Part shown: one piece after another, positions 1 to 35,542 of the stretch | Numbering within the stretch: the first letter of the stretch is position 1 | Layout of the letters: every line of letters starts with the position of its first letter | Origin: Frankiales bacterium | GTDB lineage: Bacteria > Actinomycetota > Actinomycetes > Mycobacteriales > SCTD01 | Direction of reading: 5' to 3' | Assembly (NCBI GenBank): GCA_025965475.1 | Contig: JAOPWV010000070.1 | Location: forward strand, 1 to 35,542 | Length of the DNA: 35,542 nt | Notes under the pieces: model-generated | Told to the model about the DNA's origin: nothing | The model's input: the letters and a program-made list of their open reading frames with translations, nothing else | The model's database searches: none | Program-made: the position numbers and the translations under genes

Positions 1-20
1 GGTCAGCTGGCCTGACCCGG

Positions 21-26
21 TATGCT
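21..26 (+). promoter_or_regulatory. candidate -10 element for the tRNA-Arg gene
   Basis: TATGCT fits the actinobacterial -10 pattern TAnnnT and lies 27 bases before the first base of the mature tRNA, a reasonable distance for a short 5' leader. The matching -35 would fall at or beyond the left edge of the window, so the promoter cannot be confirmed. Confidence 0.3.
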
Positions 27-53
27 GTCCTAGCACCACGGGGGCGACCCCGC

Positions 54-126
54 GCGCTCGTAGCTCAACGGATAGAGCACTTGACTACGGATCAAGAGGT
101 TGCAGGTTCGAATCCTGCCGAGCGCA
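54..126 (+). tRNA. tRNA-Arg (anticodon ACG)
   Basis: The full cloverleaf can be folded by eye. The acceptor stem is GCGCTCG (54-60) with CGAGCGC (119-125). The D stem is GCTC/GAGC, the anticodon stem is CTTGA/TCAAG around loop CTACGGA (85-91), and the T arm is GCAGG-TTCGAAT-CCTGC (102-118). The discriminator base is A126. The anticodon ACG reads CGU and, after A34-to-inosine editing by TadA, CGC and CGA, so this is the main arginine tRNA of a GC-rich genome. The 3' CCA is not encoded (the bases after A126 are CCC) and must be added by the CCA-adding enzyme. No integrase lies nearby, so there is no sign that this tRNA serves as an attachment site here. Confidence 0.97.
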
Positions 127-312
127 CCCACTATGACCGGGACGTGATCGACCTGTTCCGTAGTTCCCAGCCCCGCCAGCCTGTCCCGGTGATCGGGACT
201 GCCCGCGAGTGGAGCGTCTCCCGACGGACCCGCCCGGCGCCGAGCGGCGCCGCCCCACTCGACGCAACGGACTGCCGTAGCGCATATGCGCATGCATGCC
301 TGAACCGTCAGG
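127..312. other. intergenic region with two short perfect hairpins
   Basis: This lies between the tRNA and the convergent DinB-family gene. Two small perfect inverted repeats are present: GTCCCG-GTGAT-CGGGAC at 183-199 and GGCGCC-GAGC-GGCGCC at 236-251. Neither is followed by a T-tract on either strand. They could act as termination or processing signals for the tRNA (from the left) and the DinB gene (from the right), but in DNA this GC-rich 6-bp stems also arise by chance. Confidence 0.3.
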
Positions 313-828
313 TCAGACCGAACTCCGCCGCTGGACGAGCCCGCGCACGAATGCGGCCTGGCCCGCATGCTGCAGGTCGTCGGTGGTGACGCTGACCAGG
401 CGCACGCCGAGGGTCACGGGGGGATCCCAGGACCGGTCCACGACGCGATCGAGATCGGCGTCCGTGAGCGGTTTGACGAACCGGACCGTCCGCTCGTGCA
501 CCGCGCCGAAGTACGCGATCAGATCGTCCGCCGTCACCCGGACGGCTCCGACCTCCTCGGGGCTCTGTCCGTAGCCCGACACGGATGCCTCGAACGGCAA
601 CCCGAACCGGTCCGCGAAGCCGAGCGAGGTCCAGACCGGTTCGGTGCCGCCCATCTCCGCGACGTACCCGTCCTGCACCCGGGTCAGGTGCCAAACCAGC
701 CAGCCGATCGTGTTGGCCTCGTCGTCGACGCGGAAGGCCAGCTGGTCCGGAGTCAGCCCCTCGACCGCGGCGTGCACGACGCCGCGGATGTTGTTGAAGC
801 CCTCCAGCAGCAGCTCGGCGCTTCTCAT
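313..828 (-). CDS. DinB/DUF664-family protein
   Basis: This is a 171-residue protein of the DinB four-helix-bundle superfamily, which includes mycothiol- or bacillithiol-dependent transferases and many uncharacterised metal-binding proteins. It opens with a typical first helix (MRSAELLLEGFNNIRG) and has the IGWLVWHLTR motif with metal-ligand candidate His47. It closes with DLQHAGQAAFVRGL carrying His154. In relatives the last helix usually bears two histidines four residues apart, but here the first of these positions is Thr, so metal binding may differ. The ATG at 828 was preferred over a longer reading to 927 because AGGAG sits 9 bases before it and homology starts there. It is divergent from the APC permease gene (178 bp apart). 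The substrate is unknown. Confidence 0.85.
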   Translation of the reverse strand: MRSAELLLEGFNNIRGVVHAAVEGLTPDQLAFRVDDEANTIGWLVWHLTRVQDGYVAEMGGTEPVWTSLGFADRFGLPFEASVSGYGQSPEEVGAVRVTADDLIAYFGAVHERTVRFVKPLTDADLDRVVDRSWDPPVTLGVRLVSVTTDDLQHAGQAAFVRGLVQRRSSV

Positions 829-1006
829 CAGCGGTGACTCCTGTCGTACGGGCGCGGCGTCGACCTCCTTCCCGGGAGCCGGCGCGCGCAACCCGCGGGC
901 AACCCGGACGTGTGTCGCGCGCCACATCCGGGCCCGCGAGGTTGATCATGCCCGTGGGCCTCGCCCATCGGCGACCCACGGCGCACGTCTCACTTCGGAG
1001 CACTGC

Positions 1007-2506
1007 ATGTCAGCACCTGAATCCGTCAGCGGGGTCCGGACCACGGCCGGGGACGGACATCTCGAGGCCCTCGGCTACGAGGGCGAGTTCCAACGTTCGA
1101 TGGGCCTGGTCGCGAACTTCGCACTGGGCTTCACGTACCTCTCCCCGTTGGTCGGGGTGTACTCGCTGTTCGCCCTCGGGCTGGCCACCGCCGGCCCCCC
1201 GGCGATCTGGTGGATCATCATCGTGGGGCTGGGCCAGACGCTCGTGGCCCTCGTGTTCGGCGAGGTCGTGGCGCAGTACCCGATCACCGGCGGCATCTAT
1301 CCGTGGACCCGACGGCTGTGGGGCGCCCGGTATGCCTGGATCGCGGCCTGGGTCTACGTCTGGGCCATGATCGTCACGATCACGTCGGTCGCCGAGTTCG
1401 GCGGCGGTTTCGCGGCCGCCTTGTTCGGGCTCGAGAACACCGCCGGCGTCGGTCTGGCCACGGCCGTAGCCCTGCTCCTGATCGCGCTGGCCTTCAACTT
1501 CAGTGGAACGCAAGTGATGTCCCGCGTGGCGCGGATCGGCTTCGCCGCCGAGCTCGCCGGGGTCGTCGCGGTCGGCCTGTACCTGATGATCTTCCACCGC
1601 AAGCAGCCGTTCTCGGTCTTCTTCGACAGCATGGGCACGGCCGGCAGCGGCTCCTACCTCACCGCGTTCTTCGCGGCGGCCCTGACCGGGCTGTTCCTCT
1701 TCTACGGGTTCGAGGCGTGCGGCGACGTCGCCGAGGAGGTCGAGCACCCCGGCCGCCGCATCCCGGTCGCCATGCTGCTCAGCATCGGCGTCGGCGGCAT
1801 CTCGGGCCTGATGTCGTTCGCCGGGTACGTGCTGGCCGCGCCGAACCTCAAGGACATCATTGCGGGCAAGGACGGTGACCCGATTCCCGGGATCCTCAAG
1901 GACAGCCTGGGAACCGTCGGCCAGAAGATCTTCCTGGTCATCGCGATCACGGCGTTCATCTCCTGCGTCCTGTCGCTGCAGGCCGCTGCGAGCCGGCTGC
2001 TCTACTCCTTCGGCCGCGACCAGATGCTGCCGGGCCACCGGTGGCTGGCGAAGCTGTCCGTCAAGCACGCCGTGCCCACGAACGCGCTAATCGTCGCGTC
2101 CCTCGTGCCGATGGCGATCTGCCTGTACATCTACGCGCAGCCCAGTGCCCTGGTGCGGGTCACCTCGTTCGCCGTCCTCGGCATCTACCTCTGCTTCCAG
2201 ATGGTCGTCCTCGCGGCGCTGCGGCAGCGGCTGCGCGGCTGGCGGCCGGCCGGGGAGTTCTCGCTGCGCGGGTTCGGCCTGCCCGTCACGGTGCTGGCTC
2301 TGGCGTACGGCGTGACAGCGATGTACCTGCTCGCGAAGCCCGGGTCGACGGGTTCGTTCGGCGACCGCTGGACCAGCCTGATCGGCCTCGTCGTCGTCCT
2401 CGTGGTCGGTCTCGCGTACCTGTTCACGGCCCGGCCCGACCAGTACTCCGACGCACCGCAGGGCGACGCGCTCGAGGTCGCCGCACGACTGCGGGAGAAC
2501 GCCTAG
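1007..2506 (+). CDS. APC-superfamily amino acid/amine permease
   Basis: This is a 499-residue integral membrane protein of the amino acid-polyamine-organocation superfamily, probably a cation-coupled importer of an amino acid or amine. About 12 hydrophobic segments run from residue 28 to 485. Family landmarks are a first segment (FALGFTYLSPLVGVYSLF) with the small-residue break used for substrate binding, a loop EVVAQYPITGGIYPWTRRLWG, and the segment-6 region FEACGDVAEEVEHPGRRIP, where EEVxxPxRxIP is the APC signature. The ATG at 1007 was chosen because CGGAG lies just upstream and the preceding in-frame residues are an unrelated arginine-rich shadow. It converges on the Cache-GntR pair with a shared hairpin between. 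Specificity cannot be read from the sequence; transport of the substrate used by the neighbouring oxidation module is possible. Confidence 0.92.
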   Translation: MSAPESVSGVRTTAGDGHLEALGYEGEFQRSMGLVANFALGFTYLSPLVGVYSLFALGLATAGPPAIWWIIIVGLGQTLVALVFGEVVAQYPITGGIYPWTRRLWGARYAWIAAWVYVWAMIVTITSVAEFGGGFAAALFGLENTAGVGLATAVALLLIALAFNFSGTQVMSRVARIGFAAELAGVVAVGLYLMIFHRKQPFSVFFDSMGTAGSGSYLTAFFAAALTGLFLFYGFEACGDVAEEVEHPGRRIPVAMLLSIGVGGISGLMSFAGYVLAAPNLKDIIAGKDGDPIPGILKDSLGTVGQKIFLVIAITAFISCVLSLQAAASRLLYSFGRDQMLPGHRWLAKLSVKHAVPTNALIVASLVPMAICLYIYAQPSALVRVTSFAVLGIYLCFQMVVLAALRQRLRGWRPAGEFSLRGFGLPVTVLALAYGVTAMYLLAKPGSTGSFGDRWTSLIGLVVVLVVGLAYLFTARPDQYSDAPQGDALEVAARLRENA

Positions 2507-2524
2507 GTCTGACCAGCTGTCGTC

Positions 2525-2562
2525 GCAGAGGTCGGGTGCGGATCTTCCGCCCCGGCCTCTGC
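2525..2562. terminator. bidirectional terminator hairpin between convergent genes
   Basis: GCAGAGGTCGGG (2525-2536) pairs with CCCGGCCTCTGC (2551-2562), forming a 12-bp stem with one T-G wobble and a 14-base loop. It begins 19 bases after the permease stop codon and ends 4 bases before the stop codon of the opposing Cache gene, where a shared terminator is expected. There is no T-tract, as is common in GC-rich actinomycetes. Confidence 0.6.
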
Positions 2563-2565
2563 CGT

Positions 2566-3258
2566 TCAGCCGGTCAGGAGCCGCCAGGGAAACCCGTCGA
2601 CGTGGTGCACGGACCACCGGTGCGCAGCCGGTCCGCCGACGGCGACCAGCGATCCGGTCAGCCACGAGGAGGTCGTCGACGCGACGACCCGGCCCTCCGC
2701 GTTCACCAGCAGCGCAGGCTCCGCCAGCTCATCGAGCAGCGCGAGGAGCCGGTCCTCGAGCCGTCCCGCCAGCAGATCGGCGCCCGCGACCCCGAGGAAC
2801 GTCGAGCCGGACCGGACCGGGACGGTAAGCGTGACCATGTACTCGTTGGTCGACAGGTAGTCGACGTACGGACCCGCGACCCAGCGCTCGCCGGTGCGCT
2901 CCGGCTCGCGGTACCACTCGGCCGCCGTGTAGTCGTAGAAGTCCGGCGAGTCCGGATCGTGGCTGACCCGCAGTGCCTCAGGACGTACGCCGGCGAGCCA
3001 CCACTCCAGCCACCGCGGGGCATCTGCGAGCAGGCCCGGGGCGAGGATGACGCCAGTACCCGCCACCAGGCCGCGGTGCCGGTCGAGCACGTCGAGCAGG
3101 AGCTCGCGGGTCCCCGCCACGTCGGCCCGCCGCAGCGGCCGGTCCTTGCGCGCCGTAGCGTCACTGACCTCGAGCAGGCGCCGACCGACCACCTGGACGG
3201 AGCGGAAGACCTCATCGAGAAGTGCCGCCACCTCGTCGAGCACGCCCGGCGCCCTCAT
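2566..3258 (-). CDS. soluble Cache (PDC)-domain sensor protein coupled to a GntR regulator
   Basis: This is a 230-residue protein. Residues about 60-165 carry the Cache/PDC ligand-binding signature: DFYDYTAAEWYREPERTG, then WVAGPYVDYLS, then MVTLTVPVRSGSTFLGVAGADLL. A second, weaker alpha/beta module follows (ALLVNAEGRVVAST), so a double-Cache fold is possible. Cache domains normally face outside the membrane, but no signal peptide or membrane helix is visible, so this one should be cytoplasmic. The ATG at 3258 overlaps the stop of the upstream GntR gene by four bases, giving strong translational coupling. I infer that it binds a small carboxylate or amine related to the pathway and works with the GntR protein. 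No output domain is present. Confidence 0.8.
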   Translation of the reverse strand: MRAPGVLDEVAALLDEVFRSVQVVGRRLLEVSDATARKDRPLRRADVAGTRELLLDVLDRHRGLVAGTGVILAPGLLADAPRWLEWWLAGVRPEALRVSHDPDSPDFYDYTAAEWYREPERTGERWVAGPYVDYLSTNEYMVTLTVPVRSGSTFLGVAGADLLAGRLEDRLLALLDELAEPALLVNAEGRVVASTTSSWLTGSLVAVGGPAAHRWSVHHVDGFPWRLLTG

Positions 3259-4007
3259 GTCCGGCTCCGCAGCCGGCGCTTCGCGGCGGCCAGCCGGTAG
3301 TCGACGAGGCGGGCCGTCTCCGCGCGGATCCGCCCCTCCGCGATCGCCCGGACCCGCGCGGTCGCACCCTTCTCGATCGCCGCGACCAGCCGGCGGTGGT
3401 CGGCCACGACCATGCCGTGGTCGCCGGCCTGCTCCAGCGGTAGCCACAGCAGGTCGCCGATCTCCGCCTGCAGCGCGATCTCCGCGCGCGCCAGCCGGGC
3501 CGACTGCGCCGCAGCCGCGACCTCCAGGCGGAACCGGCCGTCGGCCCGGCGTCGGCTCCCCAGGTCAGGCGCCTCGACGAGCAGCTCGAGCCGCGTGCGC
3601 AGCCGGTCGCAGTTGTCGGCCGAGGCGCGCTCCGCGGCCAGCCCGGCCGTGGCGATCGCCACCGCGGCCCGGTGGTCGCCGATGTCGCGCAGCTCCTGGA
3701 GCGGGAACTCCATCAGTCGTTGCTCCAGCCGGAACGACGACAGCTCGGCCGGTGCCGTGACGAAGGTGCCGCCGCCGCGGCCACGGCGCGTCCGGACCAG
3801 CCCGTCCTGCCGCAGGGCGCCCAGCGCCTCCCGCAAGGTCACCGTGGCGACACCCAACTGCGCCGCGAGATCGACCTCGGCGGGCAACCGCTCGCCATCC
3901 GCGAGCAACCCGAGGTGGATCGACTCCCGCAGCCGGCGCACCACGGCTCCGGTCCGGCCGTCGGTCTCGAGGGGCGCGAAGGCCGACTGTTGGACCGGTG
4001 TACTCAC
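3255..4007 (-). CDS. GntR-family (FadR-type, FCD domain) transcriptional regulator
   Basis: This is a 250-residue regulator. An N-terminal winged helix-turn-helix (residues about 18-82) contains LPAEVDLAAQLGVATVTLREALGALRQDGLV and the wing TRRGRGGGTFV. The C-terminal all-helical FCD-like effector domain (about 95-240) includes the late helix HRRLVAAIEKGATARVRAIAEGRI. Such proteins usually repress catabolic genes and release DNA on binding a carboxylate. It is divergent from the Fe-S/flavoprotein operon, and the 133-bp intergenic region contains a palindrome in the operon's promoter, its probable operator. It is co-translated with the Cache-domain protein. The ATG at 4007 is the natural start; the RBS upstream is weak. 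Confidence 0.9.
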   Translation of the reverse strand: MSTPVQQSAFAPLETDGRTGAVVRRLRESIHLGLLADGERLPAEVDLAAQLGVATVTLREALGALRQDGLVRTRRGRGGGTFVTAPAELSSFRLEQRLMEFPLQELRDIGDHRAAVAIATAGLAAERASADNCDRLRTRLELLVEAPDLGSRRRADGRFRLEVAAAAQSARLARAEIALQAEIGDLLWLPLEQAGDHGMVVADHRRLVAAIEKGATARVRAIAEGRIRAETARLVDYRLAAAKRRLRSRT

Positions 4008-4062
4008 TCGGGCCCCTCTGCCGCGGCGGATGTGGTCTCTGGAATCTAGCCCCCCGACCCTC

Positions 4063-4091
4063 TTGTGCTTTGACCTATGACTTCATATGTT
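4063..4091 (+). promoter_or_regulatory. promoter with overlapping GntR-type palindromic operator
   Basis: TTGTGC (4063-4068) and TATGTT (4086-4091) are separated by exactly 17 bases and form a plausible sigma-70-like promoter for the Fe-S/flavoprotein operon. The palindrome ACCTATGACTTCATATGT (4073-4090; core TATGA-CT-TCATA, 4076-4087) fills the spacer and overlaps the -10, the placement expected of a repressor site. The divergent FadR-type GntR gene is the obvious candidate regulator. The promoter lies over the upstream ATG at 4087, supporting translation from the GTG at 4141 instead. Confidence 0.5.
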
Positions 4092-4140
4092 TCCGTCACG
4101 ACGTGCCTGCCGGCGTCGGCCGCCGATGCTGGGAGTTTCC

Positions 4141-5397
4141 GTGACCGACCTCGTTCCACTGCCCGATCCGACGGTGCATTCCGAGGCCGGATCCTCGACG
4201 GAGGAATTCGTCGCGGAGTGGCGCAACGCGGCGTACAACTGTTTCTCCTCCGGGCACAAGTTCTGCCGGGAGGTCTGCCCGGTCACCCAGGTGACCCGCA
4301 ACGAGACCTGGACGCCCACCGCGTTCCACGCGAACGTCGTGGCGATGGAACAGGGCGACCTGACCATCGAGGACGTCGCCGCCGACTACGTCAACTGCAC
4401 CGGTTGCGGCGCCTGTGAACTGCGCTGTCCCAACACGCTCTACACCGGCGACTTCTACCGGTTCCGCACACGGACCGTCGACCTGGTGAAGGGCGTCCGG
4501 GCGCTCGCCGTGGAGAACGGCATCCACCAGCCCGGCTGGCAGCGGTGGAACGAGCTGACCGACCAGCGCACGCACGAGCCGGTGCTCGGCGAGCAGCCGG
4601 TCGGACAGGACCAGGTCCGTGACTGGGCGGACGGGCTCAACATCCCGATCGGTGGCGAGAACATCCTGTTCGTCGACTGCGAAGCCGCGTTCTACCGGAC
4701 CTCGGTCCCGCGTGCGGTGGCGCAGATGCTGCAGCTCGGCGGGTACGAGTTCGGACTCATGCAGGAGCAGTGGTGCTGCGGCGGGCCGGCCGCGGAGATG
4801 GGGTACGTCGACCAGGCGAAGCGGTTCGCCCGGCACAATCTCGACAACTGGCACGCGTCCGGGGCCAAGCGGATCCTGGTTCTCGATCCGCACGACTACA
4901 TCAGTTTCACCGAGGACTATCCGAAGTACTTCGGGGCCGAGTTCGACCTCGAGGTCGTGCTCGTCATCGAGATCTTCGCCGAGATGATCCGCGACGGTCG
5001 GCTCACACCGCACGTGCCGATCGAGAAGGCGATCACGTACCACGACCCCTGCCGGCTCAACAAGCGCAAGGGAATCTGGAAGGAGCCACGCGAGATCCTG
5101 CGTGCGATTCCGGGCCTGGACTTCAAGGACGTGGACCGCGTCACCCAGTGGTCGTACTGCTCCGGCGGCGGCGGCGGTCTGCCCATCGAGAAGCCGGAGC
5201 TCACCAAGCGGATCAGTGACGTCCGGATCGGCAAGGCCGCCGAACTCGAGGTCGACACCCTGGTCAGCGCGTGCCCTTGGTCGGAGCGGCCGCTCAGCGC
5301 GTCAGGAGACGAGCAGAACATCGACGTCACCGACCTGCACGAACTCCTCGCCGAGTCGCTCGGCATCACGGTCGGTGGCCGGCGGGGTGACACGTGA
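4141..5397 (+). CDS. GlcF/LutA-like (Fe-S)-binding CCG-domain electron-transfer subunit
   Basis: This 418-residue protein is the probable electron-accepting partner of the downstream flavoprotein, as GlcF is for GlcD. The N-terminal ferredoxin-like region has Cys34, Cys42 and Cys46 (only three, with unusual spacing) and then a classical CTGCGACELRCP motif (Cys86, 89, 92, 96). Two CCG modules follow: Cys180 with WCCGG (212-213), and Cys304 (YHDPC) with YCSGGGGG (Cys340) and ACPW (Cys378). The terminal CxxC of each CCG module is altered (DPHD at 249-252; CPWS at 378-381), so cluster binding may differ from LutA or HdrB. GTG 4141 was chosen because GGGAG lies five bases upstream. The gene overlaps the flavoprotein start by four bases. 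Confidence 0.85.
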   Translation: MTDLVPLPDPTVHSEAGSSTEEFVAEWRNAAYNCFSSGHKFCREVCPVTQVTRNETWTPTAFHANVVAMEQGDLTIEDVAADYVNCTGCGACELRCPNTLYTGDFYRFRTRTVDLVKGVRALAVENGIHQPGWQRWNELTDQRTHEPVLGEQPVGQDQVRDWADGLNIPIGGENILFVDCEAAFYRTSVPRAVAQMLQLGGYEFGLMQEQWCCGGPAAEMGYVDQAKRFARHNLDNWHASGAKRILVLDPHDYISFTEDYPKYFGAEFDLEVVLVIEIFAEMIRDGRLTPHVPIEKAITYHDPCRLNKRKGIWKEPREILRAIPGLDFKDVDRVTQWSYCSGGGGGLPIEKPELTKRISDVRIGKAAELEVDTLVSACPWSERPLSASGDEQNIDVTDLHELLAESLGITVGGRRGDT

Positions 5398-6914
5398 CGG
5401 TCACAGAGAGCCTCGCGCAGCACGTCGTCGACAGCCTGGTCGCGGAACTGGCGCCCGTGCTGGGGGACGAGCACGTGCTCACGTCGAAGACGGCGCGGTG
5501 GAACCGGGCCCGGGTCCCTGCGCCCTTCCCGGTCCACCGATGGTCCGAACGTGTACCGGACCTGGTCGTGCTGCCCGCGTCGACCGAGGAGGTCGCGCAC
5601 GTCGTCCGCGTGGCCAACAAGTACAGCGTCGCGATCGTCCCCCGGGACGGCGGGACAGGTCTCACCGATGGCGCCGTTCCGGAGCGGCGGGGCATCGTCG
5701 TGGACGTCAAGCGGATGAATCAGATCCACGAAATCGACCTCGAGAACGGCACCTGCACCGTCGGCGTCGGGATCAACATGCTGAAACTCAACGAGGTACT
5801 GGGCAAACACGGGTTCATCTATCCGGACGATCCTGCGTCGTACCCGTGCTCCCTCATCGGCGGGCGTATCGGTACGAGCGGCTGGTCCCTCGTGGGCAGC
5901 CGGTACGGCCACTCGCGCGATCTCGTGTTGAGTTTCGACATGGTGCTCCCTACCGGAGAAACGATCACGGTCGGCGACGGCGGCGGACAGAAACTCACCA
6001 AGAGTTCAAGCGGGTACCAGCTCAAGCACCTGTTCATGGGCCACCAGGGGACCCTGGGTATCGCCACCCGCGCGACCCTGAAACTGTTTCCGAAGCCGGA
6101 GGCGGAGTTTTCGCCGTTCTGGGCGTTCGCGGACTACGAAACTGCGTACCGCGCTGTCGGGGCGCTGCCCCGTGCCGGGGTCGCGACGTTCGCTGGAGCC
6201 GTCTTGTTCGACGAATGGAAGGTCGACTACCTGCGGCGCGACGACGAGGCGTACATCCCACAGCCCAGCAGCGTGAAGGCGCTCGTCTGCGCCGTCGCCT
6301 ACGGGAACGAGGACGAGGTGCGCGCAGGCGGCAGGCGTCTGATGCGCATCGCGCGCGACCTGGGTGCCCGCTATCTCGGTGACGAGATCTCCGAGGGGGA
6401 TTGGGCCGCGCGTCACGACCGGTACGCGACGCCGCTGCACGGCCGGACACGCAACGGCCAGGTGGCTCCGATGAGCTGGCACTGCGAGGACGCGGCGATC
6501 AACTACACGCGCCTGCCGGCCGTCCGTGTCGCCTGGCACGGCATCCTCGACCGGCTCCGGCGCGACTACGACGTCTTCGACGACTGGGGGATGTTCGCCT
6601 ACACCAGCGGCAACACCGGCCTCGACTACCTCACCGAGATCGACGTCGGCATCTGGGAGCAGGAACTCGACGACCGCGCCTGGGCGGCCTGGGTCGACGC
6701 GAAGCGTGAGATCGCCGCGGTCAGCCTGGCGCACGGCGGCTCCATCAGTGCCTGTCACGGCTCCTGCCGCGAGGGCGAGGTCGACCTGGTCCCGGAGGAG
6801 CTCGGCGGCGCCTACGAGGTCATGCTGAAGATCAAGCGGGCGCTCGACCCCAACAACGTCATGAACCCGGGCAAGTACGGGCTCGACCGCGCCTACCGGA
6901 CGGAGGACTCCTGA
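5394..6914 (+). CDS. FAD-linked oxidase of the GlcD/VAO (PCMH) family
   Basis: This 506-residue flavoprotein probably dehydrogenates a 2-hydroxyacid or related alcohol and passes electrons to the upstream Fe-S protein. The FAD-binding PCMH domain covers residues about 50-235. It shows the PASTEEVAHVVRVAN entry motif, the pyrophosphate loop PRDGGTGLTDGA (83-94) and GGRIGTSGWSLVGSRYG (156-172). The C-terminal FAD-oxidase domain ends with LDPNNVMNPGK (about 484-494), diagnostic for GlcD, D-lactate and D-2-hydroxyglutarate dehydrogenases and for vanillyl-alcohol-oxidase relatives. The GTG start overlaps the preceding stop (GTGA). The substrate is not determinable. The local GntR, Cache protein and APC permease suggest a regulated catabolic role rather than housekeeping glycolate oxidation. 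Confidence 0.9.
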   Translation: MTVTESLAQHVVDSLVAELAPVLGDEHVLTSKTARWNRARVPAPFPVHRWSERVPDLVVLPASTEEVAHVVRVANKYSVAIVPRDGGTGLTDGAVPERRGIVVDVKRMNQIHEIDLENGTCTVGVGINMLKLNEVLGKHGFIYPDDPASYPCSLIGGRIGTSGWSLVGSRYGHSRDLVLSFDMVLPTGETITVGDGGGQKLTKSSSGYQLKHLFMGHQGTLGIATRATLKLFPKPEAEFSPFWAFADYETAYRAVGALPRAGVATFAGAVLFDEWKVDYLRRDDEAYIPQPSSVKALVCAVAYGNEDEVRAGGRRLMRIARDLGARYLGDEISEGDWAARHDRYATPLHGRTRNGQVAPMSWHCEDAAINYTRLPAVRVAWHGILDRLRRDYDVFDDWGMFAYTSGNTGLDYLTEIDVGIWEQELDDRAWAAWVDAKREIAAVSLAHGGSISACHGSCREGEVDLVPEELGGAYEVMLKIKRALDPNNVMNPGKYGLDRAYRTEDS

Positions 6915-6915
6915 G

Positions 6916-7173
6916 ATGGCGTACCGGTACGACGAGCAGTCGACCCCGCCCGCCGCGGAGCAGGTCACGGACGTGGCGATCACCCGCTTCGAGCACGTCT
7001 TCGAGGTGGACCCGCGGCTGATGGCCGAGCACGTCACCCAGCAGACGTTCCCCAACTGGGACACCCTGCGGATCGTGCGCAGCCGGACGGATCACCTTGC
7101 CTGGATGCACGCGCACTGGTGCACCACCGTCGTCTCCGGTGAGGAGCTGCTCGCTGAGCTCGACGCGGAGTGA
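6916..7173 (+). CDS. small conserved-looking hypothetical protein in the GlcD/GlcF-like operon
   Basis: This is an 85-residue acidic protein that I do not recognise. It starts one base after the flavoprotein stop codon, with GGAGGA just upstream, so it is almost certainly in the same operon. It contains no cysteine pair, signal peptide or membrane helix; residues His26, His40, His59, His64 and His66 are notable for its size. The phrases FEVDPRLMAEHVTQQTFPNWDTLRIV and LAWMHAHWCTTVVSGEELLAELD suggest a compact alpha/beta fold. Its position suggests an accessory or third subunit of the dehydrogenase, but this is inference only. Confidence 0.7.
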   Translation: MAYRYDEQSTPPAAEQVTDVAITRFEHVFEVDPRLMAEHVTQQTFPNWDTLRIVRSRTDHLAWMHAHWCTTVVSGEELLAELDAE

Positions 7174-7185
7174 CCGCCTGGTGCG

Positions 7186-7431
7186 TCACGTCGGCGGCCG
7201 GGCGTTGCCGCTGATGGCGGCCAGGGGCGGCAACACCGCCGCGATCGCCAGCGCGACGACCCGGACGGGTACCGGAGCGGGGACGAAGAAGCCGAACAGC
7301 ACGAGGGCGATGCACGGCAGCATGAACAGGAAGTAGCCGCGGCGCCGCTTGGCGATCTCCGCCTCCCGGGCCTCCCGCGGCGTCGGCGTGACCACGTCGA
7401 AGCTGTCCCTGCGCGGACGTCGACGGCTCAC
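7186..7431 (-). CDS. DUF3099-family small membrane protein
   Basis: This is an 81-residue protein with a basic N-terminus (MSRRRPRRDSF), the segment REAEIAKRRRGYFLFMLPCI and two hydrophobic helices (residues about 33-50 and 54-73). This is the layout of DUF3099, a small membrane protein widespread in Actinomycetota with no known function. It starts at GTG 7431 with GGCGGAG upstream. It converges on the GlcD/GlcF-like operon (12 bp between stops) and lies 140 bp from the end of the MHS transporter gene, separated by two hairpins. Confidence 0.8.
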   Translation of the reverse strand: MSRRRPRRDSFDVVTPTPREAREAEIAKRRRGYFLFMLPCIALVLFGFFVPAPVPVRVVALAIAAVLPPLAAISGNARPPT

Positions 7432-7480
7432 CGTGTGAGTCTCCGCCCGGTGGCCGTCGCTGGCCAGTGCCCCGGTTTAT

Positions 7481-7516
7481 GGAACGTCCACAGCATCAGG
7501 GTGCTGTGGACGTTCC
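7481..7516. repeat. perfect 15-bp inverted repeat with 6-base loop
   Basis: GGAACGTCCACAGCA (7481-7495) and TGCTGTGGACGTTCC (7502-7516) are exact reverse complements around loop TCAGGG. The stem is less GC-rich than its surroundings and perfectly conserved over 15 bp, which chance would not easily give. It lies upstream of the DUF3099 gene and beyond the hairpin that follows the MHS transporter. It could be a terminator without T-tract, a dispersed intergenic palindrome family (REP-like), or a protein-binding site. Confidence 0.7.
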
Positions 7517-7528
7517 GCAAAGGGTCCG

Positions 7529-7559
7529 GCCGGTTGTCGTGCTGGGCCGGACAACCGGC
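7529..7559 (-). terminator. hairpin after the MHS transporter gene, probable terminator
   Basis: GCCGGTTGTC (7529-7538) and GACAACCGGC (7550-7559) form a perfect 10-bp stem with an 11-base loop. It begins 12 bases past the transporter stop codon in the direction of transcription, where a terminator is expected. No U-tract follows. Confidence 0.55.
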
Positions 7560-7571
7560 GACGCGATCTGG

Positions 7572-8993
7572 CTAGGACTCCACCCGGATGGCCGGCGCGT
7601 CGGTCAGCCGCGGTCGCCGGAGGAGCAACAAGTCCCCGTCTGCACCGGCGGGCGGCTCCTCGCTCTCGATGGTGCCGCGGGTCTCCTTCGACAGGACCGC
7701 ACCGGCCAGGTAGAGCACGGCGCTCGCGGTGGTGAAGAGCACCAGCCGGCCGGGGATGTCCGCGACGGTCGGACTGACCAGGGTCACGACGGTGGGCATC
7801 ATCCCGCCGATGGCGAACCCGACGTTCCACGTCACCCCGGTTCCGGTGGCCCGCATCGCGGTCGGGAACCGCTCGTTGAGGAAGACCAGTACCGGCGCGT
7901 ACCCGATGTTCCCGAAGATCCCGATGCCCATCGCTGCCAGGGTGACGGCGGTCAGCGAGTGCGCGTTCTCCATCAGCTTGTTCGTCACCGGCAGCCCCAC
8001 CAACGCGATCACTCCGATGACGAGGAACGCGCGCCGTCTGCCTATCCACTCGCTGAGCTGCCCGGCCAGCACCGCCGCGAAGAACACGACAACGCTCGAT
8101 GCCGCGAGGATCAGCGCTGCCGTCGGCCGGTCGATCTTCTTGATGACGCCCAGGTACGTCGGCAGGTAGCCGGACGTCAGGTAGTACATGCTGCCGCCGC
8201 CGATGACCACGAGCAGGCTCAGCAGGAAGGTCGGTAGCTGCTCGCGGGCCAGCAGTCGCCGCAGCGGGGCCTTCGCCGGCCGCGGGTTGTCAGCGGCCTG
8301 CTTGAACAGCGGGGACTCCTCCAGCACCCGGAAGAGCAGGACACCGAAGATCGAACTGATGATGCCCGTCGCGAACATGACCCGCCAGCCCCAGACGGCG
8401 AACTCATGGCCGGGGAACAGCGACGAGACGGCGTAGTAGATGAGGGAGGCGAGCAGCGCGCCCAGGGCAGCGCCGCCGCCGCCGATCAGGCCGGACATGG
8501 CGCCGCGGTAGCGCTCGGGCACCGACTCGGTCCCGATGGTGTGCGTCGAGGCCACGACCCCGCCCACGAAAACGCCCTGCACCAGGCGGAGCAGGATGAA
8601 CAGGACGGGGGCCAGCAGGCCCACGGTGCCGTGTGTCGGGAGCACGGCGAAGGTCGCGGTGGCGAGGCCCACGCCGACCACGGCGACGATCATCGCCCGT
8701 CGCCGGCCGCTCGTGTCGGCCATGTGGCCGAAGAGGGCGGAACCGACCGGGCGCATCAGCAGCGTCACGGCGAACGAGGCGTACGTCGCCGCCAGGGACA
8801 GCGTCGGGCTGTCGCTCGGGAAGAACAGCGGGGCGATCGTCGGCGCGACGAAGAGCAGGATGAACAGGTCGAACAGGTCGAGGGACCAGCCGAACGTCGA
8901 GGCGAGGATCGCGACGACCCCCTGCCGGCCCACGACCTGGGCCCCCGTCACCGCCGTCCCGGCGGCGTGCGGGCGCTTCTGGTCTGCGGACAA
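7572..8993 (-). CDS. MFS transporter, metabolite:H+ symporter (MHS)-like
   Basis: This is a 473-residue, 12-helix major facilitator permease, most like the MHS/sugar-porter-type proton symporters that import aromatic or organic acids. Landmarks are the first-helix region FGWSLDLFDLFILLF, the loop 2-3 motif GHMADTSGRRRAM, the ESVPERYRGAMSGLIGGGGAALG segment after helix 5, and the loop 8-9 motif GQLSEWIGRRRAF. A TTG start at 8993 is chosen because a perfect AGGAGG (9001-9006) sits seven bases upstream; the longer ATG reading to 9074 has no RBS and an unrelated N-terminus. It is divergent from the SDR-ALDH-UbiD-UbiX operon and probably imports that pathway's substrate. Confidence 0.88.
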   Translation of the reverse strand: MSADQKRPHAAGTAVTGAQVVGRQGVVAILASTFGWSLDLFDLFILLFVAPTIAPLFFPSDSPTLSLAATYASFAVTLLMRPVGSALFGHMADTSGRRRAMIVAVVGVGLATATFAVLPTHGTVGLLAPVLFILLRLVQGVFVGGVVASTHTIGTESVPERYRGAMSGLIGGGGAALGALLASLIYYAVSSLFPGHEFAVWGWRVMFATGIISSIFGVLLFRVLEESPLFKQAADNPRPAKAPLRRLLAREQLPTFLLSLLVVIGGGSMYYLTSGYLPTYLGVIKKIDRPTAALILAASSVVVFFAAVLAGQLSEWIGRRRAFLVIGVIALVGLPVTNKLMENAHSLTAVTLAAMGIGIFGNIGYAPVLVFLNERFPTAMRATGTGVTWNVGFAIGGMMPTVVTLVSPTVADIPGRLVLFTTASAVLYLAGAVLSKETRGTIESEEPPAGADGDLLLLRRPRLTDAPAIRVES

Positions 8994-9000
8994 GGCCGTA

Positions 9001-9006
9001 CCTCCT
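9001..9006 (-). promoter_or_regulatory. strong Shine-Dalgarno that sets a TTG start
   Basis: On the minus strand this reads AGGAGG, followed by TACGGCC and TTG (8993-8991). The perfect anti-16S match at ideal spacing is the reason for calling the MHS transporter from the rare TTG codon rather than the ATG at 9074. Confidence 0.7.
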
Positions 9007-9071
9007 GCGTAACGCGGCGGACTCACTGGGACGAGGCTCGCCGGGCCCCCATGGGCGGTCAAGGGCTGGGC

Positions 9072-9100
9072 CATAGGACCCGGTTACCGGTCGCATAGGG
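9072..9100. promoter_or_regulatory. candidate operator in the divergent transporter/SDR region
   Basis: The perfect palindrome CCGGTTACCGG (9080-9090) is flanked by two direct copies of CATAGG (9072-9077 and 9094-9099) 22 bases apart, about two helical turns. It sits centrally in the 184-bp region between the MHS transporter and the SDR operon, so it could coordinate both. No regulator gene is adjacent; the LysR gene at 15064-15951 is a possible but unproven partner. Confidence 0.3.
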
Positions 9101-9177
9101 AACCCGCTCTCGCCCCCTGGGCGGCCGCGGTGTCTGATCAGGACAGGTCTCCGCACGTCGAGGGAAGGAACCAACAG

Positions 9178-9954
9178 ATGGCTGTCGCCGAGCTCGCGGG
9201 CGCGACGGTGATCCTCACGGGCGCCGCCGGAGACATCGGGGCGACGTACGTCCACGCCCTGACGGCCCGCGGCGCGAACGTCGTGGCCGCCGACATGGCG
9301 GCTGCGGCACACGTCGGGACCGCCGTCGCGGAGAAGGCGACTGCCTCGGGTCCGGGCCGGGCGGTCTTCGTCGGCTGCGACATCACCGACGACGCCGACT
9401 GGGCCGCCGTCGTGGAGCGGGCGCTGTCGGAGTTCGGCAGCGTCGACGCCCTGGTCAACAACGCGGCCATCTACAAGGCGCTCGGCGGCAAGCGGCCGCT
9501 CACCGAGCTGACGAACGACGACTGGGACCTGGTCCTACGGGTGAACGTGCGTGGCACCTGGCAGGGCATCAAGGCCGTCACCGAGGCGATGGCCGCCTCC
9601 GGGGGCGGCCGCATCGTCAACGTGTCCTCGGTGGTGGCCCGCACCGGCGCCGTCGGGTTCGCCCACTACGTCGCCTCGAAGGCCGCGGTGGACGGCCTCA
9701 CCCGGGCGGCGGCCCGCGAGCTGGGCTCGCGCGGGATCACGGTCAACGCCGTCGCTCCCGGGCTGGTGACCGACGAGGCCACCCGGGCCCTGAACACCGA
9801 CGACTACATCGCCGTCGCCGCGAAGGGCCGCTCGATCCCGCGCGAGATGGCGCCCGACGACCTCGTCGGCGCGGTCCTGTGGCTGGCCTCGCCGGCCGCC
9901 GGCTTCGTCAGCGGCCAGACGATCATCGTCGACGGGGGCCAGGTGTTCGCGTGA
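9178..9954 (+). CDS. short-chain dehydrogenase/reductase (SDR)
   Basis: This is a 258-residue classical SDR oxidoreductase. The Rossmann glycine motif TGAAGDIG is at residues 14-21, NNAA at 94-97 and catalytic Ser151, Tyr164 and Lys168 (YVASK) follow. APG closes the active-site loop and the C-terminus has SGQTIIVDGG. The Asp/Ala-rich end of beta-2 (VVAADM) suggests NAD(H) preference. The ATG at 9178 follows GGAAGGAA; an upstream in-frame start at 9130 lacks an RBS. It is the first gene of a coupled operon with an aldehyde dehydrogenase, UbiD and UbiX, so the likely reaction is oxidation of an alcohol to the aldehyde used by the next enzyme. The substrate is unknown. Confidence 0.92.
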   Translation: MAVAELAGATVILTGAAGDIGATYVHALTARGANVVAADMAAAAHVGTAVAEKATASGPGRAVFVGCDITDDADWAAVVERALSEFGSVDALVNNAAIYKALGGKRPLTELTNDDWDLVLRVNVRGTWQGIKAVTEAMAASGGGRIVNVSSVVARTGAVGFAHYVASKAAVDGLTRAAARELGSRGITVNAVAPGLVTDEATRALNTDDYIAVAAKGRSIPREMAPDDLVGAVLWLASPAAGFVSGQTIIVDGGQVFA

Positions 9955-11396
9955 CGTCGACTGCGCTCCACACCGACGCGGCGGCGACCGACGAGGACGC
10001 CCGCCCGGTCAACCCGGCGACCCTCGAACCGCTCGGCCATGTTCCCGCCACCAGCGACGCGGAGCTGGACGAGCTGGCGCGCCGGGCTCAGGCAGCGCTC
10101 AAGGGGGGCTGGTCCACCGACTCCCGGCTGCGAGCCGAGGTCCTGCACGCCTGGGCCCAGTCGCTCACCGCGCACTCCGGCGAGCTGGTCGCCGCCCTGG
10201 TCGCGGAGACCGGCAAGCCCGTGACGGAGGCGCGCATCGAGGTGCGCGGTTCCGTCGACGCGCTGCTCTACAACAGCGGCCTGGCCCGCTACCTGGGCGG
10301 CCGGGCCGGCACGCTGCCGGACGGCAACGTCGCGCACCTGGTCCGTGAACCGGTCGGCGTGACGACGTTCATCGTGCCGTGGAACTGGCCGGCGCTCCTG
10401 CTGCTCCGCGACCTGGCCCCCGCCCTGGCCGCTGGTGTCACCGCGCTGGTCAAGCCGGCTCCCCAGACCACGCTCGTCACCGAGCGGGTGCTCGCGCTCG
10501 GCCGCGAAGCCGGGGTGCCCGCCGACGTCCTGCACCTCGTGGTGGGCGGAGCCCGCACGGGGCACGCGGCGATCAGCCACCCGGCAGTCCGCGCGGTCGC
10601 GTTCACGGGTTCCACGCACGTCGGCACGCAGATCATGCGTTCGGCGGCCGAGGGCATGAAGCGCCCGCTGCTGGAGCTGGGCGGCAAGGGTGCGTCGGTG
10701 GTCTTCGCGGATGCCGACCTCGACGCCGCGGTTGCTGCTGCCGTCGCCGCGGCGGTGATCACCGCCGGCCAGATGTGCATGGCATGCACCAGGGTGCTCG
10801 TCGACCGCCGGGTCTACGCCGAGGTGCTCGAGCGCATGGCGGCGGGCGTACGCGCACTGCGCGTCGGCGACCCGGTCGACGACGCGACGCAGGTCGGACC
10901 GCTGATCTCGCCGGCCGCGGGCGAGCGGGTGGCTGCGCAGCTGGCGGCCGCCGCCTCGCACGTGCGCATCGTCGCCGGGGGTCAGCGGATGCAGGTCGAC
11001 GGACTGGCGGGTTACTTCCTCAGCCCCACCGTCGTGACCGACCTCGCACCGGATTCCCCGCTGGTTCAGGAGGACCTGTTCGCCCCGGTCGTCACGGTGG
11101 AGGCCTTCGACGACGAGGCGCAGGCCGTACGGCTCGCGAACGCCACGCCGTACGGGCTTGCGGCCGGGGTCTGGACGTCCGACGTCGGTCGCGCCTGGCG
11201 GGTGGCGCGGGCCATCGAGGCCGGCACCGTCTGGGTGAACGGCTGGAACAAGTCCTACCCGGAGATGCCCAGCGGTGGCTACAAGTCCTCCGGCATGGGC
11301 CGCACCCGCGGTGTCGAGGGCATCGAGCAGTTCACCGATCTCAAGCACATCCACTTCAGCGTTCCGCCGGTGGCGGAGGAAGGGAGCCGGTCATGA
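9951..11396 (+). CDS. NAD(P)-dependent aldehyde dehydrogenase
   Basis: This 481-residue enzyme of the ALDH superfamily oxidises an aldehyde to its acid. Visible landmarks are the cofactor/substrate segment VPWNWPALLLL (from about 142), KPAPQT (168-173), the turn FTGSTHVG (218-225), general base Glu242 in LELGGKG, catalytic Cys276 in GQMCMACTR, and the late motif EDLFAPVVTVEAFDD. The C-terminus has MPSGGYKSSGMGR. GTG 9951 overlaps the SDR stop (GTGA), and its own end overlaps the UbiD start (ATGA). The context suggests that its product acid is the substrate of the downstream UbiD-type decarboxylase, as in degradation of benzoic- or vanillic-type acids, but the exact substrate is not readable. 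Confidence 0.92.
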   Translation: MTSTALHTDAAATDEDARPVNPATLEPLGHVPATSDAELDELARRAQAALKGGWSTDSRLRAEVLHAWAQSLTAHSGELVAALVAETGKPVTEARIEVRGSVDALLYNSGLARYLGGRAGTLPDGNVAHLVREPVGVTTFIVPWNWPALLLLRDLAPALAAGVTALVKPAPQTTLVTERVLALGREAGVPADVLHLVVGGARTGHAAISHPAVRAVAFTGSTHVGTQIMRSAAEGMKRPLLELGGKGASVVFADADLDAAVAAAVAAAVITAGQMCMACTRVLVDRRVYAEVLERMAAGVRALRVGDPVDDATQVGPLISPAAGERVAAQLAAAASHVRIVAGGQRMQVDGLAGYFLSPTVVTDLAPDSPLVQEDLFAPVVTVEAFDDEAQAVRLANATPYGLAAGVWTSDVGRAWRVARAIEAGTVWVNGWNKSYPEMPSGGYKSSGMGRTRGVEGIEQFTDLKHIHFSVPPVAEEGSRS

Positions 11397-12832
11397 CGAG
11401 CCCCCCGACGAGCCCGGTCTCGGACGCTGCCTTCGCCCGCAGTGAGGCCGCGTGGCCCATCACGCAGGACCTGCGGTCCTGGCTCACCCGCCTCGACGAC
11501 GAGGGCGAACTCGGCGTCGTACGGTCCCGCATCGACGCGGACCAGGATGTCGCGGCCGTGCTCGAGAAGACGGACGGCCGGCGCGCCGTCCTGTTCACGG
11601 ACGTCGCGGATGCGCAGTTCCCCCTCGTGGGCAACACCGTGCTCGGCCGCGACTCGCTCGCCCGGGCGATGGGCTGCACTCCGCAGGAGACGTCCGCCCG
11701 GTACGCCGCGGCGCTCAGCAATCCGCGCCCTTGCAAGGAGATCGCGGCGCAGGACGCGCCGGTGCTCGCGAACCGGATGGACGACGCCCGGCTGCTGTCG
11801 ATGTTGCCGCTCACGGTCCAGCACGAGCACGATGCCGGCCGCTACCTCACCTCCGCGCTGCTCGCCGTACGCGACCCGGTCAGCGGGACGATGAACCTGT
11901 CGATCAACCGCATGCTGGCGGTGGGCGAGCGCGAGCTGCGGGTGCTCGTGCTGCCCGGCCGCCTGCGCGGCGTGCTGGACCAGGCTGAGCTGGAGGGACG
12001 CGACCTCGACGTCGCGATCGTCATCGGCGTGGACCCGCTGCTGTTCATGGCGAGCCAGGCTCCGTCCGACCGCGAGCTGGACGACCTCGAGGTCGCGAGC
12101 GCGCTGCGCGCGGATGCGCTCCCCGTGACCCGTTGCCCGTCGATCGACGCGGTGGTCCCGGCGGGCGCGGAGTTCGTGCTCGAGGGCCGGTTCCGCGCCG
12201 GCGCCCGCGAGCCCGAGGGGCCGTTCGGCGAGTTCCCCCGCACCTACGGTCCCGGAGGTCCGTCCCCGGTCATCGACCTGCTGGCCGGCTGGCACCGCGA
12301 CGACCCGGTGTTCCAGACGGTGCTGTCCGGGGGCCGCGAGCACTTCCTCATCGGCGGCATCCCGCGGGAGGCCGCCCTGCTGCGTACGGTCCACACCGCC
12401 TACCGCTCCGTCGTCGCCGTACGCCTGCCCGAGGCGGGCTCCTGCCGGTTCAACGCGGTCGTCGCTCTGCGCGATCCTGGCCCGGGCGTCGCGGTGAACG
12501 TCATGACGGCGATCCTGTCGCTGAGCACGGTCGTGAAGTCCGTGGTCGTCGTCGACGACGACGTGGACGTGTACGACGACGAGCAGGTCACCTGGGCGGT
12601 CGCGACCCGGGTGCAGGCCGACCGGGACGTGCACATCGTGTCCGGCATGAAGGGCAGCAGCCTGGATCCGTCGGCGGCCGGTGGCCCGACCGCCAAGATG
12701 GGGATGGACGCGACGGTCCCCAAGGCCGAGCGTGGGCGGTACGCGCAGATGCGGGTGATGCCCACCGACGACGCGCGGATCGCCGGGTACCTCGCCGAAT
12801 CCGCCATCGGCGAGAGGGGAGCGGCCCGATGA
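11393..12832 (+). CDS. UbiD-family prenyl-FMN-dependent (de)carboxylase
   Basis: This is a 479-residue member of the UbiD family, reversible decarboxylases of aromatic, heteroaromatic or alpha,beta-unsaturated acids that use prenylated FMN. The catalytic triad is recognisable: Arg173 in SINRMLAVG, and Glu275 and Glu280 in EPEGPFGEFPRTYG. This is the same five-residue spacing as the two glutamates of fungal Fdc1. Other family blocks are QHEHDAGRYLTSALLAV (from about 143), IGVDPLLFMAS (211-221) and the C-terminal DPSAAGGPTAKMGMDAT. The next gene encodes UbiX, which makes the cofactor. Substrate candidates include hydroxybenzoates, vanillate and heteroaromatic carboxylates; no small VdcD-like third subunit is present. 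Confidence 0.93.
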   Translation: MTSPPTSPVSDAAFARSEAAWPITQDLRSWLTRLDDEGELGVVRSRIDADQDVAAVLEKTDGRRAVLFTDVADAQFPLVGNTVLGRDSLARAMGCTPQETSARYAAALSNPRPCKEIAAQDAPVLANRMDDARLLSMLPLTVQHEHDAGRYLTSALLAVRDPVSGTMNLSINRMLAVGERELRVLVLPGRLRGVLDQAELEGRDLDVAIVIGVDPLLFMASQAPSDRELDDLEVASALRADALPVTRCPSIDAVVPAGAEFVLEGRFRAGAREPEGPFGEFPRTYGPGGPSPVIDLLAGWHRDDPVFQTVLSGGREHFLIGGIPREAALLRTVHTAYRSVVAVRLPEAGSCRFNAVVALRDPGPGVAVNVMTAILSLSTVVKSVVVVDDDVDVYDDEQVTWAVATRVQADRDVHIVSGMKGSSLDPSAAGGPTAKMGMDATVPKAERGRYAQMRVMPTDDARIAGYLAESAIGERGAAR

Positions 12833-13440
12833 CCGGTCGCATCATCGTGGCGATCACCGGTGCCTCCGGGGCGCAGTACGGCATCGCGGCGCTGCTCGCC
12901 CTGCGGGAGCAGCCGGGCATCGAGACACACCTCGTGCTCACCCGCGCCGCCAGGGCGACCATCTCCGCCGAGGCCGACATGTCCGTCGAGCAGGTGCGTG
13001 ACCTGGCCGACGTGGTGCACAGCGACAACGACCTCGGCTCGGCGATCGCAAGCGGGTCCTTCCGTACCGACGGCATGCTGGTGGCGCCGTGCAGCGTCAA
13101 GACGCTGTCCGGCATCGCCAACTGCTACGACGACACGCTCGTGGTCCGGGCGGCCGATGTGGTGCTCAAGGAGCGCCGGCGTCTGGTGCTGCTCGTCAGG
13201 GAGACGCCGCTGCACGCGACGCACCTGCGGCTCATGACGGAGGTGACGACCGCCGGCGCGGTCGTGATGCCGCCGGTGCCGGCCTTCTACACCCGGCCCG
13301 CATCGGTCGACGACATCGTCACCCACACGGTCGGACGGGCTCTCGACCTGTTCGGGATCGACATCGCCGGATTGCGACGCTGGACGGGCGACCGGGGGCA
13401 CAGCCCGACGCCGACGCCGATCCGGGCGGTCGAGTCCTAA
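12829..13440 (+). CDS. ubiX: UbiX-family flavin prenyltransferase
   Basis: This 203-residue flavoprotein transfers a dimethylallyl group to FMN, making the prenyl-FMN cofactor needed by UbiD enzymes. The N-terminal FMN-binding loop ITGASGAQYG (residues 8-17) and the segments VAPCSVKTLSGIANCYDDTLVVRAADVVLKERRRLVLLVRETPLHATHLRLM and MPPVPAFYTRP are all typical. The ATG overlaps the ubiD-like stop by four bases and GAGAGGGGAG lies upstream. It ends the operon, seven bases before the convergent CYTH-CHAD gene. Being coupled to its own UbiD partner suggests a dedicated catabolic pair rather than quinone biosynthesis. Confidence 0.93.
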   Translation: MTGRIIVAITGASGAQYGIAALLALREQPGIETHLVLTRAARATISAEADMSVEQVRDLADVVHSDNDLGSAIASGSFRTDGMLVAPCSVKTLSGIANCYDDTLVVRAADVVLKERRRLVLLVRETPLHATHLRLMTEVTTAGAVVMPPVPAFYTRPASVDDIVTHTVGRALDLFGIDIAGLRRWTGDRGHSPTPTPIRAVES

Positions 13441-13447
13441 CCCGTCC

Positions 13448-14995
13448 TCATCGCGCAAGCCAGCGTTGGGCCTTCCTGGCGCGCGCCTTCCGCCACAGCC
13501 CCGGGTAGCGGTGCTCGGCGCCTTCGGCGCGTGCCTGCTCGAGCGCGTGCAGCCGGCCGAACGTGAAGCCGTTCTCGCCGCTCAGGTGTGCCTGTACGCC
13601 GAGCTGCCGGAGCGTCTGCCGGAGTACGACGCTGTCCTGGTGCTCGCCCAGCGTCTCCTGCAGGGCCGTCAGGCGCCTGGCCAATCGCTGCGCAGCGCGG
13701 CCGAACACCGGTTCCACCGACTCCGCGGCGTACCGGGCCCGCTTCGCGTCCTTGCGGGCCTCGTGCAGCAGCGGGTCCCGGGCGGCGGGCTCGGTGACGC
13801 CGCTCGCCGCGCGCAGCTGCCGGTCCAGGCGCCGCCAGGCTTTGCGCACGAGCGCCGGCAGCACCTTCGTCGCCGGGTTCCCGGCGCGGGGGGTGAGCGG
13901 TGGTCGTGCCGCCAGAGCGTCGAGCGCGTCGAGCAGGCGGAAGTACCGGGGGCTGTCGAGTTCGCGGACGGCGCGCTCATGCGCCTCGCGGTGCCGCCGG
14001 TCCATCTCGAGCTCCACGCGCCGCCGTACCGGGCCGAGCACCAGGTCGTCCGGCTCCTCCTCGATCAGGGTCAGCAGCTGCGCGCGCATGACTTCGGCGT
14101 CGCGTGGTTCACCGAGTACCCCCGCCAGCCACTTCAGCTCACCTCGCACCGGGTCGGTCACCGTGCGGTCCAGCAACGGACGGAAGGTGGCCATCGCGCT
14201 GCGCAGCCGGCGGGTGGCCACCCGCATCTTGTGCACGCCGTCCGGCGCGTCCTGGCGGGCCTGCGGGTCCCGGGCCTTGAGCTGGGTGACCTGCTCGCGC
14301 AGGTGCGCGGTCACCACCTCGCCCGCGGTGGGCTTCTTCGCCTGCTGCCCGCCGGCCGTCGCCCGCGAGCCGTTCCGGCGGTCGCGGGCGGCGGTCCAGT
14401 CGGAGCTGCCGCCGAGCACCCGGGCCAGTTTCGACGAGCTTGCCGACGGTGTCGCTCCCGCCGTGCGCAGCACCGCGTCGACGGCCTTGAGCAGACCGCG
14501 GTCGCCGGCGGACAACTCGACCTCGAGTTCGCGCCAGACCTGCTCGACCCCCCCGTTCTGGAGGGCCTGCGCGGTGACCCGGTCGTCGGCCACCTCGGCC
14601 AGAACCCGGTCGGCGTCGTCGAGCAGTCGCCGAACCGCCCGCCGGCTGTGGACCGTGGCGACCGGGATGAGCTGCTGGTCGCGGACGTGCACGCGCACCA
14701 GCCCTACCAGCTCGTCGGGCACGTCGCTGTCGGCGGTGAGCGGCAGGTGCCGCTCCTCGCGGTCGGCGCCGGACGGCACCTTGAGGTGCCAACCCGCGTC
14801 GTCGCCGCCGGTCCGCCTGCGCAGGGTGATGCGGGCGGCGGCCAGGCGCAGATCAGGCGTGTCGTAGTACGTGGCGTCCAGGATCTGCTCGACCGGCGCA
14901 CTCACCGCCGCGACCCCGGCCGCGCTGGCGAGATCCGGGATGCCGTCCGCGCCGAGGTCGTACTTCCGCTCGATCTCCACGTGCGACGTCGTCAT
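13448..14995 (-). CDS. CYTH and CHAD domain-containing protein
   Basis: This is a 515-residue two-domain protein. The N-terminal CYTH domain (residues about 1-200) starts with the ExExK signature HVEIERKYDL (Glu7, Glu9, Lys11), which binds triphosphates through metal ions. The C-terminal CHAD domain (about 235-510) is rich in Arg and His, with HKMRVATRRLRSAMATFRPLLD and HEARKDAKRARYAAESVEPVFG, which binds polyphosphate. Such proteins are linked to polyphosphate or triphosphate metabolism in actinomycetes. The ATG at 14995 was chosen for GGAGG six bases upstream. It lies 68 bp downstream of the LysR gene on the same strand. I see no functional tie to the UbiD operon. Confidence 0.92.
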   Translation of the reverse strand: MTTSHVEIERKYDLGADGIPDLASAAGVAAVSAPVEQILDATYYDTPDLRLAAARITLRRRTGGDDAGWHLKVPSGADREERHLPLTADSDVPDELVGLVRVHVRDQQLIPVATVHSRRAVRRLLDDADRVLAEVADDRVTAQALQNGGVEQVWRELEVELSAGDRGLLKAVDAVLRTAGATPSASSSKLARVLGGSSDWTAARDRRNGSRATAGGQQAKKPTAGEVVTAHLREQVTQLKARDPQARQDAPDGVHKMRVATRRLRSAMATFRPLLDRTVTDPVRGELKWLAGVLGEPRDAEVMRAQLLTLIEEEPDDLVLGPVRRRVELEMDRRHREAHERAVRELDSPRYFRLLDALDALAARPPLTPRAGNPATKVLPALVRKAWRRLDRQLRAASGVTEPAARDPLLHEARKDAKRARYAAESVEPVFGRAAQRLARRLTALQETLGEHQDSVVLRQTLRQLGVQAHLSGENGFTFGRLHALEQARAEGAEHRYPGLWRKARARKAQRWLAR

Positions 14996-15063
14996 CGTCC
15001 GCCTCCGGGCCTCCACCTGCGAGGCACACGCTGACCGCCGGACCGATCGGCGTCAACCGCGGG

Positions 15064-15951
15064 TCAGGTGCCTTCGTGGACCGAGGCCCGATCGACCAGC
15101 AACTGCAGGAACTCCGCGGCAGGAGGCGCCAAGGGCTGCCCGGCCCGCCACACGACGCCCAGCTCCCGGTACGCGAACCGCTCGGCGAGCCGGACGGTGG
15201 CCACGTCCGTGCCCGCGGCGAGCCGGGGAAGCACCGATACGCCGACGCCGGCGCGGACCATGCCCCACACGATGGACAGCTGGCCCGTCTCGACCGTGAC
15301 GCGCGGCGCGAACCCGGCGCGGTTGCAGACCCGGTCCATCAGCTCACGCAGCCCGGAGCTCTGGCGCAGCGCGACGAAGTCCTCGTCGGCGAGGTCGAGC
15401 AGCCGGATCCGGTCCCGGCCGGCGAACGCGCTGCCCGGCGGCACCAGCGCCACGAGAGGTTCCCGCACCAGCGGCCGGTCCTCGAGGTCGTCGCGCGTCC
15501 TGGGCAGCCGGATGATGGCCAGGTCGAGCTGCCCCGCGTGGACCATCCGCTCGAACTCCACCGAGACGTCCTGCTCGAGCAGCGTGGTCTGGACGCCGGG
15601 GTGGGCCTGCTTGAACGTCGCGAGGACATCGGGCAGCAGGTGGGCACCCACGCTCGGCAGCGCCCCGAGCGCCAGGCGGCCGTGCCGCAGGCCGCGTACG
15701 TCGGCCATCCGGTCCCGGGCCTGCTCGACCTCGAACAGCGCGCGTTCCGCGTGCTGCAGGAAGACCTCACCGGCCGCGGTGAGCTGCACGCTGCGCCCGA
15801 GCCGTTCGAAAAGCTGGACGCCGAGCTCCTGCTCGAGCTTGCGTACCTGGACCGACAGCGACGGCTGGGCGAGGTAGAGCTCCTCCGCCGCGCGTGTGAA
15901 GTTGCCCGCCCGGGCGACCGCGGCGACGTACCGCAGCTGGTGCAGTTCCAT
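15064..15951 (-). CDS. LysR-family transcriptional regulator
   Basis: This is a 295-residue LysR-type regulator. The N-terminal winged HTH (residues 1-62) reads MELHQLRYVAAVARAGNFTRAAEELYLAQPSLSVQVRKLEQELG and ends in LFERLGRSVQLTAAG. A linker helix and the periplasmic-binding-protein-like effector domain follow (about 90-290). It resembles CatR/OxyR-like regulators of aromatic catabolism. Unusually for LysR, no divergent gene is present: the P450 gene lies upstream on the same strand behind a large hairpin, and CYTH-CHAD follows. Its targets could be the P450 or the UbiD operon. The RBS is weak. Confidence 0.92.
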   Translation of the reverse strand: MELHQLRYVAAVARAGNFTRAAEELYLAQPSLSVQVRKLEQELGVQLFERLGRSVQLTAAGEVFLQHAERALFEVEQARDRMADVRGLRHGRLALGALPSVGAHLLPDVLATFKQAHPGVQTTLLEQDVSVEFERMVHAGQLDLAIIRLPRTRDDLEDRPLVREPLVALVPPGSAFAGRDRIRLLDLADEDFVALRQSSGLRELMDRVCNRAGFAPRVTVETGQLSIVWGMVRAGVGVSVLPRLAAGTDVATVRLAERFAYRELGVVWRAGQPLAPPAAEFLQLLVDRASVHEGT

Positions 15952-16022
15952 GGCTCAGCCGCCGGCCGGTGACGCACTGTGCCGGCTCGGCAACCCGCTC
16001 GGGCGCACGCTCATGAGGTGAC

Positions 16023-16087
16023 CTGCCTGACCTGACGGAACGGACGGTGGACGGTAGCACCACGGTCCGAACCGGACGGTCAGGCAG
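16023..16087. terminator. nested inverted repeats after the P450 gene, probable terminator
   Basis: CTGCCTGACC (16023-16032) is perfectly complementary to GGTCAGGCAG (16078-16087). Inside it, CGGACGGTGG (16041-16050) pairs with CCACGGTCCG (16060-16069) with one mismatch around a nine-base loop. The outer stem starts nine bases past the P450 stop codon, so termination is the simplest role. It could also be an operator upstream of the LysR gene, which starts at 15951. Confidence 0.5.
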
Positions 16088-16096
16088 TGCGCGCGA

Positions 16097-17284
16097 TCAC
16101 CAGGTGACAGGCAGCCGTCGTACGCCGAGGTGCCGGCCGCCGCCCTCGAGCGGCACGGTCCGCTCGACCCCGCCGTCGACCCGGAAGCCGGGCATGCGGC
16201 GCAGCAGGGTGGCGACGGCGATGCGCATCTCCGCCTTGGCCAGCGCCATGCCCGGGCAGCTGTGGATGCCGGCCCCGAACGACAGGTGCCGGTTGGGCCT
16301 GCGGTCGATGTCGACGGTGTCCGGGTCGGGGAACACCTCGGCGTCGCGGTTCGCCGACCCGAACAGGAGCAGTACCCGCTCGCCGGCCTTGATCTGCTGG
16401 CCGGCGACGCACACGTCCTCGGTGGCCACCCGCGGGAACCAGTGCAGCGGCGCCTCGTAGCGCAGGATCTCGTCCACCGCGCTGGGGATCAGCGACTCGT
16501 CGTCGATGAGCCGTTGCTGGACGTCCGGGTTCTCGGCCAGGTACAGCAGCGTGTTGCTCAGCCCCAGTGCGGTCGAGTCGTGGCCCGCGTAGGTGAGGAT
16601 GAACATCATGTTGGCGAGGACCTCGTCGGCCACGTCGTGCTCGGCGTTCAGCGTGACCAGCTGCGAGATGAAGTCGTCCCGCGGTGCGGCGCGGCGGTCC
16701 CGGAAGATCTCGCACCAGTAGTCCGACACCCGGGCCATCACCCGCTCGGCCTGCGGCCCGGCTGCGTGCTCGAGGAAGTCCAGCGAGTAGTCGCGGATCG
16801 CGGCGGCGTGCTCCGGACCCAGGCCGTAGAGCCCGACGACCACCTGCAGCGGCAGCGGCAGCGCCAGGTCCTCGACGAGCTCGGCACGGCCGTTGTCGAT
16901 GAACCCGTCGACCAGGCGGTCGACCATCTCCTGGATCTTCGGCTCCATGCGCCGGGCGGCGGACGCGCTGGTCAGCGGCGCGATCAGCTTGCGGAACGTC
17001 GCATGCTCGGGCGGGTCGTAGTCGATCGGCGGGAAGCGGTGCTCGGAGACCGCGGGAACGTAGACGCCTCCGGCCGACGAGAACCGTTCGTGGTCGACAG
17101 CCGCCGCGTGGACGTCCTCGTACCGCGCGAGGGACCAGTAGCCGCCGTAGTCGGCGCCGTGCGAGACCGGGCACGTCGACCGCAGGTCCGCGTACAGCTC
17201 GTATGCGTACTCGGGCGTCAGATCGGGTGAGTGCGGGTCGAAGCACACGGCGTCCGGCTGGGCGCCTACCTCGTCGATCGTCAT
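16097..17284 (-). CDS. cytochrome P450
   Basis: This is a 395-residue class-I bacterial cytochrome P450. The oxygen-activation helix reads YAGHDSTALG (residues 232-241), the ExxR pair is Glu272/Arg275 (EILR), and the haem loop is FGAGIHSCPG with cysteine ligand Cys343. DYDPPEHATFRKLIAP is the usual helix-C region. The length and soluble N-terminus are those of bacterial CYPs fed by a ferredoxin and its reductase, neither of which is encoded nearby. The ATG at 17284 has AGGAGG four bases upstream. The substrate is unknown; the UbiD-type operon and LysR gene make an aromatic or terpenoid compound plausible. Confidence 0.95.
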   Translation of the reverse strand: MTIDEVGAQPDAVCFDPHSPDLTPEYAYELYADLRSTCPVSHGADYGGYWSLARYEDVHAAAVDHERFSSAGGVYVPAVSEHRFPPIDYDPPEHATFRKLIAPLTSASAARRMEPKIQEMVDRLVDGFIDNGRAELVEDLALPLPLQVVVGLYGLGPEHAAAIRDYSLDFLEHAAGPQAERVMARVSDYWCEIFRDRRAAPRDDFISQLVTLNAEHDVADEVLANMMFILTYAGHDSTALGLSNTLLYLAENPDVQQRLIDDESLIPSAVDEILRYEAPLHWFPRVATEDVCVAGQQIKAGERVLLLFGSANRDAEVFPDPDTVDIDRRPNRHLSFGAGIHSCPGMALAKAEMRIAVATLLRRMPGFRVDGGVERTVPLEGGGRHLGVRRLPVTW

Positions 17285-17430
17285 GTCGCCTCCTGTCTGG
17301 GCACGGCCGGGCCCGGACGCATCCCCTGGCGGCAGTATCGAGCCGACCCCCGTCCGCGGCTATCCCGCAACCGCTATGCGACCGGTAGGCGGCGGCTATC
17401 CGAACGTCGTGCGGCCGCCGGCATCAGTGG

Positions 17431-18228
17431 TCACTGTCTGCGGCCGTTGCGGGAGATCCGGGCCGCCCACCGGCCGTCCTCGTGCCGGACCGTGAGCGGG
17501 AGCCCGTAGCAGGCGGACAGGTTGGCGCTGGTCAGCGTCTCGCCGATCGGCCCGGCGGCGACGACCGCTCCCTGCCGCAGCAGCAGGATGTGGTCGAAGG
17601 ACTCGGGGATCTCCTCCACGTGGTGGGTCACCAGGACCGCCGTGTAGTCCTCGCGGCGCGCGATGTCGCCGAGCCGCTGAACGAGCTCCTCCCGCGCCCC
17701 AAGGTCCAGCCCGGCGGCCGGCTCGTCGAGCAGCAGCAGCTCGGGGTCGGTCATCATGGCCCGCGCGATCTGCACGCGCTGCCGCTCGCCGTCGGACAGC
17801 GTGCCGAACCGGCGCTCCGCGAGCGCGCCGATGCCGAGCTGGTCCAGGAGGTCGCCGGCCCGGTCGAGCTGCGCGGCGTCGTACCGCTCGTGCCAGCGCC
17901 CGACCACCGCGTGCACGGCGGTCACCACGACGTCCCGGGCGAGCTCACGCCGCGGCAGGCGCTCGGTGAGCGACCGGCCCGTCACCCCGATCCGCGGCCG
18001 CAGCGCGAAGACGTCCACCCGGCCGAGTTGCTCCCCGAGGACGCGGGCGGAGCCGGAGGTCGGGAACAGGTCGGTCGAGACCACGCGGAGCAGCGTGGTC
18101 TTGCCTGCCCCGTTCGCGCCGAGGACGGCCCACCGCTCGCCTCGCCCTACGGCCCAGTTGACCGACTCCAGCAGCCGCGCGCGGTCGCGCACGACGGTGA
18201 CGTCCTCCAGGTGGAGGGCTTCGCTCAC
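17431..18228 (-). CDS. stand-alone ABC transporter ATP-binding protein
   Basis: This is a 265-residue ABC ATPase with Walker A GANGAGKTT (37-45), a signature loop LSDGERQRV (144-152), Walker B LLLLDEP (164-170) and switch histidine THH (202-203). The signature has D in place of the usual G (LSxGE is kept). No permease or binding protein is adjacent, so it is either an orphan ATPase or a non-transport ABC protein. The GTG at 18228 is chosen because AAGGAG lies seven bases upstream, giving MSEALHLEDVTV; the ATG at 18267 has no good RBS. It is divergent from the MFS permease gene. Confidence 0.88.
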   Translation of the reverse strand: MSEALHLEDVTVVRDRARLLESVNWAVGRGERWAVLGANGAGKTTLLRVVSTDLFPTSGSARVLGEQLGRVDVFALRPRIGVTGRSLTERLPRRELARDVVVTAVHAVVGRWHERYDAAQLDRAGDLLDQLGIGALAERRFGTLSDGERQRVQIARAMMTDPELLLLDEPAAGLDLGAREELVQRLGDIARREDYTAVLVTHHVEEIPESFDHILLLRQGAVVAAGPIGETLTSANLSACYGLPLTVRHEDGRWAARISRNGRRQ

Positions 18229-18377
18229 GTCTTGTCTCCTTGTGCCCGAACGCTTCCCCATGGCCAACCCGAGGCCGCGGCGCGATGAATATCATCGGCG
18301 ACGAGCTCGCGACGACCGGCCGGCTCCGTTCCTACCTCACCCCAACACAGTCACCGGCGACGAAAGCGGGCGGATCC

Positions 18378-19526
18378 ATGCGTACCGGGATGCCCCGGCA
18401 GCCGGCGTTCCCCGCGTTGCTCGGGATCAGCGGCGCCGGTTTCGCCGGGCTGTACCTGCTGTTCGCGGTGGTGCCGGTCCTGGCGGCGACGGAGGGCGGA
18501 CGGGTCGGCGCCGGGCTCGCCACGGCCGTGTTCATGGGTGCCACGGTGACGCTCCAGGCCCTGACTCCGCGGCTGATGGCGGTCGTCCGCCCGCACGTCC
18601 TGCTCGGCGCGAGCCTGTTGCTGCTCGGCCTGCCGACGGTGCTGTACGCCGTGCGGCCGTCGCTCGTACCCCTGTTGCTCATCACCGCGCTGCGGGGGGC
18701 CGGCTTCGGCCTCGTCACTGTCGTCGGCACGGGACTGGTGTCCGCCTACACGGCTCCTGAACGGCGCGGCGCGGCGCTAGGTGTCTACGGTCTGACCACC
18801 TCCACGGCCGGGATCGCCTCACCGTCGATCGGCCTGCTCCTGCTGCACAGCTCGGCGAGCCAGACGACCTACTGGTTGGGCGCGGCCGTTCCGGTGGCCG
18901 CCCTCGGGCTGCTGTTCGTGATCCGCAAGGCCTCGCCAGGGCCGGTCGGGGCGGAGGACGGCCCCGGCCGGACGCTGCGGGTCGCGTGGCGCGATCCGCG
19001 GCTGCGGGCGACGGCGATGCTGTTCTTCCCCTGCGCCGTCGGCTACGGCGCGGTCTACACGTTCCTGCCCCTGCTCTCGGCGGACGCGCCGGCCGGGCTG
19101 CTGGCCTTCGGCGCCGGTTTCGCCGCGGCCCGCCTCGGATTCGGCCGTGTCGCGGACGTGGTGCGGCCTGCGCTGCTGGCGGTACCGCTCCTCGGCCTGG
19201 CCGCCCTGGGAATTGTGGCGACGGCGACGTTCCCGGGGGGTTACGGCCTGATCGTGTCCGTGGCGGCCGCCGGCGCCGGTATGGGAGGCATGGCGACCGT
19301 GTCCCTGGTCGAGGTGATGTCGGCGGTGAGGACCGGGGAGTCCCCGCTGGCCGCGGCGATGTGGAACCTGACCTTCGACGTCGGGATCGCCAGCGGAGGG
19401 CTGGCCCTGGGCGTCGTGGCCCAGCTCGCCGGTTACCGCTCGGTCTTCGTCGTCAGCGCCGTCGCGATAGTGCTGGCGCTGGCCGGCGCCGTTGCTCAGC
19501 TACGGCGCCCGCCGACACGGGCCTGA
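18378..19526 (+). CDS. MFS permease
   Basis: This is a 382-residue major facilitator family permease with about 12 hydrophobic helices starting at residue 8 (FPALLGISGAGFAGLYLLFAVVP). The helix 4-5 region ALRGAGFGLVTVVGTGLVSAYTAPERRGAALGVYGL is typical of exporter-like MFS proteins. The central loop is short (RKASPGPVGAEDGPGR). The ATG at 18378, with GGGCGGA upstream, was preferred over starts at 18240 and 18285, which add a polar tail without homology. It converges on the GntR gene, with 13 bp between stops. It may belong to the catabolic locus (uptake or efflux) but nothing in the sequence fixes the substrate. Confidence 0.82.
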   Translation: MRTGMPRQPAFPALLGISGAGFAGLYLLFAVVPVLAATEGGRVGAGLATAVFMGATVTLQALTPRLMAVVRPHVLLGASLLLLGLPTVLYAVRPSLVPLLLITALRGAGFGLVTVVGTGLVSAYTAPERRGAALGVYGLTTSTAGIASPSIGLLLLHSSASQTTYWLGAAVPVAALGLLFVIRKASPGPVGAEDGPGRTLRVAWRDPRLRATAMLFFPCAVGYGAVYTFLPLLSADAPAGLLAFGAGFAAARLGFGRVADVVRPALLAVPLLGLAALGIVATATFPGGYGLIVSVAAAGAGMGGMATVSLVEVMSAVRTGESPLAAAMWNLTFDVGIASGGLALGVVAQLAGYRSVFVVSAVAIVLALAGAVAQLRRPPTRA

Positions 19527-19539
19527 CGGAGTCGGGCGC

Positions 19540-20250
19540 TCAGGCGCCGGCGATCCCGCCGGGAGGCGCGACAGGGACCGCCGCGTCGTCGAAGTGCTCC
19601 AGGGCGACCTGCCGTGACCAGGTCACGTGCTCACGCATGAGAGTCTCGGCCAGGTCACCGTCGCGGTCGCGGAGGGCGTCCAGGATCGCCCGGTGCTGCC
19701 GGTTCGCCGTGCCGGACTGTCGGGACGGGTACGCGTAGCGGGACCGGTACGTGACCGTGAACGCGAGCACCTGGCTCGTGATCGTCTGCAGGAACTGGCT
19801 GCCCGTCGCCGCGCTGATGCCGACGTGGAACGCGAGATCGGCCTGCGCCTGCTCGATGGCGGTACCCCGCGTCCCGATCCGGCGGAGCCGGGCGTACGCC
19901 TCCTCGAGCTGGGCGAGGTGCGCGTCCGTCAGGGTCTCGGCGGCGGTGCGGGCGGCGTAGGACTCGATGACGGCGCGAAGGGAGTAGATCTGGGCGACGT
20001 CGCGCGCGGTGATCTCGCGGACCGTCGCGCCCCGGTTGGGGGTGAGGTCGACCAGCCCCTCCCCCTGGAGGATGAACATCGCCTCCCGGATCGGGGTACG
20101 GCTGATGCCCAGCTGCTCGGCAAGGAGCCGCTCGGGCATCGCCTCGCCCGGCTTGAGGCGACCGGCGAGGATGGCCTCCCGCAGGACGCGCGCGGCGCCC
20201 TCGCTGGTCCGGGTGGCCATGGGTATGGGCTCGGGGCCCAAGAGGTCCAT
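19540..20250 (-). CDS. GntR-family (FCD) regulator, probable repressor of the hydroxypyridine locus
   Basis: This 236-residue regulator has an N-terminal winged HTH (about residues 14-80, with ERLLAEQLGISRTPIREAMFILQGEGLV) and an FCD effector domain (about 85-215). The metal/ligand residues expected in FCD proteins are present: Asp138 and His142 (DLAFH), His186 (QHRAI) and His208 (REHV). Family members usually bind short palindromes built around GTATAC or GTnnnAC and are released by carboxylate effectors. Two identical GTATAC-containing sites lie in the divergent promoter region 1.8-2.0 kb away, and this is the only regulator between the MFS gene and the operon. The ATG at 20250 is used; ATG 20220 is an alternative. 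Confidence 0.92.
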   Translation of the reverse strand: MDLLGPEPIPMATRTSEGAARVLREAILAGRLKPGEAMPERLLAEQLGISRTPIREAMFILQGEGLVDLTPNRGATVREITARDVAQIYSLRAVIESYAARTAAETLTDAHLAQLEEAYARLRRIGTRGTAIEQAQADLAFHVGISAATGSQFLQTITSQVLAFTVTYRSRYAYPSRQSGTANRQHRAILDALRDRDGDLAETLMREHVTWSRQVALEHFDDAAVPVAPPGGIAGA

Positions 20251-20375
20251 CGTGCGTGCGCTCCGTCCTCATGAACCCGGGCGGAGGCAGCCATCGCCAC
20301 CGCCGATTCGTCTGACCAGCAGGATCGTGTGAGCAGCAGGATACGGAGTTCCCGTCGGACGGGGCGACGCTGTGG

Positions 20376-20417
20376 CTGCGCGGCGCAGGGGAAGTTCACT
20401 CCCCCTGCGCCGCGCAG
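20376..20417 (-). terminator. strong hairpin after the Amt-like gene
   Basis: CTGCGCGGCGCAGGGG (20376-20391) and CCCCTGCGCCGCGCAG (20402-20417) make a perfect 16-bp GC-rich stem with a 10-base loop. It begins 34 bases past the Amt-like stop codon in the direction of transcription, and separates that gene from the GntR gene on the same strand. There is no T-tract. Confidence 0.7.
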
Positions 20418-20451
20418 GCGTCAGGCGACTCCGGTCAGCGCCGGATCGCGG

Positions 20452-21864
20452 TCAGCGCCTACCGGCCGGGACGTTGTCCGCGGTGGGCCCGGTGCGGGCG
20501 CCGGGGATGGCGACCACCGGCGGCTCGAGGTCGTCGCCGAAGTTGTGCATGTCCCAGTTGCTGGCGTCGAGGCCCGCGATCTCGGCCTCCTCGGTCACCC
20601 GCAGGCCACCGAACCGCTCGAAGAACAGGCACATGATCAGGCAGGGGACGCCCGCGACCAGCATCGTCGCGACGATGCCGGCCAGCTGCCACCACGGCGT
20701 GATCGTGGCGTGGCCGAGGGCGTACTCGCCCTTGAGGCCCGGGTAGCCGCCGGTCTTCGTCCCCCACTGCAGGAAGCCGGTCAGCAGGGCACCGGCGACG
20801 CCCGGGCCGAGGGCCAGCGGGATGACCTTGGGCTCGTCGATCCGGACGCGGCGCAGCAGGGCTGCCGTGCCCAGCGAGACGATCGGGCCGAGGGCGCCGA
20901 CGATCAGGCACTTCACCGGGTTGCCGATGTCGAACAGCGTCCCGCCCATCACCACGCCGGCGATCGGCCCGAGCAACGCCCAGTTCGCCTCGCGACGGCG
21001 GTAGGCGATGATCGTGCCCACGGTGCCGCCGCCGAGCAGCGCGGCGAACAGGTTCATGATGACCATGCCGAGCCCGCTCTGGGTCATCGAGACGCCGAAG
21101 TAGCCGGTGCCCGGGATGACGTAGCCGCTTCCGATGGTGATGAAGGGCAGCGCGAACAGGATCAGCAGCACACCTGCGCCGACGAGCCCGAGGTTGTGCG
21201 GGACGGGCTTGATGCCGGATTCGTGGTCACGGATGGCGCCGAGACGCGGGCCGACCCGCCAGGCGAGCACGAGCACCCACGTGCCGGCGAAGATGTACAG
21301 CGGGAAGATGCCGTCGAAGTCGTGCGTACCGCGGTTGGTCAGCGGGGAGAGCGAGCCCCAGCACAGGTAGCCGACCAGCGGCGAGAGCACCAGGCCGATC
21401 ACGAGCGACATGATGTACAGCGGCAGGGCCTTGATCCGCTCGACGACCCCGGTGTGGATCAGGGCCATGGTCGCCATCGTGAAGGTCACGAAGAAGACGA
21501 GGAAGATCTGCAGTACGTCGGCCTCGGGCAGCACCTTCGGGTCGATGGTGATGGCCGTGTTCGCGACGAACTGGCCGCCGATCCACCAGTCCTTGAAGGC
21601 CTGCCGCAGCGGGTGGGGGACCCCGAAGGCCGTGTTGAACTGCCACTGCCAGATGGCGTAACCGCAGATCAGCGTGCCGAGGCCGCCGATCATCGCGGCC
21701 GAGATCTTCTGGATCATCGTGTCCAGGACGTTGCGGCGGCGTACCAGGCCCATGTCCATCAGCGCGAGCCCGAGGACGACGAGCAGAACGGCCACTGCGC
21801 CGAGCGTGTTGATGAAGGTCACCAGCATGTTTGCGGTGGTGACCTGTTCCGGGAACGTTGGCAT
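20452..21864 (-). CDS. Amt/Mep/Rh-family permease lacking the twin pore histidines
   Basis: This is a 470-residue membrane protein with about 11 helices. Amt landmarks include GLVRRRNVLDTM (39-50; cf. GLIRGKNVL of AmtB), HDFDG (181-185; cf. LDFAGG), IKPVPHNL (218-225; cf. KPHNL), the repeat ending RIDEPKVI (341-348; cf. RVDDPCDV), and the cytosolic tail GLRVTEEAEIAGLD (420-433; cf. GLRVPEEQEREGLD). Both histidines that line the AmtB pore are missing. His168 aligns with Tyr190 (PLYIFAG), and His318 falls in PLALGPGVAG (349-358), where there is no His. Transport of ammonium by the standard route is therefore doubtful. AGGAGG precedes the ATG at 21864. It is divergent from the hydroxypyridine operon under an identical operator, suggesting a role in uptake of the N-heterocycle or handling of its nitrogen. 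Confidence 0.8.
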   Translation of the reverse strand: MPTFPEQVTTANMLVTFINTLGAVAVLLVVLGLALMDMGLVRRRNVLDTMIQKISAAMIGGLGTLICGYAIWQWQFNTAFGVPHPLRQAFKDWWIGGQFVANTAITIDPKVLPEADVLQIFLVFFVTFTMATMALIHTGVVERIKALPLYIMSLVIGLVLSPLVGYLCWGSLSPLTNRGTHDFDGIFPLYIFAGTWVLVLAWRVGPRLGAIRDHESGIKPVPHNLGLVGAGVLLILFALPFITIGSGYVIPGTGYFGVSMTQSGLGMVIMNLFAALLGGGTVGTIIAYRRREANWALLGPIAGVVMGGTLFDIGNPVKCLIVGALGPIVSLGTAALLRRVRIDEPKVIPLALGPGVAGALLTGFLQWGTKTGGYPGLKGEYALGHATITPWWQLAGIVATMLVAGVPCLIMCLFFERFGGLRVTEEAEIAGLDASNWDMHNFGDDLEPPVVAIPGARTGPTADNVPAGRR

Positions 21865-22017
21865 TCATCCTCCTGAAGGGCGGCGCAGTGCGCCGCGTGG
21901 CCGGGACGTGTCGAGGAGCGGGCGCCGGTGGCCGCTGCTGGGATGTGGGATGAGCTCCTGCGGGTGCAGTTCGAGCTGAGGGGGCTCGTGGCTCTCTCCG
22001 ATCTTGCGATCGGGCGG

Positions 22018-22046
22018 AAGGTATACACGTATGCCCCTGTCCGCAA
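22018..22046 (-). promoter_or_regulatory. Amt-like gene promoter with operator copy 1
   Basis: On the minus strand, TTGCGG (22046-22041), a 17-base spacer and TACCTT (22023-22018) form a plausible promoter. The 15-base site GGTATACACGTATGC (plus-strand 22020-22034) overlaps the -10 and half the spacer, the position expected for a repressor. It is identical to the site at 22273-22287. The core holds GTATAC and the half-site pair ATAC-AC-GTAT, typical of FCD-type GntR operators. Confidence 0.55.
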
Positions 22047-22251
22047 GACCCCAGTTTCCGGCGAGCCGCCAGCCGTCGCGGTTTCGCAGAGGTACGGCGT
22101 AGTACGGCGCGTTTTGGGCCGTTCACGGCCCGCCATCGACCACTTGTCCGGAGTTTTACCGCCCGCAGACCAGACGACAACCAGCGCGGCCGCCGGCGCT
22201 CTGTACCGGCAAAACCCCTGCGGTTGAGGGGGATTCACCGTTCGCAACCTC

Positions 22252-22287
22252 TAGACACGGCGATCGGGTATCGGTATACACGTATGC
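22252..22287 (+). promoter_or_regulatory. catabolic operon promoter with operator copy 2
   Basis: TAGACA (22252-22257), a 17-base spacer and TATACA (22275-22280) form a good sigma-70-like promoter; the first hexamer matches TTGACA at five of six positions. GGTATACACGTATGC (22273-22287) covers the -10. Repressor binding would block polymerase directly. The start codon of the first gene lies 44 bases past the site. Confidence 0.6.
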
Positions 22288-22330
22288 AAGAGGCGATTCC
22301 GGCGCCTCACTGACGGCAGGGGCACCACAG

Positions 22331-23029
22331 GTGGTCGATGCTCAAACCGCTTCGGTCTACGACCGCGCCGGCTTCGGGCGCCCTGTGCCGAGGGGGCAGC
22401 GCCCGGCGGTTCTCGTCGTCGACTTCACCTACGGGTTCACCGACCCGGCGTACCCCACGGGCTCCGACATGTCCCCGCAGGTGCTGGCCACGACCAGGCT
22501 GCTCGCGGTTGCCCGCAGCAAGGGCCTGCCGGTCATCTTCACGACGATCGCGTACGACGCGGGCCAGCTCCGCACGCTCACCTGGCTGCGCAAGGCGCCA
22601 GGGATGGCCGCCCTCGTCCTGGGCGGCCGGCTCGTCGAGGTGGATGATCGGCTGGACCGGCGGGAGGAGGAGACGGTGCTGGTGAAGACCGGCGCATCCG
22701 CCTTCTTCGGTACGCCGCTGTCCTCGCAGCTCGCCGCCGCGCAGGTCGACACCCTTGTCGTCACCGGAGCCACCACGAGCGGCTGCGTCCGGGCCAGCGT
22801 CGTCGACGCGGTGCAGAACGGCTACCCCACCCTCGTCCCCCGTGACTGCGTCGCCGACCGGGCCCGGGCCCCGCACGACGCAAGCCTGTTCGACATGAAC
22901 GAGAAGTACGCGGACGTCATCGCCCTCGACGAGGTTCTCTCCTACCTGCAGTCCGTACCGGCTCGTCCGAACGATCCCCAGTTCTCGCCCCACTCCACGA
23001 TCACGTCCCAGGCGGAGGCCCAGGCATGA
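22331..23029 (+). CDS. nicF: isochorismatase-family amidohydrolase, probable maleamate amidohydrolase (NicF-like)
   Basis: This is a 232-residue cysteine hydrolase of the isochorismatase fold. The catalytic triad is visible: Asp31 (VVDFTYGF), Lys119 (LVKTGASAF) and Cys152 (TTSGCVRAS), with the cis-peptide region before the cysteine (VTGATTSGC). In this operon, next to NicD-, NicE- and NicX-like genes, the expected reaction is maleamate + water to maleate + ammonia. N-carbamoylsarcosine amidase-like activity on another amide is an alternative. It starts at GTG 22331, with GCAGGGG upstream. It is the first gene of the operon and overlaps the next by four bases. Confidence 0.85.
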   Translation: MVDAQTASVYDRAGFGRPVPRGQRPAVLVVDFTYGFTDPAYPTGSDMSPQVLATTRLLAVARSKGLPVIFTTIAYDAGQLRTLTWLRKAPGMAALVLGGRLVEVDDRLDRREEETVLVKTGASAFFGTPLSSQLAAAQVDTLVVTGATTSGCVRASVVDAVQNGYPTLVPRDCVADRARAPHDASLFDMNEKYADVIALDEVLSYLQSVPARPNDPQFSPHSTITSQAEAQA

Positions 23030-24903
23030 CCCTGACCAGTTCGAACGACCCGGCGGACTCGTCCGCAGCGGCAGCCGGGCGGTTCATCAGCCCTTTCGCC
23101 GTGGAGACACCCGCGGGCGCTGAAGGCTGGGAGAGCATGTACCCCTACTACGCGCTGCTCAGCGAGGAGCGGCGCGAGCTGGACGACGGCAAGTTCTGGT
23201 TCTTCGACGGGATGCACAACCCGGAGCCGCTGTACCCGTTCGACACCATCATGACGGAGAACTGGTGGGTCGCCGCCAGCCAGATGTCGACCAGGGTCTG
23301 GCCGGTGCCCCCGGCCGGCGGTATCGACCACCGCATCATCAACGGCTACCTGTACATCAGCCCGAACGCCGTGACCGACCCGGTGGAGATCGGCCGCCGC
23401 GCCGAGTTGTTCGGCGTGCGGGCAGGGCACTACTTCCAGAACTGGGACGAGATCTACGACCAGTGGGTCACGAAGGCCACCGACTGCATCGACCGCCTCA
23501 AGGCGATCCAGTTCGCCCCGCTGCCGGACACCGAGCCGGAGAGCAGCGTCTTCGAGCACCGCGGCCTGTACTCCAGCTACCAGCTGCTGACGACGTACGG
23601 CGAACTGCTGAACAACCTGTTCGAGATGGGCTCGTACCACTTCGAGATGCTCAACCTCGGGTACGGCGCCTACCTCACGTTCCGTGAGTTCTGCCAGGCC
23701 GCGTTCCCGGGCATCAGCGACCAGACCATCGCGAGCATGGTGTCGGGCATCGACATCCTGCTGTTCCGGCCGGACGACGAGGTGCGCGGCCTCGCGAAGC
23801 TCGCGGTCGAGTTGGACCTGGCCGAGCTCATCCTCCCGGAGAACACTCCCGAGGCGACCCTGACGGCCATCGCCGGGCACGGCAACGGCGCCAAGTGGCT
23901 CGCCGCCTTCGAGGTGGCGAAGGACCCGTGGTTCTGGTTCTCGACCGGCGCCGGCTACACGCACTCGGACCGCGCCTGGATCGACGACCTGCGCCTGCCC
24001 TTCACCGCGATGCGCGGCTACATCCAGGGCCTGCAGAACGGCGAGGACATCCGCCGGCCGCTCGACGCGATTCTCGCCGAGCGCGTGCGGGTGACCGACG
24101 AGTACCGCTCGTACCTGCCCACCGAGGACGACCGGGACTCCTTCGACGGCCTGGTCGAGCTGGCCCGCAAGGTGTTCCCGTTCGTGGAGAACCACAACTT
24201 CTACATCGAGCACTGGCACCACTCGGTGTTCTGGTCGAAGGTGCGCGAACTCGGCGACGTGTTCGTCGCGCACAACTTCCTCGACGACCGCGAGGACATC
24301 TTCTACCTGCACCGCAACGAGATCTACTCCGCGCTGTACGACCTCAACATCGGCTGGGCGACCGGCACCGAGGCGCGCGGCGAGACCTACTGGCGTCCCG
24401 AGGTGGAGCGCCGCAGGCGCATCCGGGACGTCCTCAAGCAGTGGGCACCGCAGCCGGCGCTCGGTGTGCCGCCGGAGTTCATCACCGAGCCGCTGACCGT
24501 CATGCTCTGGGGCATCACCCAGGAGACCGTGCAGGAATGGCTCGGGGCCGGCGGAGAGGACGGCGGCGACGGTGAACTGCGGGGCGTGGCCGCCTCTGCC
24601 GGTAAGGCCACCGGCCGCGCCCGTGTCATCACCGACCCGGAGCAGCTGCACGAGGTGGAGGACGGCGACATCCTCGTCTGCCGCATCACGGCGCCGAGCT
24701 GGGCGCCGGTGTTCTCGCGCCTGTCGGCCGCCGTCTCCGACGTCGGCGGCATCATGGCCCACACCGCCATCGTCTGCCGTGAGTACGGCCTGCCCGCCGT
24801 CGTGGGCACCGGTTTCGCCACCGTCACCATCCGCACCGGCCAGCTCATCGAGGTCGACGGCAACCGCGGCACCGTCCGGATCCTCGAGGAGAACGCGCAG
24901 TGA
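23026..24903 (+). CDS. PEP-utilising phosphohistidine protein, phenylphosphate-synthase subunit-1-like
   Basis: This is a 625-residue protein. Its C-terminal ~90 residues are the PEP-utilisers mobile domain: GDILVCRITAPSWAPVF, then GGIMAHTAIVCREYGLPAVVGTG with phosphorylatable His579, then GQLIEVDGNRGTV. The N-terminal 530 residues, tryptophan- and tyrosine-rich, are unlike the PEP/pyruvate barrel, and no such barrel is present. Size (about 70 kDa) and layout match the larger subunit of phenylphosphate synthase, which carries a phosphohistidine near residue 569 and phosphorylates phenol; the ATP-grasp half is the next gene. I infer that it accepts phosphate from the partner and transfers it to the ring hydroxyl of a hydroxypyridine. 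A PEP-utilising protein is reported as needed for 3-hydroxypyridine dehydrogenase activity in Ensifer adhaerens HP1 (recalled). Confidence 0.85.
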   Translation: MTLTSSNDPADSSAAAAGRFISPFAVETPAGAEGWESMYPYYALLSEERRELDDGKFWFFDGMHNPEPLYPFDTIMTENWWVAASQMSTRVWPVPPAGGIDHRIINGYLYISPNAVTDPVEIGRRAELFGVRAGHYFQNWDEIYDQWVTKATDCIDRLKAIQFAPLPDTEPESSVFEHRGLYSSYQLLTTYGELLNNLFEMGSYHFEMLNLGYGAYLTFREFCQAAFPGISDQTIASMVSGIDILLFRPDDEVRGLAKLAVELDLAELILPENTPEATLTAIAGHGNGAKWLAAFEVAKDPWFWFSTGAGYTHSDRAWIDDLRLPFTAMRGYIQGLQNGEDIRRPLDAILAERVRVTDEYRSYLPTEDDRDSFDGLVELARKVFPFVENHNFYIEHWHHSVFWSKVRELGDVFVAHNFLDDREDIFYLHRNEIYSALYDLNIGWATGTEARGETYWRPEVERRRRIRDVLKQWAPQPALGVPPEFITEPLTVMLWGITQETVQEWLGAGGEDGGDGELRGVAASAGKATGRARVITDPEQLHEVEDGDILVCRITAPSWAPVFSRLSAAVSDVGGIMAHTAIVCREYGLPAVVGTGFATVTIRTGQLIEVDGNRGTVRILEENAQ

Positions 24904-25997
24904 ACTCCCCCTCTCCCTACGTCCTGTGGCTCGACGACCCGAGCGCGCCCGAGAGCAAGCTGCTCGGCGGCAAGTTCGGCAGCCTCGCGCAGATGACCGA
25001 GGCGGGCTTCGCCGTACCGCCTGGCTTCGGTGTCACGACGACGGCGTACCGCCACTTCCTGAAGGCGGCCGGCCTGGCCGACCGGGCCCGTGAGGTGCGG
25101 GCCCGCGCCGTGACCGCGGACCTCGCCGAGGTGCAGGCGCTCAGCGCCGAGTTCACCACCGCCGTCGGGGCCGCGCCGCTGCCGGCCGACCTGGAGACGG
25201 CCGTCCGCGAGGCGTACGCGGAACTCGAGAGCCGTACCGGACAGGCCGGGCTCCCGGTCGCCGTCCGCTCGAGCGGGGAGTCCGAGGACCTGGCCGGCGC
25301 CAGCTTTGCGGGCCAGTACGACACCTTCCTGTGGATCAAGGGTGCGGAGGAGGTGCTGCAGCACGTGCGCCGCTGCTGGGCCGGCATGTTCGGCGCGGCG
25401 GTGCTGACCTACCGGCCTGAGGGCGACGCGTCGATCACGACGGCCGACCACGGCATCTGCGTCGGCATCCAGCAGATGGTCGAGGCCCGCGCCGCCGGCG
25501 TCATGTTCACGCTCGACCCCGTCACCGGTGACCGTTCCAAGGTCGTCATCGAGGGCTGCTGGGGTCTCGGTGAGGGCGTCGTCAGCGGCGGCATCACCCC
25601 GAGCCGCTACGTCGTGGACAAGGTGACCTTCGAGATCCTGCGCCGCGAGGTCGCCGTGCAGGAGACGCAGTTCCGCTTCGACCCGGCGATCTCGGCGGTC
25701 GGTCTCGTCCCGGTCGAGGCGGACCGCAGGGAGATGACCTGCCTGGAGGACGTCCACATCGACGCGCTGGCCCGCCTGGCCAAGCGCATCGAGCAGCACC
25801 GGGGCGCGCCGCAGGACATCGAATGGGCAGTCAGCGAATCCGGCGACGTGCATGTGCTCCAGGTGCGGCCGGAGACGGTGTGGAGCCGGCGTGCGGCCAC
25901 CCAGGTCATCGGGGAGCGCAAGTCCGCCGTCGACCACGTCCTGGCCCGGTTCGCCGGTGTCGGGCTGACGCAGCGCGCGGGCAGTCCTCAGTCGTGA
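24900..25997 (+). CDS. PEP synthase/pyruvate phosphate dikinase N-terminal (ATP-grasp) protein
   Basis: This 365-residue protein consists only of the ATP-binding domain of PEP synthase/PPDK. Motifs in order: GGKFGSLAQMTEAGFAVPPGF (start of domain, 23-43), AVRSSGESEDLAGASFAGQYDTFL (121-144), QQMVEARAAGVMFTLDPVTGD (191-211), EGCWGLGEGVVSG (218-230), QDIEWA and LQVRPETVWS. It lacks the phosphohistidine and PEP domains, which are supplied or replaced by the preceding gene. The split matches the 40-kDa subunit of phenylphosphate synthase, which uses ATP to load phosphate on the partner histidine. GTG 24900 overlaps the upstream stop; GAGGAG lies eight bases before it. The 24-kDa CBS-domain third subunit of that enzyme is not encoded here. 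Confidence 0.88.
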   Translation: MNSPSPYVLWLDDPSAPESKLLGGKFGSLAQMTEAGFAVPPGFGVTTTAYRHFLKAAGLADRAREVRARAVTADLAEVQALSAEFTTAVGAAPLPADLETAVREAYAELESRTGQAGLPVAVRSSGESEDLAGASFAGQYDTFLWIKGAEEVLQHVRRCWAGMFGAAVLTYRPEGDASITTADHGICVGIQQMVEARAAGVMFTLDPVTGDRSKVVIEGCWGLGEGVVSGGITPSRYVVDKVTFEILRREVAVQETQFRFDPAISAVGLVPVEADRREMTCLEDVHIDALARLAKRIEQHRGAPQDIEWAVSESGDVHVLQVRPETVWSRRAATQVIGERKSAVDHVLARFAGVGLTQRAGSPQS

Positions 25998-26872
25998 AGG
26001 CGGCAGCGTTCGACTACCACCGGCCCGCGAGCGTCTCGGAGGCGGTGAGCTACCTCGACCAGTACGGCGGCACCGCCCGTGTCCTGGCGGGTGGGCAGAG
26101 CCTGGTGCCCATGCTCAACATGCGGCTGTGGCGGCCGGCCGCACTCATCGACATCAACGCGATCGAGGAGCTCGGCCAGGTGCGCCTGGACGGGGACAGC
26201 ACCGTTCTCGGTGCCCTGGTGCGGTACGCCCAGATCGAGCGTGGACCTGTCGTCGCCGAACGGCTGCCCCTGCTCGCCTACATCGTCCGCCACATCGGTG
26301 ACCGCCAGGTCCGCAACCGGGGCACCATCGGCGGCAGCCTCGTGCAGGGCGACCCGACGGGGGAGATGCCGCTGGCCTGCCTGGTCCTGGACGCGGTGGT
26401 GCACGTGACGGGTCCGGCGGGGACGCGTGAGATTCCCCTGGCCGACCTGTACGAGGGGTCCTACGCGACGGCTCTCGACCTCGAGGAGCTGCTGACCGAG
26501 ATCATCTTCCCGCGCAGCCCGCAGTATTTCGCGTTCGCCGAGTGCTGCCGGCGGCACAACGACTTCGCGGTCGTCAGCGCCGTCGCCACCGGCGACCGGG
26601 GACCGGACGGCCGCTGGTGCGACGTGCGCCTCGCGCTCGGCGGCGTGGCCGACACCCCCGTGCGCGCCGAACGGGCGGCTGAACTTCTGTCCGGCACCGA
26701 GCTGTCCGACGCCGACATCCGCGACGCGGCGGAGGCGGCCATGCAGGTCGTCGACCCGCCCAGCGACGTGCGTGCGTCGGCGGAGTACCGGCGCCACCTG
26801 GTTCCGGTGTACGTGGAGAAGGTGCTGACCGGCCTGCGGGCCGCAGCAACCGACGAGAGGGAACAGCGGTGA
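25994..26872 (+). CDS. molybdenum hydroxylase FAD-binding (medium) subunit
   Basis: This is the 292-residue FAD subunit of a xanthine-dehydrogenase-family hydroxylase (CoxM/NdhF type). The FAD pyrophosphate loops LAGGQSLVPMLNMR (31-44) and VRNRGTIGGSLVQGDPTGEMP (106-126) are intact, and a C-terminal CO-dehydrogenase flavoprotein domain follows (about 180-285). It would take electrons from the 2Fe-2S subunit (30946-31455). The GTG overlaps the stop of the ATP-grasp gene (GTGA) with no strong RBS of its own, so it is probably translated by coupling. It is separated from its small and large partner subunits by 4.1 kb containing the SRPBCC, HD and ring-cleavage genes. Confidence 0.93.
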   Translation: MKAAAFDYHRPASVSEAVSYLDQYGGTARVLAGGQSLVPMLNMRLWRPAALIDINAIEELGQVRLDGDSTVLGALVRYAQIERGPVVAERLPLLAYIVRHIGDRQVRNRGTIGGSLVQGDPTGEMPLACLVLDAVVHVTGPAGTREIPLADLYEGSYATALDLEELLTEIIFPRSPQYFAFAECCRRHNDFAVVSAVATGDRGPDGRWCDVRLALGGVADTPVRAERAAELLSGTELSDADIRDAAEAAMQVVDPPSDVRASAEYRRHLVPVYVEKVLTGLRAAATDEREQR

Positions 26873-27543
26873 AGCTCCACGAGGAGTTCGACGTCGCCAA
26901 GCCGGTGGCGGCGATCTGGACGTTCTTCGAGCAGCCGGAGAAGGTCGCGCAGTGCGTGCCCGGCGTCGAACAGCTCACGGTGGTCGACGCGGACAACGTC
27001 AACGTCCGGCTGACCCAGAGCATCGGCCCGATGACGGCCACCTTCGACGCGAAGGTGAAGATCGTCGAGCGGGTGTCCGAGGAACTGATGCGGTTCACCG
27101 CAACCGGGCGCAGCGTCCGGGGGGCCATGGGCAACGTCCGGGCCTCGAACACGGTGCACCTGACCGCGGTGGACGGCGGGACCCGGGTGCGGGTCGAGGG
27201 TGACGTCACCCTGGCGGGTGCCCTCGGCAGCGTCGGGCAGAAGGTCGTCGCGAGCCAGGCCAGCAAGGTGACGGCGCAGTTCGCCCGCAACCTCGAGACG
27301 GTGCTCAACGGCGGTCAGGTCGAGGACGCCTCGCGTGAGCGAGCGGGAACCAAGCGTGCCCCGTCGGCGCCTGCGTCAGCGGCGCCGGCCGCTCCGTCCA
27401 CGACGGCCCCGGCACAGTCCCTGCCGCCGGTGTCCGAGCTCCCTCCCCTCGACCCGTGGCCGCGGGCTGCGGCAGTGCTGAGCGCGGTCTCGGTCGTCCT
27501 CAGCCTCCTGGCCCTGCTGCGCTCCCGCCGGGCCGCACGATGA
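26869..27543 (+). CDS. SRPBCC (CoxG-like) protein with C-terminal membrane anchor
   Basis: This is a 224-residue protein. Residues 1-150 form a CoxG-type SRPBCC domain (MKLHEEFDVAKPVAAIWTFFEQPEKVAQCVPGVEQL, then ASQASKVTAQFARNLETVL). A proline/alanine-rich linker (about 158-195) and one transmembrane helix (about 200-217, AAVLSAVSVVLSLLALL) ending in RSRRAAR follow. CoxG recruits CO dehydrogenase to the membrane. In some N-heterocycle hydroxylases an SRPBCC domain is fused to a subunit, but here it is separate, as described for the four-component 3-hydroxypyridine dehydrogenase of Ensifer. The likely role is tethering the Mo hydroxylase to the respiratory chain. GTG 26869 overlaps the FAD-subunit stop. 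Confidence 0.9.
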   Translation: MKLHEEFDVAKPVAAIWTFFEQPEKVAQCVPGVEQLTVVDADNVNVRLTQSIGPMTATFDAKVKIVERVSEELMRFTATGRSVRGAMGNVRASNTVHLTAVDGGTRVRVEGDVTLAGALGSVGQKVVASQASKVTAQFARNLETVLNGGQVEDASRERAGTKRAPSAPASAAPAAPSTTAPAQSLPPVSELPPLDPWPRAAAVLSAVSVVLSLLALLRSRRAAR

Positions 27544-28169
27544 CGGTGGCTCTGCCGTGGACGGCGCCCGAGGTGGCCCTCGGGACCGACCTCGAGCGTG
27601 CCGCCGCGCAGTGGATCGAGCCGTACAACCAGCAGCAGCACCTGATGCGGACGCGTGACTGGCTCGTGCACCTGTCGCCGGGCGCCAACGTCGAGATGCG
27701 CCTCGCGGCGATGACCCACGACATCGAGCGGATGTTCCCGGGCGGTCCGGTGCTGGACCTGGCCTCGCGGGACTGGGACGACCCGTTCTACCTGTTCGCG
27801 CACGGCACGCGCTCCGCGGAGATCGTCGCCGACTGGATGGGCGAGCTGGAGCCGGCGTGCGTGGCCGCCGACCGCAAGGAGGTACGCCGGCTCGTCGCCC
27901 TGCACGAGGTGGGCGGGCTGCGCGGCGCGGACGAGATCCAGGCAGCCGACTCGCTCTCCTTCCTCGAGAGCCTGGCGGATGTCGCGCGCGACTGGGTCCT
28001 GTCCGGCGCTTGCTCGCGCGAGAAGGCCGCTGCCAAGCTGTACTACTCGGTCGACCGGATCCGCATACCCGCTGCCGAAGAACCCGCGGCGCAACTTCTC
28101 GAGTGGGCGCTCGACCGCCTGCCCGCCGCTGCCCCCGCCGCCGACCGCGACCGGGTGGCGGCGCCATGA
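27540..28169 (+). CDS. HD-domain metal-dependent phosphohydrolase-like protein
   Basis: This 209-residue protein is not a pyridine enzyme that I recognise. Its residue pattern fits an HD domain: His34 (HLMRTR) or His44, then His60-Asp61 in AAMTHDIERMF, His88 in AHGTRSAEIVADWM, His122 in VALHEVGG, and Asp137 in IQAADSLSFLESL. This H...HD...H...H...D order is that of HD phosphohydrolases, including two-metal types. The ATG overlaps the SRPBCC stop (ATGA), in the middle of the operon. Given the phosphotransferase pair two genes upstream, I infer that it removes phosphate from a phosphorylated dihydroxypyridine or corrects a dead-end phosphoester. A nucleotide-clearing or regulatory role is the alternative. 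Confidence 0.75.
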   Translation: MTVALPWTAPEVALGTDLERAAAQWIEPYNQQQHLMRTRDWLVHLSPGANVEMRLAAMTHDIERMFPGGPVLDLASRDWDDPFYLFAHGTRSAEIVADWMGELEPACVAADRKEVRRLVALHEVGGLRGADEIQAADSLSFLESLADVARDWVLSGACSREKAAAKLYYSVDRIRIPAAEEPAAQLLEWALDRLPAAAPAADRDRVAAP

Positions 28170-28197
28170 CCACCACCGACTCAGGGACGTGTCACAG

Positions 28198-28947
28198 ATG
28201 AACCGACGTATCGGCCTTATCGTGCCGAGCTCCAACACCACGATGGAGACGGAGATCCCGGAGCTCCTGCGGCGTTACGCCGAGGAGCACGCCGACTTCA
28301 CGGCGACCTTCCATGCCAGCCGCGCTCGGCTGCACACCGTCGACGCCGAGTCGCTGGCCAAGATGGTCGACGACGGCGAGCGCTGCGCGGCCGAAGTCGG
28401 TGACGCGCAGGTCGACGTGGTGGGCTATGCGTGCCTCGTCGCGGTCATGGCGCAGGGCAACGGCGCGCACGTCGGCATCGAGGAGCGGCTGCAGAAGGTC
28501 CTGTCCGAGAGCCGGTCGGCCGAGGCGAAGATGACGAGCAGTGCCGGTGCCCTGGTGCGCACCCTGCTCGAGCTCGGCCTGCGCCGGGTCGCCATCGTCG
28601 CGCCGTACATGCCGCAGCTGACGAGCCTCGTGGTCGGCTACCTGGAGGATGCCGGCATCAGTGTCGCCGACAGCGTCAGCCTGTCGGTCGCCGACAACTG
28701 CGAGGTCGGCCGGCTCGACCCGGAGAACCTGCTCGACCACGTCAAGCGCCTCGACACCAGCGAGGTCGACGGGGTCGTCCTGTCGGCCTGCGTGCAGATG
28801 CCGTCGCTGCCCGCCGTGCAGCGGGCCCAGGACACCCTGGGTCTGCCCGTGGTCACGGCCGCCACGGCGACCACCCGCGAGATCCTGCTCGCGCTGGGCC
28901 TCGAGCCGCGCGTCCGCGACGCCGGCGCTGCTCTGGCGGGTACGTGA
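28198..28947 (+). CDS. nicE: maleate cis-trans isomerase (Asp/Glu racemase superfamily), NicE/MaiA-like
   Basis: This is a 249-residue enzyme converting maleate to fumarate, the last step of the pathway. The maleate-isomerase N-terminus RIGLIVPSSNTTMETEIP (4-21) is diagnostic. The two catalytic cysteines are Cys79 (VVGYACLVAVM) and Cys198 (VVLSACVQMPSL), close to positions 76-82 and 194-200 in characterised family members. The ATG at 28198 follows AGGGA ten bases upstream; GTG 28189 is in frame but too close to that RBS. It lies 28 bp after the HD gene and overlaps the next gene by four bases. Arylmalonate decarboxylase-type activity is a family alternative made unlikely by the neighbours. 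Confidence 0.9.
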   Translation: MNRRIGLIVPSSNTTMETEIPELLRRYAEEHADFTATFHASRARLHTVDAESLAKMVDDGERCAAEVGDAQVDVVGYACLVAVMAQGNGAHVGIEERLQKVLSESRSAEAKMTSSAGALVRTLLELGLRRVAIVAPYMPQLTSLVVGYLEDAGISVADSVSLSVADNCEVGRLDPENLLDHVKRLDTSEVDGVVLSACVQMPSLPAVQRAQDTLGLPVVTAATATTREILLALGLEPRVRDAGAALAGT

Positions 28948-29807
28948 GCATCGCGCTCAGCGGTCGCGACGTGACCGTGCAGGCCAACGGCCTGCGCCAC
29001 CACGTCCTCACCTACGGCCAGGCAGGCGGTCCTGACCTCCTGGTGCTGCCGGGCATCACGAGCCCGGCGGCAACGGCCGACTTCCTTGGTGTGCTCTTCG
29101 CGGAGATGGGTTACCGGGTCACCGTGCCGGACCTGCGCGGGCGCGGCGGGACGGACCGGCCGCCGACCGGCAGCTACCGGCTGACCGACTACGCCGCCGA
29201 CGTGGCCGCGCTGGTGGCCGCGCTCGAGCTGCGCACCCCCACCGTCCTCGGGCACTCGCTGGGGGCTCGCATCGCCGCGGCATACGCCGTTCTGCACGCG
29301 CCGGACGACCACGGACAGCTGATCCTCGTCGACCCGCCCACCTCGGGCCCGGGCCGCGGTCCGTACCCGACCTCGCGCGACGCGTTCCTCGAGCAGCTGC
29401 AGCAGGCCCAGCGGGGGACCCACGCCGACGAGGTGCGCCGGTTCTATCCGACGTGGCCCGAGCGGGAACTGCAGATCCGGGCCGACGTACTCGCGACCTG
29501 CGACGAGACAGCCGTGCTCGAAACGCACGCGGGCTTCGAGTCGGAGGACTTCTTCCCGTACTGGCGCAAGCTGACCGGACCCGTCGTCCTGGTCCGCGGT
29601 GGCGACAGTCCTGTCGTCCCGCCGGCTGCTGCCGAGGACCTGCACCGCGAGCAGCCGGGATTCGACATCGTCACGGTTCCCGGCGCGGGCCACATGGTCC
29701 CGTGGGACAACCTGCCCGGGTTTCTCGACGCCGTACGCCCGTACCTGCGGTCCCCCGGGGGGCCGCTCCCGTTTTCGCCGACCTCCACCCCCGACGGCCA
29801 GGAGTAG
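28944..29807 (+). CDS. nicD: alpha/beta hydrolase, probable N-formylmaleamate deformylase (NicD-like)
   Basis: This is a 287-residue alpha/beta hydrolase: oxyanion loop LPGITSP (35-41), VPDLRGRGGTDRP (61-73), nucleophile elbow LGHSLGAR with Ser105, Asp130 in ILVDPP and His250 in GAGHMVPWDN. The acid 25 residues after the serine is the arrangement reported for P. putida NicD (Ser101, Asp125, His245, recalled), rather than the usual late Asp. The reaction would be N-formylmaleamate + water to maleamate + formate. GTG 28944 overlaps the maleate isomerase stop. The next gene encodes the dioxygenase that makes its substrate, three bases downstream. Confidence 0.87.
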   Translation: MSIALSGRDVTVQANGLRHHVLTYGQAGGPDLLVLPGITSPAATADFLGVLFAEMGYRVTVPDLRGRGGTDRPPTGSYRLTDYAADVAALVAALELRTPTVLGHSLGARIAAAYAVLHAPDDHGQLILVDPPTSGPGRGPYPTSRDAFLEQLQQAQRGTHADEVRRFYPTWPERELQIRADVLATCDETAVLETHAGFESEDFFPYWRKLTGPVVLVRGGDSPVVPPAAAEDLHREQPGFDIVTVPGAGHMVPWDNLPGFLDAVRPYLRSPGGPLPFSPTSTPDGQE

Positions 29808-29810
29808 TTC

Positions 29811-30845
29811 ATGGACCAGAGCCAGCTCAACGAGATGTGCCGCCGCCAGCTCGAGCTCAGCGCCGTGCACGAGGGCGAGAGTGTGGTCGTGCTGTCGCAG
29901 GGCCACGACCGCGCGGACTACGCGGACGCGTTCCTCTACGCCGCCCGCAGTCTGGGCGCGCAGGCGTACCACATGCGCCTGTCCACGCCGCAGTCCTCGA
30001 CCGGTGCGTGGGCGGTCGGCGAGTCCGAGCTGGCCAGCAACCCGTACGCCGTCGAGGCGCTCAAGCAGGCCGACATGCTGGTGGACCTCGCCTTTTTGCT
30101 GTTCAGCAAGGAGCAGTTCGCGATCCAGGGCGCCGGCACCCGGATCCTCACGGCGGTCGAGCCTGCCCCGCTGCTGGCCAAGCTGTTCCCGACGCGCGAG
30201 CTGCGCGACCGCGTCGAGGTCGGGGGCGAGCTGCTGGCCAGGGCCCAGAACATGCGGATCACCAGCCCGCACGGCACCGACGTCACCTACCGGCTCGGCG
30301 TGTACCCGACGATCACCGAGTACGGCTACACCGACCAGCCGGGCCGCTGGGACCACTGGCCGGCGGCATTCGTGTTCACGGGTGCCGCCGACGACGGCGT
30401 GGACGGCCAGATCGTCATCGCGCCGGGCGACGTCCTGCTGCCGTTCAACACCTACGTGAACACGCCGATCACCCTCACGATCGAGCAGGGTTTCATCACC
30501 GACATCAAGGGTGACCTCGACGCCGACCTGCTGCACTCGTACATCAAGAGTTTCGACGACCCGCGCGGCTACGGCATGTCGCACGTGGGCTGGGGTCTGG
30601 ACCACCGGGCCAACTGGCACGGGCTCACGCAGTTCCCGGGCGGCATGGGCATGGAGCTGCGCTCCTTCTACGGAAACGTCATGTTCTCCATCGGGCCGAA
30701 CAACGAGCTCGGTGGACCCAACGACACGCCCTGCCACTTCGACATCCCGATGCGCGGCGCGAGCCTGTTCCTCGACGACGAGCCGATCGTCGTGGACGGC
30801 GACCTCGCCGTGAAGGAGATGCAGCGGACCGACCGCCGCAGCTGA
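29811..30845 (+). CDS. nicX: 2,5-dihydroxypyridine 5,6-dioxygenase (NicX-like)
   Basis: This 344-residue protein belongs to the M29-aminopeptidase-like family that includes NicX, the Fe(II) ring-opening dioxygenase making N-formylmaleamate. The putative iron ligands are His258 (GMSHVGWG), His309 and Asp311 (PCHFD). Their spacing (51 and 2) is close to the His265/His318/Asp320 set reported for P. putida NicX (recalled). Upstream landmarks are VTYRLGVYPTITEYG and the PGG loop (FPGGMGMELRSFYGN). AGGAG lies six bases before the ATG. A leucyl-aminopeptidase annotation is the common misnomer. Together with NicD-, NicE- and NicF-like neighbours it fixes 2,5-dihydroxypyridine as the central intermediate. 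Confidence 0.9.
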   Translation: MDQSQLNEMCRRQLELSAVHEGESVVVLSQGHDRADYADAFLYAARSLGAQAYHMRLSTPQSSTGAWAVGESELASNPYAVEALKQADMLVDLAFLLFSKEQFAIQGAGTRILTAVEPAPLLAKLFPTRELRDRVEVGGELLARAQNMRITSPHGTDVTYRLGVYPTITEYGYTDQPGRWDHWPAAFVFTGAADDGVDGQIVIAPGDVLLPFNTYVNTPITLTIEQGFITDIKGDLDADLLHSYIKSFDDPRGYGMSHVGWGLDHRANWHGLTQFPGGMGMELRSFYGNVMFSIGPNNELGGPNDTPCHFDIPMRGASLFLDDEPIVVDGDLAVKEMQRTDRRS

Positions 30846-30945
30846 CGGCGTCCCGTACTCCCTCGACCGACGACTCCCTGGTGGACATCGCTGTGAACGT
30901 GACCGAACGCTGTGCCGACGCGCCCAAGGGTGGAGGTGTGTGCCG

Positions 30946-31455
30946 ATGAGCGCCCTCGAGCCCGAGGTGGACATCACCGTGACCGTCAACGGTGAGATCG
31001 TGACCGCCCGCGCACCTGCCCGGCTCCATGCGGCGGACTTCCTGCGTCAGCGGCTCGGCCTGACCGGGACGCACATCGGCTGCGAGCAGGGTGTCTGCGG
31101 CATGTGCACCGTCCTCGTCGACGGCGAGGCGGTGAAGTCCTGCCTGATGCTGGCCGTACAGCTCGACGGCAGGCAGGTGCAGACGGTGGAGTCGCTGGCC
31201 GAGGACGACCGCCTCAACCCGCTTCAGCAGGCGTTCAAGGACGAGCACGCGCTGCAGTGCGGGTTCTGCACCCCCGGTTTCCTCATGACGGCGACGGCGC
31301 TCGCGCGGCGGGGGGAGCGGCTGTCCCGCAACGAGATCCGCGAGGAGATCGCCGGCGTGCTGTGCCGGTGCACCGGCTACGACAACATCGTCAAGGCGAT
31401 CGAGAAGCACCTCGAGGAGACCGCCGACGCGGATGCGGCGCGGGTGGCCCGATGA
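30946..31455 (+). CDS. molybdenum hydroxylase 2Fe-2S (small) subunit
   Basis: This is a 169-residue CoxS/XdhC-type iron-sulfur subunit with two clusters. The plant-ferredoxin-type site is Cys46, Cys51, Cys54 (CEQGVCGMC) and Cys66. The helical site is Cys105, Cys108 (CGFCTPG), Cys140 and Cys142 (CRCTGY). It passes electrons from the Mo centre to the FAD subunit. The ATG at 30946 is nine bases after GGAGG; a GTG at 30940 is only three bases from it. The 100 bp before it show no clear promoter or terminator, so it is probably part of the same transcript. It overlaps the large subunit gene by four bases. Confidence 0.95.
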   Translation: MSALEPEVDITVTVNGEIVTARAPARLHAADFLRQRLGLTGTHIGCEQGVCGMCTVLVDGEAVKSCLMLAVQLDGRQVQTVESLAEDDRLNPLQQAFKDEHALQCGFCTPGFLMTATALARRGERLSRNEIREEIAGVLCRCTGYDNIVKAIEKHLEETADADAARVAR

Positions 31456-33842
31456 CCCACATCCTGGAGCGGCCGACCGGTCCGCTCGGCGGGTCCCACG
31501 ACGACCGCACCGACGCGATAGGCAGCAACGTCCCGCGCAAGGAGGACGACCGCCTGCTGCGCGGCGACGGGCGTTTCACCGACGACGTCGAGCCGCCGCA
31601 CGTCCTGCACATGGCGGTCGGGCGCTGCCCGTTCCCGCATGCGCAGATCCTCGGCATCGACACGTCCGCGGCGCTGGAGGTCGAGGGGGTCAAGCACATC
31701 CTCATCGGCTCCGACGTTCGTGCGGCCACCGAGCCGCTGACGGTCCTGCGGCCGGTGCCGGGCGCCCCCGATCTGCACTACTACGCGCTGGCCCAGGACG
31801 TCGCGACGTACGAGGGACAGCCCGTCGTCAGCGTGGTGGCGACGAGCCGGCACATCGCCGAGGACGCGCTCGAGCTGATCGACATCGACTACGAGCCGCT
31901 GCCCCACGTGGTGGACGTGATCGCCGCGCTGGAGCCGGACGCCCCCGTCATCCACCCGCACGTGCTCGGGTCCAACCTGCTCGTCTCGAACAGGGACGAG
32001 TCCGGTGACCCGGAGGCCCGGATGGCCGAGGCGGACGTCGTCGTCGCTGGCCGGTTCCGCATCAACCGCGTGACCGGGCTGCCCATGGAGACCCGCGGCA
32101 TCGTCGTCGAGTGGCGCCCGGGCGCGCGCGAGCTCACCGTGCACACGTCGACGCAGGTCCCGCACCTGGTGCGCAAGCAGCTCGCCGAGTCGCTGCGGCT
32201 GGACGAGGGCGAGATCCGCGCGGTGGCCTCCGACGTCGGCGGCGGCTTCGGGCTCAAGCTCGGTATCTACCCCGAGGACGTGCTGGCCTGCCTGCATGCG
32301 ATGGCCCTGCGCCGGCCGGTCAAGTGGACCGAGGACCGGTCCGAGCACTTCCGCGCCACGACGCACGCCCGCGAGGCCGTGCACGACTTCCGGATCGGCG
32401 CGACGGCCGACGGTCGGATGACGGCGATGACGAACGTCTACGCCACCGACCTCGGCGGGTGGAACTCCTCGTTCGGCTCGGCCCAGCTGTCCAGCGTCGT
32501 CTTCAACGGGCCGTACAAGATCGAGGACGGCTCGGTCGAGCGCCGGGTGATCGTGACCAACAAGACGCCGATCGGGGCGTACCGCGGGTACGGCCAGCCG
32601 GAAGTCAACTTCGCGTACGAGCGGCTGGTCGACCAGCTGGCCCGCCGGCTCGACATGGACCCGCTCGAGCTGCGCGCCATGAACATGGTGCGCCCGACCG
32701 ACATGCCGTGGCGCAACCCCAGCGGCGCCGTCTACGACAGCGGTGACTACGAGCTGTGCCTGCGGATGGCGGGCGACGCGGTCGGCTACGACGAACACCG
32801 CAAGGCCGTCCGCGGACCCCGTCCGGACGGGCGGTACGTCGGCATCGGCCTGTCGTCCTTCGTCGAGCGGACCGGCTACGCGAGCTCGCGATTCCTGGCC
32901 CGCCGTGGGTCGCAGTTCGGCGCGCACGAGAGCGTCACGTTGCGGGCCAACCGGTCCGGCGGCGTCGACCTGTACACCGGCGTCTCGACCATGGGACAGA
33001 GCAGCGAGACGGCGTTCGCCCAGGTGACGAGCAGCGTGCTCGGCATCGCGTACGACAAGGTGAGCGTGCACGCCGGCGACACGGCCGCGTCGCCGTTGAA
33101 CACCGGTGCCTTCGCGTCCCGCACGATGATCGCGGCGGCGGGGGCGCTCAAGGACGCGGCGACGCAGCTGCGCGACAAGACACTGCGCCTGGCGGCCTGG
33201 CGCCTCGAGACCGAGGTCGGCACGCTGGAGGTCGCCGGCGACCGGGTGCAGCACCGGTCCGACCCGGACCGGTACGTCCTGCTGTCCGAGGTCTTCTCGA
33301 TGGCGATCCTCGGACAGGGGCTGCCGCCGGACGAGGAGCCGGGCCTGGAGGCGACGGCGCACTTCGAGCCGCCGGACGCGGCGTACTCGTTCGGCACGGC
33401 CGCGGCAGTCGTCTCCGTCGATCCGAACACCGGCGACTTCGACGTCGAGCGCTTCGTCCTGGTCCACGACTGCGGCACCGTCGTGAACCCGAAGGTGGTC
33501 GACGGGCAGGTCCGTGGCGCGCTGGTCCAGGGGCTCGGCGCGGCGCTGTCCGAGGAGCTGCGGTACGACGCCGACAGCGGGCAGCTGGTCAACGGCACGA
33601 TGATGGACTACTTCGCGCCGAGCGCCGCCGACGTGCCTCCCATCGAGCTGCTGCACACCGAGGTGCCGTCACCGGTCACCACGTTCGGGGTCCGCGGGGT
33701 CGGCGAGGTGGGCACGATCCCGCCGGGCGCCGCGGTGGCCAACGCGATCTGCGACGCGCTTGCGGACTTCGGCGTGGAGCTGTCGACGCTGCCCATCACG
33801 CCCGAAAGCGTCTGGAAGGCGCTTCGGGAGCAGCGCGCCTGA
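31452..33842 (+). CDS. molybdenum hydroxylase molybdopterin (large) subunit
   Basis: This is a 796-residue catalytic subunit of the xanthine dehydrogenase/CO dehydrogenase family, binding the molybdopterin cytosine dinucleotide cofactor. Motifs: GSNVPRKEDDRLLRGDGRFTDDV at the N-terminus, DVGGGFGLKLGIYPEDV, TPIGAYRGYGQPE, STMGQSSETAFAQV, and GVRGVGEVGTIPPGAAVANAI with catalytic Glu752. The CO-dehydrogenase active-site loop with selenyl-cysteine ligand (VAYRCSFR) is replaced by GAYRGYGQ, so this is a hydroxylase, not a CO dehydrogenase. The inferred reaction is water-derived hydroxylation at the ring carbon next to nitrogen, giving 2,5-dihydroxypyridine or its phosphoester. No cofactor-maturation gene (XdhC type) lies in the window. 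Confidence 0.95.
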   Translation: MTHILERPTGPLGGSHDDRTDAIGSNVPRKEDDRLLRGDGRFTDDVEPPHVLHMAVGRCPFPHAQILGIDTSAALEVEGVKHILIGSDVRAATEPLTVLRPVPGAPDLHYYALAQDVATYEGQPVVSVVATSRHIAEDALELIDIDYEPLPHVVDVIAALEPDAPVIHPHVLGSNLLVSNRDESGDPEARMAEADVVVAGRFRINRVTGLPMETRGIVVEWRPGARELTVHTSTQVPHLVRKQLAESLRLDEGEIRAVASDVGGGFGLKLGIYPEDVLACLHAMALRRPVKWTEDRSEHFRATTHAREAVHDFRIGATADGRMTAMTNVYATDLGGWNSSFGSAQLSSVVFNGPYKIEDGSVERRVIVTNKTPIGAYRGYGQPEVNFAYERLVDQLARRLDMDPLELRAMNMVRPTDMPWRNPSGAVYDSGDYELCLRMAGDAVGYDEHRKAVRGPRPDGRYVGIGLSSFVERTGYASSRFLARRGSQFGAHESVTLRANRSGGVDLYTGVSTMGQSSETAFAQVTSSVLGIAYDKVSVHAGDTAASPLNTGAFASRTMIAAAGALKDAATQLRDKTLRLAAWRLETEVGTLEVAGDRVQHRSDPDRYVLLSEVFSMAILGQGLPPDEEPGLEATAHFEPPDAAYSFGTAAAVVSVDPNTGDFDVERFVLVHDCGTVVNPKVVDGQVRGALVQGLGAALSEELRYDADSGQLVNGTMMDYFAPSAADVPPIELLHTEVPSPVTTFGVRGVGEVGTIPPGAAVANAICDALADFGVELSTLPITPESVWKALREQRA

Positions 33843-33869
33843 GCCTCGCGGACCTGTCCAGCCCGCTCA

Positions 33870-33919
33870 CAGCCGTCACCCAGACTGCTGCCCACGCTGG
33901 CTGACCACCAGGACGGCTG
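33870..33919. terminator. weak inverted repeat between convergent operons
   Basis: CAGCCGTC (33870-33877) and GACGGCTG (33912-33919) are perfect reverse complements, but the 34-base loop is long. Its position between the Mo-subunit stop (33842) and the menA stop (33931) is where a shared terminator should lie, and nothing better is visible. Confidence 0.25.
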
Positions 33920-33930
33920 ATCCCGGGCAC

Positions 33931-34806
33931 TCAGCTGACGGCGAGGCCCAACGCCAGCAGGACGGCGTAGACCAGTTCGGTGCGGCCGGTGTCGCGCAGC
34001 ACCGGGATCAGGGCGAGCCCGGTGGCGCCGGACCGCACCGCCTGTACGGCAGGTCGGGCAGCGACGACGGCGAGCAGGGCGAGCAGTGCGGCCGGGTGGG
34101 CGAACGCCGCGGCGACCGCGAGCAGGAACGCGACGGCGACCAGTGCCACGTAGAGGTTCCGGGTGCGCGCCTCACCCAGCCGCACGGCCAGCGTGCGCTT
34201 GCCCGCCACCGCGTCGGTGCTGACGTCGCGCAGGTTGTTCGCGACGAGGATCGCGCAGGCCAGGCTGCCGACGCCGCAGGCCGCGGCGAGTGCCGACCAC
34301 GAGACCGCATCGGCCTGCGTGTACGTCGTACCGAGGACGGCAACGAGGCCGAAGAACACGAAGACGAAGACCTCGCCGAGACCGAGGTACCCGTACGGCT
34401 GCCGGCCGCCCGTGTAGTACCAGGCGGCGATGACGCTGGCTGCCCCCACGACGAGCAGCCACCAGTGCCCACTGAGTGCCACGAGGACGAGCCCGGCGGC
34501 GCCCGCCACCGCGAAGGCGGCGAACGCGGCGCGGCGTACGGCGGCGGGGCTGGCCGACCTGGAACCGGTGAGACGGAACGGCCCGACCCGGTCGTCATCC
34601 GTGCCGCGTACGCCGTCCGAGTAGTCGTTGGCGTAGTTGACGGCGACTTGCAGCGCGAGCGCGACGACGAGGGCCAGCAGAGCGCGGGGCAGGTCCAGGC
34701 CGGAGCTCAGTGCTGCGGCGGCGCCGGTTCCGGCGACGACCGGCGAGACCGCGGCCGGCAGGGTGCGGGGCCGTGCCCCCTCGACCCACTGTGCTGCCGT
34801 GGCCAT
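33931..34806 (-). CDS. menA: 1,4-dihydroxy-2-naphthoate polyprenyltransferase (MenA)
   Basis: This is a 291-residue membrane prenyltransferase of the UbiA superfamily that joins a polyprenyl chain to dihydroxynaphthoate in menaquinone synthesis. About eight to nine helices are present. The first Asp-rich motif is NYANDYSDGVRGTDDDRVGP (58-77) and the second is NNLRDVSTDAVAGKRTLAVRLG. WVEGARPRTLPAAVSPVVAGT near the N-terminus is characteristic of MenA. The ATG at 34806, with GAGAGG five bases upstream, was preferred over a longer reading to 34890. It lies 52 bp downstream of menE on the same strand, probably one operon. Confidence 0.95.
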   Translation of the reverse strand: MATAAQWVEGARPRTLPAAVSPVVAGTGAAAALSSGLDLPRALLALVVALALQVAVNYANDYSDGVRGTDDDRVGPFRLTGSRSASPAAVRRAAFAAFAVAGAAGLVLVALSGHWWLLVVGAASVIAAWYYTGGRQPYGYLGLGEVFVFVFFGLVAVLGTTYTQADAVSWSALAAACGVGSLACAILVANNLRDVSTDAVAGKRTLAVRLGEARTRNLYVALVAVAFLLAVAAAFAHPAALLALLAVVAARPAVQAVRSGATGLALIPVLRDTGRTELVYAVLLALGLAVS

Positions 34807-34858
34807 GCGGTCCTCTCCCCAGACGGATGCGCCGGTCGCCCGACGCCGCGCCATCCTC

Positions 34859-35542
34859 TCAGGGGGCGCCGGCGAGCCGGGCAGCGGCAACGCGGTCCGG
34901 CTTGCCTGGTCCGCGCAGCGGCAGCGCGTCGACGACGACGAGCCGGCGGGGGACGGCCTCGGCGCCCATCGTGCGGAGTACCGGCGCGCGCAGGTCCTCG
35001 AGCTGCGGCGGTCGCAGTGGGTCGGCGGCGACGACCACCGCGGTCACCAGCTGCCCCCACTCCGCATCGGGCACACCGACCACGATGCACTCGCGTACGC
35101 CGGGCAGGGCGGCCAGCGCCTCCTCCACCGCGGCCGGCGCGACCTTCAGCCCACCCGTGACCAGGACGTCGTCGGCGCGGCCGGACAGCCACAGCAGCCC
35201 GTCCGGCCGGACCTCGCCGAGGTCGTCGGTGCGGAACTCGCGCAGCCCACCGCTACGCGGGAACACCACCCGCGTCAGCCCCGGCCGGCCGCGGTAACCC
35301 CGGGCCACGACCGGCCCACCGAGCAGCACCCGGCCCGAGTCGTCGGTACGCGCCCGGACGCCGTCGAGCGGCCGTCCGTCGTACACGCAGCCGCCGCACG
35401 TCTCGCTCATGCCGTACGTCGTCACCGCCCGGACGCCCGCGGCCAGCGCCCGCTCGAGCACCGGCCGCGGCGTCGCGGCCCCGCCGACGAGCACGGCGTC
35501 GTACGACGTCAGGGCCTCGTGCGCGGACGGTTCGTCGAGCAG
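34859..35542 (-). CDS. menE: o-succinylbenzoate-CoA ligase (MenE), partial: N-terminal part beyond the window
   Basis: The C-terminal 227 residues of an acyl-CoA synthetase are present; the frame is open to the right edge, so the gene continues outside. Visible parts of the adenylating-enzyme fold are VLVGGAATPRPVLERAL, TTYGMSETCGGCVYDG (A5 motif), FRTDDLGEVRPDGLLWLSGRADDVLVTGGLKVAPAAVEEAL (A7-A8), and the C-terminal lysine region LPLRGPGKPDRVA. The compact size, YGMSETCGG motif and adjacent menA identify MenE, which activates o-succinylbenzoate for menaquinone synthesis. An apparent start at GTG 35494 is internal. Confidence 0.92.
   Translation of the reverse strand: MLDEPSAHEALTSYDAVLVGGAATPRPVLERALAAGVRAVTTYGMSETCGGCVYDGRPLDGVRARTDDSGRVLLGGPVVARGYRGRPGLTRVVFPRSGGLREFRTDDLGEVRPDGLLWLSGRADDVLVTGGLKVAPAAVEEALAALPGVRECIVVGVPDAEWGQLVTAVVVAADPLRPPQLEDLRAPVLRTMGAEAVPRRLVVVDALPLRGPGKPDRVAAARLAGAP

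Follow-up and report, generated by a model that had tools for sequence, protein, structure and literature searches.

The locus raises the question of why one and the same 15-mer, GGTATACACGTATGC, should stand twice in a single divergent intergenic region, and of which protein would read it. The window (the whole stretch of DNA analysed, 35 542 nucleotides from a Frankiales bacterium) carries two identical copies in the same orientation, at 22020–22034 and 22273–22287, exactly where the sequence-only reading had placed them; it had proposed that they are operators of a nearby FCD-type GntR protein at both divergent promoters. Allowing as many as three mismatches brought up no further match in the window (0.13 expected), and two matches were reached in none of 100 shuffles. 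In the 3.9-Mb genome of origin, the 14-base core GTATACACGTATGC occurs exactly only at both sites (with two extra matches at two mismatches), and the 16-mer GGTATACNNGTATGCC is found with zero or one mismatch solely at this locus. A wider regulon in that genome was considered and rejected: there are many matches with two or three mismatches, yet they are just about twice as frequent as those of the reversed control. Seven of the 394 genomes of the class contain GTATACNNGTATGCC, two of them at this locus (the window and G045) and five elsewhere; the reversed control gave four. No homologue of the window's GntR regulator was found within 1.5 kb of the match in the five off-locus genomes. Among 12 genomes carrying the locus, motif matches with zero or one mismatch fall mostly at the locus itself. 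A regulon extending beyond it was dropped here too, the off-locus matches of that quality being few (one sits within a recombinase-like reading frame) and no homologues of the locus genes being found near them. Judging from these counts, the regulon of the FCD/GntR protein appears local.

Comparable loci were collected by scanning the PEP-utilizer protein against 84 980 species genomes, which gave 75 loci. The operon is shared by 24 loci (window included; PEP-utilizer identity 68–86%), from Actinomycetes and one alphaproteobacterial MAG, and 52 loci with only a 40–52% identical PEP-utilizer homologue and without such a GntR served as the contrast set. The motif search at orthologous loci that had been proposed returned the motif in all 24 (ATAC-NN-GTAT exactly in 20, and with one or two mismatches in L028, L030, L031 and L038), and ATAC-NN-GTAT was found in none of the 52 loci of the contrast set. 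When gapped words were counted blindly in intergenic regions bounded only by gene edges, GTATAC-NN-GTATGC was recovered at no more than one mismatch in 22 of 23 (5–6 of 23 in shuffles). The FCD/GntR gene is present in every operon locus except two short contigs (L026 and L041) that end inside amt; it adjoins the divergon in each Actinomycete locus whose contig reaches that far, and belongs to the same cluster in the alphaproteobacterium. About twenty related bacteria thus have the sites at equivalent positions beside the same regulator gene, and we therefore take the sites to be, almost certainly, those at which that regulator binds; part of their likeness is due to descent, because most of the compared loci are Actinomycetes. 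It is very unlikely that the sites belong to a DNA-binding protein encoded elsewhere, with no part played by the nearby GntR gene. The lack of a site at gntR itself would suit that reading, but the gene stays beside the divergon or within the cluster, these genomes hardly contain the motif outside the locus, and it fits the FCD motif class (PMC4494728; PMC7797058).

With regard to the shape of the sites, the 15-mer itself stands, but 15 bp as the full unit does not: the conserved unit spans about 18 bp, TGGTATAC-NN-GTATGCCA. This is the enzyme-side consensus; the amt-side consensus is AACGTATAC-NN-GTATGCCA, its left flank doubling as the amt -10. The outer TGG and CCA mirror each other across NN, GTATAC is present in all sites but one, and nearly every actinobacterial site has GTATGC as its right half. 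The consensus of FCD operators is given as a palindrome TKGT/ACMA with GT and AC 2–3 nt apart (PMC4494728), and most enzyme-side sites show this feature in their left half, as TGGT-AT-AC. A literature search found no paper combining TGGTATAC with GntR and FCD. In another reading, each site would hold a pair of overlapping targets of the GTATAC type, GTATAC and GTATGC, set 8 bp apart and filled by two dimers, instead of one long palindrome. We consider this possible, if on balance doubtful: the usual FCD spacing of GT and AC (PMC4494728) fits GTATAC alone, the site of the alphaproteobacterial locus is TGGTATAC-TGGTATAC, and several dimers of NanR occupy tandem GGTATA repeats (PMC8012715), but both the TGG/CCA symmetry and the nearly constant GTATGC half speak for one palindrome, and dimers 8 bp apart might clash. 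The matter concerns binding detail and is compatible with the explanation preferred below.

In the alphaproteobacterial MAG (L086; 6879, 15036–15668), the operon is of the same type, the GntR is 53% identical and the site reads TGGTATACTGGTATACAA, a tandem plus inverted repeat. Such a locus suggests transfer between phyla.

The hexamers and 17-base spacers that had been described for the two promoters are there (Table 1), and comparison across loci bears out one promoter of the pair more than the other. On the minus strand TTG and a TAC-type -10 are kept in 14 loci, with the operator lying over both the spacer and the -10, which confirms the promoter predicted there. The plus-strand promoter is more doubtful, a TTG with a 16-base spacer being fixed in only 5 of 21 loci; the enzyme-side -35 is poorly conserved and the assignment of TAGACA/TATACA in the window is therefore uncertain. 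Most enzyme-side sites read TGG-TATAC, which is extended-10-like. A consensus promoter scan (9 of 12) found neither promoter, a T-run terminator scan likewise found nothing, and an Rfam search for an RNA element in the leaders gave no match. That the repeated 15-mer is a mere shared promoter or sigma-factor element seems to us hardly credible in spite of the resemblance of the enzyme-side TGG-TATACAT to an extended -10, since the copies point one way while the promoters point apart, no -10 takes in the GTATGCCA half, which is equally conserved, and the amt promoter has a separate -35 and -10.

Table 1. Features of the locus (positions in the window)
Feature	Position	Strand	Remarks
FCD/GntR regulator, VanR-type, presumed binder of both sites	19540–20250	-	domains, orthologues, fold
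Strong hairpin between amt and gntR	20376–20417	-	long perfect stem, terminator-like without T run
Amt/Rh-family membrane protein, presumed left-operator target	20452–21864	-	without both pore histidines
amt promoter -10 TACCTT	22018–22023	-	operator-overlapped; TAC(C/G)TT in 12 of 14 loci, close variants in L027 and L040
Putative amt-side operator	22018–22037	-	core GGTATACACGTATGC 22020–22034; in the -35/-10 spacer and over the amt -10; place kept in 14 loci
amt promoter -35 TTGCGG	22041–22046	-	TTG here in 14 of 14 loci, spacer 17–18
Putative catabolic-operon promoter TAGACA-17-TATACA	22252–22280	+	weak; TAGACA 22252–22257, TATACA 22275–22280; -35 without conservation
Putative enzyme-side operator	22271–22290	+	core 22273–22287; about 50–60 bp upstream of the catabolic operon; place kept in 21 loci, 4 with 1–2 mismatches
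Isochorismatase-family amidohydrolase, maleamate-amidase-like; operon gene 1 behind the right operator	22338–23029	+	
Remaining operon	23026–33842	+	PEP-utilizer-domain protein, PPDK-N protein, FAD subunit, CoxG-like, arylmalonate decarboxylase/maleate isomerase-like
Remaining operon, further members	within 23026–33842	+	deformylase-like hydrolase, 2,5-dihydroxypyridine dioxygenase homologue (29811–30845), 2Fe-2S and molybdopterin subunits

The number of sites varies with gene content. Two sites are found in 13 of the 17 loci with amt in the divergon, and a single operon-side site in all six loci without amt, where gntR directly faces the operon (13/17 versus 0/6 two-site loci; Fisher P = 0.002, naive to relatedness). 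The exceptions among the amt loci are L028, L030 and L031, with the enzyme-side site alone, and L040, with the amt-side site alone. The distance between paired sites is 145–253 bp, most often 178–199 bp, close to the 190 bp that separate the sites of Atu1419, and the structural match of the regulator to the tetrameric Atu1419 is close as well. Both points would suit a model in which an Atu1419-like tetramer holds both operators at once and the DNA between the divergent promoters is looped, which we nevertheless regard as rather improbable: there is no convincing helical phasing (R = 0.37 at 10.5 bp, naive P = 0.16, or 0.53 once near-duplicates are removed), loci without amt retain a single site, and the distance rises with intergenic length (r = 0.70, 11 loci), a behaviour read as a sign of separate sites by Suvorova et al. 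(PMC4494728). A site number that follows the presence of amt and a distance that increases with intergenic length agree with one operator for each promoter.

The regulator consists of an N-terminal GntR winged helix (PF00392, 58 bits) and a C-terminal FCD domain (PF07729, 95 bits), both above the cut-off. Four residues, R41, R51, R55 and N72, are invariant across 17 regulator orthologues and match, in order and with near-identical spacing, Arg59, Arg69, Arg73 and Asn89 of NanR, which contact bases (PMC8012715). D138, H142, H186 and H208 are likewise invariant in the 17 orthologues and correspond to the FCD Asp-His3 metal-ligand pattern; the regulator thus carries a predicted metal site of this kind. 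The pattern of one Asp and three His is typical of carboxylate-binding FCD proteins. The predicted model (mean pLDDT 87) has six effector-domain helices (82–106, 109–128, 131–148, 152–169, 176–194 and 198–224), as in the VanR type, and its best structural matches include Atu1419/VanR, AlkR and PmiR (Z 19.8–21.1).

On the enzyme side, the FAD, 2Fe-2S and molybdopterin genes code for subunits of one molybdenum hydroxylase. Homologues of the dioxygenase (versus 7cn3, 2,5-dihydroxypyridine 5,6-dioxygenase; E = 1.4e-89), the deformylase (versus 4l0c; E = 3.7e-50) and the amidase (versus 4l07, an isochorismatase-family hydrolase; E = 2.7e-73) stand in the same operon and complete the marker set of the 2,5-dihydroxypyridine (maleamate) pathway; by homology, this is an operon for the maleamate route of pyridine degradation. 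The molybdenum enzyme together with the PPDK-like pair we take to be 3-hydroxypyridine dehydrogenase, following work on Ensifer adhaerens HP1. The split PEP-utilizer/PPDK-N pair (23026–25997 in the window) lies inside the molybdenum-hydroxylase operon, and related pairs occur in other Actinomycetes and Alphaproteobacteria, some beside P450-like genes. One relative of the same family, G009:C114 (L021, 6944–10260), has isochorismatase, decarboxylase-like, deformylase and dioxygenase homologues without this pair, that is, the lower pathway alone, accompanied by other GntR genes.

On the opposite side, the Amt-like protein aligned to the ordinary Amt of the same genome (C80) has Tyr and Leu/Ala in the two pore-His columns, and its substrate may, to go by these residues, be other than ammonium. 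A sequence search for a solved structure matching it found none. Amt-like proteins lacking the pore His were also seen at L015 (776–2200) and in a paralogue in the same genome (G000:C122:24873–26177).

The comparative evidence strongly supports the proposal that each of the divergent promoters has an operator for the FCD-type GntR protein encoded nearby: from genus to genus the motif keeps company with the regulator, the site count tracks that of the structural promoters in the divergon, and the regulator has the predicted FCD fold and the Arg residues expected to contact bases. Very probably, both 15-mers are operator cores of a local, metal-dependent FCD/VanR-type repressor (19540–20250), which would shut two promoters until a pathway acid binds. 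What the comparison shows is the sites with their conservation and placement, the co-occurrence of the regulator, its predicted fold and its conserved residues; binding, repression and inducer are inferred, repression rather than activation being suggested by the position of the sites. Without inducer, the metal-loaded regulator would occupy both operators, the left one lying within the amt promoter between -35 and -10 and the right one where the pyridine-degradation operon begins, and would exclude RNA polymerase from both promoters. Once a pathway acid such as maleamate, maleate or a related carboxylate binds in the FCD pocket through the metal, the regulator would come off its sites, allowing joint transcription of the transporter-like gene and the entire 2,5-dihydroxypyridine pathway, each operator serving one promoter. 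More far-reaching, and in our estimate unlikely, is the idea that a composite FCD operator (two targets, with two dimers or one tetramer) couples the pyridine pathway to an Amt-fold protein that lacks the pore histidines and carries something other than ammonium, perhaps the pyridine itself.

The expression of gntR appears to follow another course. The absence of a third copy upstream of this gene, already remarked upon from the sequence, was confirmed, the best match having five mismatches in the window and three to five in 19 other loci. Autoregulation through a degenerate upstream site was likewise considered and rejected (nothing better than three mismatches in 20 loci). Hairpins of unrelated sequence lie between amt and gntR in all 10 loci checked (-37 to -49 kcal/mol, figures that have no matched control), and the one in the window is probably a terminator, so that gntR is likely transcribed on its own, beyond the control of the operators. 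This would explain why the third copy is missing; a gene without operator and behind a conserved hairpin is probably not autoregulated, and its expression is probably steady.

A literature search found no regulator for this pyridine-ring degradation operon, and the regulon is not described in the accessible part of the 2015 survey (PMC4494728). The locus therefore offers a specific candidate regulator–operator pair for an operon that is spread through many Actinomycetes. Such a pair would allow the inducer to be predicted and a pyridinol-responsive promoter to be designed, and it raises the question of why an amt-like gene lacking the pore His is, putatively, co-regulated with the pathway. As far as sequence comparison can tell, the locus would be a clear, if unremarkable, case of a switch of known type.

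Among known regulators, PmiR of Pseudomonas aeruginosa has a 2-methylisocitrate regulon, which differs from this locus. It is the closest solved structure by sequence (PDB 7xp0, 7xp1; E = 5.6e-27) and its fold is among the best matches (Z 20.9). NanR of Escherichia coli (PMC8012715) resembles the present protein in being an FCD regulator with GGTATA half-sites, a zinc site and the equivalent three Arg and one Asn; its sites are direct repeats and a 32-residue N-terminal extension is needed for cooperativity, whereas here the halves form an inverted pair with 2 bp at the centre, and the protein has a much shorter N-terminus. Atu1419 (VanR) of Agrobacterium fabrum is a zinc-containing FCD tetramer with two GTATAC-core palindromes 190 bp apart, for which DNA looping was proposed; its sites (10 bp, ATGTATACAT) lie in the atu1418-1419 divergent region, one over the -10 and one between -10 and -35 (PMC7797058). 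The two systems share a VanR-type FCD repressor (here predicted), the GTATAC core, two sites in similar placement, the control of an aromatic-compound pathway and a metal-containing effector pocket, predicted here from invariant residues. They differ in the length of the element (about 18 bp here versus 10 bp), in the left target, which here is the amt-like gene, and in the regulator gene, which stands under one of its own sites in Atu1419 and has no site here; moreover, the effector of Atu1419 is a folate (PMC7797058), and looping is unsupported by phasing here. The arrangement is also like that of the FadR-subfamily double-site divergons described in PMC4494728, with two intergenic sites, each near its own gene, at a distance that grows with intergenic length. 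The double-site FadR-subfamily divergon is a known class and Atu1419/VanR a close precedent; what differs here is the conserved element, about 18 bp long and nearly symmetric, in which two GTATAC-type targets may overlap, and also the gene that is targeted on the left.

Follow-up and report, generated by a model that had tools for sequence, protein, structure and literature searches.

Among the described systems closest to the locus studied here, the 3-hydroxypyridine (3hpd) cluster of Ensifer adhaerens HP1 reportedly encodes a molybdenum (Mo) dehydrogenase, HpdA, which acts with a separate SRPBCC/CoxG protein and yields 2,5-dihydroxypyridine. A PEP-utilizing protein and a dikinase are reported to be involved in HpdA activity, with no mechanism given, and the cluster is reportedly common in both Actinobacteria and Proteobacteria. 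We know of no HD protein, Amt-like protein, or substrate-phosphorylation role in that description. The account of this system in a first-pass annotation of the present DNA was right in outline, as the study (AEM 2020, 86:e01313-20) exists and is cited in later papers. A second relevant system is the Cre pathway of Corynebacterium glutamicum, in which 4-cresol is phosphorylated, oxidized as the phosphoester, and then dephosphorylated. The same logic is proposed here, and an HD protein is likewise encoded in the Rhodococcus Cre-type locus; however, Cre oxidation is carried out by a P450 on a methyl group, unlike the Mo hydroxylase of the present locus, and no similarity between the Cre-type HD protein (PF01966) and the HD protein described below was detectable by tblastn. 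The nicotinate (nic) cluster of Pseudomonas putida shares homologs of NicX, NicD, NicF, and NicE with the present locus, which differs in having no NicC monooxygenase, a different Mo enzyme, and additional kinase and HD genes.

The window analyzed is a stretch of 35,542 nucleotides from a Frankiales bacterium (contig JAOPWV010000070.1), and its positions 22331-33842 form a single 11-gene operon encoding homologs of NicF, NicD, NicX, and NicE, a three-subunit Mo hydroxylase, a CoxG/SRPBCC protein, a two-gene dikinase (subunits H and I), and an HD-fold protein (Table 1). The Nic-like enzymes and the Mo hydroxylase named by the first-pass annotation were all located by Pfam and PDB matches where it had placed them, and its statement that the genes are mostly joined by 4-bp overlaps agrees with seven of the ten junctions within the operon; its gene list was correct for every enzyme named but had omitted the CoxG/SRPBCC gene, which is part of the set. 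The comparison with other actinomycete loci that it had suggested revealed the same 11 genes in Geodermatophilus, Amycolatopsis, Planosporangium, Pseudonocardia, Mycobacterium, and others, and because of this recurrence the grouping cannot be attributed to chance. The suggested comparison with the Ensifer 3hpd cluster, made from its description, matched all the features concerned (Mo, FAD, and FeS subunits, the separate SRPBCC protein, the PEP-utilizing protein, and the dikinase). Judged by gene content and this description, the operon is of the 3hpd type of E. adhaerens HP1. An Ensifer plasmid copy was also sought, and none of the plasmid records that matched H over its full length came from Ensifer. 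The wider sample comprised 57 named loci, gathered through the H alignment.

Table 1. Genes of the operon and its divergent neighbors (positions in the window)
Feature	Position	Strand	Evidence
GntR/FCD-type transcriptional regulator, likely operon control	19540..20250	-	best named matches GntR-type
Divergent Amt-family (PF00909) membrane protein, candidate substrate transporter	20452..21864	-	PF00909; twin His absent
NicF-like maleamate amidohydrolase, isochorismatase fold	22331..23029	+	PF00857 7.7e-36; PDB 4l07 2.7e-73
Dikinase H subunit, substrate-binding and swivel (phospho-His579) domains, HpeH/CreH/PpsA family	23026..24903	+	NF006153; signature; 45-49% identity
Dikinase I subunit, ATP-grasp, HpeI/CreI/PpsB family	24900..25997	+	PF01326 6e-93; PDB 9goj 5.1e-64
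Mo hydroxylase FAD subunit	25994..26872	+	PF00941, PF03450
CoxG/SRPBCC protein, hydrophobic C-terminus, probable Mo hydroxylase membrane anchor	26869..27543	+	PF06240 3.4e-20; sequence
HD-fold metal hydrolase, proposed aryl-phosphate phosphatase	27540..28169	+	metal motif; AlphaFold2 model; structural matches; co-occurrence
NicE-like maleate cis-trans isomerase	28198..28947	+	PDB 4fq7 4.9e-61
NicD-like N-formylmaleamate deformylase, alpha/beta hydrolase	28944..29807	+	PF00561 4.9e-25; position in cluster
NicX-like 2,5-dihydroxypyridine 5,6-dioxygenase	29811..30845	+	PDB 7cn3 1.4e-89; ligands kept
Mo hydroxylase [2Fe-2S] subunit	30940..31455	+	PF01799 1.2e-29
Mo hydroxylase molybdopterin catalytic subunit	31452..33842	+	PF02738/PF20256; PDB 1t3q

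The NicX-like protein keeps the Fe ligands His265, Ser302, His318, and Asp320 as well as the substrate contacts Glu177 and His189. In the actinobacterial clade His105 is replaced by Phe98, a change that is not decisive since the published H105F mutant of NicX stays active. Both Cys regions (GYACLV and SACVQM) are conserved in the NicE-like protein. The complete route from 2,5-dihydroxypyridine to fumarate claimed by the first-pass annotation is well supported by homology, and so is its proposal of a beta-hydroxylated pyridine, such as 3-hydroxypyridine, as the substrate: NicX is reported to act on 2,5-dihydroxypyridine only, and the precursor giving this compound by Mo hydroxylation next to the nitrogen would be 3-hydroxypyridine. 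The Mo subunit matched quinoline 2-oxidoreductase (PDB 1t3q) with E=8.5e-148, and sequence comparison places its catalytic glutamate at Glu752. As a possible part of a phosphate-binding site, Arg301 is conserved without exception across 23 kinase-linked Mo subunits, whereas the outgroups, 1t3q, CODH, and 7dqx lack it. The CoxG/SRPBCC protein probably anchors the hydroxylase to the membrane, a role described for CoxG (PMC11962113).

The kinase genes had been called a split PEP-synthase-like phosphotransferase; the two-gene arrangement stands, but the label understates their affinity, and on sequence grounds the pair is a member of the two-component phenolic dikinase family rather than a PEP synthase. 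The two halves match PF00391 and PF01326, and H exceeds the cut-off of NF006153 (810 bits). As in HpeHI, CreHI, and PpsAB, which have been reported as phenol dikinases, H and I are separate genes, and the systems share the same two subunits and sizes and a phospho-His signature in which Met replaces the regulatory Thr. In H this signature is S571-x2-GG-x-M577-x-H579 (G574-G575), M577 and H579 being conserved in at least 95% of 91 H sequences. The protein is 45-49% identical to homologs in phenylphosphate-carboxylase (Azoarcus), P450/Cre-type, and biotin-carboxylase/Hpe-type loci; however, it falls in a clade of its own, in which all 48 examined H proteins of Mo-type loci are united with full support, apart from Pps, Cre, and Hpe. 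One additional row, the H protein of locus L110, which has an HD gene and XdhC alongside, is nested within this clade. The partner also differs, being a Mo hydroxylase with a proposed N-heterocyclic substrate, whereas a carboxylase or a P450 accompanies HpeHI, CreHI, and PpsAB, and a PpsC-type CBS protein is absent.

For the protein that the first-pass annotation had called an HD-domain protein, the metal-binding residues and the fold agree with this name, but a PF01966 call does not: the only Pfam match is DUF4202 (E=0.074), and 9 of 25 relatives match PF01966, with E up to 0.1. The metal set H34, H60-D61, H88, H122, and D137 (H..HD..H..H..D) is invariant in 25 homologs. As a sequence search of the PDB gave chance matches only, fold comparison was used. 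The AlphaFold2 model (pLDDT 93.4) had HD hydrolases as its best structural matches, 2pq7 (Z 13.7), 3b57 (Z 13.1), and YpgQ (Z 12.9), scores to be read together with the motif because helical folds generally score high and the Foldseek E-values were weak (best 0.1). Model and motif point to an HD fold with the full metal set, the features of the HD-domain phosphohydrolase superfamily.

The distribution of the HD gene follows that of the Mo-type kinase. It occurs in 30 of the 33 loci with a Mo subunit, and one of the three exceptions lies at a contig end, with HD on another contig of that genome. Seven of eight genomes with cut-off Mo-type loci also contain it, and a full-length copy was found in none of the eight genomes with non-Mo dikinases. 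Among 396 genomes of the phylum, HD was present only in the three that have the cluster, and every full-length HD in the 396 genomes and in 61 relatives lies inside the cluster. Two Acidimicrobiia loci (L103 and L109) count against the model, as they combine a Mo-type kinase with the Mo subunit while HD was not found anywhere in the genome. Partial HD-like matches in G002, G105, G286, and G376 (30-37% to the Thermomicrobium HD) were set aside, there being no such kinase or Mo gene in the surrounding stretch. Candidates for phosphate removal in other dikinase loci are a HAD protein (Hpe-type), a PF01966 HD protein (Cre-type), and, in Haladaptatus, a metallophosphoesterase found with a Rieske dioxygenase.

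We consider it probable that the operon catabolizes 3-hydroxypyridine via a temporary phosphate, through phosphorylation, C6 hydroxylation of the phosphoester, and release of 2,5-dihydroxypyridine by the HD protein. I would bind ATP, and His579 of H would take the phosphoryl group and transfer it to the 3-hydroxypyridine hydroxyl; the products would be 3-pyridyl phosphate, AMP, and Pi. The CoxG-anchored Mo hydroxylase would hydroxylate this phosphoester at C6, beside the nitrogen and para to the oxygen; it is proposed that C6 becomes electrophilic enough because the phosphate masks the electron-rich oxyanion, and the phosphate may also act as a handle for the enzyme. After hydrolysis of the phosphoester by the HD protein, NicX, NicD, NicF, and NicE would convert 2,5-dihydroxypyridine to N-formylmaleamate, maleamate, maleate, and fumarate. 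The analysis demonstrates the gene content, the kinase family, the HD fold and motif, and the co-occurrence. The ring-opening steps and the general dikinase chemistry are assigned by analogy with established enzyme families, and we infer a hydroxypyridine as the substrate of the kinase, the phosphoester as that of the Mo enzyme, and a phosphatase role for the HD protein. The grouping of the kinase pair with proven phenol dikinases and the tight co-occurrence of the HD-fold gene lend the putative phosphorylated ring intermediate strong indirect support. In the literature searched, no report of pyridine phosphorylation, phosphoester hydroxylation, or HD dephosphorylation of this kind was found; the cluster itself is already known, and the mechanism, which rests on genomic evidence, appears to be new. 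It gives a testable role to the PEP-utilizing protein and dikinase, reportedly left unexplained in the HP1 study, and proposes the HD phosphatase as the missing third component. If true, phosphate masking would open electron-rich hydroxypyridines to nucleophilic Mo hydroxylation, phenolic dikinases would be extended from benzenoid to N-heterocyclic substrates, and an unassigned HD family would gain a function.

The core H-I-FAD-CoxG-FeS-Mo-HD was also observed without adjacent nic ring-opening genes (L096, L097, L099, L119, and L121), and Thermomicrobium has a divergent core with different downstream genes. It seems fairly likely that these loci belong to one pathway family, in which a dikinase of the phenolic type places a phosphate tag on a hydroxylated N-heterocycle, a Mo hydroxylase acts on the aryl phosphate, and an uncharacterized, distantly DUF4202-like HD phosphatase removes the tag, the core being a module transferable among different ring-opening genes. 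Toluene-monooxygenase-type genes lie near L097. Several loci combine two H subunits with a single I; the simple scheme has no need of this arrangement, which counts against it.

Phosphorylation might instead only trap or accumulate the substrate in the cell, the HD protein freeing 3-hydroxypyridine before the Mo hydroxylase acts. The sub-micromolar KM of HpeHI, which suggests a scavenging role, and the conservation of the Amt-like candidate transporter at the locus would fit such a function; however, phosphorylation and dephosphorylation before hydroxylation would spend ATP without any net chemical change, the next enzyme in the characterized Hpe case acts on the phosphorylated compound, and the kinase, Mo hydroxylase, and HD genes remain together where nic genes are not adjacent, all of which makes trapping unlikely. 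That the kinase pair and HD protein are needed for the Mo hydroxylase to mature or assemble, by cofactor or protein phosphorylation, rather than for substrate chemistry, would agree with the reported involvement of both HP1 proteins in HpdA activity by an unstated mechanism, and with L110, where HD and H are paired with the Mo-insertion factor XdhC. This role is nevertheless highly improbable, given that known H-I members phosphorylate small phenols, that the same kinase family occurs beside a P450, carboxylases, and Rieske dioxygenases, all without Mo cofactor, and that the genome's other Mo hydroxylases have no H of the Mo-type clade.

The phosphoester scheme could also be right for a different substrate, with one or more other beta-hydroxylated N-heterocycles in place of 3-hydroxypyridine. 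Downstream genes vary between loci, the paired H subunits could mean two substrates, and the monooxygenase-type genes near L097 point in the same direction, but the window has the full NicX-NicD-NicF-NicE set with its reportedly specific NicX, and for this operon we regard a substrate other than 3-hydroxypyridine as quite unlikely.

The Amt-like gene and the GntR regulator, although outside positions 22331-33842, belong to the operon neighborhood. The Amt-like protein scored 127.8 bits against PF00909, compared with 434.6 for the canonical Amt of the genome, and both twin histidines are replaced, by Y190 and L352; in 23 related loci its gene likewise lies divergently at this place. The regulator, which likely controls the operon, was found by tblastn in about 37 related loci at 29-71% identity, including that of Thermomicrobium (L039).

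The cluster is an operon of 11 genes, all on a single strand, in the order NicF-like amidohydrolase, dikinase subunits H and I, FAD subunit, CoxG/SRPBCC protein, HD protein, NicE, NicD, NicX, [2Fe-2S] subunit, and Mo subunit. ATGA or GTGA overlaps were found at seven of the ten gene junctions, in agreement with the mostly 4-bp overlaps described in the first-pass annotation, which had named the enzymes but left the list incomplete, as the CoxG gene, a member of the set, was missing. NicX matched 7cn3, a solved 2,5-dihydroxypyridine 5,6-dioxygenase (E=1.4e-89), and retains the iron ligands His265, Ser302, His318, and Asp320 as well as the substrate contacts Glu177 and His189; His105 is replaced by Phe98 in the window and in actinobacterial relatives, and the NicX mutant H105F is still active (PMC7910607). 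NicE and NicF showed strong matches to solved structures of a maleate isomerase and an isochorismatase-type hydrolase, respectively, and NicD is an alpha/beta hydrolase. Judged by sequence, these four enzymes cover every step between 2,5-dihydroxypyridine and fumarate, as had been claimed, and the operon indeed encodes no NicC-type monooxygenase.

Coordinates of the operon, selected members, and its neighbours
Feature	Position	Strand	Remark
GntR/FCD regulator	19540-20250	minus	conserved by the cluster in ~37 loci, Thermomicrobium included
Divergent Amt-family protein	20452-21864	minus	transcribed away from the operon; PF00909
Operon	22331-33842		
Dikinase subunit H	23026-24903		
Dikinase subunit I	24900-25997		
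HD protein	27540-28169	plus	proposed aryl-phosphate phosphatase

Of the PEP-synthase-like pair proposed earlier, the two-gene phosphotransferase was retained, but H and I are not a PEP synthase: H matched NCBIfam NF006153 over its full length and lacks the pyruvate-binding domain. The two-component dikinases HpeHI, CreHI, and PpsAB, which act on phenols, share the swivel signature T/S-x2-GG-x3-H with Met replacing the regulatory Thr (PMC12167813), and the signature residues in H are S571, M577, and H579. Plasmid-borne homologues sharing 45-49% identity with H adjoin phenylphosphate carboxylase in Azoarcus, P450, ferredoxin, reductase, and HD genes in Rhodococcus, and biotin carboxylase and an HAD protein in a further case. 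By gene order, the HD gene in Rhodococcus presumably corresponds in position to creD, which encodes the phosphohydrolase of the 4-cresol pathway. A tree of 86 H proteins grouped every one of the 48 from Mo-hydroxylase loci in a single, fully supported clade separate from the Pps, Cre, and Hpe types; the H of L110, a locus with no visible Mo subunit, nests inside this clade and adjoins an HD gene and the gene for the Mo-insertion factor XdhC. A second, paralogous H (~55-62% identical) was observed in seven loci (L043, L101, L102, L106, L116, L123, and L124), often immediately 3' of an HD gene and in some loci with just one I, possibly serving a second substrate or sharing the ATP-grasp partner. 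Distant dikinase pairs (H ~28-31% identical) also occur in the window's genome (L061, G000:C34) and in G111 (L062, G111:C4), which has the same cluster as the window.

Although Pfam made no HD call on the window's HD protein, the HD-domain assignment made earlier holds: its six metal residues (H34, H60, D61, H88, H122, and D137) are fully conserved across 25 relatives, and the best structural matches of its predicted model (pLDDT 93.4) were HD hydrolases (2pq7, Z 13.7, rmsd 4.2 over 156; YpgQ, Z 12.9), the assignment resting on motif and fold jointly because helical folds generally score high. The HD gene was present in 30 of the 33 named loci carrying the Mo subunit, and one of the three lacking it sits at the edge of a contig, HD being located on a different contig of that genome; in L103 and L109 (Acidimicrobiia), which have kinases of the Mo-type clade and two Mo hydroxylases, HD is absent from the genome. 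Where Mo-type loci were truncated, seven of the eight genomes carried HD, and no full-length copy was detected in eight genomes with non-Mo dikinases. Within the phylum, a full-length HD occurred in three of 396 genomes, exactly those with a Mo-type cluster; since the profile included sequences of these three, the informative part is the absence from the other genomes. Among 61 relatives, only the window's genome and one full-cluster genome had HD. The gene is missing from the other genomes sampled in the genus and family of the window, a pattern suggestive of horizontal transfer or patchy loss.

Comparison of 57 named loci, collected by an H-alignment scan with one genome per species, revealed that the same genes recur across Actinomycetota and Pseudomonadota in variable order, H-I-FAD-CoxG-FeS-Mo-HD being the order in many Proteobacteria. 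NicX, NicD, and NicF were not found within the examined flanks of the core in five loci (L096, L097, L099, L119, and L121); NicX relatives (40-48%) are encoded at other sites in four of these genomes, and the L121 genome has none. In Thermomicrobium roseum, the core is divergent, the HD is 47% identical to that of the window, and the downstream genes are different. Beside the core module, L097 and L099 carry an ABC transporter and hydroxylase genes of the toluene/phenol-monooxygenase type; the latter might convert pyridine or a comparable compound into the hydroxylated ring.

As Mo hydroxylases put oxygen on the carbon adjoining nitrogen, the beta-position hydroxyl would already be on the substrate, and 3-hydroxypyridine fits the operon in light of family knowledge; another heterocyclic substrate is possible. 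We propose that 3-hydroxypyridine would be phosphorylated first, the phosphoester hydroxylated at C6, and 2,5-dihydroxypyridine then freed from the phosphoester by the HD protein. The oxyanion of 3-hydroxypyridine, para to C6, would disfavour nucleophilic attack by the Mo centre, and the phosphoester would mask it. In the Mo subunit, Arg301 is fully conserved across 23 kinase-linked sequences, whereas non-linked relatives, quinoline 2-oxidoreductase, CO dehydrogenase, and 7dqx have Leu, Thr, or another residue at this position; Arg473 was found in most sequences. It is possible that the dikinase only traps the substrate, with no part in hydroxylation, or that the kinase pair serves maturation of the Mo enzyme, but both explanations are disfavoured by the known chemistry of the family and by its occurrence alongside enzymes without a Mo cofactor.

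The proposed phosphoester pathway has counterparts in the annotated dikinase loci examined, where the kinase is paired with a reaction that uses the phosphoester and, except for the Pps-type carboxylase, with a candidate enzyme for taking off the phosphate: HAD in the Hpe type, PF01966 HD in the Cre type, the HD family of the window protein in Mo-type loci, and a metallophosphoesterase in Haladaptatus. The last locus, on a Haladaptatus salinisoli plasmid (L144:2410-11942), combines an archaeal dikinase pair, a Rieske ring-hydroxylating dioxygenase, and the adjacent metallophosphoesterase, and resembles a further phosphate-tag pathway.

The PEP-utilising protein and dikinase are reportedly involved in 3-hydroxypyridine dehydrogenase activity in Ensifer adhaerens HP1, their function having been left open. 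The 3hpd cluster of this strain, which the first-pass annotation had mentioned, was published in 2020, and therefore the cluster itself is known; two citing papers refer to it for its CoxG homologue (PMC11962113) and as widely distributed, including in Actinobacteria (PMC10117386). No report of a phosphorylated hydroxypyridine was found in the open-licence papers searched.

The Amt-family protein occupies the same position in 23 related loci, Proteobacteria among them. Its PF00909 score is 128 bits, compared with 435 for the canonical Amt of the same genome, and both pore (twin) histidines are replaced (Y190 and L352). The protein may transport the substrate of the pathway instead of ammonium. 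A paralogue in the window's genome (L147, G000:C122) likewise lacks the twin histidines.

Follow-up and report, generated by a model that had tools for sequence, protein, structure and literature searches.

A two-component dikinase gene pair encoded with a molybdenum hydroxylase and an HD-superfamily protein in a 3-hydroxypyridine-type cluster: a candidate route through a pyridyl phosphate

The window analysed here is the whole 35,542-nucleotide stretch of contig JAOPWV010000070.1 (assembly GCA_025965475.1, Frankiales bacterium). The host is a soil actinobacterium, and the gene set, listed below, is compact.

19540..20250, minus strand: GntR/FCD regulator, divergent from the operon, conserved
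20452..21864, minus strand: ammonium transporter, divergent, conserved in many actinobacterial loci
22021..22034 and 22274..22287, no strand assigned: palindrome GTATACACGTATGC, putative operator
22331..23029, plus strand: isochorismatase-family hydrolase (Pfam), NicF (maleamate amidohydrolase)-like, 4-bp overlap with H
23026..24903, plus strand: H subunit, 625 residues, ATG start, with an acceptor-binding domain (~20-515) and a C-terminal swivel domain with the phosphohistidine His579
24900..25997, plus strand: I subunit, 365 residues, GTG start, ATP-grasp (PPDK_N), PEP-synthase type
25994..26872, plus strand: Mo-hydroxylase FAD subunit (domain search)
26869..27543, plus strand: CoxG/SRPBCC protein, separate SRPBCC component (domain search)
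27540..28169, plus strand: HD-superfamily protein, 209 residues, proposed aryl-phosphate phosphatase (alignment, profile, predicted fold)
28198..28947, plus strand: Asp/Glu racemase superfamily, maleate isomerase (NicE)-like, start ATG 28198 or GTG 28189
28944..29807, plus strand: alpha/beta hydrolase, NicD (N-formylmaleamate deformylase)-like (domain search)
29811..30845, plus strand: 2,5-dihydroxypyridine 5,6-dioxygenase NicX (PDB 7cn3, E 1.4e-89)
30946..31455, plus strand: Mo-hydroxylase 2Fe-2S subunit, start GTG 30940 or ATG 30946
31452..33842, plus strand: Mo-hydroxylase molybdopterin subunit with AYRGYG loop and GVGE motif, best PDB match quinoline 2-oxidoreductase (1t3q)

As a side observation on the regulator, GTATACNNGTATGC is a candidate site for the GntR protein.

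The H and I reading frames overlap by 4 bp, the codon-position GC of both is coding-like, and they are not a chance pair of ORFs because relatives of H at 61-85% identity were found at 35 loci. The sole Pfam match of H is PF00391 (PEP-utilizers mobile domain, residues 545-615, E 9.8e-22) and that of I is PPDK_N (PF01326, residues 20-339, E 6e-93), while Pfam finds a PEP barrel in neither protein. The catalytic histidine of H, residue 579, closes the motif SDVGGIMAH, which carries the T/SxxGGxxxH pattern of the dikinase family with methionine two positions before the histidine. In further agreement with that family, H is a protein of about 600 residues lacking the PEP barrel, shows full-length homology to PpsA/CreH/HpeH-type proteins (45-49%), and adjoins a separate PEP-synthase-type ATP-grasp protein. 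Judged by sequence, the pair is a two-component small-molecule dikinase of the PpsAB/CreHI/HpeHI type; passages of a recent paper describe phosphorylation of phenols by HpeHI, CreHI, and PpsAB through this two-component mechanism (PMC12167813). The six best PDB fold matches of the AF2 model of H (pLDDT 88.8) are all RPH-Lm entries, aligned over ~600-620 columns (5fbt: Foldseek E 1.3e-18, 18% identity).

In quick trees of H (94 rows) and I (86 rows), which carry SH-aLRT values only and in which several long branches were flagged, H sits in its own clade, separate from the Cre, Hpe, and Pps rows. This clade comprises 38 rows (37 labelled and that of genome G054; SH-aLRT 99), and its 35 labelled I rows also group together (SH-aLRT 88). 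The partial H of L054 was left out of both trees, and the H alignment (A4) used 54 of the 89 stop-free rows. The H of G054 has just 53% identity and is encoded on a different contig from the Mo operon, and L050 and L051 each encode two H copies and one I, all copies retaining the His motif. Without two distant rows (own C34 and the first copy of L066), 48 residues of H, including H579, are invariant over 92 of the 94 rows. Ten further positions, all within residues 65-398, are clade-specific, and at N65, Y311, A328, and H398 other clades conserve different residues. The residue preceding the catalytic histidine is alanine in 33 of 37 clade rows and cysteine in 8 of 9 Hpe rows.

The initial annotation had described a large protein with a C-terminal phosphohistidine (His579) and no PEP barrel, followed with a 4-bp overlap by an ATP-grasp protein, and coordinates, Pfam, and motif agree with this description. 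Its placement of the pair outside PEP synthases and rifampin phosphotransferases also holds: the C-terminal PEP-utilizing TIM barrel of PEP synthase and PPDK is absent from both proteins, and the ATP-grasp, acceptor, and swivel domains of rifampin phosphotransferase are here split over two genes, phmmer reaching only the RPH swivel domain. The proposed likeness to phenylphosphate synthase stands as homology, with H matching PpsA of an Azoarcus pps cluster at 46.5% along the whole length, but not as a special relationship, the N-terminal domain being equally near Pps, Cre, and Hpe proteins (46-47%) and no closer to Pps. Phenylphosphate synthase proper was rejected, as the pair has no CBS third subunit and no linked UbiD-type carboxylase and is not among the Pps rows. 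The missing third subunit had been singled out, and a PpsC query from the Azoarcus pps cluster indeed matched none of the 35 closest clade loci, nor was a CBS subunit found beside the pair among the scanned window proteins; this absence is nevertheless not special, since CreHI and HpeHI likewise consist of two components (PMC12167813). The location of the ten clade-specific positions broadly agrees with the expectation that a pyridinol acceptor would call for a different N-terminal part. A scan of viral contigs gave three pattern matches and no relative.

The H and I genes of the clade accompany one Mo-hydroxylase operon (FAD, CoxG/SRPBCC, FeS, and Mo), and H, I, FAD, and CoxG are contiguous in 29 of 35 loci. 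Genes for ring cleavage of 2,5-dihydroxypyridine are also present in most actinobacterial loci of the clade. At L045-L048 the module is intact and the stretch examined holds no NicX, NicD, or NicF gene; a NicX relative is encoded somewhere in all seven genomes behind L042-L048. Within the window's class, 4 of 197 genomes encode a NicX relative at E 1e-75; in a set of 394 class genomes, the Mo clade and the HD family are each present in three, and these are the same genomes, each of which also encodes an H relative. The best NCBIfam match of the Mo-hydroxylase was a CO dehydrogenase 'exception' model, below cut-off, and CO dehydrogenase was rejected because the AYRGYG loop is without the CODH-type cysteine. 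The 29 clade-specific polar positions of the Mo subunit were defined against two outgroup rows only, and for this reason no phosphate-binding site is drawn from them. A four-part Mo-hydroxylase with separate SRPBCC, a kinase pair, and a 2,5-dihydroxypyridine dioxygenase stand together here as they reportedly do in the 3hpd (3-hydroxypyridine) cluster of Wang et al. 2020, and the locus is of this known type by gene content. The sequence collections searched yielded no record of strain HP1, the source of that cluster.

The protein encoded at 27540-28169 is a divergent member of the HD superfamily, combining the H..HD..D metal-ligand signature with an all-helical HD fold. Its gene lies between those for CoxG and NicE. 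Of the clade loci with contigs extending to this position, all 29 encode it, compared with 0 of the 53 other loci. An alignment (A2) of the window protein with those of 22 of the 29 gene-bearing loci (L025 omitted for a stop codon in the stretch, and L032, L034, L035, L037, L039, and L052 as near copies) shows H34, H60-D61, H88, H122, and D137 invariant in the 23 members. The window protein has no significant Pfam match (only DUF4202 at 0.074); across the 23 members, HD is matched by 8 at E<=1 (best 2.6e-4) and DUF4202 by 16 (best 1.2e-6). By hhalign, the family aligns with 42 HD proteins of cre-type clusters at E 1.2e-5 with the metal ligands in register, and in a sequence search of the PDB the profile of the family found chance-level matches only (E 0.055 or worse). 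VIA-align places the AF2 model (pLDDT 91.3) closest to 2pq7 (Z 13.9, rmsd 4.2, 155 aligned), with HD-superfamily proteins, cyanamide hydratase among them, throughout the 50 matches listed, chance alone giving helical folds middling Z; Foldseek E-values were weak (best 0.036). An apparent lack of a phosphatase in clade loci was discarded: CreD and HpeD are too divergent to serve as queries, and the HD gene surfaced among leftover ORFs. While the pyridinol-catabolic context described in the initial annotation was confirmed, this gene, a candidate for the dephosphorylation step, had been overlooked there. The HD superfamily also includes non-phosphatases, and the protein is probably a phosphatase.

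We consider it somewhat probable that H and I form a two-component pyridinol dikinase in a route leading from the kinase through the Mo-hydroxylase and an HD phosphatase to NicX. With ATP bound, the I subunit would phosphorylate His579 in the swivel domain of H; this domain in turn would phosphorylate a hydroxypyridine held in the N-terminal domain of H, most likely 3-hydroxypyridine to judge from the neighbouring genes, yielding 3-pyridyl phosphate, AMP, and phosphate. Next, the four-component Mo-hydroxylase (FAD, CoxG/SRPBCC, FeS, Mo) would oxidise the ring of this ester at the position para to the O-phosphate, after which the HD protein would take the phosphate off to give 2,5-dihydroxypyridine, and NicX, NicD, NicF, and NicE would convert the latter to fumarate and ammonia; both the action of the Mo-enzyme on a phosphate ester and this order of steps are presumed. 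The cluster type is known, and the three-step phosphate logic is a new proposal that our data suggest. We regard the chances as evenly balanced that the true substrate of the Mo-hydroxylase in 3hpd-type clusters is an aryl phosphate and not 3-hydroxypyridine, which would define a dikinase/Mo-hydroxylase/HD-phosphatase cassette in which temporary O-phosphorylation activates an N-heteroaromatic ring. Wang et al. 2020, for Ensifer adhaerens HP1, reportedly link HpdA activity in their abstract to a pyruvate-phosphate dikinase and a PEP-utilizing protein, and reportedly call HpdA a dehydrogenase of 3-hydroxypyridine itself. In HPLC of resting cells of Agrobacterium sp. DW-1 only 2,5-dihydroxypyridine appeared, so that a phosphorylated intermediate has yet to be seen, and the authors allow for intermediates consumed too quickly to see (PMC6525221). 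A search of CC-licensed literature returned no paper on hydroxypyridine phosphorylation.

The pyridinol could instead be phosphorylated merely for trapping in the cell and lose its phosphate before hydroxylation, so that the Mo-enzyme would use free 3-hydroxypyridine, the substrate on which Wang et al. 2020 reportedly have HpdA act. We hold this to be rather unlikely: trapping is the rationale proposed for HpeHI in passages of PMC12167813, but the kinase genes here accompany the Mo-hydroxylase even without ring-cleavage genes, and the next enzyme of the Hpe pathway takes only the phosphorylated compound, as described in parts of PMC9618137. A further departure from the pyridinol dikinase, which we think improbable, would have the pair phosphorylate another small molecule or control the Mo-hydroxylase without acting on the pathway substrate. 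The Wang et al. 2020 abstract reportedly goes no further than linking both proteins to the activity of HpdA; against such a role, the model of H matches RPH over the acceptor and swivel domains, and the characterised relatives with a full-length H phosphorylate a pathway phenol (PMC12167813).

The fate of the phosphate could also differ. H might reclaim it from the hydroxylated product for the next 3-hydroxypyridine, ATP serving for priming only and the HD protein having another role. HpeH alone transfers phosphate from 4-phosphoacetophenone to acetovanillone (PMC12167813), exchange between phenol and phenylphosphate is carried out by the alpha subunit of phenylphosphate synthase (PMC6114531), and the two H copies beside one I at L050 and L051 would fit such recycling. 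However, the conserved HD protein is encoded at every locus that extends far enough, so that a separate phosphatase is the simpler reading, and we consider recycling very unlikely. Compatible with the kinase part of our model, the HD protein might be an HD-domain oxygenase or another hydrolase in place of a phosphatase: its ligand set H..HD..H..H..D is also that of dinuclear HD oxygenases, and cyanamide hydratase appears among the VIA-align matches. HD hydrolases and phosphohydrolases head the fold matches, however, and the kinase-sharing cre-type clusters also carry HD proteins with the ligands in register; we consider this option unlikely.

If true, a Mo-hydroxylase acting on a phosphorylated ring would to our knowledge be the first. 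An aryl-phosphate substrate would explain the reported dependence of HpdA on a PEP-utilizing protein and a dikinase, and this reported but unexplained role of the kinase genes becomes assayable with purified proteins. Phosphorylation of phenols before oxidation or carboxylation is known from three pathways, and the reason for its cost is called unclear in passages of the Hpe papers (PMC12167813, PMC9618137). A further dikinase lineage with a Mo-hydroxylase, an N-heterocycle, and its own HD protein offers a clean comparison of one kinase design with several downstream chemistries. If true, the aryl-phosphate route would parallel the P450-based cre pathway while relying on another oxidant and another HD protein.

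Among the known systems, CreHI of Corynebacterium glutamicum, which acts with the P450 CreJ and CreD, shares the succession of kinase, oxidation, and HD-superfamily protein (presumably CreD in the cre clusters, an assignment made by elimination). In contrast to the present locus, its oxidant is a P450, its gene order is I-H, and its HD proteins show just a distant profile relationship to those found here (E 1.2e-5). The hydroxyphenylethanone dikinase HpeHI of Rhodococcus rhodochrous GD02, as described in passages of PMC12167813 and PMC9618137, is similar in its two components, their sizes and domain split, the SxxGGxxxH motif, the RPH-like fold of H, and the operon phosphatase, but its product goes to a biotin-dependent carboxylase and a HAD phosphatase, its place in the tree is another, and Hpe rows mostly have cysteine before the catalytic histidine. 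PpsABC of Thauera and Azoarcus agrees in subunit order, sizes, and full-length homology of H and I, whereas its cluster includes a CBS third subunit and a UbiD-type phenylphosphate carboxylase and serves an anaerobic phenol pathway. RPH-Lm shares the fold of the acceptor and swivel domains (5fbt) but is a single chain with fused ATP-grasp that acts on an antibiotic. The 3hpd cluster with HpdA from Ensifer adhaerens HP1 (Wang et al. 2020) is reportedly alike in its four-component Mo-hydroxylase with separate SRPBCC, PEP-utilizing protein, PPDK, and 2,5-dihydroxypyridine product.

The initial annotation described a phosphotransferase built like phenylphosphate synthase. Its account of the two genes is borne out: their coordinates, the C-terminal phosphohistidine domain of H with the phosphohistidine at residue 579, and a partner holding the ATP-grasp part only. 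The genes overlap by 4 bp, and Pfam detects no PEP barrel in either protein. The features considered here, including one gene overlooked in that annotation, are:

23026-24903, + strand: H gene, 625 aa; a single Pfam domain, the PEP-utilizers mobile domain, at 545-615
24900-25997, + strand: I gene, 365 aa; PPDK_N as its sole Pfam domain
27540-28169: HD protein gene, 209 aa, between CoxG and NicE

The likeness to phenylphosphate synthase subunits also holds, with full-length matches to H at 45-49% in plasmid-borne cre, hpe, and pps clusters. Cre-type Rhodococcus loci comprise P450, I, H, SDR, ferredoxin, HD protein, and aldehyde dehydrogenase genes; hpe-type loci (one Rhizobium, one Rhodococcus) carry biotin-dependent carboxylase, HAD phosphatase, and CoA ligase genes; and a pps-type Azoarcus locus carries the CBS third subunit and phenylphosphate carboxylase. 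The third subunit, reported missing, is indeed not part of the pair, but this is ordinary, since HpeHI and CreHI are described as two-component enzymes (PMC12167813). In Desulfatiglans anilini, the phenylphosphate synthase gamma gene is reported to sit elsewhere in the genome (PMC6114531). The sequence match of H to rifampin phosphotransferase is confined to the swivel domain, and the fold match spans most of H (5fbt, E 1.3e-18, 621 columns, 18% identity); an RPH-like fold is likewise published for HpeH (PMC12167813). On contig C34 of the window's own genome (L107, 7157-9990), there is another H/I-type pair, at 29-31% to the H family and with the motif CDGGGTLSH; it adjoins an IclR regulator gene and lies close to a gene of the FAD-binding monooxygenase type. 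Judged by sequence, this pair is a distant two-component dikinase. On haloarchaeal plasmids (L018, L019), the neighbours of H/I pairs at 39-41% include genes for a Rieske dioxygenase, a metallophosphoesterase, and a NUDIX protein, which may point to another pathway of kinase, oxidation, and phosphatase steps.

Relatives of H were sought in a collection with one genome per species (84,980 species). Among the best 80 loci of 372 relatives, H identity is 61-85% in 35 (L020-L054, hereafter the clade loci) and drops to 55% at the following locus. In the H tree (94 rows), the 37 rows labelled by Mo-hydroxylase context lie on one side of a branch (support 76), and together with H of G054, a genome of the window's class, they form a clade of 38 (SH-aLRT 99). 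The Cre rows form one clade (support 100), the Pps rows form a starred clade with two unlabelled rows away from the window's H, and the Hpe rows require three label changes. In the I tree, all 35 labelled rows likewise fall to one side of a single branch (support 88, not starred). Five loci with UbiD-like genes make up the closest other group (support 89, not starred). The H/I pairs of these loci (L055-L059) are linked to the UbiD-like genes, with UbiX in 3/5, and have His at 65 and 398. Within the window, genes for an SDR and an aldehyde dehydrogenase stand in series with a UbiD-domain ORF (9130-12832), outside the conserved cluster.

Clade-specific residues, with conservation of 95% or more inside the clade and 10% or less outside it, occur at ten H positions. 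Each of these falls within the N-terminal domain: 65, 81, 151, 154, 157, 201, 311, 328, 331, and 398. Position 65 is Asn in the clade (Cre has Trp, Hpe mostly Phe, Pps Tyr, and the UbiD-linked loci His), position 311 is Tyr (Phe, Met, Trp, and Phe, respectively), and position 398 is His (Ala at 0.4, Phe, Phe, and His). From the alignment, these ten look like candidate substrate-reading sites. Ala precedes the catalytic His in 33/37 clade rows; replacing Cys by Ala just before the catalytic His of HpeH is reported to increase turnover rate (PMC12167813).

H-I-FAD-CoxG are contiguous in 29/35 clade loci; in the other six, the contig is cut (L024, L044, L054) or the order altered (L049, L050, L051). 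On the short contig of L049, H and I are separated by a NicE-like gene of the Asp/Glu racemase family (1993-2721), and L050 and L051 have two H genes each. These two H genes (L050, 10001-15843; L051, 10001-16832) keep the His motif and share a single I gene; a cobalamin-independent methionine synthase-like gene separates them in L051, a similar-looking ORF occurs in L050, and both loci carry two NicX-like genes. An isochorismatase gene lies immediately 5' of H-I in 25/35. Mo was seen in 22 and a NicX relative in 19 of the 35, many contigs ending early. The window's NicX is firmly identified (PDB 7cn3, E 1.4e-89). H-I-FAD-CoxG-FeS-Mo is preserved in L045, L046, and L048, and the stretch examined at each contains no ring-cleavage gene; L047 has nothing but a NicE-like gene nearby, and nic-like genes occupy the opposite strand in L042. 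A NicX relative (E 6.6e-76 or better) is encoded somewhere in each of the seven genomes from which L042-L048 come, compared with 4/197 genomes at E 1e-75 in the window's class, a background differing from these proteobacteria. The palindrome GTATAC-NN-GTATGC occurs twice in the window (22021-22034, 22274-22287), between the ammonium transporter and the operon; a site of this type lies 5' of the operon in 21/34 clade loci examined and nowhere else within those 34. The divergent GntR/FCD regulator probably uses this site as its operator.

The HD gene occurs in 29/35 clade loci, mostly after CoxG or Mo; in the remaining six (L021, L024, L043, L044, L049, L054), the contig ends before or inside its place. 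It was found in 0/53 other loci (L012-L019, L055-L099). Scanned within the longer ORF 27456-28169, it has no Pfam match at E 0.001; at E 1, DUF4202 appears in 16/23 members and HD in 8/23. H34, H60-D61, H88, H122, and D137 are invariant in 23/23 aligned members, which we take to be the HD-superfamily ligand pattern, and when the family was compared by profile with 42 HD proteins from cre-type clusters, these ligands aligned (E 1.2e-5). For the AF2 model (pLDDT 91.3), Foldseek matched HD hydrolases at E 0.036 at best, and VIA gave Z 13.9 to 2pq7 and 13.0 to YpgQ, all 50 rows listed being HD-superfamily proteins. Across 394 genomes of the window's class, members of the Mo clade and of the HD family coincide in the same three, each of which also has H; a relative of H without either occurs in 18 more. 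In G054, the Mo operon (GntR, FAD, CoxG, FeS, Mo) lies on one contig and H (at only 53%), I, NicX (two pieces), NicD, and HD on a different one; the set is retained though linkage is lost.

Kinase, hydroxylase, and HD protein constitute the constant set; the ring-cleavage genes vary. This argues that the constant three act in one connected pathway step. By analogy with characterised pairs, phosphate would pass from ATP to His579 through I and then to the ring hydroxyl. Ring phosphorylation would weaken the oxygen's electron donation and so favour attack at C6. Because NicX follows, the predicted product after oxidation and dephosphorylation is 2,5-dihydroxypyridine, to which Agrobacterium sp. 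DW-1 is reported to oxidise 3-hydroxypyridine (PMC6525221).

The 3hpd cluster type, with the HpdA Mo-hydroxylase, was reportedly described by Wang et al. 2020. Texts citing that work mention a CoxG-like subunit (PMC11962113) and place the cluster in Actinobacteria, Rubrobacteria, Thermoleophilia, and Proteobacteria (PMC10117386). The cluster type being already known, the window is not the first case of an H/I pair beside this Mo-enzyme. Within the literature searched, which excluded the key 3hpd paper, three points appear to be new as far as our searches show: the distinct clade of the kinases, the constant presence of the HD protein in the module, and the reading as kinase, hydroxylase, and phosphatase, which we offer as a proposal.

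What the first reader, a model, noticed from the sequence alone, without database searches (positions are those of the whole stretch)
27540..28169. HD-domain protein as the possible missing phosphatase
The 209-residue product has the H...HD...H...H...D pattern of HD phosphohydrolases and is locked into the operon by ATGA overlap between the SRPBCC gene and the catabolic genes. A phosphatase is exactly what a phosphorylation-based activation scheme would require, and no known pyridine pathway enzyme has this fold.
Basis: partly seen in the sequence, partly recalled or inferred. Interest (0 to 1): 0.82.

Follow-up and report, generated by a model that had tools for sequence, protein, structure and literature searches.

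The report
HD phosphatase of phosphorylation-dependent pyridine pathway
This gene most likely encodes the enzyme that removes a phosphate group which a partner enzyme had put onto a hydroxypyridine so that a molybdenum enzyme could oxidise it; the 'phosphorylate, oxidise, dephosphorylate' strategy is known for other aromatics, but this protein family and its pairing with a molybdenum enzyme are uncharacterised as far as I could find.

Summary
The ORF at 27540-28169 encodes 209 residues with a complete six-ligand HD site (H34, H60, D61, H88, H122, D137). All six are (nearly) invariant in 55 relatives, and the predicted HD fold is very confident (pLDDT 93.8). The ATGA overlap is with the SRPBCC gene only; 28 bp separate it from maleate isomerase. 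The 'PEP-like pair' is a phenolic dikinase of the HpeHI/CreHI/PpsAB type. The rest of the operon is a molybdenum hydroxylase plus the 2,5-dihydroxypyridine lower pathway, probably a 3-hydroxypyridine cluster. The HD subfamily travels with the dikinase pair: 38 of 42 loci, the other four on truncated contigs. It is absent from 2,5-dihydroxypyridine clusters that lack the kinase, including one with its own molybdenum hydroxylase. The known Cre pathway pairs the same kind of kinase with a different HD phosphohydrolase, CreD, to which this family is distantly related. The phosphatase reading is therefore well supported (about 0.7) but unproven. Against it: the kinase plus molybdenum hydroxylase also occurs without this gene in many Chloroflexota clusters, and some distant HD relatives sit beside molybdenum hydroxylases without a kinase. 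New variant of a known kind.

The parts
27540..28169 (+). HD-domain protein, 209 aa: proposed pyridyl-phosphate phosphatase; ligands H34, H60, D61, H88, H122, D137
23026..24903 (+). PEP-utilising-type subunit of a phenolic dikinase (HpeH/CreH/PpsA type); GGIMAH motif with catalytic His579
   Evidence: PMC12167813
24900..25997 (+). ATP-grasp (PPDK_N) subunit of the dikinase (HpeI/CreI/PpsB type)
25994..26872 (+). FAD subunit of a molybdenum hydroxylase (CoxM type)
26869..27543 (+). SRPBCC/CoxG-type protein, separate subunit or maturation protein of the molybdenum hydroxylase; ATGA overlap with the HD gene
30940..31455 (+). [2Fe-2S] subunit of the molybdenum hydroxylase (CoxS type)
31452..33842 (+). 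molybdopterin subunit of the molybdenum hydroxylase (CoxL type)
   Evidence: matched to annotated molybdopterin-binding subunits in related loci
29811..30845 (+). 2,5-dihydroxypyridine 5,6-dioxygenase (NicX)
   Evidence: PDB 7cn3, E 1.4e-89
28944..29807 (+). N-formylmaleamate deformylase (NicD type)
   Evidence: PDB 4l0c, E 1.2e-50
28198..28947 (+). maleate cis-trans isomerase
   Evidence: PDB 4fq7, E 4.9e-61
22331..23029 (+). isochorismatase-fold hydrolase, probable maleamate amidohydrolase
   Evidence: Pfam Isochorismatase; the specific role is inferred from the pathway

Best explanation
The HD protein is a dimetal phosphomonoesterase that carries out the third step of a phosphorylate - hydroxylate - dephosphorylate sequence. 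Proposed scheme: (1) the dikinase pair (23026-25997) phosphorylates the ring hydroxyl of the substrate, most likely 3-hydroxypyridine, with ATP giving AMP and Pi. (2) The molybdenum hydroxylase (CoxM/S/L with SRPBCC) hydroxylates the phosphorylated ring at C6. (3) The HD protein hydrolyses the phosphate ester with a dimetal-activated water, releasing 2,5-dihydroxypyridine. (4) NicX, NicD, the amidase and maleate isomerase take this to fumarate. Shown here: the HD motif and fold; kinase family membership with the catalytic His; the 2,5-DHP lower pathway by homology; gene linkage. Inferred: the phosphatase activity, the order of steps, the substrate, the metal. Why phosphorylate: probably to remove the electron donation of the ring oxygen and to give the hydroxylase an anionic handle (inference).
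For: Forward linkage: of 42 close-subfamily loci (L015-L056), 38 carry kinase-pair genes in the same locus and most carry CoxMSL; the four exceptions are contigs cut near the gene, and their genomes hold kinase homologues. Distant relatives (group B, 38 loci) have clear kinase genes in only about 2. Reverse linkage, seeded with the kinase and not the HD gene: every pyridine-type kinase cluster found has the HD gene (L141, L142, L009, L152/L010). None of the Cre, Hpe, Pps or unassigned kinase loci has it. Negative controls: 202 plasmid records carry NicX homologues (137 at 60-80% identity), yet the only plasmid with the HD protein is that of T. roseum, in a kinase cluster. An ordinary nicotinate-type cluster (L240) and an actinobacterial NicX + CoxMSL + SRPBCC cluster (L241) have neither kinase nor HD. 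In the kinase tree HD-bearing loci fall in two well-separated clades with HD-free kinases between them. Precedent: Rhodococcus loci with P450, kinase pair, SDR, ferredoxin, reductase, HD protein and aldehyde dehydrogenase match the cre cluster, where creD is a phosphohydrolase and creHI the kinase (PMC7764795 table; PMC12167813). Profile comparison of this family with the CreD-like set: P 94%, E 1e-7, all six ligands aligned; generic HD proteins of the same genome scored 0-29 against 61-72 for four of the six single CreD-like sequences. HpeD shows such kinases are followed by a dedicated phosphatase of another fold (PMC9618137). Fold neighbours are HD hydrolases (2pq7, YpgQ, YqeK).
Against: No activity was measured. 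Seventeen Chloroflexota loci with relatives of the Thermomicrobium-type kinase subunit (46-56% identical), most also holding CoxMSL, lack this HD gene, and no replacement phosphatase was recognised among the few genes inspected. So the kinase + hydroxylase combination does not always need it. Some group B relatives in Thermodesulfobacteriota sit directly behind CoxL with no kinase found. The family lacks the Arg three residues before the first His that a review calls general for HD phosphohydrolases (PMC8177086), although the CreD-like proteins also lack it there. The dinuclear motif is shared with HD oxygenases.
Confidence: 0.68

Rival explanations
1. The HD protein is an accessory or maturation factor of the molybdenum hydroxylase (or acts on its cofactor or nucleotide pool) rather than on a phosphorylated pathway intermediate.
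For: In the window and many relatives it overlaps or adjoins SRPBCC/CoxG, CoxL or CoxM; group B relatives in Thermodesulfobacteriota (L057, L060, L061, L063, L064) follow CoxL directly with no kinase found.
Against: Molybdenum hydroxylase clusters without the kinase pair, such as L241 with NicX, SRPBCC and CoxMSL, lack it. In Thermomicrobium-type loci it adjoins the ATP-grasp kinase subunit.
Confidence: 0.13
2. It is a phosphatase but not an obligate pathway step: it hydrolyses stray or dead-end phosphorylated phenols or pyridines, or dephosphorylates the substrate to limit phosphate trapping (housekeeping or proofreading).
For: Kinase + CoxMSL clusters without the gene exist, so the step can be dispensable or done by general phosphatases; phenolic dikinases accept several phenols (PMC12167813).
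Against: Every pyridine-type kinase cluster found by kinase-seeded searches retains it, and its active site is strictly conserved.
Confidence: 0.1
3. It is a mixed-valent diiron HD oxygenase (MIOX/PhnZ/TmpB kind) acting on the ring or on a phosphorylated intermediate.
For: Same H...HD...H...H...D ligand set (PMC8177086).
Against: Top structural neighbours are HD hydrolases; the PhnZ/TmpB YxxE loop is seen in only 11 of 55 relatives and not in this protein; distant relatives occur in lineages known as anaerobes, e.g. ANME-1/Methanophagales and Desulfobacterales; oxygenation is already accounted for by the molybdenum hydroxylase and NicX.
Confidence: 0.04
4. It is another metal-dependent hydrolase or hydratase of the lower pathway (for example on a ring-cleavage product).
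For: HD folds can host a hydratase (cyanamide hydratase Ddi2 is among the structural matches).
Against: The lower pathway is complete without it, NicX clusters without the kinase lack it, and non-pyridine kinase clusters have it.
Confidence: 0.05

Closest known systems
CreD, phosphohydrolase of the 4-cresol (Cre) pathway of Corynebacterium glutamicum
   Same: HD protein with the same six-ligand pattern, encoded with a homologous dikinase pair and an oxidase; profile match P 94% over 174 columns (PMC7764795)
   Different: Not detectable by BLAST; the oxidase is a P450 and not a molybdenum hydroxylase; different substrate class; the CreD-like sequences used here come from Rhodococcus and related loci, C. 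glutamicum CreD itself was not compared
HpeHI / HpeD of the hydroxyphenylethanone pathway
   Same: Homologous kinase followed by a dedicated phosphatase acting after the middle step (PMC9618137, PMC12167813)
   Different: HpeD is a NagD-like (HAD) phosphatase; the middle step is a biotin-dependent carboxylase
hpd gene cluster for 3-hydroxypyridine (HpdA dehydrogenase), Ensifer adhaerens HP1 (recalled from memory; paper not held)
   Same: Molybdenum hydroxylase with a separate SRPBCC subunit, PEP-utilising protein and PPDK-like protein, 2,5-DHP as product
   Different: I could not check whether that cluster holds the HD gene; no role for an HD protein is known to me
DUF4202 (PF13875) and HD (PF01966) Pfam families
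   Same: 49/55 and 29/55 relatives match; HD fold
   Different: The window protein itself falls below both cut-offs; the close subfamily has its own signature (E63, P67, Y84, QAADS)
YqeK-type dinuclear HD phosphatases (Ap4A hydrolase, 2o08)
   Same: H...HD...H...H...D dinuclear site; first Foldseek hit (PMC8177086)
   Different: No sequence similarity of note; nucleotide substrate

Membership tests
HD superfamily, dinuclear class | H...HD...H...H...D ligand set | tested here: met
   H34, H60, D61, H88, H122, D137; conserved in 55 relatives
HD superfamily, dinuclear class | all-helical HD fold | tested here: met
   model pLDDT 93.8; 2pq7 Z 13.9, rmsd 4.1, 155 aligned; YpgQ Z 12.9, rmsd 3.5, 164 aligned
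HD superfamily, dinuclear class | bound metals | not testable with these tools
   no coordinates or metals available
HD phosphohydrolases | Arg three residues before the first His | tested here: not met
   Q31 here; D, Q or N in most relatives; the CreD-like proteins have Asn there, so this is not decisive
HD phosphohydrolases | phosphate ester hydrolysis | not testable with these tools
   needs an assay
CreD family | significant sequence relation to CreD-like proteins | tested here: inconclusive
   BLAST none; profile-profile P 94%, E 1e-7, ligands aligned; above generic HD controls for four of six sequences
CreD family | encoded with a CreHI-type kinase pair | tested here: met
DUF4202 (PF13875) | score above the Pfam gathering cut-off (35.1 bits) | tested here: not met
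   13.3 bits for the window protein; many relatives match
Mixed-valent diiron HD oxygenases (PhnZ/TmpB) | YxxE loop before the first His | tested here: not met
Mixed-valent diiron HD oxygenases (MIOX/PhnZ/TmpB) | closest fold match to these enzymes | tested here: inconclusive
   not among the 50 entries listed, which does not exclude them
HpeHI/CreHI/PpsAB phenolic dikinase (partner pair) | two-subunit ATP-grasp + swivel arrangement with catalytic His and Met at the regulatory Thr position | tested here: met
   GGIMAH, His579 and Met577; all 72 aligned relatives keep the His (PMC12167813)
3-hydroxypyridine (hpd) cluster | oxidation of 3-hydroxypyridine to 2,5-DHP | not testable with these tools
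   lower pathway for 2,5-DHP present; upstream substrate inferred

The most novel reading that the evidence does not exclude
This HD subfamily marks a general, so far undescribed catabolic module in which an aromatic hydroxyl is phosphorylated by a two-part dikinase, the ring is hydroxylated by a molybdenum enzyme, and the HD protein removes the phosphate. It is used for hydroxypyridines in Actinomycetota and Proteobacteria and for other, unidentified substrates in Thermomicrobia, Solirubrobacterales and Dormibacterota.
Probability: 0.5. Interest if true: 0.72.

Novelty: new variant of a known kind. Interest (0 to 1): 0.58.

Why it matters
If true, it explains why a 3-hydroxypyridine pathway needs a PEP synthase-like pair, completes the reaction sequence with a named enzyme, and extends phosphorylation-activated aromatic degradation (so far phenol, cresols and hydroxyacetophenones) to N-heterocycles and to molybdenum hydroxylases. 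It also gives a function to part of an uncharacterised HD/DUF4202-like family and a marker gene for finding further clusters with unknown substrates.

Tried and rejected
Single-protein family scans (Pfam, NCBIfam) and a PDB sequence search gave nothing significant for the protein itself; the weak amine oxidase matches do not cover the whole HD site and were dropped as chance. A direct BLAST link to CreD-like proteins failed and only the profile comparison worked. The papers on HpdA (3-hydroxypyridine) and on CreHI/CreD are not held, so statements about them rest on memory or on secondary papers. Literature searches for an HD protein in hydroxypyridine degradation found nothing. I looked for a replacement phosphatase in the HD-free Chloroflexota clusters: the spare ORF in L208 looks like a GntR-type regulator, and L215/L216 carry a P-loop (HPr kinase-like) protein; no phosphatase was recognised by eye (a Pfam scan of these genes failed on a bad coordinate and was not repeated). 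MIOX and PhnZ were not in the listed structural matches, which does not exclude them. Metal-site distances could not be measured because model coordinates are not given to the script box.

Full report
What is there. The ORF at 27540-28169 (+) encodes 209 residues. Codon-position GC is 0.76/0.50/0.91 and dN/dS against four close orthologues is 0.37-0.47, so the gene is real and under constraint. It is single copy in its genome.

The HD site. The ligands are H34, H60-D61, H88, H122 and D137. In an alignment of 55 relatives spanning Actinomycetota, Thermomicrobia, Proteobacteria, candidate phyla and archaea, five of the six are invariant and H34 is kept in 54. AlphaFold2 gives pLDDT 93.8 and pTM 0.90. 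Fold matches are HD hydrolases: 2pq7 (Z 13.9, rmsd 4.1, 155 aligned), YpgQ (Z 12.9, rmsd 3.5, 164 aligned) and small alarmone hydrolases by VIA-align, and YqeK-type 2o08 first by Foldseek, though with weak E-values. A profile of the family finds 2pq7 in the PDB at E 1e-3. Relatives match Pfam DUF4202 (49/55) and HD (29/55) although the window protein itself does not reach either cut-off. The close subfamily has its own invariant residues besides the ligands: E63, R64, P67, Y84, R91, E123, GG125-126, QAADS 134-138 and R173.

The operon. The PEP-like pair is a two-subunit phenolic dikinase. The ATP-grasp subunit is PPDK_N. The other subunit has the swivel domain with GGIMAH, i.e. the catalytic His preceded at minus two by Met, as reported for HpeH and related phenol kinases in place of the regulatory Thr (PMC12167813); all 72 aligned relatives keep the His. 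CoxM, CoxS, CoxL and SRPBCC/CoxG form a molybdenum hydroxylase. NicX (2,5-dihydroxypyridine 5,6-dioxygenase, E 1.4e-89), an N-formylmaleamate deformylase (1.2e-50), maleate isomerase (4.9e-61) and an isochorismatase-fold amidase complete the route from 2,5-dihydroxypyridine to fumarate. By content this looks like the 3-hydroxypyridine (hpd) cluster that I recall from Ensifer adhaerens HP1; that paper is not held, so this is a lead and not a test.

Linkage, forward. A scan of 84,980 genomes with the family alignment kept 80 loci. In the close subfamily (L015-L056) 38 of 42 have kinase-pair genes in the same locus and most have CoxMSL. The four without are on contigs cut near the gene, and each of those genomes holds kinase homologues elsewhere; for the two Acidobacteria these are only 28-30% identical, so a different context cannot be ruled out. 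In the distant group B only about two of 38 have clear kinase genes. Two kinds of cluster carry the subfamily: the pyridine kind, and a Thermomicrobium kind with fumarylacetoacetate hydrolase, cyclase and antibiotic-biosynthesis-monooxygenase-like genes and no NicX.

Linkage, reverse. Searches seeded with the kinase subunits, not the HD gene, were run in 197 and 396 genomes of the window's class and phylum. All pyridine-type kinase clusters found carry the HD gene (L141, L142, L009, L152/L010), while the nine other kinase loci of the class search and the other kinase loci of the phylum search that were examined do not. In the kinase tree, HD-bearing loci form two clades separated by the Cre, Pps, Hpe and unassigned kinases, none of which has it (L175 is labelled 'noHD' there but does carry it). 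This suggests coupling in two separate kinase lineages. For the Thermomicrobium kind, the closest kinases (79% identity or more) come with the HD gene, but 17 loci with kinases at 46-56% identity lack it. This is the main counter-evidence to a universal need.

Controls without the kinase. NicX homologues occur in 202 plasmid records, 137 of them at 60-80% identity, but the HD protein occurs on only one plasmid in the collection, T. roseum's, in a kinase cluster. An ordinary nicotinate-type cluster (L240) and an actinobacterial cluster with NicX 77%, CoxMSL and SRPBCC (L241) have neither kinase nor HD gene. So the gene tracks the kinase and not the lower pathway or a molybdenum hydroxylase as such.

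Precedent. Rhodococcus plasmids carry P450, kinase pair, SDR, ferredoxin, reductase, HD protein and aldehyde dehydrogenase in the order of the cre cluster; in C. glutamicum creD is listed as phosphohydrolase and creHI as 4-methylbenzyl phosphate synthase (PMC7764795). The two HD families are not alike by BLAST, but their profiles align over 174 columns with all six ligands in register (P 94%, E 1e-7). In single-sequence tests four of six CreD-like proteins scored 61-72 and the other two 20 and 3.5, against 0-29 for generic HD proteins of this genome and 0 for unrelated proteins. The Hpe pathway uses a HAD phosphatase instead (PMC9618137), so different folds fill this role.

Interpretation. The best-supported reading is a phosphatase acting after the molybdenum hydroxylase. 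The linkage and the predicted fold are shown; the activity, the substrate and the order are inferred. The main rival is an accessory role for the molybdenum hydroxylase, kept alive by group B relatives that directly follow CoxL in Thermodesulfobacteriota with no kinase found. An oxygenase role is unlikely: no YxxE loop, hydrolase-like fold matches, and distant relatives in lineages known as anaerobes.

Novelty. Phosphorylation-initiated aromatic catabolism is known, and an HD phosphohydrolase in such a pathway is known (CreD). New, as far as I could find, are this HD subfamily, its link to a molybdenum hydroxylase and N-heterocycle pathway, and its recurrence in a second, unassigned type of cluster.

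Noticed in passing
L008 (T. roseum plasmid), L035, L037, L043, L046, L050, L053, L204-L206: Conserved cluster with dikinase pair, HD protein, CoxMSL, fumarylacetoacetate hydrolase-like, cyclase-family, ABM-family, Tm-1/UPF0261 and PEP hydrolase-like genes (in T. roseum also a branched-chain-type ABC transporter); no pyridine genes, substrate unknown.
   Followed up: partly
L207-L223: Chloroflexota loci with a relative of the same kinase subunit, most with CoxMSL (several with the same accessory genes), but without the HD protein; in L215 and L216 an HPr kinase-like P-loop protein is present.
   Followed up: partly
L009, L038, L152: Clusters with two full-length PEP-utilising kinase subunits and only one ATP-grasp subunit; all copies keep the catalytic His. 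Possibly two acceptors sharing one ATP-binding partner.
   Followed up: partly
L022 and L175 (Pseudonocardia kunmingensis): Two separate HD + kinase + molybdenum hydroxylase clusters in one genome; L022 has a NicX-like enzyme only 35% identical, suggesting a different pyridine substrate.
   Followed up: no
L057, L060, L061, L063, L064: Distant HD relatives directly downstream of CoxL in Thermodesulfobacteriota and others; in L057 also UPF0261 upstream and a HAD hydrolase downstream.
   Followed up: partly
L106 (T. roseum plasmid): A second kinase pair close to CoxMSL genes, with a biotin carboxylase gene between on the other strand and no HD gene.
   Followed up: no
window 9130-13440: SDR, aldehyde dehydrogenase and what look like UbiD- and UbiX-type (decarboxylase and flavin prenyltransferase) genes: a second aromatic catabolic group in the window (by inspection, not tested).
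   Followed up: no
L142 (5087-6108): The NicX homologue is split into two matches in different frames, either a frameshift or a sequencing error; the cluster has kinase pair and HD, and no molybdenum hydroxylase gene was found on its 27.8 kb contig.
   Followed up: partly
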